64,000 nt of DNA, taken from positions 39,790,821 through 39,854,820 of the forward strand of contig OX344750.2 of the NCBI GenBank assembly GCA_947034885.2. Reading direction: 5' to 3'. The stretch comes from Thuidium tamariscinum (taxonomy: Eukaryota > Streptophyta > Bryopsida > Hypnales > Thuidiaceae). The notes below the pieces were generated by a model. That model saw only the letters and a program-made list of their open reading frames with translations. It made no database searches and was not told the origin of the DNA. Of the stretch, positions 1-64,000 are shown in pieces; within the stretch, counting starts at the first letter, position 1, and the number at the start of each line of letters is the position of its first letter. The translations under genes were made by a program, and so were the position numbers.

Positions 1-2350
1 ATTGGTACATGTTGAAATATTATCATACTGCACTAATTTATATAAGATTTAAATATTGTAGTGAGGCTTATTTTCTAAGTGACAATAATCTCCCCCTCAC
101 TAGTAGAACAAATTATTGTGTAGTGTGAGGAAATTTAATTTCTTATAAATTAGAACATTATATAAATTAATATATTCCAACCTACATCAATTCAAAACAA
201 TGTGAATTTGGTAAATTAGTGTCACACACACAATGAGGACAAATCAAAATAGAAATAGGACTACAAATATTGGTAGCCTAAATTTTTGAAGACATTTATT
301 TTATAATGGAACCTAAAATAATATTTTAATTATAAATTTTAATAAAAATGATCAAACTTCATCTGTAGATTATTTTCTTATAGTCAAATTTATAACTACA
401 CCTATTAACCCCTCAAGGTCCAATGACTTCTTGACAATGGAAGTTTTCAATGAATCATCTCATTTTGATAGTTTTTTGCACATAGATGTGTTTAAAGTTT
501 ATAATTGTAACCATACAAAAATAAAGACTACATTGTCAAGTATACATAGAATTAATTTAAAGAAAATTTGCCCATTGAATTTTTAGATTATAACAATTTT
601 GGGTGATCAACTTATAAGGAAAAAAACAAGGAAATGCTTCTCTATTGGAAAAAAAATTGATTAGAAAATGAATAATGTATTTTTTCCCAAAAGAAATTGG
701 ATTAGAATCCAAAGCATATATATATATTATATCTTGAATTTTTTAAATGAAAAATGAAAAATGAAAAATTTCTTGAATTCTTACACATTTTCAAACAAAG
801 TGAATATAAAGGTAAAATTGACCAAATTTGATCCTACAAAAAATTTAAAAATATATATATCGGTGACAATTCTTGAAATCCAATAGTTGATATCAACATG
901 TGTTACAAAACATCTTCCACAAATTTAGAATCATTCAAATTACTTTGTGCTTCTAATCTTATTAGATTGAATTTACATTTTCAAATGAACAAAGAGCACA
1001 ACTTTGAAGGAAAACCCCTTGAAACCTAATTCAATTGTGTAGACATGGTATCTCAATAAGTTCAATTTCAATGGAGTACAAATCTCTCTTCACTAATGAG
1101 TTAGAACATTAGATTTCATACCAATTCATCCTCCAATGAAAGTATAGTTATCTAACTAATTTTGCTTTTTTGATAAGCATTGTAACTCATATACATAATA
1201 TTAGGCTAATAGAAGCTCAAGTATAGAAAAATAGTCATCTTGTACAAAATGGGGCTACAATTGCATCTAGATATTCAAAAGTTTGAGCAATTTGAGTACT
1301 ATCAATCCTAGCTACACAACTATTGTAAGATCTATTCTATATTATATTTATTGCCTTACATCTGCCTCCTTTAGTTTGACCTTCTCAATCCAATCCCTTG
1401 CATTTCCCCCCTTACATCTGGCCCCCTTGCATCCCCTCCTTCAATGCCTAAAGGTTGGTAAACTTGTGGATCATCCCAAATTATATCTAGTGAGAATCAT
1501 TTCAAAACTCCATGAGCAAAATTCATGACTACACCTTCCTATACAAAGGCATGCTTAGGATTGATTGGGGGCCCACAAACTACAAGACAATAAGCTTCAC
1601 TCCTAGAAAAACAATAATTACTTAATGACAACCAATTATTTAGAAAAAAATAGAGATGCAAACTTACCTTTAGAACTTGTTTTTTAGATTGAATTAAACA
1701 CTCCACCCAAAAACCCAAAAACTTGTACACCCCCCAATGAAGGTGACAATCGTCCCAAACATCATGAAAACAATTGGAGATCATATTCTTCTACACTACA
1801 GTAATGTTCTTGAAGTGTTGTAAACAACCACAATGTTGTAAATCTTACTATTCAAATGTGCACTTCAATTCTCCCTTTGATCCATTTGTACCAAAAGATC
1901 CTTGTTTGTTCCCTGCCACTTCTCCAACATCGCTTGAATTATAGGAGGAGAGGAGTATGATCGACATTGAAGAGCCAGCCTAAAATTCACCACTCCTCAT
2001 GACTGAACTGACTGTGCTGAAGAGAAATTGATCATATTCTACGTGAATCTTGCCTTCTTGACACCCGTTCCTCGTCATCACTGCAACTACATCCTTCAAC
2101 CCGCTAAGGTTTCACCCACTGAAATCACAATGCACTAATAATCTCGATCTCGCACCCTCGTGAGAAGGCAGTTCGTCGCAGCAGCATTCGTCTGAACACT
2201 GCGGACTTCCAATGAAAGTAGAGTCACTTACTTTCCAAAGCTATGGGGACACAGGTTCTGGCGGTCACTGTGAGTTGACTCATTTATCTTGGTACCATCA
2301 GATATAAAAAATGAATGCCCCACATGCGATCAATAGATTTCTATTGAAAA
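1..2350. other. AT-rich non-coding flank
   Basis: No reading frame here looks like a real protein; the short ORFs near 1.3-1.8 kb are low-complexity and lack splice context. The stretch is strongly AT-rich up to about 1.9 kb, then rises in GC toward the gene pair. A TTAACCCCT..GGTCC string near 405-422 resembles strings at 24.2 and 44.1-44.4 kb, which could be ends of one TTAA-targeting element family. Confidence 0.6.
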
Positions 2351-2354
2351 AACC

Positions 2355-3743
2355 AATTTCATTCAAATTGGCGAAGTTCCCAAGGTGAAACATGAGTTAC
2401 ATGTATCTGTAGGCGATTTTGATGACTAGCAAAAGTAAAGATATAAGAAGTTTCCTACAATTCTATCTGGAAACTGGAAACTCAAATGAAATGGCTGCAA
2501 ATGCAAAACATCTGGCTGGCTACGAGGATTCAAAGCTTACATTGGTGCAGAGGTCATCAGTTCGAACTTGAACTCGTTTGTACAGACCACCGAGGATTCT
2601 CTTCTTCATCCATGCCTCTGTAGCAACGCAAGCAATGTGCGTCGAGTGTGTGATTCACCTCGGACCTAAAAAGTTCAAAGACGAACCGTAAAGTTGCGAA
2701 CTACCACAAGCATCTGGCAACAAAAGAATCACACCTACCAGTTTACTCTTGTAGCATAACCTCCAACTCTTCATCTCACTCACATTCTACGTCTGAACTC
2801 CAGTAGTAGGCAACTAGAGCTGACTATAGAACACCTTCACCATCCATTTCGCAACCGAGACTTCACACTTGGTACTTTAAAAGTCTATAATTCTCACCAC
2901 AAAGTCGATGTAAAATGCCTGACCCGTACAGTGAATCCCAGCACAAAAATATTGACATTCAACGTTCTCAGTACAAGGAAAACAGTGAAGCCGATTGATA
3001 ATGAAGTGAAACACTTCCACAGACAAAAATGCTGCGGACTGGACGGTAGCAGAGGCCTGTTCACCAATGCAGTGCTGATATATTCTCACGATAACAGTTT
3101 CTTCAAAAAAAGATCTTGTCATCAGCACATTGCTTACAATCACGTCTCGTCTATACGTCTGTAACCTATTCACTGCTCCTGGCACACTAACCGAAGCTTA
3201 CAATATCCAAAATCAAAACAAGCTGAGCTGTATAAAATCCTGATGTTATAATATGGGGTCGATATGGTTATGCCGTGGCCTCATACAACAGACGAATCGA
3301 CACTATCTCCAGTCCGCGACTTTGAAGACGAACCTTTCTCTGGAAAACAGATCAGTAAGGAACAAAAAAAAGTTAGCCTTGAGTGGTCAGTTTTACTACA
3401 AGAAAATAAAATCCCTACACAAATTACCCTCCTATGAGGAAGGCATAAGGTACATGACACAAAGGCTGTTACGAGCCTGATTCCGTCTTCTAGACTGACC
3501 CTGTTCCCAACAGCAACTCGTGTATGCATGCACTTGGTTGACCTTCAACTAGCAAGCCACGTGTAAGGAATTGGCTAAACGTCTACGACCACTGATCTCA
3601 AAATGGAAATGGGGTTTGTTGATCTCAAGAGAGACTAGTTCTTGCATCGAAAGTGAATCCTCGATAGCTCCATGCATTGCCCCAAAATCACACCAAATAT
3701 GCTAAAATGAGGAATGGGATGCAATTAGTATCTATGGAGTCAC
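2355..3743 (-). other. 3' flank / possible 3' exons of gene copy 1
   Basis: The sequence downstream of the ORF3 donor at 3744 is partly conserved with 8760-9656, for example around 2567-2640 versus 9127-9190 and 3480-3545 versus 9370-9440. I could not find a reading frame kept open in both copies, so it is probably 3' UTR, intron, or short final exons that I cannot place. ORFs at 2877-3185 and 3281-3529 (minus) have no open counterpart in copy 2. Confidence 0.4.
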
Positions 3744-4170
3744 CTGGTTTTCTGAAGAAGCCACGGAGCCATGTAAGCGGCCCTCCATGTTTGGTTGTTC
3801 CCGCTTCACCCGCAGTTGATTTTAAATCACCGTTTGATGTATTCCCAAGGATCTTGGCCTCTTCAGTTGTGGTATCTCCTGACTCCCGATTTACTCCCGT
3901 ATAAGAATATGAAGTGGTCGTCCCAGTCACCTTTTCAGTGATGGTGACTTCCTTTAGATCCTCACAATCATCAGAACTCAGAACCACAGCGCCATCTGGG
4001 TCATCAGGTTTCGCGGCACACCAATACTCACGATAAGTTGCATTCGTATCTACTACTATCTGATAGGATTCTTCAGGTTGCAATTTCTTCAAGAAGGTGA
4101 AGATGCCTGCAGTCCCTTCTTTCAAAGTGAGGGGTTTGGTAGTGCCATTGGTCACTGTCGTCTTCGGCAT
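3744..4170 (-). CDS. Small soluble domain protein, ORF3 of copy 1
   Basis: The frame opens with ATG at 4170 and reads MPKTTVTNGTTKPLTLKEG, a small beta-rich domain of about 85 residues with a YREYW motif and a DDCEDLKEVTI strand, then a Ser/Thr/Gly-rich stretch and a WLRGFFRK segment. A CAG|GTGACT splice donor at 3744/3743 is conserved in copy 2, so the coding part probably ends there and continues in an exon I cannot place; without splicing the frame closes at 3688. It starts 15 bases after the stop of the membrane-protein frame and in the same frame, so the product is either a downstream cistron, a readthrough extension or an alternatively spliced form. It resembles a small plant domain of unknown function (I recall DUF7748, unverified). 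Function unknown. Confidence 0.6.
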
Positions 4171-4185
4171 TGCAAGAGATTTGGT

Positions 4186-5606
4186 TTAATTGTTCCACCT
4201 TTGTATCACCCCAACGTCGCAAAGGATCACAGAATATGACAACACGAAAAACGCTGTGAAGAAGAGGAGGGGCAAGAATACAAAAAACCAATTTATCCAA
4301 AAAGTCTTAGGCTTCTTCCTTTTGTTTGAGTTCCTCGTGTCCGTCTTGAATCGAAACTTCTCCGGGCCCTTTCTTCGAAGCGTCAGTCCTCTACGTGCTG
4401 CCTCCTGCATGCCACTCAACACATCACGCTCTGAAATTTTAAAACATGCAAATCTACTAGATCTAAAAATTAAGCCAACAATAGCATGGAAAATACAGCA
4501 AGGAAGATGATACTAAAACCATTAGGTACTTGATTCTGTTTCCTAATACGAACACCATTCATATCGTTCAATACACTAGGTTGGCCTCACTTCAATTAGC
4601 AAACTGTGTGTCAGAGTGATTTTGGCTCAACGATTATGACCGTTGATTTTTGCATGGAAAACAGAGATTGTCTATTTACACTTTAACAGACATCTGCAAG
4701 ATCCCACTCTCAGTCATTGCATATGAAATCATACGATGAATTAAGTGAGAAAAAAATGATATCAAGAGAGTTTCACTCTGAATGGTACCCAAAGTGAAAC
4801 CACACTCGAGCATATTGGTCAAAAAGCTTAAACAGTATCCCGTCCCTTAAACCTGTTAAGAAGGAAAGTGCCTCTAGTGAGATCCTGCAACAAATTGCAC
4901 AGTGACTTGACGGCAGAGCACAACCTGCGGTAAATGCAGCTGCTATACCTCTGATTCAAACCTTGGATTAGGTTATACGTTCGAACTAGAACATGCACAT
5001 AACAAGTTGGCTAGCTTTCAAACCTCGGACTCAGTTGACAGATTTGAACTAGAACATACACATACACGTAATTCCCTGCTCCAGAGTTTGAATGAAGACG
5101 AAGAAGAAACCCTAGAAGCGGAGATGCAAACTCACCGCTTGCGCTTGCTTCTCAGTTTGAATCGAAAGCTCCAACTGCCGAAGCGCCTCAAACTTGTGCA
5201 GCACCCCAACGCAGGTGACAATCGTCCCAAACACAGTGAGCAGAATCGGCGACCAGATCTTCCCGCACAAGGGCGACTTTCCGGACGTCTGGTTAGCCGC
5301 CAACTGCGACACAGCGGTAAGCACCACTCCTTGAAAAACAGCAAACCAACCCACGATGTTATAAATCTCGTTCTTCAAGTCTGCGCTTCGCTTCTCTCTC
5401 CGATCCACTCGTTTCCCCAGATCCTTCTCTTTCCTCTCCCACTCCTCCAACGCCGTTTGGAAATGAGGGTTCGTCTTGATAAGCACCAAGTTTGCGATCT
5501 CTCGGTACGAATACACCGACTTATCGTCCTCTACGTCTTGCGCACCCTGCGGAAGAGTTCCAGTGGCCGGCTGAGTTGCACTGGCTAGCGAAGTTGCGCC
5601 GGCCAT
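4186..5606 (-). CDS. Three-TM plant membrane protein, copy 1
   Basis: Two exons: 5136-5606 (157 codons, ATG at 5606) and 4186-4428 (80 codons plus TAA), joined through a GCG|GTGAGT donor and a TTTCAGAG|CGT acceptor in phase 0. Exon 1 has a polar N-terminus, a charged helical stretch rich in E, K and R (about residues 50-85), then two hydrophobic segments (NIVGWFAVFQGVVLTAVSQL and the IWSPILLTVFGTIVTCVGVL region). Exon 2 has a basic segment (LTLRRKGPEKFRFKT) and a third strongly hydrophobic segment (WFFVFLPLLFFTAFFVLSYS). The exon 1 pattern (EIYN..G.F.VFQGVVLTAVSQ) is familiar from uncharacterised plant membrane proteins. No enzymatic motif is visible. The 707-nt intron is nearly the same length as in copy 2 (706 nt), which supports the model. 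Confidence 0.72.
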
Positions 5607-6104
5607 CCCTTAACACAGAGTTGTAATACATGAACGACTGATTCAGGGGTTGATTGATTCTGTCCCAAAGTCCTTGGCAGGGGAGCTACCGATGCCTCTC
5701 AGTTCGCAGAAGGTGCCCATTTTGTCTGCCGGTCTGCCCACGTCGTCGGTAAAATAGTGAATACTGTATCGCAAGCATTCGATATGTCGATCAAAAAGTT
5801 GCAGAGGGGCTGACAAGGTCCGCAGAGCCGGAGACCTCGCTATTCAGGCTTCTGGAGGAGGTCCATAAAGCGTCCATTTAAGAGGTGAAACTGGATTTCG
5901 GGGAGGTGAAACTTCTAGAATTATTTTTCAACAATTTTTTTGTGAAAGACAAGTGGAATTGACATCTAACCCAAGTTGTTTCATATTTTTTGGAGCTTTG
6001 TGGAATTAGTTATGAATTTTTGAAGTTGAAATGGCTCTAGGCTCTCAAACCGTCCACCTTCCCAAATGTACACCATTTGTACATTCTTGTAAAGTTAACA
6101 AGAA
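5607..6104 (-). promoter_or_regulatory. Upstream region of gene copy 1
   Basis: The leader and promoter of copy 1 should lie here. About 5607-5880 resembles 11498-11760 (for example the TTCGCAGAA..GTGCCC string near 5702 and 11597). No convincing TATA box stands out. From about 5881 the sequence changes into a repeat also present at 7361-7530. Confidence 0.35.
5881..6060 (+). repeat. Dispersed direct repeat, copy a
   Basis: About 170 bp matches 7361-7530 in direct orientation, with a long near-identical core (GACATCTAACCCAAGTTG onward, about 60 bp at 5961-6020 and 7437-7496). No terminal inverted repeats or coding potential are seen, so the class is not assigned. Confidence 0.7.
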
Positions 6105-6400
6105 TTGTTGGCACAATCAAAACCAAACCAAAGTAGAAGTAATTTTCTAATTTTTAGAACCAAAAACAATTCAAAAATCTATAACTTTTCTACGGTAGGT
6201 TGGAATGCCCCGCAACAAAGCCAATGTACTCTTCCCTGCTAAGAGCTTTCCGATGGTACCAAACAAATTATCAGGTATCCTAAGGTATAGATTAGTGTGC
6301 CCTATGTCGTTGCCACAATCAAAATCAAACCAAAATAGAAGTAGTTTTCTAATTTTTTACAACCAAAAATACCTTAAAAATCCATTACTTTCGTCTTGTG
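6105..6400 (+). repeat. Two-copy tandem repeat, about 200-bp period
   Basis: A segment of about 90 bp starting with CACAATCAAAACCAAACCAA (about 6111) recurs near 6314 with few differences, followed each time by a similar tail. The ORF across it (6205-6543) is repeat sequence, not a gene. Confidence 0.65.
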
Positions 6401-6576
6401 GGTCAAAACACCATGAAACCAAGCTCGTACACCCCTCCTTCCTCCTTGAGGACTTTTCAGTGGTACCAAGCATGCTACCAAGGGACGCATGGGTCGGGAG
6501 ATTTCAACATGACAAACAAAACAAAACAATTAACTTGTCTTAAAGTGTAGATGGATCTTAACCCTTGAAGGACGGA

Positions 6577-6705
6577 TTGGTGGCCATGGAAATCATACAT
6601 TTTGATATCATATGACATCATCTAGTTTGAAAAAGCCAAACTGAATACTCATTGGAAGTCAAGGTACTACAGAAGATCTTCCCTTTCCACCCCTAATATT
6701 GAGTA
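6577..6705 (+). repeat. Interspersed repeat, copy a of three
   Basis: A segment of about 125 bp starting GGTGGCCATGGAAATCATAC and containing an AGAAGATCTTCCC box near its end. Related copies lie at 11836-11962 and 53811-53932. The first two are explained by the tandem gene duplication; the third is independent and abuts the start of the 54-kb GC-rich region. Confidence 0.65.
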
Positions 6706-8759
6706 TAAAAAATTGCAATTTTGTCCTACAAGGAAAGATTCTTTGCCATTCAAAGGACGCCAAATGTCCGCACCGGCATTCGAGGGCCGGTTAAAGGTAT
6801 GGATGTTATGCCTCTGCCCTTGTGTGTTGACAAGTTTCTAGTACACATTCACTCCACCTACATTCTTGAATAATTCAAGGTCTGGTTTCATTTTCAAGGA
6901 GTTCAACATTATTCCTCTTGTGTTGCACCCACAATGGTTGCATGTCAAAAACACTGATTGGGTCTAAGAGGACAAAAACACTGGCGGACCTTTTCTCAAT
7001 TTCTCTGTGCACAGCTAATCTTCTCTATTGATTGTCCCAATTTGATCAGATGTCTTCAAGGACACAAACAAAGCAAAGTGACTGAGTGGTACAGGATTGT
7101 ATTTCCCTCTAAACCTAGGCAGCAAACCTCATCTGAATTTATGAGTTGATTCATTACTACCATGATAATCTAAGTATCTAGTGAGCAGAATCCACCATGG
7201 GGATGACTCTAACAATTCTGACAAATTGATATTTTATTACATTATTAAATTTTATATTGCCACTGAGGCACTTCATTAAAAATGGGGAAAAAATCTCTGA
7301 TTCAGGTGGAGATCCAATTCATAGCATTTGGACAGAAGGCTCAGTAATCGCCCATCTAAGGGCTGAAACTGAATTTTGGGGAGACAAAACATCTTGAAAT
7401 ATTTTCAGTACATTTTTCTTGAAAGACAAGTGTAATTGACATCTAACCCAAGTTGTTTCATATTTTTTGGAGCTTTGTGGAAATAGTTATCAAATTTTGA
7501 AGTTGAAAGGGTATAGGGCTCTAAATTGGTGCCCTAGCAAAAATGTTCACTGTCAGTACATTGTTGAAGGCTATGAGAAAGCAACATATACAAATACTAT
7601 ACATTTAAGGTAGGGCACCATTTTAGAACCCACTCCATTTAAGAGCCTTCTACCTCAGAATTGCACATGAGTGCCCTACTTGCTATCAATATACTTCTAA
7701 GGTTGACCCCCCCAATACCCTATCACTTAAGCATACCCTATCACTTAAGTCAATTCAGGATAGGTGAAGAGTTGTGAGGTAGTAGAAATTTTCCTCCTGT
7801 AGAAAGATAAGAAATATTAGGATTGTGAATTTTTTGTAATTTTATTCCCAAAATTGAAATTATTATGAATTTTGGAAGTCAAGAAGTGTTACTAACCTAT
7901 AACCAATGTCTAGAGTCTTCCAATTCCACTCACTATAGTCTTCCAATTCTATTTATTAGATATAGTATTTGTTGTTCATTGTTGCATTAGAAAGTCAAGA
8001 CTTGTGTTGTGGCACCTAGTATATACGCTATCTTTTGGGTAGATAGTATCACATAGGTTCCAAGACACCTTAATAGTGAGGAAAGGGGTTATTTGGTTTA
8101 TTTACAATATAAAGTTTGTTAAGTACGTTAACAACCCCTTTTCTTTATGTAATTTCCAAATGTAATTTGAAGACCAAATGATATTGGTTAATGCTTTTGA
8201 ATTTTTGAATCTACTTTGTATTGTGATATCCATATCCATATTTCCATAGCCATTGATGTATTGTAATTTAGTATATATATAGATATACATATTTAATATA
8301 TATTTGTATGTATATAATTAATGTATTTTGATCAACAACAAGGGCAAGGGTTTCTTATTTTTTCCAAAATTAATCAATGGTTGTCTTCTTTCCATGCAAG
8401 AAGAGGGGAGGGTTGCATCTTTTTAAAGGATAGTAGTACACATAGCACCATCATAAATCAAAATTTCAAAACTGGTTTCCAAAGACTATTGCAAAAAAAC
8501 TAGCATTCATATGAACTTAAAGCACATTTGACAAAACAAACTCCAATAAAGTAGAGGCCTTAAATTAAATTAACCTAGGGATACTTTATACATGAATAGA
8601 AAAAATCAACCCAAAATTGGGAGTATTGAAAAAGTAGGAAGAACAAAGTTTCAAAATTCAAGAAAAGGAAAGCAAGTTGCAAAATTGTTGAATTTCTAAA
8701 ACTAAAATATTTTGGCAAGAAGCTACCGAATCTGACCTTCACATACGGTATTGCAAAAG
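6706..8759. other. Non-coding, repeat-bearing interval
   Basis: No gene is seen. The interval includes the second copy of the direct repeat (7361-7530), low-complexity TA-rich DNA at 8260-8320, and short ORFs that are low-complexity or antisense to nothing recognisable. Confidence 0.6.
7361..7530 (+). repeat. Dispersed direct repeat, copy b
   Basis: Mate of 5881-6060. The two differ by scattered substitutions, so the duplication is not recent. Confidence 0.7.
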
Positions 8760-9656
8760 CCATATTCAATAAAATTGACAAAGTTTCCTTAGTCAAAAAT
8801 AAGTTGCATGTGCGTGTAGGTGAATTCAATAACTAGGACGAGTATAAATTACACAGTTTCCCATAATTCCATTTGAGAACTGCTAATGGTGTCAACTTTG
8901 TTAAATTGACAATACTCCACAGACCAAAAATCCTTCACAAAGATAAAATTTCAGAAGTGGTAATGATCTTGGTTTCAAGCTGCATGGTCTGAACTGCGCC
9001 TGTTTCAATAAATCGTCCAAAACGTTTAACTTCACGTTCGACTCTAATGACATCGCTGCAATTACGAAACATCGAACCAGCTCCCGAAATTCATTGCCTC
9101 GATTGCAGTGTTCAATCAGTCTCAACTTCAACTTCAGTGCGCAAACCACCGAGGATTCTCTTCTTCATGCCTCGGTAGCAACGCAAGCAACGTGCACGAA
9201 ATCTGATTCACTACGAACGCTCCGTTGCTGGCCTAGAATGTTCAAAGACGAACTGAAAAAATTGCAAACTATCACAAGCATCTGGCAACAAAAGAATCAG
9301 ACCCATCAGTTCACTCTAGCTATCTTAGTAGCACCTCAGTCCCACTCACATTCTACGTCTCCGGTAGGAACCTCATTCCGTCTCCTAGACGGGCACTCTC
9401 ACCAACAGCAAATCATGTACTCACGTGCTCATGCACTAGGTTGACCTCCAACTAGCATACCAAGTTGGGTGTAACAATGACTTGGCTGAACGTCTATGGC
9501 CACTGATCTCAAAATGAAAACGATGATCAGAGCTCTCAAGAGAGACTCGTTCTTGTATCTGAAAGTGAACCCTTGATAGCTCCATGCATTGCCCAAAAAT
9601 CACACGCCAAATACGCTAAAATGCTGAAAAAGTGATACCCAAATGTATGGAGTCAC

Positions 9657-10071
9657 CTGATTTTCTGAAGAGACCACAGAGCCATGCAAGCAGCCCTCTA
9701 CGCTCGGTTGTTTCCCGTTCAGAGTTTGATGTTTCCTCACGGCTCTTGGCCTCATCCGTTTCTGACTCCGGACTTACTCCGGACTCTCGACTTACTCCCA
9801 CATAAGAATAGGAACTGCTCATGCAAAGCCTCCTTTCAACGATGGTGACTTGCTTCAGTTCCTGACAATCATTAGAACTCAGAACCACTGCACTACGTAA
9901 GTCATCAGCTTTCACTGAAAACCAATACTCACGATAAATTGCATTCATATCTACTACTATCTGATAAGATTCATTGGGTTTCAATTTCTTCACGAAGGTG
10001 AAGATGCCCGCAGTCCCTTCTTTCATTGTGAGGTTTCCGTCAGTGCCATTGATCGCTGTCGTCTTCGGCAT
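9657..10071 (-). CDS. Small soluble domain protein, ORF3 of copy 2
   Basis: Paralogue of 3744-4170. It opens MPKTTAINGTDGNLTMKEG and keeps the core features: the TAGIFTF strand, SYQIVVD, the YREYW motif, and an SSNDCQELKQVTI strand, followed by a Ser/Glu-rich linker and an LAWLCGLFRK segment. The conserved TCAG|GTGACT donor at 9657/9656 suggests a further exon; otherwise the frame closes at 9616. As in copy 1, the ATG lies exactly 15 bases after the TAA of the membrane-protein frame and in the same frame. Divergence is concentrated in the linker while the core is kept, which argues that both copies were under selection. Function unknown. Confidence 0.6.
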
Positions 10072-10086
10072 GGCAAGAGGATGGGA

Positions 10087-11497
10087 TTAATTGTTCCACC
10101 CTCGAATCACCCCAACGTCGCAAAGGATCGCACAATAGGACAAAACAAAGAAAGCTGTGAAGCAGAGGAGGGGCAAGATCACAAAATACTGATCTGTCCA
10201 CAGAATCTTGGGCTTCCTCCTTCCTTTTGAGTTGCTTGCGTCCGTCTTGAATCGAAACTGCTCCGGACCCTTTCTTCGAAGCGTCAGTCCTCTATGTGCT
10301 ACCTCCTGCATGCCAGTCAACACATCACGCTCTGAACGTTCAATTACGCAAATCTACTAGATTAGAAATAAGCCCAACAATAACAGGAAAGTTACAGCAA
10401 GGAAGATGATACTAAAACTGTTAGGTACTTGACCTCATAACATTACCATTCACCTTATGCAGTACACTAGCTTGGCCTCACTTCAATTTGGCAAGTTCTA
10501 TGTCAAAATAATTTTGGCTACGCGTCTATGACTGCTGATTTTCGAATGGAAAACAGGGACTGTCTATGATCACTTCAAAAGAGATATGCAAGATCCAAAT
10601 TTCAGTGATTGCAAATGAAATCATACAATAGAGTGAGTGAGGAAAAAATGATATCAAGAGCGCTTGACTGTTAAAACTACCCAAAGCGATCTCACACTCG
10701 AGTTTATCGATTAAAAAACCTAAATAGTATCCTATACCGTAAACTTGTTAAGATGGGAAGTGCCTCTACTAAGATCCTGCTACAAAATGCACAGTGACTT
10801 GACGGCACAGCACAACCTGCGGTAGATTGCAGCTGCTATACTTCTAATTCGAACCTTGGATTCGATTCATAAGTTAGAACTAGAACATACACACAAACAA
10901 ATTGCCTAGCTTTCAAACCTCGCACAAGGTTTATAGATTTGAACGACAGTAGAACATACACGAACTCGTCGTTCTCTGCTTTCGGGTTGGAACAAAGACG
11001 AAGAAGAAACCCTAGAAGTGGAGATGCAAACTTACCGCTTGTGCTTGCTTCGCAGTTTGAATACAAGACTCCAACTCCCGAAGCCCTTGGAACTTGTACA
11101 TCACTCCGACGCAGGTGACAATCGTTCCAAACCCTGTGAGCAGAATCGGCGACCAGATCTTCCCACACCAGGGCGTGGTTCCCGGCATTTGGGAAGCCGC
11201 CAATTGCGACACAGCGGTAAGCACCACTCCTTGAAATACAGCAAACCAGCCCACGATGTTATAAATCTCGTTCTTCAAGTCTGAACTTCGCTTCTCCATC
11301 TGATCCACATGTACCCCCAGGTCCTTCTCTTTCTTGTCCCACTCCTCCAACGCCGCTTGGAACACAGGGTTCGCCCTCATGAGCACCAAGTTTGCGATTT
11401 CTTGGTAGGACAAGGTAGACTTATCGTCTTCAATGACTTCGAAGACTTGCACATCCTGCAGGGGAGTTGCATTGGCTTGCGGAGTTGCACTCGCCAT
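10087..11497 (-). CDS. Three-TM plant membrane protein, copy 2
   Basis: Exon 1 is 11036-11497 (154 codons, ATG at 11497) and exon 2 is 10087-10329 (80 codons plus TAA), with an AAGCG|GTAAGT donor and a TTCAGAG|CGT acceptor, phase 0, and an intron of 706 nt. It closely parallels copy 1: an IANLVLM..NP.FQAALEEW segment, a charged helix, the VGWFAVFQGVVLTAVSQL membrane segment, a second one around IWSPILLTGFGTIVTCVGVM, then in exon 2 the basic LRRKGPEQFRFKT stretch and a third hydrophobic helix (YFVILPLLCFTAFFVLSYC). The N-terminal 40 residues are the least conserved part. Both copies look intact, so both may be expressed. Confidence 0.72.
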
Positions 11498-12671
11498 GGC
11501 TTAACACAGAATCGTAATGTGTACACGATTCAGGAGTTTGAGACACATATATTCTGCAACAAAACCGGTTGCAGGGGAGCCATCGACGACCCTCAGTTCG
11601 CAGAATGTGCCCCATTTGTCTGCACACAGCGTCAGTAAATTGGTGCTCGAGGGAATGTAAGAAGTATTCCATAAGTCGATTAAAAAATTGCAGATGGGCT
11701 GACAAGTCGTCCCCAGAGCTGGCCCTGGGTGGATTGGCCCCCTCGCTCGACCGTACCTGGGATGAACGGATGTCCTTCAGTTCGTGACGGACCCAGTGTC
11801 GGTGGTTTAGTTCGTGGCTGTGGTTAACCTTGAACGACGGACTGGTGGCCGTGAAAGTCAGCATTTTGATACCGTGTTGACATCATCTACTTTGAATAAA
11901 CCAAATATACTCATTGGAACTTGGAGGTCACCGTATTGTAGAAGGTCTCCCCTTTTCACCCTTAGTAACCGATATGAATAATTACACTTTATTTTTTATT
12001 TTTTTTGAAACAAATGAAACGAAATTTTATTGCACAAGGATAAAATATAAGGCTACCAGTTACAAGTGGTTTGGTGGGATAGGCAAACGGACAACGTTAC
12101 ACTTTTGTGTTAACCCTTAAAAGAGGTTGTGGCCCACGATGGCCTACAACTTTGAATACAGGAGATTTCTGCATGAATAAGACTGTATTTGGCAAATTTG
12201 GAATGGTTGTCTACTAGGCACAATCATAAATAAAATTTAGAAATTTTTCAAGAACTAATTTGATTCAATACAAAAATTCTATGCTTACACAAAGGGTTGT
12301 TTCCTTGTATTTCTATATGTACATCAAACAAAGTTAGCAAGGTACTAGTACTTCGTGAAATTCCAATGTAGTCATGGTAATTAGTTAGGCCAATGTAAAG
12401 AGTTGAGGCACTACATGAGTTGAAGGTGAAATTTCAAATTTGCATCACTTGAATACTTTGATTGTGTTGTAGATTTACATTTGAGTTTTGTATGTTTGAT
12501 TTGCATCACTTGAATGCTTCAATTGCGCTCCAGTTTCAGACTTGAAAGATAAATTTTGGGTTTTGTAGGAAAAGTTGCAAAAAACACATGTAAGGTTGAA
12601 CCTCCTTCTACTAGAATGCTTCTAAGTCACTCTTAACTTCTTGGATTCTAAGTCACACGAACTAGACTAGT
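11498..12671. other. Upstream region of copy 2 and AT-rich non-coding DNA
   Basis: The first about 350 bp is homologous to the region upstream of copy 1 and should hold the promoter. 11836-11962 is the second copy of the interspersed repeat. Beyond that the DNA is AT-rich and I see no gene. The interval ends at the 5-bp target duplication of the solo LTR. Confidence 0.5.
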
Positions 12672-14070
12672 ATGTGTGTGAGTCCCCGATTCGTCACGGG
12701 GGACTCACGGGTTCTTTTTTCGCAATTCCTACATAAACTAAGGCGTATTTGGGCTTATAAAACCCACAAAAGGGCATTAAACCGGTATTGGCATTACACA
12801 TACCAATGTGCCATTTAGTCATTAGGTGGGATTTAGGATAGTTTGCATCCAAAACGCCCTTGTCTTAGCTAAGTAGACGCCAAATTGATAGAGACATGCA
12901 GGATTAGGGTAAGAAGCCTAAAAAGGCCCTGTCTAGGCTAGGAAGTCCTCATAGGGGGATCTAGGAGGAATCCCCCGCTCCCCATAGCATCGAAGAGAAT
13001 ACGGATAAAATACTAACCTTGAAATGCAGGTACCGAGCGATTTCCTAATTCTTGGAGCACGCAGTGGGGATGCAGATTTGCATCCAAGTGGGGGGACCCC
13101 ATGAGTGGTCCCCTCTAAAGTTTGGGAATTTTCCGACATTGTTTGGATATTTTCCCAGACGGTCAACCGCGGTGGACTTTGGGTGGGAATTCGAAAGAAT
13201 ATCCCAAAGTGCGTTAAAATCCCACTAAAAATCCGGCGAGGCGGTCTCACACCAACGGAGCGCTTCCCCAAGTTTCAAGACAAAACGATAGTTGGAAGAC
13301 CCCGAATCGGCGACATTCCTCCCCAACTGACAAATTAAATGACGAAGGCGGCGGTTGACCGGCATACCGGGGCCATACGACATCGGAACGAAGCCTATCT
13401 TGGGTCTATTCCTACCCCCTTCCATCTACTTGGAAGATTGGTGAAGGTTTGGGGTCCAAAATTGCTAAACTCCAAAAGTTGGGAATTTATCCCAACTTTG
13501 ATCCCAGCTTACACTAAGATTCCTCGAGAATTTGGACATAGTTTAAGGGATAAGGGGTTTCCCTTAAGCTAATTATGGCCTTCCGGAGCCAATGGCGCAA
13601 TCCGTTTGCCATTTGGAGCTAAACTCCAAAAGTTAGCCTTTTGGGGACAGCACATGGAGAAGAAATGGGGGTTTTAGGCCCCCCAATGCATTTTTGGGGA
13701 GTTTGGGCCCCATTAGCCGTGGCAACGCGTAGGGAACGTGTGGGGAACTCCGGGCACATGTGGGAGCAAGTACCACCTCAAAGAATTAGTGGAGGTGGCT
13801 CATGTGCCTTGGTGTAAGTAATTTCAAATTAAGTAGGTGGGAACACATGGGAACTTCTCCCATGTGAGAACTTGTAGATTTTGGGGAAGGTAAATTAGAC
13901 GGTTTTGCAATTTCTTGTAAGGTTAGGTAAGATTTGAATTTCCCAATTCAAATTGTGTAGATTTTAGATGGATAATTAGATTTGGGATGGGTAAACATGT
14001 ACGGACCTCCTAAATTCCCTCATCTAGTTATTCTTAGTAGATTAAGGGGGGGGTGTTGCTCCCTTTTGGG

Positions 14071-14080
14071 TATAAAAGGG
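14071..14080 (+). promoter_or_regulatory. TATA box of solo LTR copy 1
   Basis: TATAAAAGGG lies upstream of a CTCT-rich tract, the usual layout of an LTR promoter and RNA start. The equivalent in the inverted copy is at about 50069-50076 (minus strand). Confidence 0.6.
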
Positions 14081-15054
14081 GCGGCATTCTCCTCTCATTC
14101 TCTCTCTCTCTCAACTCCTACCCATTTAAGGGAGGAGCACTATTGGGCCCGGGCTATGCTGGATTTTCTTTGACTTTTGATGCCAAAGGAGCCTTTGATA
14201 GTTTTGGGGTTGTTGCACCCTTGGCTCTTGTGGTTTTTACTTGGGGACTTGAGACCCCCCCAAGTCTTGTTGAAACTTTTGTTAATTGTTGATGGTCCAC
14301 CTTTTGTATTGTGAAACAAGTGAAAGTTGTTGTGGGAGAAACTAGTGAGGAACCGAGGGGTGACTTGGGAGGTGACTTAGAGAGTATGCTTGCAATTTGT
14401 ACCTACCTCCTCCCCCCTTCTTCTTGTGCATAAGGCTAGGCTAGTCCCATGAGGGACGGCGGAGCCTTGACTTTCCTCTAAATATTTAGCCTTGGTGCAT
14501 AGGAAGTCCCTCTCTTCTCCCCCTTCTCTTGTCCACGGGAATAGATTAGTCCCATGAGGGACGGCGGAGCTATGGCCCCCCTCAAGTCTCTAGACAATTA
14601 GAAGTCTTAGTCAAGTGTCAAAAATACATCCTCACGACGAAGCTTTGAATCCCCTAAGTCTTAGCGGGGTGTCAAATGCAAGTCCTTTCACAATAGCAAC
14701 AACGTTTAGTTTCCAACACCTTGGAAATTAACCCAACGTTTAGCTTCCAACAACTTAGTAAACAAGTCCTCACCTAGATTAGGAGCAACTAGTGCCCACC
14801 CAAACACTTAGCACACATCTTAGCATTGCATTAGGAGTCAAAAACCAAGGTCCAGCCCAAGTCCAGAGCCAGCCCCAGTTCAGGCCAGCCCACTGGAGCC
14901 AACCCCATCGGAGCCAGCCCCGTCGGAGCAGCCCTGCAGAGCAGAGCCCCGCAGAGCCGCCCCGCGTGGGTATCGGGAGGGGTCCGCGGGTATTGGGGGG
15001 GTCCGTGGGTATCGGGGGGTCTGGATATCGGGGGAGGGCCGCAGTAGGGGAAAA

Positions 15055-15215
15055 TGTAGAAATCAGGTAGTTTAGGGAAAAATATAGAAATTAGGTAGTT
15101 TAGGGGAAACTATAGAAATTAGGTAGTTTAGGGGAAAAGATAGAAATTAGGTAGTTTTAGGGGAAAATATAGAAACTAGTTGGTTGAGGTAATAGTATAG
15201 AAATTAGTTGAGCTA
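15055..15215 (+). repeat. Short tandem repeat in LTR copy 1
   Basis: About five copies of a roughly 30-bp unit around AAATTAGGTAGTTTAGGGG. The inverted LTR copy has a counterpart array at about 48850-49020. Confidence 0.75.
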
Positions 15216-15514
15216 GGAAGTCATTGCAAAAAAGATCTAATTGTAAGAAGCACCCAGAAGGGAATAATTAAAGGAGCCGGGGCCAAGACATGGCAATGAT
15301 GGACGTGGCGTGGAGTGAAGAGGACCGGATCCACGGAACGGAGGTGGGCCTCTAAACCTTCCTTTGATTTAATTTGTTAAATGCAATTAGGAGTTAATTA
15401 GTAGGAAAAAGTTAAACATCCCAAGTGGGATTAGGGTCCGGCAATTAGCAAACACAAATAAGAAGATAACCACAACTAGAATAGAAAGAAGAAGAGGGAA
15501 TACCAATACATCGA

Positions 15515-15860
15515 GTAGAATGAAGTGAAGACAAATACGTAGAGTAGAGGTACTCAATTAAAATACGTAAAGTAGAAGTAGAACAATACCAATACGTGGA
15601 ATAGAGGTACTCAATTAAAATACGTAAGGTAGAAGTAGAACAATACCAATACGTAGAGTAGAGGTACTCAATTAAAATACGTAAGGAAGAAGTAGAACAA
15701 TACCAATACGTAGAGTAGAGGTACTCAATTAAAATACGTAGAGTAGACTAAAACCAAGACAAATACATAGGGTAGGGCAAAAGAACACAAATACGTAGAG
15801 TAGACTAAAACCAAGACAAATACATAGAGTAGGGCAAAAGAATACAAAGACGTAGAGACG
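15515..15860 (+). repeat. TACGTAGAGTAG-type tandem repeats in LTR copy 1
   Basis: Repeats of about 55-60 bp built on ATACGTARRGTAGA units and AATACCAATACGT. The counterpart on the other strand of copy 2 lies at 48180-48540. The ORFs reported across both arrays are tyrosine- and phenylalanine-rich by-products of the repeat. Confidence 0.75.
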
Positions 15861-16148
15861 GGGTAGGAAATACCATAAGTAAAGTGGGCTAAAACAAACC
15901 CAAACACGTAGAAGTAGGATAAACGAGAACAAAGCATAAAAGTAGGACAAGAGAACGAAACACATAGAGTAAGCAGCAATTAGAAGTAGGACAAGGGAAC
16001 GAAACAAACCTTAGGTAGGATAGTAAAAAAGATCCATTGCTTGGAAGGCACAATGGATTGACGCTTAGACACCCGTAGGTAGTAGAATTGTTAGAGCCTG
16101 GTTGTGATCGCTTAATTCCAAGGGTGGGAATGAAGCGCCCACAATGTG

Positions 16149-17596
16149 CAACTTTTCCGACAAGTTTCATTGAATTTGAACACCGGATGTAAAAGTTATA
16201 GCACTTTGAATTGAACTTCAGACTATGTGAGGACACTTTTGGTTCCCTAGGTTATTTACGGGCTAAATTGGTTGCCATATATGACTTGTATGACTTGTAC
16301 AGTGGTGTCAAATTGTCCTCCAAAGTTGTCCTTCCATCCTCATCATTGTCTTGTATGTAGACTTCTTATGCATATGAAGTTTTTTCTAGTTGAGAATTTT
16401 TCAAAAATGAATGGCAGTGCGAAACAAAGTTTTTTCAATACAAATGTGTTGCACAATCAATCAACTTCCATTTAGAAAAATCATGTCTCCAAAAGCCACT
16501 TCCTTCCTATAGGAAATGCATTGTTCACTATGGCACCTCTTAAATACATCTTAGAATACACTAGTAGGAAAAAAAACTCTTTTAAAGGTTAACTTACTCT
16601 TTTCATTCCCAGCCCCAGCGTTTGTGTCGTGGCCATTGCTTGCTATTGAAACTTGAAAGATGTAAGGTGGGTATGCCTAAAAGTGCCACAAATTGGGTTG
16701 TGGGTAATTTGAAGGCTAAGTACACAAGAGTGTAAAGGCATGTGTAGAAAAGGAAAAAATGCATATTGAAATCTCAAATTTTGACAAGTATAATATCACA
16801 GTACGAGTACAAAGTTTTGGAAGACTTAGAATATTTGAAAGTGCTCACAGATAGCATTGAAAATCAACAGTTTTATGCTCAAGGCCCCCATCCCAAGGTG
16901 TCAAAAGGAAAAGAAATGGAGTTGCAATAGTGTTGTTTACATTAGAAAAAAAATTTAAATTAGTAAACCAACAAGCAATAAAAAAGCTTGTGAGAATTCA
17001 ATCAAAATCATCCACGTGTTTCAAAGAAAATAAAAGAAAGAATTTTTTTTCAAAGACATAAATCATCAAGTGATGTGAGTTGAAGAGCCTGTCACCAATA
17101 CCAAAATGGCCAATACTTCTTTGAAGAACACCATATTCCATTAATTGACAATTTTCAATACATAACTATACCATTTGGAGGCTTCAAATAGGGTGTACTT
17201 TGAGGCACTATGCCGTTATGGGGGTACCATCCTTAATACAAATTTGTTCACTAGTTTTATTTCTAGGCATTCACTTGATGCACAATTGACATCAATGTAT
17301 GTTATAAAACTACAATGTACACTATCTCTAGCAAGTCTTTGGTATGTAAATATTCTTAATTGAATTGTGGCTCATCTCATAAGCCTTTAACTTTGAAGTG
17401 CTTTGACATCGAGTTTCTAGACAATGAATAGATTATAAATTAGTTTTTTTTCTCATTATTGCTTGGATGAAAGTCATCTTAATTAGTGGAGATATTTTAT
17501 GAAGTTGTTGTCCTATCTAATGGTTGGATTTGGTGTTATTAGAATATTATTATTTTTCTAAAATTACAAATGTGGAAGTATGCCAAGTGGTTGATC
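16149..17596. other. Non-coding AT-rich interval
   Basis: No gene is seen. Near 16664 a GTAAGGTGGGTATGCC string followed by AAAAGTGCCAC resembles the end of the MITE at 35544-35819, and may be the remnant of one end of a related element. Confidence 0.5.
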
Positions 17597-17892
17597 CATA
17601 AGAGGTTTTTTCGGGGTATTGAGAGATTGTTTCAGCCTCGTTCCCCATTCTGTGAACCAGCCACTGCTGGTCATAATATAAAAATATAAAAATAATAAAA
17701 ATAGTAAAAAATGAAAAATAATAAATAATAATTTTTTTAAAAATTAATAATAATTTTTTAATTTAATAAAATATTATTATCTGATGTGACAGTCTCTGTA
17801 CCACATCAGATCTGCTGCTGGGACTGTTTTCAGCAAGTTCCAACAGTTCGGGAACTCGCAGTCTCCCAACATGGTGAGAAAACCTCTTATGA
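17597..17892. mobile_element. MITE-like element, about 300 bp
   Basis: The ends are inverted copies: CATAAGAGGTTTTTTC at the left and its complement, GAGAAAACCTCTTATG, at the right, with further imperfect pairing inside (about 45 bp each side). The middle is an A/T run. No coding sequence is present. Target duplication is unclear, so the superfamily is not assigned. Confidence 0.5.
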
Positions 17893-19643
17893 AGCTAAAT
17901 TGCATTGACTCTAGTTCGAAAAGGGATTTGCAAAAATGAGGTCTTAGATTTTTAGAAAACAAAAATTTCAAAAAATCACCATGTCAAGAGAACCTCACTC
18001 TAAATTCATTCCAAAAACAATTTACTCAAAAATTGAAAATATTTTGCTTGTAATTGAAATTCAAAGAATTTTTAATTTTTTCCTTTCAAAATTTATAGAA
18101 AATATTGATGATAGCATTGGTGAATTTAACCATAGAAATGGAATGTAAAACTCAAAGTTTGCATTTTCTGTTAGTACTTCAATTCCAAATATTCTTCCAA
18201 ATAGTACTTTTTTTTTAATGATTTTTCTTGAATCATCAATTTTGGAGAAGATTCTAGTTACTTAGAGGTGAACATGTTCAGGTTCAAGTGATATTATCAT
18301 GTAGATTTTATGCACACTCTACTCATAAATTTTACACTGGTAGATTGTTTTACACATCAGAAAAGTTGGGTATGATTATTTAGATGCCTATTTGACAACA
18401 ATCTAAGATAAAGGCCACTTTAGTGTCATTTTCTAAATCACTTTCATATTAAATTAATAATATTTGGCATTAGAAACATCTCAATGCAAAGTTCACATTG
18501 ACATCCTCACATCATTGGGGTGCCATTGTAATGTCATTTTGATATACATTAATTCAATGTCAAATAGGCCTTAGTTTGAGAGTGAAAATGATGCTAAATA
18601 TGGACATGTGCTATTTTTATGGTATCTTGATGCCTATTTGACATGAAAATTTTTAGTATTGTAGTAGTAGTTTTAGAGCATGCAATATTGCAATGTCATG
18701 GACATGCCATCTTAGTACAATTTTATTGCCATTTTCCTGTTATTGTAATTGCAATATTTGAGAGTTAATTTCCTATCAATTTACAATGTACTTTTCAAAT
18801 GTAAATTTCATGCTACTTTAATGCAACTCTATATATGCACCATTTTTTTTATCACTTGCACACCATTGTACAATTGTATAAGAGTACTACTAATATAGAC
18901 ATTTCCAATGTCATGTTGATGCCAATATAACTCATGCTATTTAAATGCCATCTTTACATCCAACTGACATTCACTAATTTTGTATTCATTCTAAGCAAAT
19001 ATCATGTGTACTTTATACCATATTAACAAAAAATATTTTGACTTCAAATAGGTACAATTTTGACCCACCTATTTTAATGCCTATTTGGTGCCATTGTACC
19101 ACAATTTTCATATTCATAATTATAATGCCCCTTTCATTCCATGATAGGTTGCAATACTTTATTGTAAGTTTCACATAATTTTGACTCTCACAAATTTCTT
19201 GGGCTATTTCAAAGCAAATGGAATATCATTTTAGCACCACCATAGTATGAAATATTTTAAAGTTATATTAGTGCAAATTGCAAACTATTGGACTTTGATG
19301 GCTAATTTGCTAATAGTAGCTCTCTATAGTACTACTTTTTTATAGGCTTGTATCATCTTTCCTGTAGTAGTATTTGAAATTCAATGAATATAGGTGAATT
19401 TCATTTTATTATAGGAACAACCATAGACATTGATAGCTAGTTATTAAAAGAACATCTAAAACTAAAAAAATTCTAGAGGGTATATAGACTTAGTAAGTAA
19501 ATACTTTGCATCACAGTGTAATTATGTAGTAATTATGTAGGGTTTAGGACAATGAAGTTTGGACACTAATTGCCTTGCCTATCTATTGATAGAGTTGCAC
19601 TATAATACCAATTTTCTTTATTATTGTGCACAAATTTAATACA

Positions 19644-20292
19644 TAGGTAATTTTTTCCTAGTACAATGTGCAATGTGACAAAAAGTGGCGTACCACCTAG
19701 GTCGATTAATTTTCCTACCCCCCTCATCAGAAAAATCAGTAGTCGTTGGATTTGAATTAAAAAAAATCTCAACCCCCCTCCAAGAAAAATCAACAACCAT
19801 TGGATACTGATATAGATATCGCATACAGATATGGATACTGAATACGGATATAGAATACGGATACTGAATATTGGTACTAGTACTAAATACAAATACAAAT
19901 ACTAATATTATATACAAATACCGTATATAGATATATGGATACAAAATATTGTATACTGTATCATTTATACCATATCCTTTGTTTCCAAACCCACCCTCTG
20001 AGAATTATAAGAGGGGATGGGCGGAGGGGAGATTTACAAGTTTAAGAAATTTAAAAATTTAAAATTTAAAATTTATATCAAATTGGGAGGGGAGGGGGCT
20101 TAAAAAGTTTAATATTTAAATCTTAATGTTTAAATCATTAAATCAGATTGGGAGGGGCTAAGGGGAGGTGCTAAATTTTTAAATTTTAGTTTTTGAGCTC
20201 ATTGTGACACAGTTTGTCACACAATGACAATGACAATGAGCTCAAAAGAGGCAATCACTGCCTCAACTCACTAGGTAATTTTTTCCTAGTAC
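19644..20292. repeat. 21-bp direct repeats flanking about 607 bp
   Basis: A perfect 21-bp string beginning TAGGTAATTTTTTCC occurs at 19644-19664 and 20272-20292. The DNA between differs in character (C-runs, GATATA array, hairpin at 20191-20246). The pattern could be a long target duplication around an inserted sequence, but no poly-A tail or terminal repeats were found. Confidence 0.5.
20191..20246. repeat. Short hairpin (TTTTGAGCTCATTGT arms)
   Basis: Inverted arms of about 15 bp around a GACAC/GTCAC loop region that itself contains ATGACA repeats. Confidence 0.55.
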
Positions 20293-21599
20293 TTGCATCA
20301 ATGAGAAGACTGTCATATTGTACTTGGAGTGCAAACAAATCACATTTCAATGGGATTATAAGAGTAATACAAATTGTCATTATACAATTTTTTTGACAAG
20401 TAACTTACATATATTTTTAGAATCTATGATTGGTATTTCCATCTTGACAAGACCACATGAAAATTAGTCATGATAAAGATATATCTATAAAACATTACAA
20501 ATCAACACAAATGAAGTACAACATACTTGTGAAAAATGATGACAATATCAATTTTTCACATTATTTAGTGCTTTTGAATCAACCGTCTCATAAAGCTCTT
20601 ACAAGAGGACTAACTATATGGATCAATGTTGAAGGAAATAAGAAGTCCAACTCCATCATTGAGAACAATAATAATTGCCCATCTAAAACAAGATACAATA
20701 CTTTATATTATAATATTTCGGACTCAGGATACAAAACTAAAACTTCTAACAATTGATAAAGAACTGTCCTAAACAATATAACAAAATGTGGAATGATGTG
20801 TACTACTTTCAAAATGGTTTGGATATTTGTTACAAGATAACATGCTCTCAATTGTGTTTGAAAATTTCTTCGCAAGCTATTTTGAACATCTTGAAAGCTA
20901 GATGTTGTACTCTATTGTAAACATTTGCATTTTGTTAGTACACTCCAACTAGCATTTTCAATTTCTATGTACAACTTCAAAAAGACAAGTTGGCTTTAAC
21001 CACTAATGTTTGATTGGCTACTTGTCTAAAATAAAAGTCGTATCTGCCCATAGTAGATTTGTTATTAAATGCCTTCTTCATCTACTTCAAATGCCACATT
21101 ACTAAAATATGGACTGTCATGAAAATTAGTTGTTTTTTGAGAATACATAGGCCAATCTCTATATCTATCTCCAACTCAAGGAAGAATTGCTAAACATTGA
21201 GACAAACCAAGAACTTGTGATGAAGTGACATCCAATCCCAATTGTAAATTTGTAGAGCTTGAAAGAATTCTTGAAGAATTTCTAGTTGATCTAATAACAA
21301 TTTCTGGATGGCATTAGAAACTCGAGCTAACCCGTACCTTCTTTCCATACAAAGGTCTCAAATAGTAGCCTCTTGTGTTTGACAAAAGTCATCTCTTATT
21401 CTTTGCAACCAAATGCAATGAAGATTCAAATAGATAGATGACATGATATTTTGACTTGATTTCAAAGCATATATATGTCTGATTTCAACAAGTTTGTATT
21501 AAAAAAAATGAATAACTAAAAATTAAAAAGTTTATAGTTAGTTACATATATATGTTCAATTCTAAAACTTTCAATAGATTTCAAAATACATCATTAACA

Positions 21600-22946
21600 T
21601 AGCTATGCTTTATTCTTGAAAACTAAAGCTTGTACCTTTTTCAATGTTGTATTAGTAGCTTCCTTGTCATTTTTCAATCCTTCAACTTGCTTTGCAACTC
21701 TCCTCAAAGATTGTAGCCTTTGATTATGCCGCACAATTTGAAGTGTTGCATTTCTTCTATTGTTGCTCTAATATGTTGTTTACATAAGAGCAATGTGGAA
21801 TTGCTCATACATGTCTATTAAATACTCTTATAGTAATCTAGATCTTTTAATGCATTGACTAAAATGATTCATCATATCAACCTTGGAGGTATTAAATTCA
21901 GATTTTTGCCATTGAAGCATAGAATCTTTCAAAGCTTCTACAACCCTCGAAAAAAAATAACATTCACCTTTTAATACAATATATTACCGAATGAAGATGA
22001 ATTAAAAAAACATAATATTTCAAATAGAAGATGCTAAAAACAATCAAAGTGTAATTACTTATAGTAAAAGAAAATGTACCCGTACATTGTTCATCCATGC
22101 ACTCTAAGCTCCTATTAGTGTAGAAAGTACTTCAACATGCTATACTATACCATTCTAGAAATAGTACTATTGCTGATATAACATCTTCACCAAACAAGCC
22201 AATTAGGCATAGGACAATGGCTTGCAATATTTTGATAATGACATAACATTAGTGATTACAATAAAAAATCTGAACAAAAGTTTCTATAAGAAATAACAAA
22301 GTTTTATTTTGAAAATTCTCACAAAAATTCTACTTGTATAATAACTCAATGTTCAAATCTAACAAAATTAGCTTGTGAAACAAAATACCCCCTTTGCTCT
22401 GAATTGCTGATGATTTAAAATGATGGAAATCAACAATTTTTCTTAATGAAGAAGAGTCTTCTATCCATAATCTCTTTTAATTTAGGTTGACTTGGATGAA
22501 TAAGCACTATATCTTGTAGGATATTGACAATCATTTTAAATATCCCTAGGTCGCTTTGGTGTAGTGTATCAACATGTATAATAAGATAATAAAGATTGCA
22601 CAAATCTATATTGCCACCATTAAAGCCCTATTATGCACATTTCACATACAAATGCAATTACACTTTTAGTAATCAACTTTATACACATTCATATTTTAAA
22701 TACTACTTGAAAAAATTCACTTCAATAGAATGTAGTGACCAAGTTCTTCCAATCTCTGTAGCTAAGTTTGGGTGCACACTCTCCATTACTTGATACTTAT
22801 GTCATCTTCAATTTCGTTTGAATATGATGTCATATGTGCATATTACTAAGATTTCCTTTTTCACACATGCATCTACTACAAAGGTTGGTGTCATATGTGG
22901 CAATTACTTTACATGACTCTAGATGATCACATATATATGCAAATAG
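21600..22946 (-). pseudogene. KDZ/Plavaka-like transposase relic, 3' part
   Basis: On the minus strand, 22430-22572 reads DTLHQSDLGIFKMIVNILQD, matching the H-x-x-D-L-G-x-F-K signature I associate with Plavaka-type (KDZ) transposases. Further on, 21600-21960 reads as an interrupted frame with VVEALKDSMLQWQKSEF, MYEQFHIAL and NRRNATLQIVRHNQRLQS, the helical C-terminal zone of such proteins. The frame is broken by several stops, so this is decayed. It continues the relic at 24641-25397 and at 42862-43197, in the correct order for one minus-strand gene since split by two insertions. Confidence 0.5.
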
Positions 22947-22954
22947 TAAAGGGT

Positions 22955-24632
22955 GATTACAAGAAACACTTTTCCTATGTTTTGTCCCTTTTGCCTTGGA
23001 CAAGTGTTTTCTTACTCATAACTTTTACGGCGTTTGTTCAGTTTACATGAAACTTGAAAAAAAGATACATATAAAAGTTTTAGACATAATGTAATTTTTT
23101 GAAATTTCTTAAAATTATTTTACTATTTTTAAATATCCCTAAATTGGATGTTTACCTTGGCCATTTTAGGGATTTTAGTCCTATTTTTGACCCAAAAATG
23201 AAAATTTTAAGTACAAAATTGGCATAAAAGGACCTTTAAACCCTACAGGTTTTTGACTATGTTTTCACTAAAACTGCTTCAAAACTCTCATTTCTTAGAC
23301 AACTACCAAATTTTAAGAAAAAAACATTTTAGACAAAAGTAACCGTAGGATCTCTTAGAAGTTAGAACATAAGTTTAAAAAGATGTGAGAAAAATTTCAG
23401 CAATTTCTGCTATGTAGATTGCAAGATATTAGTGTTTGAAGTGACAAAAATCATTTTTTTACCACTGCAAAAATCTGGGCAGCTGCACTTCAAAAGACCA
23501 TAATTGTGTGGAAAAATGTCTAAAATGATTGTAACTCTTTGGATTCATTTTTCAAGTGAAATTCACTACATACTTGAAAATCTTTAGATCATTTGGAATT
23601 GTAAAACATATAGGATAAAAATAATAAGTAGAAAGAAGTAGAAAATGAGCCAAAATACTAAATTATTAACAATTTATTTATAGAGTTAAAAGAAGACAAT
23701 TCCAATGGTTACAATGTTGTGTTAAACAATATACAAACAATGTTTTTATTTTATTTTTTAAATATTAAAAATTAAATTAAATTAAGAATTTCAAACTTTT
23801 TTTGTAGTATAGAGATTCTATAACTAACCACAAACTACCTTAAACTAAAAATCCTCATAACTTTTGACTCATTAATCAAAATGGAATGATTCAAAACTTC
23901 CACTTAGATAAAAATCAAATAAATCAATTTTAAATTTTAATTTCTTAAAAATTTAATTCTTAAAGAATTCTTTTTTGCTGCCAGGGCTACTCGCTAAGTA
24001 GAGAAAACTACATATCATACAATAACTTTTTTACTATGTAGTCAAAAGTTATGAAAATTGTTGGGCCTTAAAGCTAGTCCTTGGGCACAAATTGTGTGAA
24101 TTTTTTAAAAAAACACATTAAGAACTCCTTCCATAGTGAGCTGCCCAAAATTGCTACGTTGCCAAAAAATTGTAGTTTGGTCCTTTAGGGGTTAATAAAG
24201 TTACACATGACCATGAAGAAATTTTCTAAAAAGAGTAAATTTTCCAATTTCTACATGTGCTCAAAGTAGATTACCTTTGCACATGTGTAGAGAAGACAAT
24301 TTATTTTTCTCAAAGATGAAAATGATTGAAGAGAAGTATCTTGAAGTTAGAAAAAATAGACTTATTTTTTTTATTAAAATTTTTTATTTTACTATTTTTA
24401 AAAATCAAACATCAAAGTGTCTATTTTCATTGTATTTTTCATTGTGCTTTTTTTGTGTATAACTTTTAGAGTAAAATTTTCTTAGGTTTGACTTTAAGAG
24501 ACGATATTCTCATTGCTCTTCAAATTATCCATATTTTTATTTTATTTGAAAAAAATTTATTCTAAAAGTCATAGGACTCATCAAAATAGGCCATTTTGAG
24601 CCCAAAATGGTAAGTGTTTCTTGCAATAATCC
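22955..24632. mobile_element. Non-autonomous DNA transposon (1678 bp), 8-bp TSD
   Basis: Left end GATTACAAGAAACACTTTTC and right end (complement) GGATTATTGCAAGAAACACT form an imperfect terminal inverted repeat of about 20 bp. Both are flanked by the 8-bp direct repeat TAAAGGGT (22947-22954 and 24633-24640). The interior is AT-rich and non-coding. An 8-bp duplication suits hAT-like or KDZ elements. It sits within the Plavaka-like relic, so it arrived after that gene. A TTAACCCCTAAAGGACC-type string (minus strand, about 24182-24202) lies inside it. Confidence 0.7.
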
Positions 24633-24640
24633 TAAAGGGT

Positions 24641-25397
24641 AGACTATTTGTAGATGTCTACTAGGATCAAGTAAAGGTAGTTCATAAAGCTTGCTTCTTT
24701 CAAAGATTTGAAAATAATTTCAAGACCTTGGTATAGGTACTCTATTTTCTTGGAAGATGACAAATCTACATACATTAAAGTATTTATAAATCTCAAAAAA
24801 TTAACATTGAATAATCAAATATTGAACACATCATGAACAACATTTTGAGCAAGTTAACCAAGTGGTTTTTAAGTACTTACTTGATCCTTGAAATGTAAGA
24901 ATACAACAAGCAACTCATGTCTAGTAGATTCTCTTCTATTTTCAAGGGAGATGTTTCTAGTTGTCATCACTACAGGATATCTAGAGATTCATGTGTCATC
25001 TGACAACAAATACGATCAAAATAAAAAATCAATGGTGAAATTATAGCTTTCATGTATTGTAAATGAATGAATCTTGCATTTGATGCCACCAAGATCTAAT
25101 ATTAGGTGTTGTGTAGATTTGTTCTCCAATCATAGATAGGTCAATGGTTGCCTTGAGTTTGAAATCTCTAGCATTCTCAACTACAAAGAATAAAGGTTTC
25201 AAAACATGAATGGGATTTTTGAAGTATAAATTAGTATCACCATTGTTTATGTCATTCACGCTTCTAATTGTCACAACTCTAGGGTCAAAATGATCATCAA
25301 AAAATAAATCAAGTAATGCTTTGATATCTTGTCTAAATAGACCTTGCTTATTTTTATAATTACGGATAAAGCTTATTAGATGAAAAGTAAAATCAAA
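24641..25397 (-). pseudogene. KDZ/Plavaka-like transposase relic, middle exons
   Basis: Three exon-like pieces on the minus strand: 25080-25397 (containing FFDDHFDPRVVTIRSVNDIN, PLFFVVENARDFKLKATIDL and YTTPNIRSWWHQMQD); about 24877-24975 (PVVMTTRNISLENRRESTRH, ending in a CAA|GTAAGT donor, with a TTTGTTGTCAG acceptor near 25000); and about 24660-24770 (IEYLYQGLEIIFKSLKEASF). Exon pieces ending in good splice sites show it was once a spliced gene, and stops show it is now broken. The 17.5-kb transposon lies immediately 5' of it. The family call rests mainly on the 22.5-kb piece. Confidence 0.45.
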
Positions 25398-25398
25398 T
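25395..25398. repeat. Left target-site duplication (AAAT)
   Basis: AAAT here and at 42861-42864 immediately flank the 28-bp terminal repeats of the large transposon. Four AT-rich bases could match by chance, so this is likely rather than certain. Confidence 0.6.
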
Positions 25399-25426
25399 AA
25401 GGCCTTATTCGTTAAAATGAGACAAA
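25399..25426 (+). repeat. Left terminal inverted repeat (28 bp)
   Basis: Begins AAGGCCTTATTCGTTAAAAT and matches the complement of 42833-42860 over all 28 bases. It contains one copy of the 16-bp TTCGTTAAAATGAGAC unit that is repeated at the right end. Confidence 0.9.
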
Positions 25427-25914
25427 AGGGTGACTTTGAGACTTTCAAAAATGACTACGAAGTTGCCCTTGAAGAAGAAGTTGTTGAATCCAACGATAAA
25501 TAGAGGCGAACTTGACGTCCCTCAAAGGATTCGGGAGACTTATAGAGATAAAAGATAGTTGTTTGCACTATGTGATGATGTCATAGATGAAGCCAAAAAA
25601 GAACATTGATTTCCGAAGGAATGAAATGAATCAATTACCTTGGGCATTCGCATACACAAGCAACATACAACTTTTCTGAACAAGTTTTATTGAAGTGCAT
25701 GAATTGTGAAATTCTATGATTGATTTCGAATCCAATGAAAGACTTGAACGAGGTCAATGTACAGTCAAGAAGCCCTCAACTTCTTCCACCTTTTTCTCAT
25801 GTCATTTGGATACTAAGCTTTAGACCTGACTATACACAAAGGAAGGACCTTCTCAGTCTAAGACGTGCGAGCTCATAGAACTTTCTATTTATAGTAAAAA
25901 GATCTGAAAGCGAT

Positions 25915-26844
25915 TTAGCTTTCAGAGTTGCCTTCTCTTTCTAGGCCATCTCTATTATTTACCGTTCCTGCTTCTATGCCTCTTAGCTTTGCGAGACCCC
26001 TTAAGATGTCCTCGCGTCGAGAGGAATAATGCGACCCCTTTTCCCTGTACAACGTTTTGGTCTCGCTCATACTATGGCATTCACAGGTTTTTCGTTTTGA
26101 TGGATTTAGGGTTCTTTGAGGACCTCCTGAAGTGGAGAGAGATTTGGATGGTCTCTGTGGGGGTCTGGGCAACGAGGCCTTTACACCGGCTATGTACGGA
26201 AAGGTATCTCCAGCTGACATTGCCTCCAAAGAGCGTCGATGATCTCGAACAATTCGCTGACGGAAAAGACTGTCTGCGGCCGGCAGACGTCTCGCTCCAG
26301 TGGACTTGGAGGATCGTGTTGGGTTATCCTCGACTCGAGGAAGGCGGACAGTTTGTTCGGAAGCGAGAGGTTCAATCTGGGTCCCTTCGCTCGGTGCACT
26401 CGCGGATTTCACTTCGATGGTAGTCTTAGTGGACGTCGGAGAGGGAGCCGGGACATTATCCTCGAGTCGAGGATGCACTTCCGCCTCTTCGACAGGGAGT
26501 TCCAACTTTCGGCTGGTCACTCCGTCTCTCTACGGAGTTGGCGACCAGGACCTTCCCCGACTCGAGGATGTCCGTTTCAACGGCGACGGCGAGCAGATGG
26601 GAGTCCTGCCTGTCGTGCGACTCGGGGGACTGTCGACGACGCCGTCTTCAATGTTTCCCTTAGAAAAGTCTATGGCGGCGGACGCCGCATCCGTGGCTTC
26701 ACAGAGCATGTACGGTTTGGACACGGGAATTGTTTCGCAGTTCCCACCTCCAGATTCGGAGGTGCACAACGACTGCTTCTCCGAACCAGAGAGGAGGCTC
26801 TTCGTGAGCTTCTCCCTGCCTGGCGTGAAAGGGAAAGCTCCAAC
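25915..26844 (-). CDS. Ser/Pro-rich protein of unknown function, transposon-borne
   Basis: The open stretch begins at a TTATTGCAG|GTTGGAGC acceptor (26844) and runs to a stop at 25915, in one frame with one in-frame TAG at 26530-26532. It is rich in Ser, Thr, Pro and charged residues, with no recognisable domain, and ends in a basic region (REDILRGLAKLRGIEAG). Two of the three palindrome copies in it are read in frame as HPRLEDN and LPRVEDN; the third is read in another frame. It may be a 3' exon of the HAD gene upstream (27081-27869) or a gene of its own. The tail of the ParB/methyltransferase-like protein has the same style, including HPRVEDT. The TAG can be explained by one C-to-T change or by an intron that I cannot place. 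Confidence 0.45.
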
Positions 26845-27080
26845 CTGCAATAAAACGAGAGTTCCAAATCCAAAGAAATCCGTTCTATGAGTACATAGAT
26901 GCATGCGGAATGCGGTATCCGTGAGGATTTACGAAGCACAATACTTTGAAAACGAGACAGAATCTCATGAAAAATACTTTATATATATATATATATATAC
27001 CAAAAAACGTGACGTACATACAAAAATTAGATATCATTTGCCTGGACTCCCTCGATGCCTAATTCTACAATCAAAAAAAT
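26845..27080 (-). other. Probable intron or spacer with (TA)n
   Basis: AT-rich, with a TA dinucleotide run at about 26979-26999, between the HAD frame and the Ser/Pro-rich exon. The acceptor at 26844 supports an intron; a GTAGGAAG donor candidate near 27087 would leave the frames one base out, so the join is not settled. Confidence 0.4.
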
Positions 27081-27869
27081 CTACTTCCTACAACGCCGAC
27101 GTCTCTCGACGGTGATGCCCGCCACGGGCACTTCAAAACGAGTGTTCATGCAATCGGCCGACTCCCTCATGACCTCAAGGATTTCCCTGAGGTGAAAATG
27201 GTCGCCAGAGAGGGGGTTATTGCCTATCCTATTTTCGTCTACATATTGAAGCAACCCCCCGTGGGGGTTGCACCCCGAATGCAGCCGTCGGAGCCACGGG
27301 AGTAGCTGTCCCATGAGGACGTCATCCCTCCGATCGAGGTAGCTCCAGGTCTGGAGGAAGATGGCGTTCTCGGATTCATTGCAGACACTCTTTTCGGGAG
27401 AGTCGTCAATGAGCAAGGTGTCGTCCGAGGAAAACGACGACCCCGCATTGCCGATAGTGTCGAACAGACCGTGTTTCAGGACTTTCATGTTCAATTCTTT
27501 CGGACCACGGTGGAAGAACTTCCCGGGACTGTATTCTATCTTCGTGCAGTTTTCCTGTCCTAGGACGTTGAAGGGCGGCCTGCACCTCGCGAACAAGTGT
27601 CCCACGATGGCCTCCGCGTTATACTTATACATGGACGACCAGACCACGACCTTATTCGCGAATTCGGACACTTGTCTCAAAAACTCGTCGACATTCGGCC
27701 TAGCGAAAACGGCCTTGGACCCGATGATGGTCGGGTACCGATGGCTGAGAACATTGTCTTCGACCTTGTAGTGCTTGAAATCTCTACCGAATTTCGCCGA
27801 CGATGAGTGACACAGCACACCGTTGAAGTCGAAGACAATGTTCAGCCACTTCCTCCTCGGCGGAGGCAT
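27081..27869 (-). CDS. FCP1-like HAD phosphatase-fold protein, transposon-borne
   Basis: A 262-aa frame from ATG at 27869 (MPPPRRKWLN). The HAD/FCP1 (NIF) motifs follow in order: motif I D14-F-N16-G-V, motif II VVVWSSM (S78/S79), a motif III lysine in MKVLKHG (about 129-132), and motif IV LLIDDSPEK (D155, D156). The family's usual second aspartate of motif I (DxDx[TV]) is Asn here. I recall plant FCP1-like HAD proteins with a similar DxNG pattern, so this may be a captured plant subclass member, probably with weak or no phosphatase activity. FCP1 proteins dephosphorylate the RNA polymerase II tail, but that target is only an inference here. The frame stays open upstream to ATG at 28001, and a TTTCTTTGATCAG acceptor at about 27921 suggests a leader intron; I chose 27869 because the domain begins nine residues later. 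Palindrome copies are absent from this frame. Confidence 0.75.
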   Translation of the reverse strand: MPPPRRKWLNIVFDFNGVLCHSSSAKFGRDFKHYKVEDNVLSHRYPTIIGSKAVFARPNVDEFLRQVSEFANKVVVWSSMYKYNAEAIVGHLFARCRPPFNVLGQENCTKIEYSPGKFFHRGPKELNMKVLKHGLFDTIGNAGSSFSSDDTLLIDDSPEKSVCNESENAIFLQTWSYLDRRDDVLMGQLLPWLRRLHSGCNPHGGLLQYVDENRIGNNPLSGDHFHLREILEVMRESADCMNTRFEVPVAGITVERRRRCRK

Positions 27870-28395
27870 GATCGGACGCTTGATCCTCCGCACGACCTCT
27901 CCTCTTGCCTGTGACACTACCTGATCAAAGAAAAACAACAAAGAATTGGAGTTACCTGAATAAGTGCAGGACTGGTAAAGCCAAAGTGCGGAGAGACGCA
28001 TTGCACCTCGCTACTCGATTGCACCCTTCCCTTAGGAATTGGCTTCATGGGTAGCGGGGGATGCAAGCTGACATCTACGTCGAGCTGAGCCAAAAATATC
28101 GACAAGGGAATGCAATTAGACACGTTCACTAATGTGGATTGAAAATTTTGCAACTTTTTATTTACATGTTGTATAATGTACATCTCCAAAACGTTCAGGC
28201 CGCCATAACTGCACATTCTATTACTACTCTACAATATTTACTACACTCTGCCCACCGCGGACAGGTTCTCCGTCAGCGCCAGGACTTCAAGGAGTGGTGA
28301 CCCCCCCCTGTCAAACAGCAATAATCACAATGAGATTTCAAACCCAGTCAGAACTAACTCTACCAAGTCAACCACATGATCCCAGGAATTTTTAA
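27870..28395 (-). other. Leader/intergenic region between HAD gene and upstream gene
   Basis: This should contain the HAD gene leader and promoter. A CAG|GTAACT donor-like site (about 27953) and the acceptor at about 27921 are only 33 bases apart, too close for a normal plant intron, so the true 5' exon is uncertain. An ORF at 27917-28216 (minus) covers part of it and could be a short upstream exon (the stretch VSLHPPLPMKPIPKGRVQSS is compositionally plausible). The 3' end of the ParB/methyltransferase-like gene must lie at about 28.3-28.4 kb. Confidence 0.4.
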
Positions 28396-31300
28396 TCAAT
28401 CCAAAGCATAAGGATTCAGTCGTTCTACCTGCACGGGTTCAGTTGTTTGATGCGCAGATTGCTCCTCTAGCGCCACCGCACGAGCTTGGAGTTCCTCCTC
28501 GTCGGGGTCGTTCTCCCCGTAGTCCAACCTCTCCTCCTCTTCGATCGCAGGAGACGTCTCCACAGTCCTCTGAACTTCTTCATTGATTTGGGAAGGTGGA
28601 GGCGTTGAGGCAATGGGCTCTATCACGTGAGATTCTTGGATATCGTCGAGTCAACGATAATCCCGAGCTTCCCCTTCAGTAGGCCCTTGCGTTTGAGGCA
28701 CGACAACCTCAAACGAGGTGAGTTCCGGCGAGGATGCTCTTGACCGGAGTTGAGATGTCGGAGTGCATTTCACAACCTCAGTCTCCGCCAATGAGACGAC
28801 TGCGGCAGTATCCTCGACTCGAGGATGCGGAAGCCCTGATACCAATTCCTGGACTCCGGGAGGGACTGGAATGGCGGATGTGGCAGGTGACGGAAGGGCG
28901 GACGACTGACCCAGTTGAGTGACCATCATCGTGAGTTTTTGCACTTGAAGCTCCAATGTAGAAAGCTTTTGCTTGGACTGATTGGACTCTTGAGTGACCG
29001 CGATGAGTTCTCGTTTGGTGTCAGCCAACTCCTTGTCCCTGGCCTTCCTCTCTTCCTCTCGTGCGAACCTTTTAACCCTCACCTCTTCCTCCTTTGCCCA
29101 GTAGTCCTTCTCCACCTTAATCGTCTTTCCGTCAGGCAGGATGATCGGTTTCAGTTCAACCTGCTTGAAGGGGGCGTCGCGGTCCTCGTCGTCGTGATCG
29201 GATTCGTGCGGATGGTCCATCGGGTCGTCGTCATCCCCGAAGTCGTAGTAGAGGGGTTTTCCATCCTTGTCGAACTCACCGACGGGGAGTCTCCTCTCCT
29301 GCATCACTACGACCTCGTCACTGGAAGCCTCCTCGTGTTCATTGGGAGGGTCGTTCATAAACGCGTCCTCCTCCCCACCGAAGCCCAATGAATCGTCCTC
29401 CTGCCTCTTCTTCGTCCTCCGCTCCGCCTGCTGCCGTTCCCAATCGGAATCGGTCTCAACGTCCTCGTCTTCACCCCCGTCACCTTCTCCCTCCTCGCTT
29501 TCTTCCCCATCGCCTTCTCCCCCCTCGCTTTCTTCCCCATCGCCTTCGTTATCTTCATTCTCTTCTTCAGAAGAGGATTGGGGACGCTGCTCTTGGACGG
29601 CCTGGACTTCGACCAACTCCAGATCCGTAGCAGCGGGTCGGGAGACAGTACCCGGCGCAGCAGATGCGGAGGGAACACCTGCCACAGCGGGTCGAGAGAC
29701 ATTGCCTTGAGTAGCGGGTGCGGGGACTACTGCTGGCTTGGACATCCACAAGTAAATTTGGAACATGTTGGTTCCATATTCGTCTATGCCTTGCACCCCT
29801 GGATCTGCGGTTACGTGGGGGCCGATATTCTCCCGCACCCGAAGGTCTGGTTGAATTTCATCTGCCGGCGACACTAGAGTCATGGGAGGCGAAGGGGGGG
29901 AGTTGGAGTGCACCAACTCCGGTTCACGAGTTTTGGGCTTCACGTACGTCATGGAGTATGGTGAGTTACTCATCATGAAGTCACAATCATCCATCTTCTT
30001 GGCCACAAGGGCAATTGCCTGATATGATTTCACCTCAGACCTATGAACGAATCCATAGTAATACGCCCCGAACATCTGCAACAATGAGATAATTATATTT
30101 AATTCCAGAACAATACTACGAAGTAAATTATATGCTGCCAAGGTTATCGTTGACTCGACGATAAGATATTCGGTATTTTTTTGAGTGTGTTGGTAACTCT
30201 AAATTAAAGAAGGGAATACGTGAGAAGGTATCGTCGACTCGATGATAACTATCATGGTTTAGGAAATAATACCTTTGCGGCGAGCATGAACTTCGCTCCC
30301 GCGAAGACGCCCAGGACGTTCTCTTCAGGCACTGCAAAAGCCTGAAGCATTTCTAAGTAGAACTCCATACGGAGTTCGGAAGGCTCAATTCTCCACTTCG
30401 CCTCAGTGTTCTTCGCCCACTCATTGAAGTACACGTTCTGGACGGGACATCTGTACAATGACTTCACCAAGCTTCGGCATGATGAAGCAAACTCGTCATT
30501 CTTCTTAAAACAGAAGACGAGCGGCACATCTGGAGCTACGCCACGGTTTGTGACGTTGTCGAGCAGCTCCGCCCGCGCTGGTCTATACGAGGACAATACG
30601 CAGTCGTAGTTCCTCAGCTTCAATGCTGCGAATGCCGTCGCGGCATTTGTGTCTTGCGGCCCCTACAAGACAAAAAGCCAGATGCTTGGGGTGGTGATCT
30701 TTGGTTCCAGTTTTGCCGAAAGAAAGTTCAAAACTTTGTCGACGGCGGCAGTCGTCTCCGTGGGCTTTGACCGTGGAGCGATTCTCAAGTCCACCAGGGC
30801 AAACCTCACATCCCGAGAATCGTACCGATAACTGGAGCTAGTTACCAGCGCCTTCTTTAAGTAGTCCACCCCACGAATCTGTACACCTCCTGTGAGTTCT
30901 GGTAGCTGATACTTCAGCTTCATGAACCTGTTAAACATATACAGGACCCCGGGAAATGCCTTCTCGAGATCCTTGGCTCTCTTCAGCCAAGCATCGTTTC
31001 GCAGGCGTCTCTTGAAGTACTCAGCAGAAGGTTGCGTGAGCAAAAAATCCCAGGAGGCCGAGGTAAAGCGATGTCTAGCTTTCCAGGCCTTCCAGGTCTT
31101 GTCAATAACATCACCACCACTGTTAAAGAAATTGAGATCCGGGTTGATTGCCATCAAGTCTTGGAGGACAACTTTCTTGCGCTTCCTCCGCTCAACCCAC
31201 TCCTTGTGGGTCATGTTGTTGGGCACGAGGACTCTCGTCGCAGAGACCGAAACCTTGGGGTACAAGGCTATGCGTCCTGGAGTTAATCCCAGGAGGTGAA

Positions 31301-33234
31301 CCGCGTTTGCACCGAAGTCAACATCCGTGAAATGGCCGTAGTGTTTAAAGAACTCCCTCTTTAGGGACATGCTCTTTATTTTAAAGCCCTTTCCGGCTTT
31401 GTACGGCTCGCATGTCATGGGATCAATCAAATCACCCTCGGAGTGTTGCGTCAAGAAACTCTCCCAGAATGCCCAGAGGTTGTCCGGAAGGGTAATTATT
31501 TGGATCTCGTTCTTGAGCTCCACTGTACCTTTAATCGAAGCGCCGTCTCCTTCAGGATTAATGTTCCTGAAACGCTCGATGACGGCATCGGTGAAACTCT
31601 AATTGAACAGAGAACAAACAAAATGTCAGCGAAAATTAACATTCTAGCACGCTATCATCGACTCGATGATAGGCAGAACATTATGAGAAAGATAGAAACC
31701 ACACCTCAAGGTTTGCATCTCCCCACATCACATCCTCAGAACCAAACACAAATAAACATGGAATTCATATCGATATCGTCGACACGACGATAATGGGACG
31801 ACTTCAGCTTACCGTATACTTGTCGAGCTTAAAAACGGCTTGGTTTTTTCTTGTGGCGCCCTCTGAGTGGGTGTCAGTGGGGCGCTCGTACGTGACCCAG
31901 ATGCTTCTGCAACTAATAATTTGGTTACCCCACGTCGGTTGCGCGTGGTTCAAATGGTTAGTGCAGTTGTAGAACTTCGAGATGTTCCTTAGTTTGTTAT
32001 CGTCGAGCGACCACACGATATATGCATCCCATGTTTGCAGTTCTACTTTTCGAGCCTCTCCACAACCACTTTTCTGAAGTTCCTGAGACGCAGTAATGCT
32101 GTGTTGGCCGTTTATTATCATGAATTTGCCATCTTTAATTTCATCCCATGTCTTTGGCCTCTCTTCGAGAAGCTTATCTTGAAGGCCAACAGGGGTGAGG
32201 CAAACCTTCTGCCGTTGCTTAGCATCTATCAATTGAACTAGCTGCTTCTTTACGGCATCCACAATATCGCGTTGAAGAGTACGAATCACGTACTCTGGCT
32301 TTGCCACAATGCACTGTTTGATGTCAACTTCTACTGTCTCACTGCTGAACAAAAAACAATTTTTGTGCTCTTTCCAGAACTCTCTCTGGATGACCGAGAA
32401 CTTCTCAAAGTCTGTTTTATCAGACTGAGTAGGTGTTGGACCAGCTGACAGCATTGTAGTGAGCGCCGAACCAGAACTACCACCTGTTACTACAGCAGAC
32501 GAAAGACTTTTCTTCCGTTTCCTGCTTGATTCTCCTTCTCGAGAAGGTGTGTCTCGTTTCTTCGGCTCTGAACGTGATTGACCGGGCCTCGTCACTTGGC
32601 TCCCAGACCGTGAAAGCGTGGAGACTCTCGCGGCCGGAGTTGATGTTTCCTCTCGTTGCCTCTGATCGGTGGGGCGGCCAAGAATAGGTTGCCTTTGAAC
32701 GTTTTCTAAGGCATACCGGTCTAGTGTCTGAAAAATTAGTCGCAGTCTGCTTGCGTTCGACCGGGCCGTGCTGTCTTTCCAGGGAACAAAGCCGGACTTC
32801 ACAAACTGCGCGTTCAATGCATCCATTTCACCACCTTCAAGAAAGGTCATGAGCGCATCCAAATCAAATTTCCCGTGGTAGCCGTTGACGTCTATGACGA
32901 CAGAATGGCAATGCTCTTTCGATTTTCCATCATTGTCCACCTCCCGCAGCACAATCAAAACATAATTTTTTTGGTGCTCCTCAATAAGTGTCACTTTCTC
33001 CCTGATATTCCAAGGAATATATGTCGTCGTCCCTGCAACCCGGTATCGGAGGTAAACATAATTTCGAAACCGATTCACACCAAAGCTCCATGTGTGAATA
33101 TGGTCCTTGAATTGCCAGAGCGTGCCGTAGCTGTCCTCCATCTCCCCAATGAAGGGCTCACCGACTAACGGGTTCACAAACGGCTGAAGATGGTGCTCAG
33201 TCGCAGAGTAGTCGTAGCCGTCCGTTGTCTCCAT
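28396..33234 (-). CDS. ParB-motif + DNA-methyltransferase-like fusion with acidic coiled-coil tail
   Basis: Three exons in phase 0: 31813-33234 (ATG at 33234; donor ACG|GTAAGC), 30273-31598 (acceptor CAATTAG; donor AAG|GTATTA), 28396-30075 (acceptor TTGTTGCAG). Exon 1: an unknown N-terminus, a basic Ser-rich linker with KRKK (239-242), and a ParB/DGQHR-type motif FMIINGQHSITASQEL (about 371-386). Exons 2-3 read like an amino-type DNA methyltransferase: a VRFALVDLRIAP segment where DPPY would stand, IWLFVL, and across the splice NVLGVFAGAKFMLAAK plus MFGAYYYGFVHRSEV, resembling the SAM-binding DPFxGSGTT..A...GR..G.E region. The catalytic DPPY is absent, so a DNA or SAM binder is likelier than an active enzyme. 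The tail has an acidic run, then a coiled coil. Both introns carry two palindromes each. In-frame TAG (30663) and TGA (28651, within a palindrome copy) suggest early decay. The domain calls are by eye. Confidence 0.6.
28641..28660. repeat. Palindrome copy at the end of the long tail frame
   Basis: TATCGTCGAGTCAACGATAA, with one base off the CpG pattern. On the minus strand that change turns CGA into TGA, closing the 28651-30075 frame; 85 further open codons follow in the same frame to 28396. Confidence 0.7.
30076..30272 (-). other. Intron 2 of ParB/methyltransferase-like gene (197 nt)
   Basis: Donor AAG|GTATTA and acceptor TTGTTGCAG|ATG join phase-0 exons exactly within the SAM-loop-like region. 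It contains palindrome copies at 30145-30164 and 30229-30248, 84 bp apart. Confidence 0.75.
31599..31812 (-). other. Intron 1 of ParB/methyltransferase-like gene (214 nt)
   Basis: Donor ACG|GTAAGC and acceptor CAATTAG|AGT join phase-0 exons. It contains palindrome copies at 31653-31672 and 31775-31794, 122 bp apart. Confidence 0.75.
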
Positions 33235-34145
33235 GGCGGAGATTCCTGTATTTGTAGGACAAAATGTATGGTCAGTATCTTCATTCCGCGTATCGTCGAC
33301 TCGATGATAATCATTTATAATTGGATTGTACCTTCTCAGGTGTATAATTCTGGTGAGGACGAATTCTTAGACCTTCATTGCTTAAACATAAGATTTCCTC
33401 TACGTTCCTATTTTTGAACTAATAGTTTTCTTTTGATTCAGCCATTTCCTCCCGGATGCCTGTCTACTGATGATAAAGGATCTCTTGTCATCGGATCGAT
33501 GATAAGAGAAACATTATTTTTTCTTTCCCTATGTGTAACACTGTTTGTGTACATCATCGGTTCGAGGATAAGCCTTCAGAAAAGCATAAAACGACACTGT
33601 AGTTGAGAGTCCGTTCAATGCTATCGTATCGTCGAGTCGATGATAATGGTGAACAATCTAGGGATGGTCTCAACTTACGAGGTTCACTCTTTCTTGATTA
33701 TGGAATTTTGTCATATCATCGGGTCGAGGATAAGACACAATTCCCCGAATTAAAGTAATTGCAATATCCAGAATGGGTCTTCATAGAAGTTAGTTTCCAA
33801 GATATTAATATTACTAATTCTTGTTCTGAGAATAAAAAACAAATTCATATACGTAATTACGTGGGGTTGACATCATCGGGTCGACGATAAGCAGTTTCAA
33901 GGCGCGGTTGCTTTCATTTGCTTGGGAATTTTGGCTCTGTTACTGTTATCATCGGTTCGATGATAACAGTCGTCTCTCTTACTAAATTCATTTTCGGTCT
34001 CAAATTACGAGTTCCACTTTATCATGATTATGGAGGTCTTCTTCTTATCATCGGGTGGAGGATATATCAGAAAACGCCGAATTCGATCATTTCTACTGTT
34101 AAACCGACTACCCTAATGTAGTATCGTCGAATCGATGATACCAAT
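33235..34145 (-). promoter_or_regulatory. Leader of ParB/methyltransferase-like gene with nine-palindrome array
   Basis: An ACAAATACAG|GAATC acceptor at 33246 just upstream of the ATG suggests that most of this is a leader intron. Palindrome copies begin at 33291, 33486, 33552, 33627, 33714, 33871, 33947, 34046 and 34122, each 19-20 bp, spaced 66-195 bp, on one face or the other. The DNA between copies is AT-rich and shows no frame. The array could be a binding platform for transcription control, a splicing aid, or both. Confidence 0.6.
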
Positions 34146-35540
34146 GATAAGAACTACACTAGACCATAATCTACACGAATTTCTCTAGAAGTAACTGATA
34201 ATGTGCTCTCTTTTAGTGTCCGCTACCCTAAACCCTAATTTCCCTTACAAACTGTACAATACTATTTCACCTGAACCACTGCACAACTAATTTACAATTC
34301 AGCTCAGAAGTGATTCAGGGTTCTATTACTGTGTCTATAAGGAAGAAAGGAACCCTCAGACGTTCCTAAACCCTAAACCCAACGACTTGAATCCCTGCAT
34401 TTGCTATTAGAAGCAAAACCCTAAATCCACAGCAAAAAACAAGACTAATTGTGCAGATTCTTACCGTCACTTACGAAGATAGTGATCGAAGTTGTTGATG
34501 AAGAAAGGGAACTTGTCGATGAAGACCCTAAACCCAAATGAAATCCGAGTCCCTGCCGAAGAAAATACACGCTCGGATAAGCACGATCTCACCCAAGAAG
34601 ACAATTGTTACGAATGCATGAAGAAAATCAAGTTCTGAATTGATCAATTGAGCTTGATCACAATCAACTTCAGCTTCCACTACAAACTTCACATTTCACT
34701 GACCTGAACTCACTGTCAATGAGAAGTTCAAGAGCTGCGTCGAAATCCCGAAAACGCTCCACCTGTAAGCACCGCTTGTGCCACCTCCAACACTCCTGCC
34801 TGAAGACACTGAAATGTACAAACGACACAGAGTTCTCCAAAGCTACCACCCCCAAAACAAAATGGTCGCGACGCCGACACCTAAACCCCAATGCTTATAC
34901 CTGAATATCCAAAACCGCAAGCATCGTTCACAAACACATTACCCTCAAGACTAAAGACAACACACACAAGAGCGGGACAAGAGGCGGAAGAGAAGCCGGG
35001 CGCGCGCGAGGGAGAAAAGGAAATGAGCGCTCCCAGAAATCGCTCCCCCAGGTGGAGACGACGACCAACCGACCCTACTCCTTAGGTTCGGTACCAGACC
35101 TAAGTCTAGGCTGGACGTCAGGCTCGGTACCGCCGTGCGTGGAGGATCGGCAACAAAGGAACGCGAGGTTCGGCACCGAACCTGTCGGTTTATAGTTTAA
35201 GGTTTTATCAAATTAAACTCCTATACATCAGTGATCACAGGATAGATTTAGGGTTTTTAGCCAAATGTTCATTTTTGAAAGATTTTTAAAAAAATTTACA
35301 AAGGGCATGAAAAAATTAGGTAGAAGATGAGCGAAATTTAGCCAGTTCTGGGATCACTGCTATACATTAAGATTACATTCATGAAGACTTGATGACGAAT
35401 GCTGTACAATACATTTTCCAAAACAAAGTGTCCATCCCATTTTTACTAGCTTAAGGTACACTACAACTTGTTTAAATGTTATTTTCTTTAACTTAGGTCC
35501 AAGAATAAAATTAAAAAAGATGCCATAATTTTTTTTAAAT
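34146..35540. promoter_or_regulatory. Divergent promoter region, left part, with telomere boxes
   Basis: No palindrome copies occur here. Several AAACCCTA boxes (about 34229-34440, near 34530) are typical of plant 5' regions, and the interval then becomes GC-rich with GGTACCRAACCT-type inverted words at 35085-35205. It probably contains the transcription start of the minus-strand gene and possibly its first exon; the ORF at 34670-34891 (minus) has no domain and I treat it as leader. Confidence 0.45.
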
Positions 35541-35543
35541 CTA

Positions 35544-35819
35544 AGGTAGGTACACCCAAAAGCGCCACTTATTCATACTGAGCCTAGTTCCTACTATTAA
35601 TTAGTTCAAATTTTTATGTAGTTTTGTTGGCAAGTGCAAGCATGTTCCAACACACCAAAGAACACAGGATTTGGATACCGTATGCAAAAATTATGAACAG
35701 TCCAAGTCTGTTTATAAAAGCGCCACCATCTATAGTTTGTGAACATGACTGATTTCAAAAATGTATGTGCACTGTAGATGGTGCTTTTAGGAACAGGGCG
35801 CTTTTCAGTGTACCCACCT
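35544..35819. mobile_element. Nested 276-bp MITE with TA duplication
   Basis: Ends AGGTAGGTACACCCAAAAGC and, in complement, AGGTGGGTACACTGAAAAGC are inverted copies, with a TA on each side (35542-35543 and 35820-35821). There is an inner hairpin around GCGCCACCATCTATAG versus CTGTAGATGGTGC. A TA target points to a Tc1/mariner or Harbinger-like non-autonomous element. It inserted into the large transposon after, or during, the latter's history. Confidence 0.75.
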
Positions 35820-35821
35820 TA

Positions 35822-38465
35822 TGTACAAATTAAAATTACCACAAACACCCTACCATCACAAAAAAAAATACTGTATTCATTAGAAATGGGGGCTAATCAG
35901 AAAGGAGTTGTCATGTTTTGTTACACCTTTGTTTCAAGTAATTATTAACCAAACATAAAGATTAATGCCCAAAAAAAATTTGGCCTCCTCAACATTATAA
36001 CTTTACCATTATTTATATTTCTATATATTTTTGAACATTATAACTTTACCATTATTTATATTTCTATATATTTTTGAATAATACTGTTTTAGTTAGATGA
36101 ACAGTTAATTGCGATATATGTAATCTATAATGTGTACAAATGACAATCATAATCAACAATGAATGCAACAATAATGACAAAAGACATTGCAAAAGATATC
36201 AAATAAGACAGCTAATGTTCTCTTCGAATTTTCATGCCCAAAAATTTATTCTTATATACAAACTTTAAAAGCAAATATTTAAAAAACATTTTCAGAACTT
36301 TGTTCTGTAGCTTGCAAATCATCCCTTCCGGCCTACCCAATAGGATGAATAAACTTGGCCTCCTCATGAAGTAGGATAAAAAAACATACCAACTTCTTCA
36401 AATTTAGTTTTCCTATTCTCAATGTTAATTGCATGACATTTCTGGTTTTATTAAGGTTCCGAAAATTTAAAGAAAATGGCAAAGTTTAGGTTCATTTGGT
36501 TTATAAATGTACATTACGCAATTTGTGGTCAAGAAATGCAAAAGTAATCATAGGAATGACATGTTCTAAGACATGCCAACTTGAACAAATTTTTTTTGCC
36601 TATTGTGAACGTGAATTGCATGACATTTGTGGTTTCAGGTTTGTAGACAAAAAATGGCAGGGTTTGGGTATTTGGTTTTTCTTAAAGTATTTTTGGTCGT
36701 TTGTGGTCATAAATTGAAAACTGCCCATGGAAATCCAATGTTGTAGTAATTATTTTGTTTTATGAATCATGAGGCTAACCAGAGCAAACTTCTAAACAAG
36801 TAAAATTTTGTATCCATACAAAATACGTAAATTTGATTTTGTTCCTGGAAGAAGAAATTAAAGGATTATTGAGGGCCTACAGTTGAAGGACTATTAGTAA
36901 CAGCTGCAAGATTGAAGTATATGTTAAAGGCTTGCAAGGTTTAGAAATGTATGTATTCTTTTGAAGAACTCACTCTATTCGTTGGAAGATTGAGTTATAC
37001 TTACAAGCCTACCATGAAATATTATAATTAATTTTATTATTATTAAGAACTAGTAATTTTAGTTGTATTTGAATTTTTGTTTGTAAACGAGCAACCCTAA
37101 CCTGTGAAAGCCTTCCAAGCTTTAGTGCATTCTGTTGAAGAAGACAGAAAATCACCAGGCTAATGAATTGTGTTTTAGATTTTATAATATGAGTGCACAT
37201 GAAGTGAAATTGAAGTCCTCTCGAATAAATCAGATTAAAAAAAAATGACTCAAGGTTTATATGTATAAACCTCATACATATATGAAATTGCTTTCACATA
37301 TTCAGAAGTCTGACATCATTTTTGGAAAGAATGAAATGTAGAAATGTTTGTCATTCTTCACTTTAAAGAATAATTTCAAAAACAATTGAAGTATAAATTT
37401 AGATGTAATTTCCCGATTAAAAAATATAACCTATACAAATGGATTATAGACAATATATCCTAAACCATCAACTGAAGCACATCTTATGCACAAATATTTG
37501 TGAATCCTAAATCATAGAATGGAAGTATAAACCTCAATCACTGAAGCCTAAAGAACACCAAAGATTGAAGAATATCCCATGAAGCTAAAGCATAAACCGT
37601 AAAACGGAATCCAAAACCGTACAAATAAATCCTAAACCCTAAACCCTACAATTTAACCCTACATCCTAGAAGTACATCTGAATCCCAGAATTGAACCCTG
37701 AAACCTAAACGTAGATAGTGAACTCTAGAAATTAGTCCTAAACCCTAAACCCTACAAACCCTAAACCCTAAAGCCTAAGGAATAAAAGGTGAACCCTAAA
37801 CTCCAAAGCAATAAAAGCATAAGACTAAATGAACTGAATTCCCGAGAAGGCTTGGTCACATTTTTAGAAATCAGTAAATGCAAAGGGAGAAGTTCAGAAG
37901 TCAACTGGAGGCATTTGAAGTGGACAACTGTACGAAGTCATGAATTAGTTAGCCGACAAAAAGATTCCTCTTACCTGTCAAAGGAAGCGCTGAAATTTAG
38001 TCATTTGTGGCTGTGGACCGCACGTTGGTGCGCCAAGGCTGCCAGCAAGCGGGGCCGAAAGTTCTGTAATGCCGAAAGTTTTGGAGCACTTGCCTAGAAT
38101 TTTGGGGTTCAGGGCGTGTATGTGGACAGATTTGAAATATGTGCCTTGCGCGCGTTTTTTTCCCGCCCTCGCTGTCTTGGTGCTTCGGCTTCTCTTCTCG
38201 CGACCTCACTGATTTCGTCATGCATGAATAATTGATCGTATGCTCACTCTGTTCTCTTGCGCTCCGTTTTCTCATTTCTCAATCGTGCATTCGCTTCTGT
38301 AGATTGTATGAACTCATTGGAACTGTACTCAGTTGCTTGTTTTGCGCATTGGCGTGGACATTAACATCCTGCTGCGGAGGTACTGTTTTCTATGAACATC
38401 ATATTTGACCTGTTTTGTCTGCACTTCACTGTTTGCTAAGACAATGTACTGTTTCGTAGGATGTG
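35822..38465. promoter_or_regulatory. Central intergenic region of the transposon, right part
   Basis: AT-rich DNA without a supported gene. It has a tandem 43-44-bp duplication at 35990-36076 (two copies of ACATTATAACTTTACC...), a telomere-box cluster at 37.6-37.8 kb, and a GC-richer stretch at 37.98-38.28 kb that may hold the promoter and first exon of the transposase gene. No palindrome copies occur before 38568. Confidence 0.45.
37610..37790 (+). repeat. Interstitial telomere-like CCCTAAA cluster
   Basis: Several runs of CCTAAACCCTAAACCCTA separated by degenerate versions. These are short and interrupted, so not a chromosome end; telo-boxes are common in plant promoters. Confidence 0.7.
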
Positions 38466-39393
38466 TAATGCAATTGTTTGTGACTTTTACGCAAATGTTG
38501 ATGAAGTTCTGGTCTACGCTTGCCTCCGAAATAATCGCCGTAAATTACGGGATATGTACATGATCATTATCATCGATTCGATGATAACATTCATGTATAT
38601 CATCGAGTCGATGATAATTACGAGGAACGTAGAAGTAATATAGTATAATGCAGGAAGTATCTTCACATCTTAAAAAGGGAGGAATTGGATGGGATGGTCG
38701 TGCTCTGCTGATGTCTATAACATTTCTTTTGTATAGAAGTTATCCTCGTGTCGATGATAACTACTCAGTAGACGAAGCACTTCATGTCGCCTTCACTTGA
38801 AATGAGTAGTGCAGGAGTTTGTTCTGTGGGATTTCTCGAAATCTTGGTTTACACGTACATTGTAAATTGTCATGGCTTTCTATGGATTATCGTCGAGTCG
38901 AGGATAGTTTGCGAACTTGTAATTGTGTGTGTCCTTATTTACCATGGGAATTCTTATTTCATTAATGAAATTGAAACCATGAATACTTCAGACATTGTGT
39001 ATGGGTCATAATTATCATCGGGTCGAGGATAAGTGCATTATCTGTCTGAATATTTTCTTAGTGCTAGTTCGTTAGAGCAGACACTTTTCTATAATGAATA
39101 TGTGAGCACATATTGCAGGAGATCTTTCTTGTCCAAGTTATCCTCGATTCGAGGATAACTGTTATTGTACTCGGTATTGGTTTTTTCTTTGGTTAATCGA
39201 AATGATTATTCTTGGACCTAATAGTAGGTTTTACTTCTGATCTCTTCTAGTTTTATTCATGTTGAGATTCTGTATTCAATTTGATATCCCTCTGGTATGT
39301 GTCGTCTGTTTTACGGATATCGATATTTTAAAGATGCATTTGTTATCGTCGACTCGATGATGTTCATTCTGATTGGTGACTTATTTTTTACAG
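38466..39393 (+). promoter_or_regulatory. Leader of transposase gene with seven-palindrome array
   Basis: A TTATTTTTTACAG acceptor ends at 39393, one base before the ATG context, so the upstream 0.9 kb is probably a leader intron. Palindrome copies begin at 38568, 38598, 38741, 38888, 39013, 39139 and 39344, mostly 125-205 bp apart. This mirrors the nine-copy array before the divergent gene. Confidence 0.6.
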
Positions 39394-39394
39394 A

Positions 39395-42259
39395 ATGAAT
39401 TACCATGGGCCAGAGGACTTCACAAATCCAGTTCTGGTACTTCCACTGGATGTTCGTCTGTGCGAGGGGATCCCTCGTGCAAAGTGGGTTACACAGCCCG
39501 TGACTCTGCAAGACAATGATGGCGTGGATATTGTAAGGGGCATTTGTCAGAATGTTGATCCTGAGCTAGTCTTTGACCAGAATGGGAACTCGCTTGGTGA
39601 TGATCGAGTCGCCATTCATATCGCAGAGTCTTTGAACGAGGAGCTCTTCTCATCGGCAAATATGTGGTCTATACGATCTTGGCACATTAGGAGAGTTTTT
39701 TTGTATGACGGTGCTTCTTTGTATGACCATGACGAAACACAGAAGTACAATACAGCCATGAATCCAAAGAGAGTTCGAAAGGGGGTTCGATCATATGAAT
39801 CAACTCGGTCGAGGATGGATCCTGAGGTCCCTCCCAAAAAAGAGTTTCTCTTGACTATGGAATCGATCACAGCAGTTTCCACGAAAAGTTGTTGTGGGGA
39901 GATTTGTGTACAACATTTCCCGCGTGCACTTATTCAAGCAATACGGATCGAGTTGTATGGTAGTAATGACTTCAAAGCTCGCAACAAGACTTTGTTGGAG
40001 GTGCATAGGCAGATCCACAAGGATGCTAGTGGAAAAGAGTGGATCACCTTGAAAGAGAGGGAAGTTTGTCCTATTGCGTGGTGGATCATTCATGGGATTG
40101 CGAAATGTACATTTTATAGGTACAAAGAGAAAGCCAAAACTGGAAATCAAGCCGATGTCCATGGGAATATGGGAAGTAAGAAGCCTCGAATGCAAACTCT
40201 TCAAGCTACTGCCACACTTCGAAGGTTAATTGAGTCAGATGCTGATAAGATGCCACACAAAACAAGGACATTGGAAACTGGAGAGAAGGTCACTGCCATG
40301 GTTCTGCCATCCTCGTTTCGTTGGAGTGATCAACTGAAAACAATCAATGAATCCAATGCAAGCTTCAATTTGCCACCAATTTCTTCTAGCGGTTTGAGCA
40401 ATATTCGTCGTGATTCTTTTCCTGAGTTTGCTGCAAAGGCTCGTGGAGATACATTTGCTAGATGTGGTTTGTGTGACAAGTACAACCAATTGAGAAGCGC
40501 TTGTGTGGGTGAAGAGGCAAAATCTAAGTGGGAACAACTGAAGAAAGTCCACAATCAGGGGCAATTGGCTCATAGACAACTCTACTACGGACATCGGGAT
40601 CAATCAGTAAGAACGCCAGATAAGGTGTTGTGCATTATTCACGACAAGATGGATCATTCCAAGACTGCTTCTCCTCACTTTTCCCACAAGACTAAAGTAA
40701 CCGAATCCTTCATGAAAATGCCTATTGCAGTGACCGGTATGATTGCTCACGGACATGGTGATGTGCGATATGCACACTATAGTTTGGGCATTTATCCAAC
40801 AGATTCAAATCATACCATTGGATCGATAGCGAGGTTGTTGCGTGATTTGGAAGGAGTGCCAAAGAATTCATCGCGTAAGTTATTTTCAATAGAAGACAAG
40901 CAATCCACCTTGACAAAGGCACTTTTAAATGGAGCAGAGACTTATTTGGATTCCCTCCTTCCACCTCCAGAGGATCCACTTCCAGCTAATCCTCTCCCCC
41001 CTGTATTAATATTACAGTTAGACAACTGTTCAGGGGACAACAAGAATCGTTATGTTTTCGGTTTTTGCTCTATGCTTGTATGCAAAGGTATTTTTCGTGA
41101 GGTGTACATCAACTTCCTCATTGTAGGACACACTCATGAAGATATAGATGCTCTTTTTGGTCGATGGAGTTCCAGATTGAAGACAAATAACTATCCAACA
41201 CTTCCAAGGCTCATGAAGTCATTCATGGATTCTGATGAGCACCCTGTGATTCCTCATCTCATTGAGGAAGTTCCTGACTTCAAGGCGTTTGTACATGGAT
41301 ACCTCGGTACGGGTGGGGACTTCTTAGAGGGTCATTCTAGATCTCAACAATTTAAGTTTTTTAAGGATTCAAATGGATGGCCTCTCATGGAGTATAAGAA
41401 TTTGTGTACAGATGATAAGTGGTTGCCTGAGGGAAGCAAGGGAATAAGATTGTGGTCCGAGACTACAGATGGGCTTCCTAAAATACCAACAGGTAGTCCT
41501 CCACCTCTAGTTCCTGAACCGATGAAGGCGCTTTTAGATGTAAAGAAGGGTCTGACCGGTTTTGTTGAATACTGGAAGAAAATGGCAAATGACGATTACA
41601 CAGGAGAATTTAGGCGGAAGAATGGTGCCTTAGAAGATTATTGGAAAGGCGTTCGAACAGCTTTGGATGCACCTCTTCAAGTGCGTGAAGCGTTACTGGA
41701 TGGATTTTGGCCAGCTTCCAGGGTTACCCTAGACGAGACAGATCGAATGCAAAGAGATGGGACATTGCATGAGGAAGATGCAGAAGATGCACCATTTGTT
41801 GGACGGAGGCGTGATCGTCCGCGTCCTTCATTTCGTGTTAATGTGGATACACATGAAGGCTCTTTTATTGCGGTGCGTCCTGATGATGGTGATCCTAAAC
41901 CATTTTGGCTTGCTAGAGCCATTACGGCTCCAAGTCCAGATCCAGGGCATATGCATATGATTCGAATTCAATATTGGACGCCTGCCTCAAACCGGCACAT
42001 TAATATGGATACGTATGAGGGATGGGACTTGAAACAAGGGAATGTATGGCGTGAAGACTCCGCGATCAAGCCAACCTGGTCAAATACGGGTTGTATTCTA
42101 ACAGCTTGGAAGCCTCGTTTCAGAGAGAACACTAAAAAACCAAAAGTGTCTATTCCAAATTTACAAATTGGAATCATTAAGGCATCTGTGGCAGCCATTA
42201 CAATCGAAGAACGAAGCAATGATGAAGATGAGGAGGATGAGCCTATGGAAGAAGAGTGA
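39395..42259 (+). CDS. DUF7869-like RNase H-fold transposase, 954 aa
   Basis: One uninterrupted 954-codon frame from ATG at 39395, directly after a TTTTTTACAG acceptor. The C-terminal half shows the DUF7869-type core: IIHDKMDHSKT (D417), a long HGHGDVRYAH strand region, LILQLDNCSGDNKNRY (D543), and FLIVGHTHEDIDALFGRW (H579, E582, D583, D585). These acidic residues fit a DDE-type RNase H catalytic set. CGLC (357-360) with C370 and nearby His may form a zinc site. The last 150 residues hold a WLARAI..RIQYWTP segment, possibly chromatin- or DNA-binding, and an acidic end. I associate this family with transposon proteins scattered in animals, algae and seedless plants, but its superfamily name is not certain. 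It would recognise and cut the element ends. Frame and motifs look complete, so it may still be active. Confidence 0.82.
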   Translation: MNYHGPEDFTNPVLVLPLDVRLCEGIPRAKWVTQPVTLQDNDGVDIVRGICQNVDPELVFDQNGNSLGDDRVAIHIAESLNEELFSSANMWSIRSWHIRRVFLYDGASLYDHDETQKYNTAMNPKRVRKGVRSYESTRSRMDPEVPPKKEFLLTMESITAVSTKSCCGEICVQHFPRALIQAIRIELYGSNDFKARNKTLLEVHRQIHKDASGKEWITLKEREVCPIAWWIIHGIAKCTFYRYKEKAKTGNQADVHGNMGSKKPRMQTLQATATLRRLIESDADKMPHKTRTLETGEKVTAMVLPSSFRWSDQLKTINESNASFNLPPISSSGLSNIRRDSFPEFAAKARGDTFARCGLCDKYNQLRSACVGEEAKSKWEQLKKVHNQGQLAHRQLYYGHRDQSVRTPDKVLCIIHDKMDHSKTASPHFSHKTKVTESFMKMPIAVTGMIAHGHGDVRYAHYSLGIYPTDSNHTIGSIARLLRDLEGVPKNSSRKLFSIEDKQSTLTKALLNGAETYLDSLLPPPEDPLPANPLPPVLILQLDNCSGDNKNRYVFGFCSMLVCKGIFREVYINFLIVGHTHEDIDALFGRWSSRLKTNNYPTLPRLMKSFMDSDEHPVIPHLIEEVPDFKAFVHGYLGTGGDFLEGHSRSQQFKFFKDSNGWPLMEYKNLCTDDKWLPEGSKGIRLWSETTDGLPKIPTGSPPPLVPEPMKALLDVKKGLTGFVEYWKKMANDDYTGEFRRKNGALEDYWKGVRTALDAPLQVREALLDGFWPASRVTLDETDRMQRDGTLHEEDAEDAPFVGRRRDRPRPSFRVNVDTHEGSFIAVRPDDGDPKPFWLARAITAPSPDPGHMHMIRIQYWTPASNRHINMDTYEGWDLKQGNVWREDSAIKPTWSNTGCILTAWKPRFRENTKKPKVSIPNLQIGIIKASVAAITIEERSNDEDEEDEPMEEE

Positions 42260-42752
42260 ATATTTTATAGTGGTAGTATGTTGTTGTTGCATTGTTGTAT
42301 TTCAAGTATTAGATTGTTTTTTTCATATTGTAGTTTAAAAGTATATTTATAAAGTAGAATGGTATTTAAATGCATATATAGTACAAGAATTGGATATGTA
42401 TTTCATCACAATATTGTGACTATATAGTACATATTGATTTCTATTAATAGTAAATATAGTTTTTGCAATTGCATTTCAAACTTGTGTGTACAAAATATTT
42501 TCCTGCATGAAGGAGTACGTGAGTACGTGATAAGTTCGTGAAGTCAAAGTATGATATCATCAAACTTTACATGTATGTTTCAATAAGTAGAAGTGTCCAT
42601 TTAAAAAAACACCGAACTTGAAAATGTTTCAAATGAGGTGTTTTGTTTACTTATAAAACAATTGGAAGAGGAAATTTGAATGTTGATAGTAGATATTTGA
42701 CACTTGTAGAAGTAAGAAAATAATAATAAAAGTTAATTTTTGGCATTCTTGA
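42260..42752. other. 3' flank of transposase gene
   Basis: AT-rich, no frames; probably 3' UTR and polyadenylation region. Confidence 0.5.
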
Positions 42753-42851
42753 GTCTCAATTTAATGAAAAGTCTCAATTTAATGAAGACTTTTTTAGCCT
42801 TAAAATAGAAAGTCATTAAAATGAGACCACAATTTGTCTCATTTTAACGAA
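42753..42851. repeat. Right subterminal array of the 16-bp end unit
   Basis: Units close to GTCTCAWTTTAAYGAA occur at 42753-42768, 42771-42786, inverted at 42812-42827, and at 42836-42851 inside the terminal repeat. The left end has only the one unit in its terminal repeat plus a weak partial at about 25435-25447. These are good candidates for transposase-binding sites. Confidence 0.75.
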
Positions 42852-42860
42852 TAAGGCCTT
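42833..42860 (-). repeat. Right terminal inverted repeat (28 bp)
   Basis: The complement is identical to 25399-25426 over all 28 bases. Confidence 0.9.
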
Positions 42861-42864
42861 AAAT
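42861..42864. repeat. Right target-site duplication (AAAT)
   Basis: Matches 25395-25398. Confidence 0.6.
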
Positions 42865-43197
42865 GGCCATAAAGGTACATTGTATATTGTCTTTTGTAGC
42901 TGGCAAGCTTTGAGGTCCCAACATATCAAGATTCAAAGAAGAGCTTTTGATTGGACATCCTTCATGCAATAGATTTGGAGGGTCAATTCTATTGTGTATC
43001 TCATTGTGACATTCAAGAATCTCAACTAAACTAGCTTCACCAACTACACTTGTAATTACAAGATTAAAAGTAGACAAATTAGCAAATGCTTGCTTCCCTT
43101 GACAACGAGATCTTTGATGGCTAAGGAGACTAGCCATTGCTGAAAACCTGAAAATGCCACATCTTGTACAGTTCAAGCTTTTACCCATATTTACCAA
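42862..43197 (-). pseudogene. C2H2-type N-terminal exon of the interrupted Plavaka-like gene
   Basis: ATG-proximal frame with a zinc-finger-like LNCTRCGIFRFSAMASLLSH motif (C-x2-C...H-x4-C), then a low-complexity segment, running straight up to the right end of the large transposon. Plavaka-type transposases often begin with such a finger. The frame facing it across the insertion (25397 leftward) is offset by one base after removing one AAAT, so precise excision would not by itself give an open frame; it was probably already decayed or spliced here. Confidence 0.5.
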
Positions 43198-45999
43198 AAC
43201 ACTCCACCTCCAACAATTTGCTAACTAAATGGTTACTACACTTCAAATTTGTACAACTTCTTATAAGTAAGTAGTCTTGTAATATTTGCGTAACTAAAAG
43301 CATCTTACATTAAACTTGGTAAACCCTTGTTTGCTTGTTCAATTTTGCTAATATTAAACCTATTGAATTAATCTAGTCCGTCAAATTCTTCAAGAACAAC
43401 AATACTAATGTAGGACCACTCATGAAATAGACCCTTTTCTATAGTAAGGAATTTCTATGAACCAAAGGCCTTCAATGAAAATGTACCCTAAAATTTCTAA
43501 ACTATGATTGATGCAGTAAAAAATTATACAAGCACAACAACAAAAACAACTCAAATCTTGAATACAATCCTTATTGTTGGCATTATCTCTACAAACTTCA
43601 AATAATTATGTGACAATGCTAAATATAATATTCAAGGTGCCCGTCACAAAGAATTTTTTAGTGATAGAAAACCTCTATCCTTTACATCCAAACAATTTGT
43701 GCAACAATTGAATGCGACAAAAGTAATGCCAATGACAAACCCTAAATTGACTATTTGTCTTTGAAATCTTTTTGTAGACATTTGCCAATCCTCAAAAAGA
43801 CTATTTCAATTTCTTTAAATATTTGTTGAAAAAGGATCCCACTTACATTAGTAGTTTGTTGCTAGTATTATTTTTATTTCCTTAGAAAAGTTTGTATTAT
43901 TTGACCTTTTCTATTTCAAAAAATCAATAATCTAATAATAATAATAACAAAGAAAACACGTAGGCAAGTAGTTGCCCTTTTATAAATCCATTATGTAGTA
44001 CCACTTTCAATTATCTTTATAATCAATGGTGCTTTTAGAATGCATGATATAGATATTTTTCTCACCTTCAATTTCTCAAGATTACAATTACTATAATGAA
44101 TAATTGAGTGGAATTCATATTTAACCCCTTGAGGACCTAGGAGACCACTTAAAGCTTTTTGAAAATTTGGTCAAACTCTATTGATTTCGTAATTTATTAC
44201 TTTTATACTACATTTTTAGGATGTATGCTACTCATCAAAATCTTTGTGTTAACATTATTTCATGCTATATGGATAAATATTATAAGGGTCAAATTTTTTT
44301 TGCAATTGAATAACAAATTAGATGACAAAAAATATTTTTTCAAATATTTTTAATCATATCCTTGGGATTGTATAGATGGATGCCTACTCTTAACCCCTAA
44401 GTGCTCAAATGACCATTTTTTGGTCACTGCCCAACATTGGGCAAAATTTTCGGGCTAAAAAAAACTTTTTTCAAATTTTTTTTTTCCAGTTCTGAAAAAA
44501 TTGGGTTGCCTTTCAACATTTTTATTCAAAACTAAGATCAGTACTATCAAACAAGAATAATGAGGGAAAATAGCACAAAGTATTTAGAATTGCCTAGTGT
44601 TGAAAAACTTACTATTTGGGAAAAGTGTTGATGCTCTCATTCCCAAATTTTTTGCACTTTTTTACAAATCAATAGAAATCCCAATTTTAACCAATGAAAA
44701 AAAATTTCATGTACTAAATATAGAAATTGTATTTTTGGTAAATTTTTGAAGTTATATCTTCAAAATTCATTTGTAGAGAATCTAAAAATGATTTTATACT
44801 TTTGACTATACGGATATTTTCTACATTTTGTGCTTCACATTAATACCTTCTTTGATGCTAACTTCAAAAAAGTTATAGAACTTACATTTTATAATACATT
44901 TGTGTTTTGTCCTAATCCCTTGGACTTTTAGGGGTAAAAACCATTTAAACCATTCAATTCCAAATAGCAAGGTGAAGATTTTGAGAAGTTTTATGTTGAA
45001 AATAATCATGAAGGTAGAAAAGACATATGAGATTTTTTTTAATTTTTAAAATAAAAAAAAATGAAATGAAGAATACAAATTGTTTACAAAATCATTTTTA
45101 CTTTTAGAATTAACAATTTCCAAATTCTTTGAAAGGTTAGTATTACATTAGTTTTATCTTTCATTTAATAGTGCTTTACACTTAATTTTCTTTTAAAATG
45201 AATATGAAAGTATTTTTATCTAAATATTTTTTAAGTATGTAGACAAAGCATTTTCTAACGGGTTCACTAAAATTCATTAATTATTGAACATGCATGATTT
45301 TTCTTAAAAATTTTCAAAGACAAAACTTAACTTCATTGAACGGCTAAAGAAGCCTACATGTCAAAATTTTATATTTATTGGACTTGTAGTTGACAAAGAT
45401 TGATGTTCAATATAAAATTTAGGGACAATGTCTTAAATAAGTTAATTCTTTTAGGTCTATGTATCACAAAAGTGATGCCACCAATGCTCCTTTACTTAGT
45501 CAACCTTGATTGTAAATTTCAAAATGTCTATTATCGATGTATATTATAAACTAAGAAAAAAAAGCTTCATAAAGTTCTATCTTGTTTTGAAATTTTGATA
45601 AATTGAAAAATTGAAAGAATTATTGCAATTGCACTTTCTAAGTGTCAAATCCATAGTGCAATACACCATATTATAAGTTTTTCATTTGAATTTTTTTCTT
45701 TTAAAATGTTTTTTAAAATTCGTATTATGAAATTATGTTTTTCATTTTGAACTTCATTTATAGTAAAAATTTGATATAATTCCTATACATGTTCTAACTA
45801 GTACAATGTTCTATTTTCATCTTTTTTTTTAAATAATTACAATTATCTAATTTTTTCATCAAAATCTATCAAATAATTAGTGTTGATAGAAATATAGTCT
45901 TTCACATGCTAAAACATTAAGATTTTATATATGGACTAGCCGGATGCCAATTAAGGATGAAGACCGTTCTATCAGACACGTTAAGTTTGGAAGCCACTT
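43198..45999. other. AT-rich non-coding interval with TTAA-type element ends
   Basis: No gene is seen. TTAACCCCTTGAGGACC at about 44124 and TTAACCCCTAAGTGCTC at about 44389 are like the ends of a TTAA-targeting element, with a possible opposite end near 44928-44940 (TTTTAGGGGTAAA). The remainder is low-complexity. Confidence 0.45.
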
Positions 46000-46560
46000 G
46001 AACCCATTCTCAACATCAAACACTACAACTGCCTTGCCGCCATCATTATTTAGGCACAAGATGTAGTAGAATTATCTATTTGCGTACATGCCAATATGGT
46101 AGTCATTGAGTCCAAACATTGGCCCCGATAAGTTGTACATTTCTTCCCATTTAGATGTAGTTGTGTCGAATACTTTGAGTTTTTTGAACAAGTAGCCTTC
46201 ACTGGAGCTTTAACTACCATGCAGCGAGGGACTATAATTCAAAAGGACTGTGTAGCAAAATCTAGCAATATGTGCAAAAGCATTGGGTTCCTGGGCGATA
46301 GGAGAAGTGGTAAAAAAATTTTGCTCCATGTCAATGGGTTGCTAATCATTAATTCTGCTGTAACAACCAAAAAATTTATGCAAATTAGGCTTCTATGGCC
46401 ACAAAGGGAATAATTCTTCAAAATATCCAGGTCTAGATCTACAAATAATGAGAATCCTGGCAGTGTCCACCTCGTTTTGGAACCCACGTGACATCCATTA
46501 CATTGGGATGCCTCATTTTTTATGTCCAAAAGAATGGCTATAAACAAATCTTCTAGATCT
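46000..46560 (-). pseudogene. F-box/kelch-like protein fragment
   Basis: On the minus strand, 46239-46547 reads ELMISNPLTWSKIFLPLLLS, then PRNPMLLHILLD, the form seen at the start of kelch/beta-propeller parts of plant F-box proteins (L.NP.T..W..LPP...R.P). Further on, 46000-46215 continues with KLKVFDTTTSKWEEMYNLSG, PMFGLNDYHIGMY and GKAVVVFDVENGFKWLPN in another frame with a stop. It is therefore a decayed copy. An exon-like piece at 46676-46940 ending in a CAG|GTATATC donor may be an associated 5' exon; it contains a hydrophobic stretch, not a clear F-box. Confidence 0.5.
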
Positions 46561-46940
46561 GCAACATCAGTAGGGGATCAAACAAAAGGAATTTATTCAC
46601 AATAACTCAAAATACAATTTCACTTCAAATAAAGCAAGATTCAAATTCGGAATTCTCCAATGTAAGAAGATATACCTGCAATAGAGCTCAAACGTTGGTC
46701 ATTTTTTTGCTTCTTTATTGCAACTTCTACCTTGCTCTTCTCCCCTTCCTGTTCCCTAAGTGGTGCCTCATTGTTGTCTTTTGTGAACATACAGAAGAAT
46801 AAAGGCAAATTGCCTGCCAGAAGAATAAACCACAAAGTTGACAGACTTCTAATTGAATTCAATAGCATTGTATTACTGTCCACATCAAAGATTTTTTCAC
46901 CCCTAATAAGTGAAGGAGTGAGAAAATCTTCTACATCCAA

Positions 46941-47438
46941 TTCTGATACCGTTACATTGCTCTATTATTGCAAAAACGTCTGTATATTAGAGTTGTCCCT
47001 ATGTTGGCTATGAAGTAAGATAATTATCAAATATATTCAAGTACTTAATTAGTGTTCACAACTAAAGTTCTTGGCCAACTTATCATGTGAATTGTGACAT
47101 AAGAAAGGTGCATTAACCAAGGCATGAATTCCCGTAGCTTAGTCTCATTATGAAATTTCGCAATTATTTTCAACACAATATTTCTAGTATGTTGTTGTTG
47201 GTGCTTCTATGTCCTACCAATGAAAGCCCGGAGCTTGGTTTTGAGGGGATGACAGAAAATTTGTAAGGAGATTTGCTCCGGCAATAATGAAGCATTTTCA
47301 TTCCTCCCACCCTTGGAGGAGGTCGTATATTGACCTCGGTTTGCATTTTTCAAGAATCGAATTTTCCGAATACTGTAAGTTGAAGCCCTATAGAGGCCTC
47401 ATGTAAAGATAAGTGACATTACAAGCTAATTCCGCGAG
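46941..47438. other. Non-coding
   Basis: Nothing recognisable was found. Confidence 0.4.
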
Positions 47439-47643
47439 GGCCCATTATAAGAAACTTGTGTTTTAGATGACGAATTTTAGGTGACATCCAATGATGCAAC
47501 CCGTGTTTTTATGTCTAAACTAATGTCCGCCATAACAACAAGATGTTATGGCGGACGTTAGTTTGGACATAAAAACACGGGTTGCATCATTGAATGTCAC
47601 CTAAAATTTGTCATTTAAAACACAAGTTTCTTATAGTGGCCTC
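47439..47643. mobile_element. Hairpin MITE, about 205 bp
   Basis: Nearly the whole element is one inverted repeat: arms of about 95 bp beginning CCATTATAAGAAACTTGTG on the left and complementing CACAAGTTTCTTATAGTGG on the right, with ATGTTATGGCGGAC at the turn. CACTATAAGAAA-type ends are common in plant MITEs. The target duplication is not clear. Its transcript would fold into a long stem, a typical small-RNA source. Confidence 0.75.
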
Positions 47644-47851
47644 AATAGGATATGTGCCCACTATAATCCTTTGTCTCGAGGAAGTACCAAGAATAGACAC
47701 CCGACAGAAAAAAACCATGCCATGGCCATTGTTCCGTTTGTTAATTCCTTTGTTAGTGGCATCACTTACTACCACGAGCACCGTGAGAAAAAACATGAGA
47801 AGTAATCTATAAAGTAGTCTACAAAAATTTGAAGATCTTGTCATTGTGGTG

Positions 47852-50800
47852 TGTGGGCACTTCATTCCCACCCTTGGAATTAAGCGATCACAACCAGGCT
47901 CTTGTTTACAAAACTACTCCTACGGGTGTCTAAGCGTCAAACCCACTGTGGCTTCTAAGCAATGGATCTTTTGCTATTCTAATTATCCTAACGTATGAGT
48001 CGATTATTCCTAACTATCCTAGGTGTGTACTTGTTTCGTTCTCTTGTCCTACTTCTAATTGCTTCCCTCTACCCAATCTAGGGGGTTGTTCCTCCTATTT
48101 TACTCCCATGTTTTGCCTTTGGTTGACTCTACTCTATGCATGGCATTTTCTACCCCATCTCTACGTATTTGCCCTTGTGTTGACCTATTCTACGTATTTG
48201 TCGTTGTTCTAATCTACTCTACATACTTGTATTCTTCTATGTCTTGGTATTTGACCTACTCTACGTATTTGTCTTCGCCTATCCTACGTATTTGCATTCT
48301 TTTAGTCTACTCTACGCCTTCTTCTACTCTACGTACTTGTATTCTTCTACTCTATGTATTCTTCTATTCTACATACTTGTATTCTTTTAGTCTACCCTAC
48401 GTCTTCTTCTACTCTACATACTTATATTCTTCTACTCTATATATTCTTCTACTCTACATACTTGTATTCTTTTAGTCTACTCTACGTCTTCTTCTACTCT
48501 ACGTATTTGTATTCGTCTACTCTATGTATTTCATTCTATGTTTGTGTATTTGTTATTTACTTCTCTTCTAGTTATGGTTGTCTTCCTATTCGTGGTTGCT
48601 AATCGCCGGACCTTAATCTTACTTGAGATGTTAACCTTTTCCTACTAACTAATTCCCTATTGCATCAATTAATTTAAATCAAAGGAAGGTTTAGAGGCCC
48701 ACCTCCGTTCCGTGCGTCCCTCGTGCCCGGTTCGCTTCACTCCACGCCACGTCCATCATTGCCATGTTTTGGCCCCGGCTCTTTTAATTATCCCCTTCCG
48801 GGTGTTTTTTACAAATAGGTCTTTTTCTCAAACTACCTCCCCACCCTACTAGCGTTTAAACTACTTCCTAAACCAACTCATCTCTAGACTATTCCCTAAA
48901 CCAACTAACTTCTAGACTATCCCCTAAACCAACTAATTTCTAGACTATTTCCTAAACCAACTAATTTCTAGACTATTCCCTAAACCAACTAATTTCTAGA
49001 CTATTCTTTTAACCCAACTAACTTCTACTGATTTTTTGCCCAAGGACCCCTTGGACCCCCAAACCCCCTGGACCCTCCGAACCCCAAGTGGACCGGCTGA
49101 CTGGCCCGGCTACGGACCCGACTGGTTGGCTGGGCGCTCCGGCGGGCTGGCTGCGGATCCCGGCGGGCTGGCTGCGGATCCCGGCTGGCTGGCTGGGCTC
49201 TAGCACTGGCTGGAGTTTGGAAACAAACTTTGGTTTTTTGGCTTTTAAGTAAACTAGGAGTTTCTTAAACAAAACAAGCTAATGTGGCCCAAGGGTTTTT
49301 ACCCAATGGTTGTTGGATGCTAAACGTTGACTTAGTACCAACCGTGTTGGACACTAAACGTTGATTCTAACTCAAAGAGAAGGTTATTTGACACCCCGCT
49401 AAGACTTAGGGGGTTCAAAGCTTCGCCATGAGTGTGAAGCGTTTTGACACGTGGCTAAGACTTTTAGTTTCTAAGGATGGTGGGGGTTCATAGCTTCGCC
49501 GTCCCCTATGGGACTAGATTAACCCCGTAACCAAGAGAAGAGGGAAAAGAGAGTGAACACACAATTTATCAAATGCTATAGTCAAAGTTTCGCCGTCCCT
49601 TATGGGACTAGATTAACCTTGTGACTAAGAGAAGAGGGAGAAGAAAGTGGACACACAATTTATCAAATGCTATAGTCAAAACTTTGCCATCCCCTATGGG
49701 ACTAGATTAACCCCGTGACTAAGAGAAGAGGGAGAAGCGAGTGAACACAAGATGCAACATACTCTCGAAGTCACCTCCTTAGTAGCCTCTCGGTTCCTCC
49801 CAAATCCTCTCCCACAACACCTCTCAATAATAGCACAATACAAGAGTGAACTAAGATTAAATTGCATAAAATTCCATCAACTTGGGGGGGTCTCAAGTCC
49901 CCAAGCACAAACCACACTTACCAAGGGTGTAAAACCCCCAAAAGACCATCAAAGGCTCCTTTGGCATCAAAAGCCAAAGGAATTCCGGCATAACCCGGGC
50001 CCAATAGTCCTCCTCCCTTAAATGGGTAGGAATGAGAAAAGAGAGAGAATGAGAGGAGAATGCCGCCTCTTTTATACTCAAAAGGGAGCAACCCCCCCTC
50101 TTAATCTACTAAGAATAACTAGATGAAGGAATTTAGGAGGTCCGTACATGTTTACCAATCCCAAATCTAACTATCCACCTAAAATCTACACAATTTGAAT
50201 TGAGAAATTCAAATCTTACCTAACCTTAAAAGAACTTGCAAAACCACCTAATTTACCTTCCTTCAAATCTACAAGTTCTCACATGGGAGAAGTTCCCATG
50301 TGTTCCCACCTACTTAATTTGAAATTACTTACACCAAGCACTTGGAGCCACCTCCACTAACTTTTTGAGGTGGTACTTGCTCCCACATGTGCCCGGAGTT
50401 TCCCACGTGTTCCCTACACGTTCCCCACGGCCATTGGGGCCCAAACTCCCCAAAAAGCATTGGGGGGCCTTAAACCCCAATTTCTCTTCCATGTGATGTC
50501 CCCAAAAGGCTAACTTTTGGAGTTTAGCTCCGAACGGCAAACGGATTGCGCCATTGGGTCTGGAAGGCCATAATTAGTTTGAAAGGAACTCCTCTCTCCT
50601 TAAACTATGTCCCAATTCTCAAAGAATCTTGGTGTAAGCTAGGGTCAAAGTCGGGATAAATTCCCAACTTTTGGAGTTTGGCAATTTTGGACCCCAAAAC
50701 TTCACCAATCTTCTAAGTAGATAGAGGGGGATAGGAATAGATCCAAGATAGGCTTTGTTCCAATGTCGTATGGCCCCGGTACGCCGGTCAACTGTAGCTT

Positions 50801-51468
50801 CCGTCATTTAATTTGTCAGTTGGGGAGGAATGTCACCGATTCGAGATCTTCCAACTATCGATTTGTCTTGAAACTTGGGGAAGCACTCCATTGGTGTGAG
50901 ACCGCCTCGCCAGATTTTTAGTGGGATTTTATCGCACTTTGGGATATTCTTTTGAATTCCCACCCAAAGTCCACCGTGGTTGACCGTATGGGAAAATATC
51001 CAAACAATGTCGGAAAATTCCCAAACTTTAGAGGGGACCACCCATGGGATCCTCCCACTTGGATGCAAATCTGCATCCCCACTGCGTACTCCTAGAATTA
51101 GGAAATCGCCTGGTACATGCATTTCAAGGTTAGTATTCCGCCCGTATTCTCTTTGATGCTATGGGGAGTGGGGGATTCCTCCTAGATTCCCCCATGAGGA
51201 CTTCCTAGCCTAGACAGGGCCTTTTTAGGCTTCTTACCCTAATCCTGCACATCACTATCAGTTTGGCGTCTATTTAGCTAAGACAAGGCCCGTTTTGGAT
51301 GTAAACTATCCTAAACCCCTCTACTGACCAAGTGGCACATTGGTATGGGTAATGCCGATACCGGTTTAATGCCCTTTTGTGGGTTTTACGAGCCTAATTA
51401 TGCCTTAGATTATGTAGGAATTCGAAAAAAGAACCCGTGAGTACCCGGTGACGAATCGAGGACTCACA
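47852..51468 (-). mobile_element. Solo LTR (3617 bp), copy 2
   Basis: Inverted relative of 12677-16143: the complement starts TGTGAGTCC and ends GCCCACA, with the 5-bp target duplication TGGTG (47847-47851 and 51469-51473). It shares the TATA box, GC-rich AGCC/GGCTGG region (49.05-49.2 kb) and both tandem arrays with copy 1. It has about three copies of a roughly 115-bp unit (TCGCCGTCCCCTATGGGACT, 49.5-49.73 kb) where copy 1 has two. No internal viral genes are present. A fossil of intermediate age. Confidence 0.85.
50069..50078 (-). promoter_or_regulatory. TATA box of solo LTR copy 2
   Basis: The complement reads GAGTATAAAAGAGGCGGCA, aligned with the copy 1 box. Confidence 0.6.
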
Positions 51469-51473
51469 TGGTG

Positions 51474-53810
51474 GTAGAATTGCATAGGCGGCAAACCAAG
51501 GGCTTAGTACTTTGCTCTAAGTCGGGCGATCTGACAACACTCTAGTAGCCAGAACACCACTCTATTTCCTCACTCACACAAAATTAGACATTTTTGCACT
51601 TGGGAGGGGTGACATTGCACTTGGCTCGTACGCCATCTAAAATGTACAATTTCAGATAGGGGGGTTAGATTTTTTAAAGCATCATTCATCAATTGTAGGA
51701 GAAATACTTCTATACATATTCATCAAATTGCTCCAAACTTTTCAATTACCACAAAACCTTATACACTTTTCATTCCACACTCCACTAAAAAGGCATATTA
51801 TTTTTTATGAAGATTCAAGTACATCAAAATGCCTACCACTAAAAGGTCAAAAGTAAACAATTGAACATGATATTTGTCTAGTACATTTCTAATCATTTTC
51901 CAAACATTCATCATCTAAGTAGGTCCTCCATTTCCATCACCATATACTCCACAAGATGTGGTTTAATTAATCTCTGTCGAAATGATCAATGTTTCATTTG
52001 TTTGCATACCATGCACCATAATGTTAGAACCTATTACATGACCACTTCTTCTTTGACTAGGACATCCATCTACGATTATATAGCGTCTTCTTTCTCAATT
52101 TGAGCAACCCTCTCTCTAGACACAACAATGCTAGTATATGAATGAAAATGCAAGCATGTGAGCCTCAAGCATATATATAAGTAGACATAATTCAACCATT
52201 GAAGGTGTTTATAATGTAAACACTTATAATACATAATTTCTCATTGTAATTATAAAAGTTCCTATAATATAGACACCCATATTTTAGATGTCTAGTCCTT
52301 TTGGCACATGGGCTTACACTCTTAGGCCGAGTCTTAGGCTCACATAATAGCTAGCTACCTTCTCATTAGATGTTTCTTATATTACTACTTGTTTCATCTT
52401 CCCCTCCATTTGTCAAAGTAGGCCAATATTTTAGCAATTTCATTTTAGAAGCCTACTTGTTTTGATCAAATTTGCAAACTTTCTCTAAAATCTAAAACTA
52501 TACAAACATTAATGTGTAGGAATTTGAAATATTCATACATAACTTCAAATGGTCGTCAAGGATTAAGGTTCCATACTCTACAAGTGACTATAGTTTGAAA
52601 GCAATCATGAGCAAAGGCAAATTTTCCTCTTTCAATGTATCAATAGCAAAAAAATTGAACAAGTCTGTGGTTTTAGTAAACACTCCCTTTCAACTACCAA
52701 AATTTGAAACTAATTCTATGAAGATTCAAAACATCTGAAGCAATTTTTTTCATATACTACAATACTTTTTTGTTATGTTTTCTTTTCTCTTGGGGAAAGA
52801 CCAAGTGAAATTGAAGAATTCATTGATACTATAGTCTTCAATATAATAAATTAAGCTATGGCCACCTTGATATTTCATCAAGAGGTGGACTGGCTTAGAT
52901 GGACCAATTTTTTAATTATATTTCTTTCTCACATATATGTACTTTTATCAATAACAAAGTTGAGGGTAATCTTACTTCACTAGTAAAGGTGGAAACTTTC
53001 TATGAATATTCAAAATTTCCAACTCCGAAAAGTAAACCACTCATTTACTAAAGCATGAATATTTTGAATTAAATTAAACCACCTTTGAATAATATATTAG
53101 CCAATTCTTTTGAATCCTACTTCTACCTAGCTAGAACTCCAAGTTCCCAAAAGGTCTCCTCTATTGAATTCAAATGACAATTTCAATCTAATGCATTGAT
53201 CTCATTTTGAAAATTTGAAATTTTATAAGGAACATTAGCCAATCCTATAACCATTCACTAAAAGAATCAAAGGTGTCCACACCCTATAGGACAATTTTAG
53301 CATAAGTAGTAAAAGATATTACTTTTTAGGAGAAAACCACATATATTTATTCAAATTTAAGTTCACAAAGTTATAGTACATTACCATGAAAATGTGAAGA
53401 GTTGTATTTAGAAATTCTTAGTAAGCGCATTGAAAGGATCCATTTAAAAATGACTTTGTGAGACCAATTCAAATTCCAATTGGTCATTTAATGACCAAAT
53501 GACCTTGGTATTGGATTTGAATTAAAGAGGTTCTATAGGTGAGAAGATTGGGTCATAGGTTTTACATTGGTTAACCTTAATCTCTAAATATCCCAATGAA
53601 TTTTTTTGTCAAAACCCATAAAAGTTTGCCACTTCTACTGCAAAGAATAAAAAAGTGAAACACTTGTTTATTTTACATATTGAAACATAGAATCTTGCGT
53701 AAAACTATAAAAGCAGTATGTGAATATATAAAAGAATTTTTATAATTTTTGGTAAAATAAAAGCATAGATTATAAGTATTCAAAGAATCAAAGTAGCTTT
53801 AAACTTTTTG
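51474..53810. other. AT-rich non-coding interval
   Basis: No gene, hairpin or terminal repeats that I could support. Confidence 0.5.
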
Positions 53811-53932
53811 TTGGCCATAGTAATCATACATTTTGATATTGTGGGAATCATTGGTTCCAAAAAATTCAAAAGCTCTTGTTGGAAGTTAAAGCACTGTAGA
53901 AGATCTTCCCTTCCCACCATGGTTGTCATACC
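53811..53932 (+). repeat. Interspersed repeat, copy c of three
   Basis: Matches 6577-6705 and 11836-11962 (ATCATACATTTTGATAT start, AGAAGATCTTCCC near the end). It stops where the GC-rich CCGTCCG repeats begin. Confidence 0.6.
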
Positions 53933-53935
53933 TGG

Positions 53936-54098
53936 CCGACGTCCGGTTCGCCCGTCCGTCCGTCCGGGACGTCCGATAGAGCTCTCGCCCGTCCGATAGG
54001 GTCAACACATAGTTGACTTTTTTAAAAGGTAATAAAAAATCCACGTGGATTTAAGTTCATGCCACCTAAACACCACGGGCGCGGACGCAACTCAACAA
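53936..54098. repeat. GTCCGTCC-rich start of the palindromic region
   Basis: GC-rich words GTCCGTCCGTCCGGGACGTC and GGGCGCGGACGC. Similar words (complement) occur at 63960-64000, so the two outermost ends of the palindromic region may be related although the intervening outer DNA is not. Confidence 0.5.
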
Positions 54099-54165
54099 GG
54101 CAGGGACGTGAGATAGGGCGGGGACGCGAAAAATGACAAGCCGCGGACGTCAACTTCTTTCTGCT

Positions 54166-54283
54166 TTTGCAATTGGAGTTTTGAGAATTCGGAGGCATGT
54201 AATATACCATTGGAAAGGTATTCAAAATACCTTTCCAATGGTATATTACACGCCTCTAAATTCTCAAAACTCCAATCGCAAAT
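54166..54283. repeat. Hairpin 1 (about 116 bp)
   Basis: Arms of about 53 bp (TTGCAATTGGAGTTTTGAGA start) meeting at GGTATTCAAAATACC. Confidence 0.85.
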
Positions 54284-54410
54284 TGGAAAACAAATCTACT
54301 ACTAAAATCCACTATGCAGAGAGTCCATGAGCAGGCGCGGACGCAAGGCCGGGTGGGGACGCAAAGACGGGCGCGGACGTTGGGGCGCAGACGTCAACTT
54401 TCTTCTGCTT

Positions 54411-54525
54411 TTGCGATTGGAGTTTTGGGAATCTGGGGGCGTGTAATATACCATTGGAAAGATATTTTGAATACCTTTCCAATGGTATATTACACGCCCC
54501 CAGATTCTCAAAACTCCAATCGCAA
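54411..54525. repeat. Hairpin 2 (115 bp)
   Basis: Near-perfect arms from TTGCGATTGGAGTTTTGGGA to the ATATTTTGAATACC turn. Confidence 0.88.
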
Positions 54526-54559
54526 ATTGAAAAACAAATCTGCTGCCAACATCCACAAC

Positions 54560-54735
54560 GCAGTAAATCCGAGGCAGGGCGGGGACGCGAGGCAGGGCGG
54601 GGACGTCAGGGCGCGGACGTGAGGCAGGGCAGGGACGTCAGGGCGCGGACGCGAGGCAGGGCGGGGACTTCAAGGCGCGGACGCGAGGCAAGGCGGGGAC
54701 TTCAGGGCGCGGATGCGAGGCAGGGCGGGACCACA
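54560..54735 (+). repeat. GC-rich minisatellite, left outer
   Basis: Tandem units of about 22-24 bp and multiples, built from GAGGCAGGGCGGGGAC, GTCAGGGCGCGGAC and GCGAGGC. The frames read across it (repeated RQGADVRQGRD peptides) are by-products. Confidence 0.85.
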
Positions 54736-56039
54736 AACTGCGTGGGTGTTTTCAAATGGCCTTGGCCTTGAGATTCCTCTTCTTCACTAAACCCGCCCCC
54801 CCAAAAGGCCACATTAATTACTGTCAACTCATTTGTGCACGGTTGACTAGATCTCCAAGTACATGGAGGTCAAATGGACACATTAAGAACTCCACCTACC
54901 AACTACAACTTGCACAAGGGTGGAGGCCTTTGAGAGCTAAGTGCATTTCTCTCTCTTGTGGCCTAACTCCTCAAATCTTCTTTCTCACAAGACCTTGGAT
55001 TCTTCATTCTTGAATTGAATCTTTGGGAACTTGGAGGATAAAATAGTTCTTTTGTTTGTATTTGTTTTCCTCAATTTGATTCTTGAAGGCTTTGGATGGG
55101 GTTATTAGAGGGTGATGTAGCCCTTGCTATTTATTTATACCAAAGCTTGGATATGTAGGTTATTTTTTGACTTTCTCTTATAGTAGTTTTACTTAATTAT
55201 TTATTGTGTAAATTCTAAAGAAGGGATTTAGTGAAGGGCGCGTCTTTTTCCATTGCTTTTTTAAGTAATTTGAATGAATGGTTTTTTTCCCCTTACCATT
55301 TCTTTATTTTACTTTAGAAAGTGTGAAGAATTAATTAATAATAGTGGAGGCCCTCGTTCTTCATTTATTTTAGGGCGGTGTACAATTGAGTTCCCCTAGG
55401 GATTGTTCATTTAGTTATTGAATGCATGAAGGAGGGATTTGGAAGAGAGGAGGAGGTGACTTTGTTGTATTTCTTAAAATCTTGAAGTAGAGTTTTTAGT
55501 TCTTGAGGAATTTTTTTTTTTTTTTGGATGAATGTCTTAAAAAATGATACAATGGGGACCAAGGGCACTCTCTCCCCATTTTTCTTTCCATGTAGCATTT
55601 ATATTGTTGAAGGGAATTTAAAATTTAATTTTTTAATGATTGAATGAAGGATTAATCACACAATTTTATTATCTCAATCCTTGAAGATCACAATGGATAT
55701 AATTGGTAGGGACGCTAGGGCGGGGGCCTTACGATTAGAACAACAATGGAGTGGAACCTTGGTAGGCCTTTCAAATGGACTTGGGGTCATATGATTATTC
55801 TTCTCTCTAAAATTGAGGGATTACCTCAATGTTGTCAACCCATTTTTGTACTACAAACTAAATCTACAAGTTCATGATGGTGAAATGGTCACATTAATTA
55901 CTTCACCTACCTCAATTTGCAAAAGAGTTGAAGAATGAATGCATTCTTATTTTTGGGGGCCTACATTTAATAGAACAAATGATTGAGGAGTCGTAACCTT
56001 TTTAGATTCGTCCAAAAGAATATGAAAATGAAGTGCATA

Positions 56040-57090
56040 TATAGTTATATATGAACATTACTCATTTATTTTCTTTTTCAATATTCCTACATTTAATTGC
56101 TTAGGCAAAAAATAACCTTTGTCTCTATTGGGAAAAAGAAATCATAATAAATCAAATACCTTTGTTGCTTTTGTATTTGTACAACTAAATGTTGATCCAA
56201 ACTTAGGCAAGGAATATCCTTGGCTTCTATCATAGATAAAAAAAAATTAAATGGTTCAAGTGCCTCCCTTTTAATCCTTTCTTTTCTATTGCAACAACTA
56301 AATGTTAAAACAAGCTTAGGAAAGAAATAGCCTTTCTATCTATTAGGCGAATAGAAATATTAACAAATCAAAACCCTCCTTTTTAATTCCATTTATGCTA
56401 TTTTCACAATCAAATATTAAACCAATATTAGGCTAAAAATAATCTTTCTCTTTATTAGAGAATTTTTTTCAATGATTCAAGTACCTCTTCTTCTTTTCAA
56501 TTTCTACAATTCCACAATCCTAGCTTAGTCAAGATTCAAAAACTAACCTTTACTCCTATGGTGAAAAGAAGTGTAAAGGATTCAAGTGTCCCCCTTCTTT
56601 TTCCATTTTTACAATTAAATGATCCAAACTTGGGTAAGGAAACAACCTTGACTCTTATTTTAAATAAAATAAAATAAAATGATTTAAGAGTTCCCTTTCA
56701 TTCCTATTCCTATAATAAAATGTTGAATCAACCTCACACAAAACATAACATTGACTGGTATTTTAAAAGAGAAAAAAAATATTCAAGTGTTCTCCGTTCT
56801 TTTCCATTACCACAATTCAATGATCCAAGTTTGGGCAAGAAATAACCTTGACTTATATTGTAAGAAAAAATTCAATGAATCAAATGCTTTCTTGGAATTC
56901 CCTCTTTCTATAATTCCCACAATTAAATGTTAGACCAAACTTAGGCAAAAAAAAACTTGATTTCTATTGTAGGAAAATAAAATAAAATAATTCAAGTGCC
57001 TCCCCTTTTGTTCCTTCTTTCCTATTCCAACAATAACTTGAACCAAACTAAGCAAGAAATAACCTCAACCTCCAATGGACAAAATTTTTT
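56040..57090 (+). repeat. Degenerate tandem array, period about 100 bp (left arm)
   Basis: About ten degenerate copies of a unit containing AAACTTAGGCAAGAAATAAC, then CTTTATTG and TGATTCAAGTGCCTCCC. A lone related unit lies in the spacer (about 59037-59170), and the mirrored array is at 60750-61810. Confidence 0.75.
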
Positions 57091-57482
57091 ATTATTCAAA
57101 GTGTCTCTTAAAAATTTTTGGTGTTTAATTGAAGGTTGAAGTGGCAAGGTGCCTTGAGAGGAAACAAGACATAGAGAGGTAAGCCTCCAAAAATAAGAAT
57201 GCATTCCTTCTTCAACTCCTTTGCAAATTGGGGTACGTGAAGTATTTAATGTAGCCATTTGACCATCATGTACTTGTGGATTTGGTTCATAGTACAAAAA
57301 TGAGTTCACAACATTCAAGTGATCCCTCAATTTTAGGGAGAAGAAGAATCCTATGACCCCAAGATTATTTGAAAGGCCCGCCAAGGTTCCCTCTCCATTC
57401 TTGTCCAAGCTGTAATGTCCACACCATAGCATCCACGCCCTGTCGCGGACGTTGGGGCGCAGACGTCAACTTTCTTCTGCTT

Positions 57483-57597
57483 TTGCGATTGGAGTTTTGG
57501 GAATCTGGGGGCGTGTAATATACCATTGGAAAGATATTTTGAATACCTTTCCAATGGTATATTACACGCCCCCAGATTCTCAAAACTCCAATCGCAA
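57483..57597. repeat. Hairpin 3 (115 bp)
   Basis: Same hairpin as 54411-54525, preceding block A'. Confidence 0.88.
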
Positions 57598-57624
57598 ATT
57601 GAAAAACAAATCTGCTGCCAACAT

Positions 57625-57775
57625 CCACAACGCAGTAAATCCGAGGCAGGGCGGGGACGCGAGGCAGGGCGGGGACGTCAGGGCGCGGACGTGAGGCAGG
57701 GCAGGGACGTCAGGGCGCGGACGCGAGGCAGGGCGGGGACTTCAAGGCGCGGACGCGAGGCAAGGCGGGACCACA
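57625..57775 (+). repeat. GC-rich minisatellite, left inner
   Basis: As 54560-54735, with fewer units. Confidence 0.85.
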
Positions 57776-58328
57776 AACTGCGTGGGTGTTTTCAAATGGC
57801 CTTGGCCTTGGGATTCCTCTTCTTCACTAAACCCGCCCCCCCAAAAGGCCACATTAATTACTGTCAACTCATTTGTGCACGGTTGACTAGATCTCCAAGT
57901 ACATGGAGGTCAAATGGACACATTAAGAACTCCACCTACCAACTACAACTTGCACAAGGGTGGAGGCCTTTGAGAGCTAAGTGCATTTCTCTCTCTTGTA
58001 GCCTAACTCCTCAAATCTTCTTTCTCACAAGACCTTGGATTCTTCATTCTTGAATTGAATCTTTGGGAACTTGGAGGATAAAATAGTTCTTTTGTTTGTA
58101 TTTGTTTTCCTCAATTTGATTCTTGAAGGCTTTGGATGGGGTTATTAGAGGGTGATGTAGCCCTTGCTATTTATTTATACCAAAGCTTGGATATGTAGGT
58201 TATTTTTTGACTTTCTCTTATAGTAGTTTTACTTAATTATTTATTGTGTAAATTCTAAAGAAGGGATTTAGTGAAGGGCGCGTCTTTTTCCATTGCTTTT
58301 TTAAGTAATTTGAATGAATGGTTTTTTT

Positions 58329-59530
58329 CCCCTTACCATTTCTTTATTTTACTTTAGAAAGTGTGAAGAATTAATTAATAATAGTGGAGGCCCTCGTTCT
58401 TCATTTATTTTAGGGCGGTGTACAATTGAGTTCCCCTAGGGATTGTTCATTTAGTTATTGAATGCATGAAGGAGGGATTTGGAAGAGAGGAGGAGGTGAC
58501 TTTGTTGTATTTCTTAAAATCTTGAAGTAGAGTTTTTAGTTCTTGAGGAATTTTTTTTTTTTTTGGATGAATGTCTTAAAAAATGATACAATGGGGACCA
58601 AGGGCACTCTCTCCCCATTTTTCTTTCCATGTAGCATTTATATTGTTGAAGGGAATTTAAAATTTAATTTTTTAATGATTGAATGAAGGATTAATCACAC
58701 AATTTTATTATCTCAATCCTTGAAGGTGACAATGGATATTATTTTTTTTCCAAATTTTCAAAGGAAAGTCTTAGATACTCTAAACTTAAATTCAATACTT
58801 CTTTTCTTTCTTTTCAATAAAATTCTATTGAAAGTTGAGTTTAGCTTGAATAAAAGACAACCTTTCTCACAATTGCAATAAGAAAGACAAAAATTAGGTA
58901 AAACTAATATTTTCCATTTATCCTATTGACACAATTAATTGTATAGTTATCTAGAATATAAAATAACATTGATTTCTATGATACAAAGAAATAAATTGAA
59001 ATGATTGAAATGCCTCCACTTTAGTTCCATCCTTTTGATATTCACAATTAGACGTTGAACCAAACTTAGGCAACATATAATCTTTCTTTCCATTCAAAGA
59101 AAAATTTAAATGAATTCAATCCATTTAATAAAATAATTCAAGTGCCTCTCGTCTTGTTCCTTCTTTTCTATTCCAACAATAACTTGAATCGAGCAAAGTT
59201 AGGTATAAGCTTCAGCATTAATGGATAAAAGTATAGAAGAAACCTTCACAAGCCTTTTCAATGGACTTGGGGCAATGAGATTCTTCTTCTCCTTGAAATC
59301 AAGAAATTACTTTCATATTGCGAGGTCATATTTGTACTAGAGACCAAATCTAGAAGTCCATGAAGCTGAAATGGCCATATTAAATAATTCGCCTACCTCA
59401 ATCTTTAAAAGGATTGGAAAAGGCATGCATTCTTAATTTTGGGGCCTACCTTTCTATGTCTTGTTTCTATCCAAGTACCTTGCTACTTCAATTCTCAAGT
59501 CAATACCAAAACTTTTAAAGGGACACTTTA
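58329..59530. other. Spacer of the large palindrome (1.2 kb)
   Basis: 58329-58735 completes block A' (it repeats 55268-55680); the rest is AT-rich, with one diverged copy of the 100-bp unit and a segment (59225-59470) resembling a diverged block A/B start. No gene. Confidence 0.75.
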
Positions 59531-60074
59531 AAAAAAACCATTCATTCAAATTACTTAAAAAAAGAAATGGAAAAAGACACGCCCTTCACTAAATCCCTTC
59601 TTTAGAATTTACACAATAAATAATTAAGTAAAACTACTATAAGAGAAAGTCAAAAAATAACCTACATATCCAAGCTTTGGTATAAATAAATAGCAAGGGC
59701 TACATCACCCTCTAATAACCCCATCCAAAGCCTTCAAGAATCAAATTGAGGAAAACAAATACAAACAAAAGAACTATTTTATCCTCCAAGTTCCCAAAGA
59801 TTCAATTCAAGAATGAAGAATCCAAGGTCTTGTGAGAAAGAAGATTTGAGGAGTTAGGCCACAAGAGAGAGAAATGCACTTAGCTCTCAAAGGCCTCCAC
59901 CCTTGTGCAAGTTGTAGTTGGTAGGTGGAGTTCTTAATGTGTCCATTTGACCTCCATGTACTTGGAGATCTAGTCAACCGTGCACAAATGAGTTGACAGT
60001 AATTAATGTGGCCTTTTGGGGGGGCGGGTTTAGTGAAGAAGAGGAATCCCAAGGCCAAGGCCATTTGAAAACAC

Positions 60075-60200
60075 CCACGCAGTTTGTGGTCCCGCCCTGC
60101 CTCGCGTCCGCGCCTTGAAGTCCCCGCCCTGCCTCGCGTCCGCGCCCTGACGTCCCTGCCCTGCCTCACGTCCGCGCCCTAACGTCCCCGCCCTGCCTCG
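60075..60200 (-). repeat. GC-rich minisatellite, right inner
   Basis: Complement of the 57625-57775 type, with fewer units. Confidence 0.85.
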
Positions 60201-60244
60201 GATTTACTGCGTTGTGGATGTTGGCAGCAGATTTGTTTTTCAAT

Positions 60245-60359
60245 TTGCGATTGGAGTTTTGAGAATCTGGGGGCGTGTAATATACCATTGGAAAGGTATT
60301 CAAAATATCTTTCCAATGGTATATTACACGCCCCCAGATTCCCAAAACTCCAATCGCAA
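60245..60359. repeat. Hairpin 4 (115 bp)
   Basis: Mirror of 57483-57597. Confidence 0.88.
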
Positions 60360-60749
60360 AAGCAGAAGAAAGTTGACGTCTGCGCCCCAACGTCCGCGAC
60401 AGGGCGTGGATGCTATGGTGTGGACATTACAGCTTGGACAAGAATGGAGAGGGAACCTTGGCGGGCCTTTCAAATAATCTTGGGGTCATAGGATTCTTCT
60501 TCTCCCTAAAATTGAGGGATCACTTGAATGTTGTGAACTCATTTTTGTACTATGAACCAAATCCACAAGTACATGATGGTCAAATGGCTACATTAAATAC
60601 TTCACGTACCCCAATTTGCAAAGGAGTTGAAGAAGGAATGCATTCTTATTTTTGGAGGCTTACCTCTCTATGTCTTGTTTCCTCTCAAGGCACCTTGCCA
60701 CTTCAACCTTCAATTAAACACCAAAAATTTTTAAGAGACACTTTGAATA

Positions 60750-61810
60750 ATAAAAAATTTTGTCCATTGGAGGTTGAGGTTATTTCTTGCTTAGTTTGGT
60801 TCAAGTTATTGTTGGAATAGGAAAGAAGGAACAAAAGGGGAGGCACTTGAATTATTTTATTTTATTTTCCTACAATAGAAATCAAGTTTTTTTTTGCCTA
60901 AGTTTGGTCTAACATTTAATTGTGGGAATTATAGAAAGAGGGAATTCCAAGAAAGCATTTGATTCATTGAATTTTTTCTTACAATATAAGTCAAGGTTAT
61001 TTCTTGCCCAAACTTGGATCATTGAATTGTGGTAATGGAAAAGAACGGAGAACACTTGAATATTTTTTTTCTCTTTTAAAATACCAGTCAATGTTATGTT
61101 TTGTGTGAGGTTGATTCAACATTTTATTATAGGAATAGGAATGAAAGGGAACTCTTAAATCATTTTATTTTATTTTATTTAAAATAAGAGTCAAGGTTGT
61201 TTCCTTACCCAAGTTTGGATCATTTAATTGTAAAAATGGAAAAAGAAGGGGGACACTTGAATCCTTTACACTTCTTTTCACCATAGGAGTAAAGGTTAGT
61301 TTTTGAATCTTGACTAAGCTAGGATTGTGGAATTGTAGAAATTGAAAAGAAGAAGAGGTACTTGAATCATTGAAAAAAATTCTCTAATAAAGAGAAAGAT
61401 TATTTTTAGCCTAATATTGGTTTAATATTTGATTGTGAAAATAGCATAAATGGAATTAAAAAGGAGGGTTTTGATTTGTTAATATTTCTATTCGCCTAAT
61501 AGATAGAAAGGCTATTTCTTTCCTAAGCTTGTTTTAACATTTAGTTGTTGCAATAGAAAAGAAAGGATTAAAAGGGAGGCACTTGAACCATTTAATTTTT
61601 TTTTATCTATGATAGAAGCCAAGGATATTCCTTGCCTAAGTTTGGATCAACATTTAGTTGTACAAATACAAAAGCAACAAAGGTATTTGATTTATTATGA
61701 TTTCTTTTTCCCAATAGAGACAAAGGTTATTTTTTGCCTAAGCAATTAAATGTAGGAATATTGAAAAAGAAAATAAATGAGTAATGTTCATATATAACTA
61801 TATATGCACT
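60750..61810 (-). repeat. Degenerate tandem array, period about 100 bp (right arm)
   Basis: Mirror of 56040-57090, with the same order of variant units. Confidence 0.75.
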
Positions 61811-63104
61811 TCATTTTCATATTCTTTTGGACGAATCTAAAAAGGTTACGACTCCTCAATCATTTGTTCTATTAAATGTAGGCCCCCAAAAATAAGAATG
61901 CATTCATTCTTCAACTCTTTTGCAAATTGAGGTAGGTGAAGTAATTAATGTGACCATTTCACCATCATGAACTTGTAGATTTAGTTTGTAGTACAAAAAT
62001 GGGTTGACAACATTGAGGTAATCCCTCAATTTTAGAGAGAAGAATAATCATATGACCCCAAGTCCATTTGAAAGGCCTACCAAGGTTCCACTCCATTGTT
62101 GTTCTAATCGTAAGGCCCCCGCCCTAGCGTCCCTACCAATTATATCCATTGTGATCTTCAAGGATTGAGATAATAAAATTGTGTGATTAATCCTTCATTC
62201 AATCATTAAAAAATTAAATTTTAAATTCCCTTCAACAATATAAATGCTACATGGAAAGAAAAATGGGGAGAGAGTGCCCTTGGTCCCCATTGTATCATTT
62301 TTTAAGACATTCATCCAAAAAAAAAAAAAAATTCCTCAAGAACTAAAAACTCTACTTCAAGATTTTAAGAAATACAACAAAGTCACCTCCTCCTCTCTTC
62401 CAAATCCCTCCTTCATGCATTCAATAACTAAATGAACAATCCCTAGGGGAACTCAATTGTACACCGCCCTAAAATAAATGAAGAACGAGGGCCTCCACTA
62501 TTATTAATTAATTCTTCACACTTTCTAAAGTAAAATAAAGAAATGGTAAGGGGAAAAAAACCATTCATTCAAATTACTTAAAAAAGCAATGGAAAAAGAC
62601 GTGCCCTTCACTAAATCCCTTCTTTAGAATTTACACAATAAATAATTAAGTAAAACTACTATAAGAGAAAGTCAAAAAATAACCTACATATCCAAGCTTT
62701 GGTATAAATAAATAGCAAGGGCTACATCACCCTCTAATAACCCCATCCAAAGCCTTCAAGAATCAAATTGAGGAAAACAAATACAAACAAAAGAACTATT
62801 TTATCCTCCAAGTTCCCAAAGATTCAATTCAAGAATGAAGAATCCAAGGTCTTGTGAGAAAGAAGATTTGAGGAGTTAGGCCACAAGAGAGAGAAATGCA
62901 CTTAGCTCTCAAAGGCCTCCACCCTTGTGCAAGTTGTAGTTGGCAGGTGGAGTTCTTAATGTGTCCATTTGACCTCCATGTACTTGGAGATCTAGTCAAC
63001 CGTGCACAAATGAGTTGACAGTAATTAATGTGGCCTTTTGGGGGGGCGGGTTTAGTGAAGAAGAGGAATCTCAAGGCCAAGGCCATTTGAAAACACCCAC
63101 GCAG

Positions 63105-63285
63105 TTTGTGGTCCCGCCCTGCCTCGCATCCGCGCCCTGAAGTCCCCGCCTTGCCTCGCGTCCGCGCCTTGAAGTCCCCGCCCTGCCTCGCGTCCGCGCC
63201 CTGACGTCCCTACCCTGCCTCACGTCCGCGCCCTGACGTCCCCGCCCTGCCTCGCGTCCCCGCCCTGCCTCGGATTTACTGCGTT
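63105..63285 (-). repeat. GC-rich minisatellite, right outer
   Basis: Complement of 54560-54735. Confidence 0.85.
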
Positions 63286-63316
63286 GTGGATGTTGGCAGC
63301 AGATTTGTTTTTCAAT

Positions 63317-63431
63317 TTGCGATTGGAGTTTTGAGAATCTGGGGGCGTGTAATATACCATTGGAAAGGTATTCAAAATATCTTTCCAATGGTATATTACA
63401 CGCCCCCAGATTCCCAAAACTCCAATCGCAA
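63317..63431. repeat. Hairpin 5 (115 bp)
   Basis: Mirror of 54411-54525. Confidence 0.88.
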
Positions 63432-63606
63432 AAGCAGAAGAAAGTTGACGTCTACGCCCTAGCGTCCGCGCCCGTCTTTGCGTCCCCGCCCTAGCGTCCC
63501 CGCCCAGACTTGCGTCCCCGCCCTGACGTCCGCGCCCGGCCTTGCATCCGCGCCTGCTCATGGACTCTCTGCATAGTAGATTTTAGTAGTAGATTTGTTT
63601 TCCAAT

Positions 63607-63722
63607 TTGCGATTGGAGTTTTGAGAATTTAGAGGCGTGTAATATACCATTGGAAAGGTATTTTGAATACCTTTCCAATGGTATATTACATGCTTCCGAA
63701 TTCTCAAAACTCCAATTGCAAA
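63607..63722. repeat. Hairpin 6 (116 bp)
   Basis: Mirror of 54166-54283. Confidence 0.85.
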
Positions 63723-63792
63723 AGCAGAAAGAAGTTGACGTCCGCGGCTTGTCATTTTTCACGTCCCCACCCTGTCTCACGTCCCCGCCCTG

Positions 63793-64000
63793 AAGTTGAC
63801 GGTGAAGTCCACGCCCTTCCTATACACATCCACGCCTTGACAATGTTACGGTGAAGTCCGCGCCCTTCATGTACGCGTCCGCGCCCTAACGGAGACGTCC
63901 GCGCCCTGGATCTCGCTTTCTAAGCTGACGTGTCAACCCAAAAAAATCCCACTACTTTGAAAAATGGAGCCGTCCGGTACGTCCGGACCGTCCGTCCGTC
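63793..64000. repeat. GC-rich outer repeat beyond the right arm
   Basis: GTCCGCGCCCT-type units at irregular spacing, ending in GTCCGGTACGTCCGG and GTCCGTCCGTC at the window edge. It is not the mirror of 53936-54098 in detail, although the terminal words are alike. The structure continues past the window. Confidence 0.6.

What the first reader, a model, noticed from the sequence alone, without database searches (positions are those of the whole stretch)
26335..39363. About 25 copies of a 19-bp CpG palindrome confined to the transposon
TATCNTCGRNTCGANGATA occurs about 25 times between 26.3 and 39.4 kb and I found none outside. It is two inverted CGANGATA half-sites around a 3-bp centre; half-sites are strict while bases 5, 9, 10 and 15 vary independently. 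That pattern suits a dimeric DNA-binding protein (selection on half-sites) rather than a folded RNA (which would covary). ParB-type proteins classically bind dispersed palindromic sites.
Basis: partly seen in the sequence, partly recalled or inferred. Interest (0 to 1): 0.9.

Follow-up and report, generated by a model that had tools for sequence, protein, structure and literature searches.

The report
Moss transposon's own palindromic binding sites
A large moss jumping gene carries about two dozen copies of a 19-letter palindrome, mostly inside its own introns, that look like docking sites for a protein the element itself encodes, perhaps to keep its genes switched on.

The parts
25399..42860 (.). 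DNA transposon, 17,462 bp, with 4-bp target-site duplication AAAT at 25395-25398 and 42861-42864
   Evidence: 29-nt perfect inverted ends; 11 full-length copies, 10 of 11 with a 4-bp TSD and one with 5 bp
25399..25426 (+). left terminal inverted repeat
   Evidence: 231 + 222 places with at most 2 mismatches in the genome; reversed control 0
42833..42860 (-). right terminal inverted repeat
26325..26475 (.). 2 palindromes (26325, 26457) in the coding exon of the left-end gene, spelling PRVED and PRLED in frame
28641..28827 (.). 2 palindromes (28641, 28809) in the long acidic exon 3 of gene 1; in the window copy a stop codon lies inside the first
30145..30247 (.). 2 palindromes (30145, 30229) in intron 2 of gene 1 (30272-30076, splice sites read from the sequence)
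   Evidence: homologous tails
31653..31792 (.). 2 palindromes (31653, 31774) in intron 1 of gene 1 (31812-31599)
   Evidence: homologous site in L010 and words in 19 of 81 homologs
33291..34140 (.). 9 palindromes (33291, 33486, 33552, 33627, 33714, 33871, 33947, 34046, 34122) in the inferred 5'-UTR intron of gene 1
   Evidence: acceptor site just before the ATG also in E8 and L010; donor near 34464 inferred
38568..39362 (.). 7 palindromes (38568, 38598, 38741, 38888, 39013, 39139, 39344) in the inferred 5'-UTR intron of the transposase gene
   Evidence: acceptor before the ATG in 10 of 10 copies where the ATG was located (not located in E11 there); donor not settled
31813..33245 (-). gene 1 exon 1: PH-like domain (weak match), disordered linker, ParB/sulfiredoxin-fold domain (candidate sequence reader)
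   Evidence: no Pfam hit; model and fold matches; 81 homologs
30273..31598 (-). gene 1 exon 2: beta-class DNA-methyltransferase fold without DPPY motif; in-frame TAG at 30663-30665 in the window copy, open there in some relatives
28430..30075 (-). gene 1 exon 3: acidic, fast-evolving tail; 3' border not settled
27081..28001 (-). NIF/FCP1-type phosphatase-like exon
   Evidence: PF03031, E 2e-14
39395..42259 (+). transposase (inferred from position and family) with DUF7869 domain, 954 aa
   Evidence: PF25273, E 5.9e-46; 48 scored matches in the genome

Best explanation
The palindromes are DNA recognition sites for a protein that the transposon itself encodes, most likely the product of gene 1 (PH-like domain, ParB/sulfiredoxin fold, beta-class pseudo-methyltransferase). 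The protein binds the two half-sites (T/Y)CGANGATA, is seeded at many points along both transcription units because the sites sit in their introns, and keeps the element's own chromatin transcribable against the host's DNA-methylation silencing. This is sequence-specific anti-silencing, as VANC proteins do for VANDAL transposons. Shown: the sites, their selection at DNA level, their layout, the dialects, the link of dialect to the gene-1 module, and the predicted folds. Inferred: that gene 1's product is the binder, that it is dimeric, and that the effect is anti-silencing.
For: Non-chance and confinement. Selection on half-sites with the internal N positions as control: (Fisher p 2.6e-15 against outside, 1.2e-5 against N positions). 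Same layout across deep divergence: sites about 20 bp after the intron-1 donor and upstream of the ATG-proximal acceptor in the window copy, E8 and L010 (42% identical protein); translated palindromes in 19 of 81 exon-1 and 13 of 51 exon-2 homologs, nearly all in the read-through tails, against shuffled means of 0.88 and 0.28 and reversed controls of 1 and 2. Dialects; purine-type sites in at least three separate clades of a quick tree. Dialect follows the ParB module: groups A and B share it, and the ParB tree joins A+B (transposase topology rejected, p-AU 0.006), whereas the transposase tree joins A+C (ParB topology rejected, p-AU 1.8e-13). Gene 1 evolves fast: exons 1 and 2 are 57-63% identical to groups B and C against 81-87% for the transposase, as expected of an arms-race factor. 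Folds. VANC21 motifs likewise lie in introns of VANB/VANC and upstream of VANA, with subfamily variants (PMC5735166, passages read).
Against: No binding, expression or methylation data. VANC motifs are in tandem arrays, whereas these are singly dispersed palindromes. No helix-turn-helix was identified and the ParB CTP box is not conserved. The breakpoint between the two tree histories may lie just before the transposase ATG, so sites and ParB module may travel together by linkage alone. A repressor or copy-number control predicts most of the same facts. Dialect states rest on few independent switches. Direct signs of host methylation are mixed: stops in ParB-exon matches are mostly TAG (101 of 124), which would suit CHG decay, but the transposase matches show no such bias (19 TGA, 19 TAG, 9 TAA), and inherited stops are counted several times. 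Group A pooled shows a weak excess of 5-15 pairing.
Confidence: 0.47

Rival explanations
1. The same element-encoded protein binds the sites but represses: a KorB-like silencer that limits the element's own transcription and copy number.
Against: The central 4.4-7.1 kb between the two site groups, where both promoters must lie, has no site with up to 2 mismatches in 11 of 11 copies; subfamily dialects and fast divergence suit an arms race better than self-restraint.
Confidence: 0.22
2. The sites bind the transposase or an accessory transposition protein, like the subterminal TnpA sites of En/Spm (recalled).
For: The element encodes a transposase; some plant transposons use many internal sites (recalled).
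Against: In the window copy sites start 0.9 kb from one end and 3.5 kb from the other; the dialect conflicts with the transposase tree. The TIRs are the same in the 11 copies, but these were picked by an exact 25-bp TIR match, so that counts for little.
Confidence: 0.1
3. The sites bind a host transcription factor and act as intron-located enhancers.
For: Seven and nine sites lie in inferred 5'-UTR introns, where plant introns often enhance expression (recalled).
Against: Dialects differ between element subfamilies living in one and the same genome, and the listed sites that were checked are in element copies (54 of 58).
Confidence: 0.12
4. The palindromes act in RNA, as hairpins or splice-site bridges in the introns.
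For: Two sites flank each of introns 1 and 2; each palindrome could fold on itself; group A pooled pairs at 5-15 more than chance (57 of 101, expected 47.4, p 0.014; Watson-Crick 47, expected 35.3, p 0.009).
Against: Pairing is near chance in the window copy and in groups B and C; 7 C-A mismatches against 4 U-G wobbles on the transcribed strand in group C; N positions drift like the surroundings.
Confidence: 0.06
5. A true parABS-like segregation system.
For: ParB fold and dispersed palindromes.
Against: No ParA hit in 8 element ORFs by Pfam; the element is integrated in chromosomes; GxRR is replaced.
Confidence: 0.02

Closest known systems
VANDAL transposons and VANC anti-silencing proteins (Arabidopsis)
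   Same: Element-specific short motifs concentrated in non-coding parts, including introns of the element's accessory genes and upstream of the VANA gene; motif differs between subfamilies; accessory protein diverges (PMC5735166 and PMC10398659, passages).
   Different: Here 19-bp palindromes, singly dispersed, 4-bp TSD, DUF7869 transposase, ParB-pseudomethyltransferase in place of VANC; no functional data.
VirB/virS and KorB/OB (ParB-family regulators of bacteria)
   Same: ParB-family proteins that act from DNA sites on transcription; VirB is an anti-silencer (PMC10653881, passages; PMC10770331, start of abstract in the listing), KorB acts over a distance (PMC11790492, passages).
   Different: Bacterial; ParB proteins and VirB bind CTP through a GxRR box, here GQHS; here also a PH-like and an MTase fold, and a eukaryotic host.
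Phage ParB-N6/N4-methyltransferase fusions
   Same: ParB fold joined to a beta-class MTase; such fusions are enriched in phages (PMC12704722, passages).
   Different: Here in a plant transposon, with introns, and without the DPPY motif.
Sola transposons
   Same: 4-bp TSD, reported in Physcomitrella, some over 15 kb (PMC10741241, passage).
   Different: Transposase kinship not tested; no such accessory module is mentioned in the passage I read.

Membership tests
ParB (CTPase clamp) | ParB/sulfiredoxin fold | tested here: met
ParB (CTPase clamp) | GxRR nucleotide box | tested here: not met
   GQHS in 27 and GQHN in 1 of 28 aligned rows
ParB (CTPase clamp) | helix-turn-helix reading parS and dimerisation domain | tested here: inconclusive
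   Not recognised in either exon model; the parts were folded exon by exon and exon 3 was not folded
ParB (CTPase clamp) | ParA partner | tested here: inconclusive
   No Pfam hit to ParA in 8 element ORFs scanned
beta-class DNA methyltransferase | MTase fold | tested here: met
beta-class DNA methyltransferase | catalytic DPPY-type motif IV | tested here: not met
   No [DNS]PP[YFW] in 51 of 51 homologs; the likely place reads D-x-R in 24 of 27 aligned rows; the place is my reading of the alignment
VANDAL/VANC anti-silencing | element-specific motifs in introns and upstream of element genes, with dialects | tested here: met
VANDAL/VANC anti-silencing | MULE transposase and about 9-bp TSD (recalled) | tested here: not met
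   DUF7869; 4-bp TSD in 10 of 11 copies, 5 bp in one
VANDAL/VANC anti-silencing | the protein binds the motif and removes methylation | not testable with these tools
   Needs EMSA and methylome
Sola | 4-bp TSD | tested here: met
   10 of 11 copies
Sola | Sola-type DDD transposase | not tested
   No Sola reference set at hand; the Pfam family is one of unknown function

The most novel reading that the evidence does not exclude
Probability: 0.33. Interest if true: 0.92.

Novelty: new variant of a known kind. Interest (0 to 1): 0.8.

Why it matters
If right, sequence-specific anti-silencing by transposons is not an Arabidopsis curiosity but has arisen at least twice from unrelated proteins. The dialects give a natural experiment in how a DNA reader and dozens of dispersed sites change together. 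A eukaryotic ParB-pseudomethyltransferase would also extend the functional range of both folds.

Tried and rejected
Viral contigs: the pattern gave 9 stretches with one site each (still one each at up to 1 mismatch) and the protein scan found no relative, so they are taken as chance. Genome contigs: one relative, in a MAG called Synechococcales; its gene has an intron, so I take it for contamination from a moss (inference). PDB by sequence: nothing convincing (2 weak matches). RNA covariation: not supported except for the excess in pooled group A. Partition: see rivals. Not in print: searches listed no paper on DUF7869 transposons with ParB-like genes or on such palindromes; one search looked for the host genome. 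That covers only the open-licence PMC library, and most listings were read as titles and abstract starts. PMC12730594 (fungal transposons with TET/JBP) and the moss genome papers were seen as listings only.

Methylation decay: I first read the TAG-rich stops of the ParB exon as CHG deamination; the transposase matches do not share the bias, so it is no longer used as support and confidence was lowered slightly.

The host genus is not known; 19 contigs suggest Sphagnum (recalled chromosome number, inference). VIA-align lists are second looks at Foldseek's matches; no helix-turn-helix family or VANC-like fold appeared in them, which excludes nothing.

The 0.34^20 figure uses my rough estimate of intron share and is not relied on; the chi-square there treats related copies as independent and is not quoted. 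In one search the word at residue 27 of P0013 and the one at 357 of P0226 lie outside the tails, but both proteins also have tail words. The tree used 44 of the 81 exon-1 homologs; dialect was known for 27 of 59 rows, the minimum was 5 changes over three states, and it warned of long branches. The fetched elements are 10 of the 17 other paired exact-TIR copies that I counted by hand in the cut list; they were picked by exact 25-bp ends. In one search the gene-1 ATG of E12 was not found, so E12 was compared in one intron only.
Full report
WHAT IS THERE. One search finds 24 places in the window that match TATCNTCGRNTCGANGATA with at most three mismatches, all between 26,325 and 39,362; shuffles give 0.69. 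The inverted ends and the flanks define a transposon at 25,399-42,860 with a 4-bp target-site duplication. Its right part encodes a 954-aa DUF7869 protein taken as the transposase, its left part a NIF-phosphatase-like exon and a leftward gene without Pfam match. The window lies in a 363-Mb genome of 19 contigs. Introns, teloboxes and DUF7869 relatives named as Ceratodon and Physcomitrium say moss; the genus (perhaps Sphagnum) is inference.

GENOME SCALE. With at most one mismatch the motif has 3,029 forward and 3,008 reverse matches, against 8 and 8 for the reversed control (a palindrome matches on both strands, so about 3,000 places). Of 58 exact places listed on contig C1 up to 22.65 Mb (counted by hand from a cut listing), 54 fall in seven clusters with an element gene (ParB-like, transposase or phosphatase exon), one lies beside a diverged TIR-like end (L020) and three at 19.92 Mb were not tested. 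The TIR has 231 + 222 places with at most two mismatches, control 0. The window's ParB-like exon scored 90 matches (two are pieces of one copy), a distant homolog scored 83; the two lists overlap, and only the best candidates are scored.

LAYOUT. Ten further full-length elements were fetched, picked by exact 25-bp ends. All 11 have 17-26 sites (231 in all with at most 3 mismatches, 183 with at most 1) in the same order: a group upstream of the transposase ATG, a group upstream of the gene-1 ATG, usually two in each of two introns of gene 1, and a few in coding exons. In the window copy 20 of 24 are outside coding exons. The upstream groups end at a splice acceptor directly before the ATG (transposase: 10 of 10 copies whose ATG was found; gene 1: window copy and E8; L010), so they lie in 5'-UTR introns; acceptors are seen, donors inferred. 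Between the two groups a gap of 4.4-7.1 kb holds no site with up to 2 mismatches in 11 of 11 copies, and one 3-mismatch match in each of the four group-C copies. In window copy, E8 and L010 a palindrome stands about 20 bp after the intron-1 donor although the proteins are only 63% (E8) and 42% (L010) identical to the window's. Public homologs of the exons spell the palindrome, nearly always in the read-through end, in 19 of 81 (exon 1) and 13 of 51 (exon 2); shuffled means 0.88 (maximum 5 in 200) and 0.28 (maximum 2), reversed controls 1 and 2; transposase homologs 5 of 113, shuffled mean 1.88, maximum 7.

SELECTION AND LEVEL. Between the window copy and E11, in the two 5' introns, fixed site letters differ in 28 of 222, positions 9 and 11 in 10 of 32, N letters in 20 of 48 and surroundings in 699 of 1,850 (Fisher 2.6e-15 and 1.2e-5). 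For the closer copies E12, E6 and E7 the rates at fixed letters (0, 4 and 6 changes) are also below the surroundings but too few changes exist to weigh. Positions 5 and 15 pair near chance in the window copy, E11, E8, E13, group B and group C; the five related group-A copies pooled show an excess (57 of 101, expected 47.4, p 0.014; Watson-Crick 47, expected 35.3, p 0.009). On balance this speaks for a DNA reader; a preference for symmetric half-sites would also give such an excess.

DIALECTS. Half-site base N is T92, C56, G53, A1 in group A (window, E12, E6, E7, E11), C20, G18, T12 in group B (E1, E8) and A103, G11 in group C (E2, E3, E9, E13), for sites with at most one mismatch. On a quick ParB-exon tree (59 rows, 27 with a known state) purine-type sites occur in at least three separate clades, with at least 5 changes over three states; several branches are long or open. 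The transposase tree joins A with C (100/100) and rejects A+B (p-AU 1.8e-13); the ParB tree joins A with B (100/98) and rejects A+C (p-AU 0.006). The dialect follows the ParB module. The change of history may lie just at the transposase ATG, so physical linkage of sites and module remains possible.

MECHANISM. The nearest working model is VANC: a transposon protein that binds a short motif in introns and upstream regions of its own element and removes silencing, with motif variants between subfamilies (PMC5735166 and PMC10398659, passages). ParB relatives can anti-silence (VirB) or silence at a distance (KorB). Signs of host methylation in dead copies are mixed: stops are mostly TAG in the ParB exon (101 of 124) but 19 TGA, 19 TAG and 9 TAA in the transposase. 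Binding, dimerisation and effect are not shown.

VERDICT. Real, strongly selected, element-wide, and not found described in the library searched. Works like VANDAL/VANC, is not a member of it, and the sign of its effect is open.

Noticed in passing
G000 contig C11: 38 of 90 ParB-like exon matches lie on this one contig, a strong concentration that might mark a sex chromosome or recombination-poor region.
   Followed up: no
ParB-like exon and transposase copies genome-wide: In-frame stops are mostly TAG in ParB-exon matches (101 TAG, 15 TAA, 8 TGA in 90 matches) but evenly TGA and TAG in transposase matches (19, 19, 9 TAA in 48 matches); the difference is unexplained and inherited stops are counted repeatedly.
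   Followed up: partly
window 27081-28001: The NIF/FCP1 phosphatase-like exon reads D-x-N where DxD is usual (usual motif recalled); it may be a pseudophosphatase.
   Followed up: no
window 57022-60820: Two identical 136-aa ORFs in opposite orientation (57022-57432 and 60410-60820), with a neighbouring pair of similar ORFs also mirrored: a large inverted duplication.
   Followed up: no
window 3688-5606 and 9616-11497: Two similar pairs of small genes, a DUF7748-type protein and a protein with a VVLTAVSQLAA stretch, look like a tandem duplication (only the first pair was scanned).
   Followed up: no
E13 element coordinates 6254-6298 (L048): A TIR-like stretch inside E13 next to exon 1 suggests a nested small element.
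   Followed up: no
E8 (L040, L041): Its target-site duplication reads 5 bp (TTCTT) where the other ten copies have 4 bp.
   Followed up: no
L010: A contig in a cyanobacterial MAG carries the moss-type gene with intron and five perfect sites; probably contamination from a moss.
   Followed up: partly
window 34214-34440 and 37620-37790: AAACCCTA telobox clusters in the central region on the upstream side of both genes.
   Followed up: no
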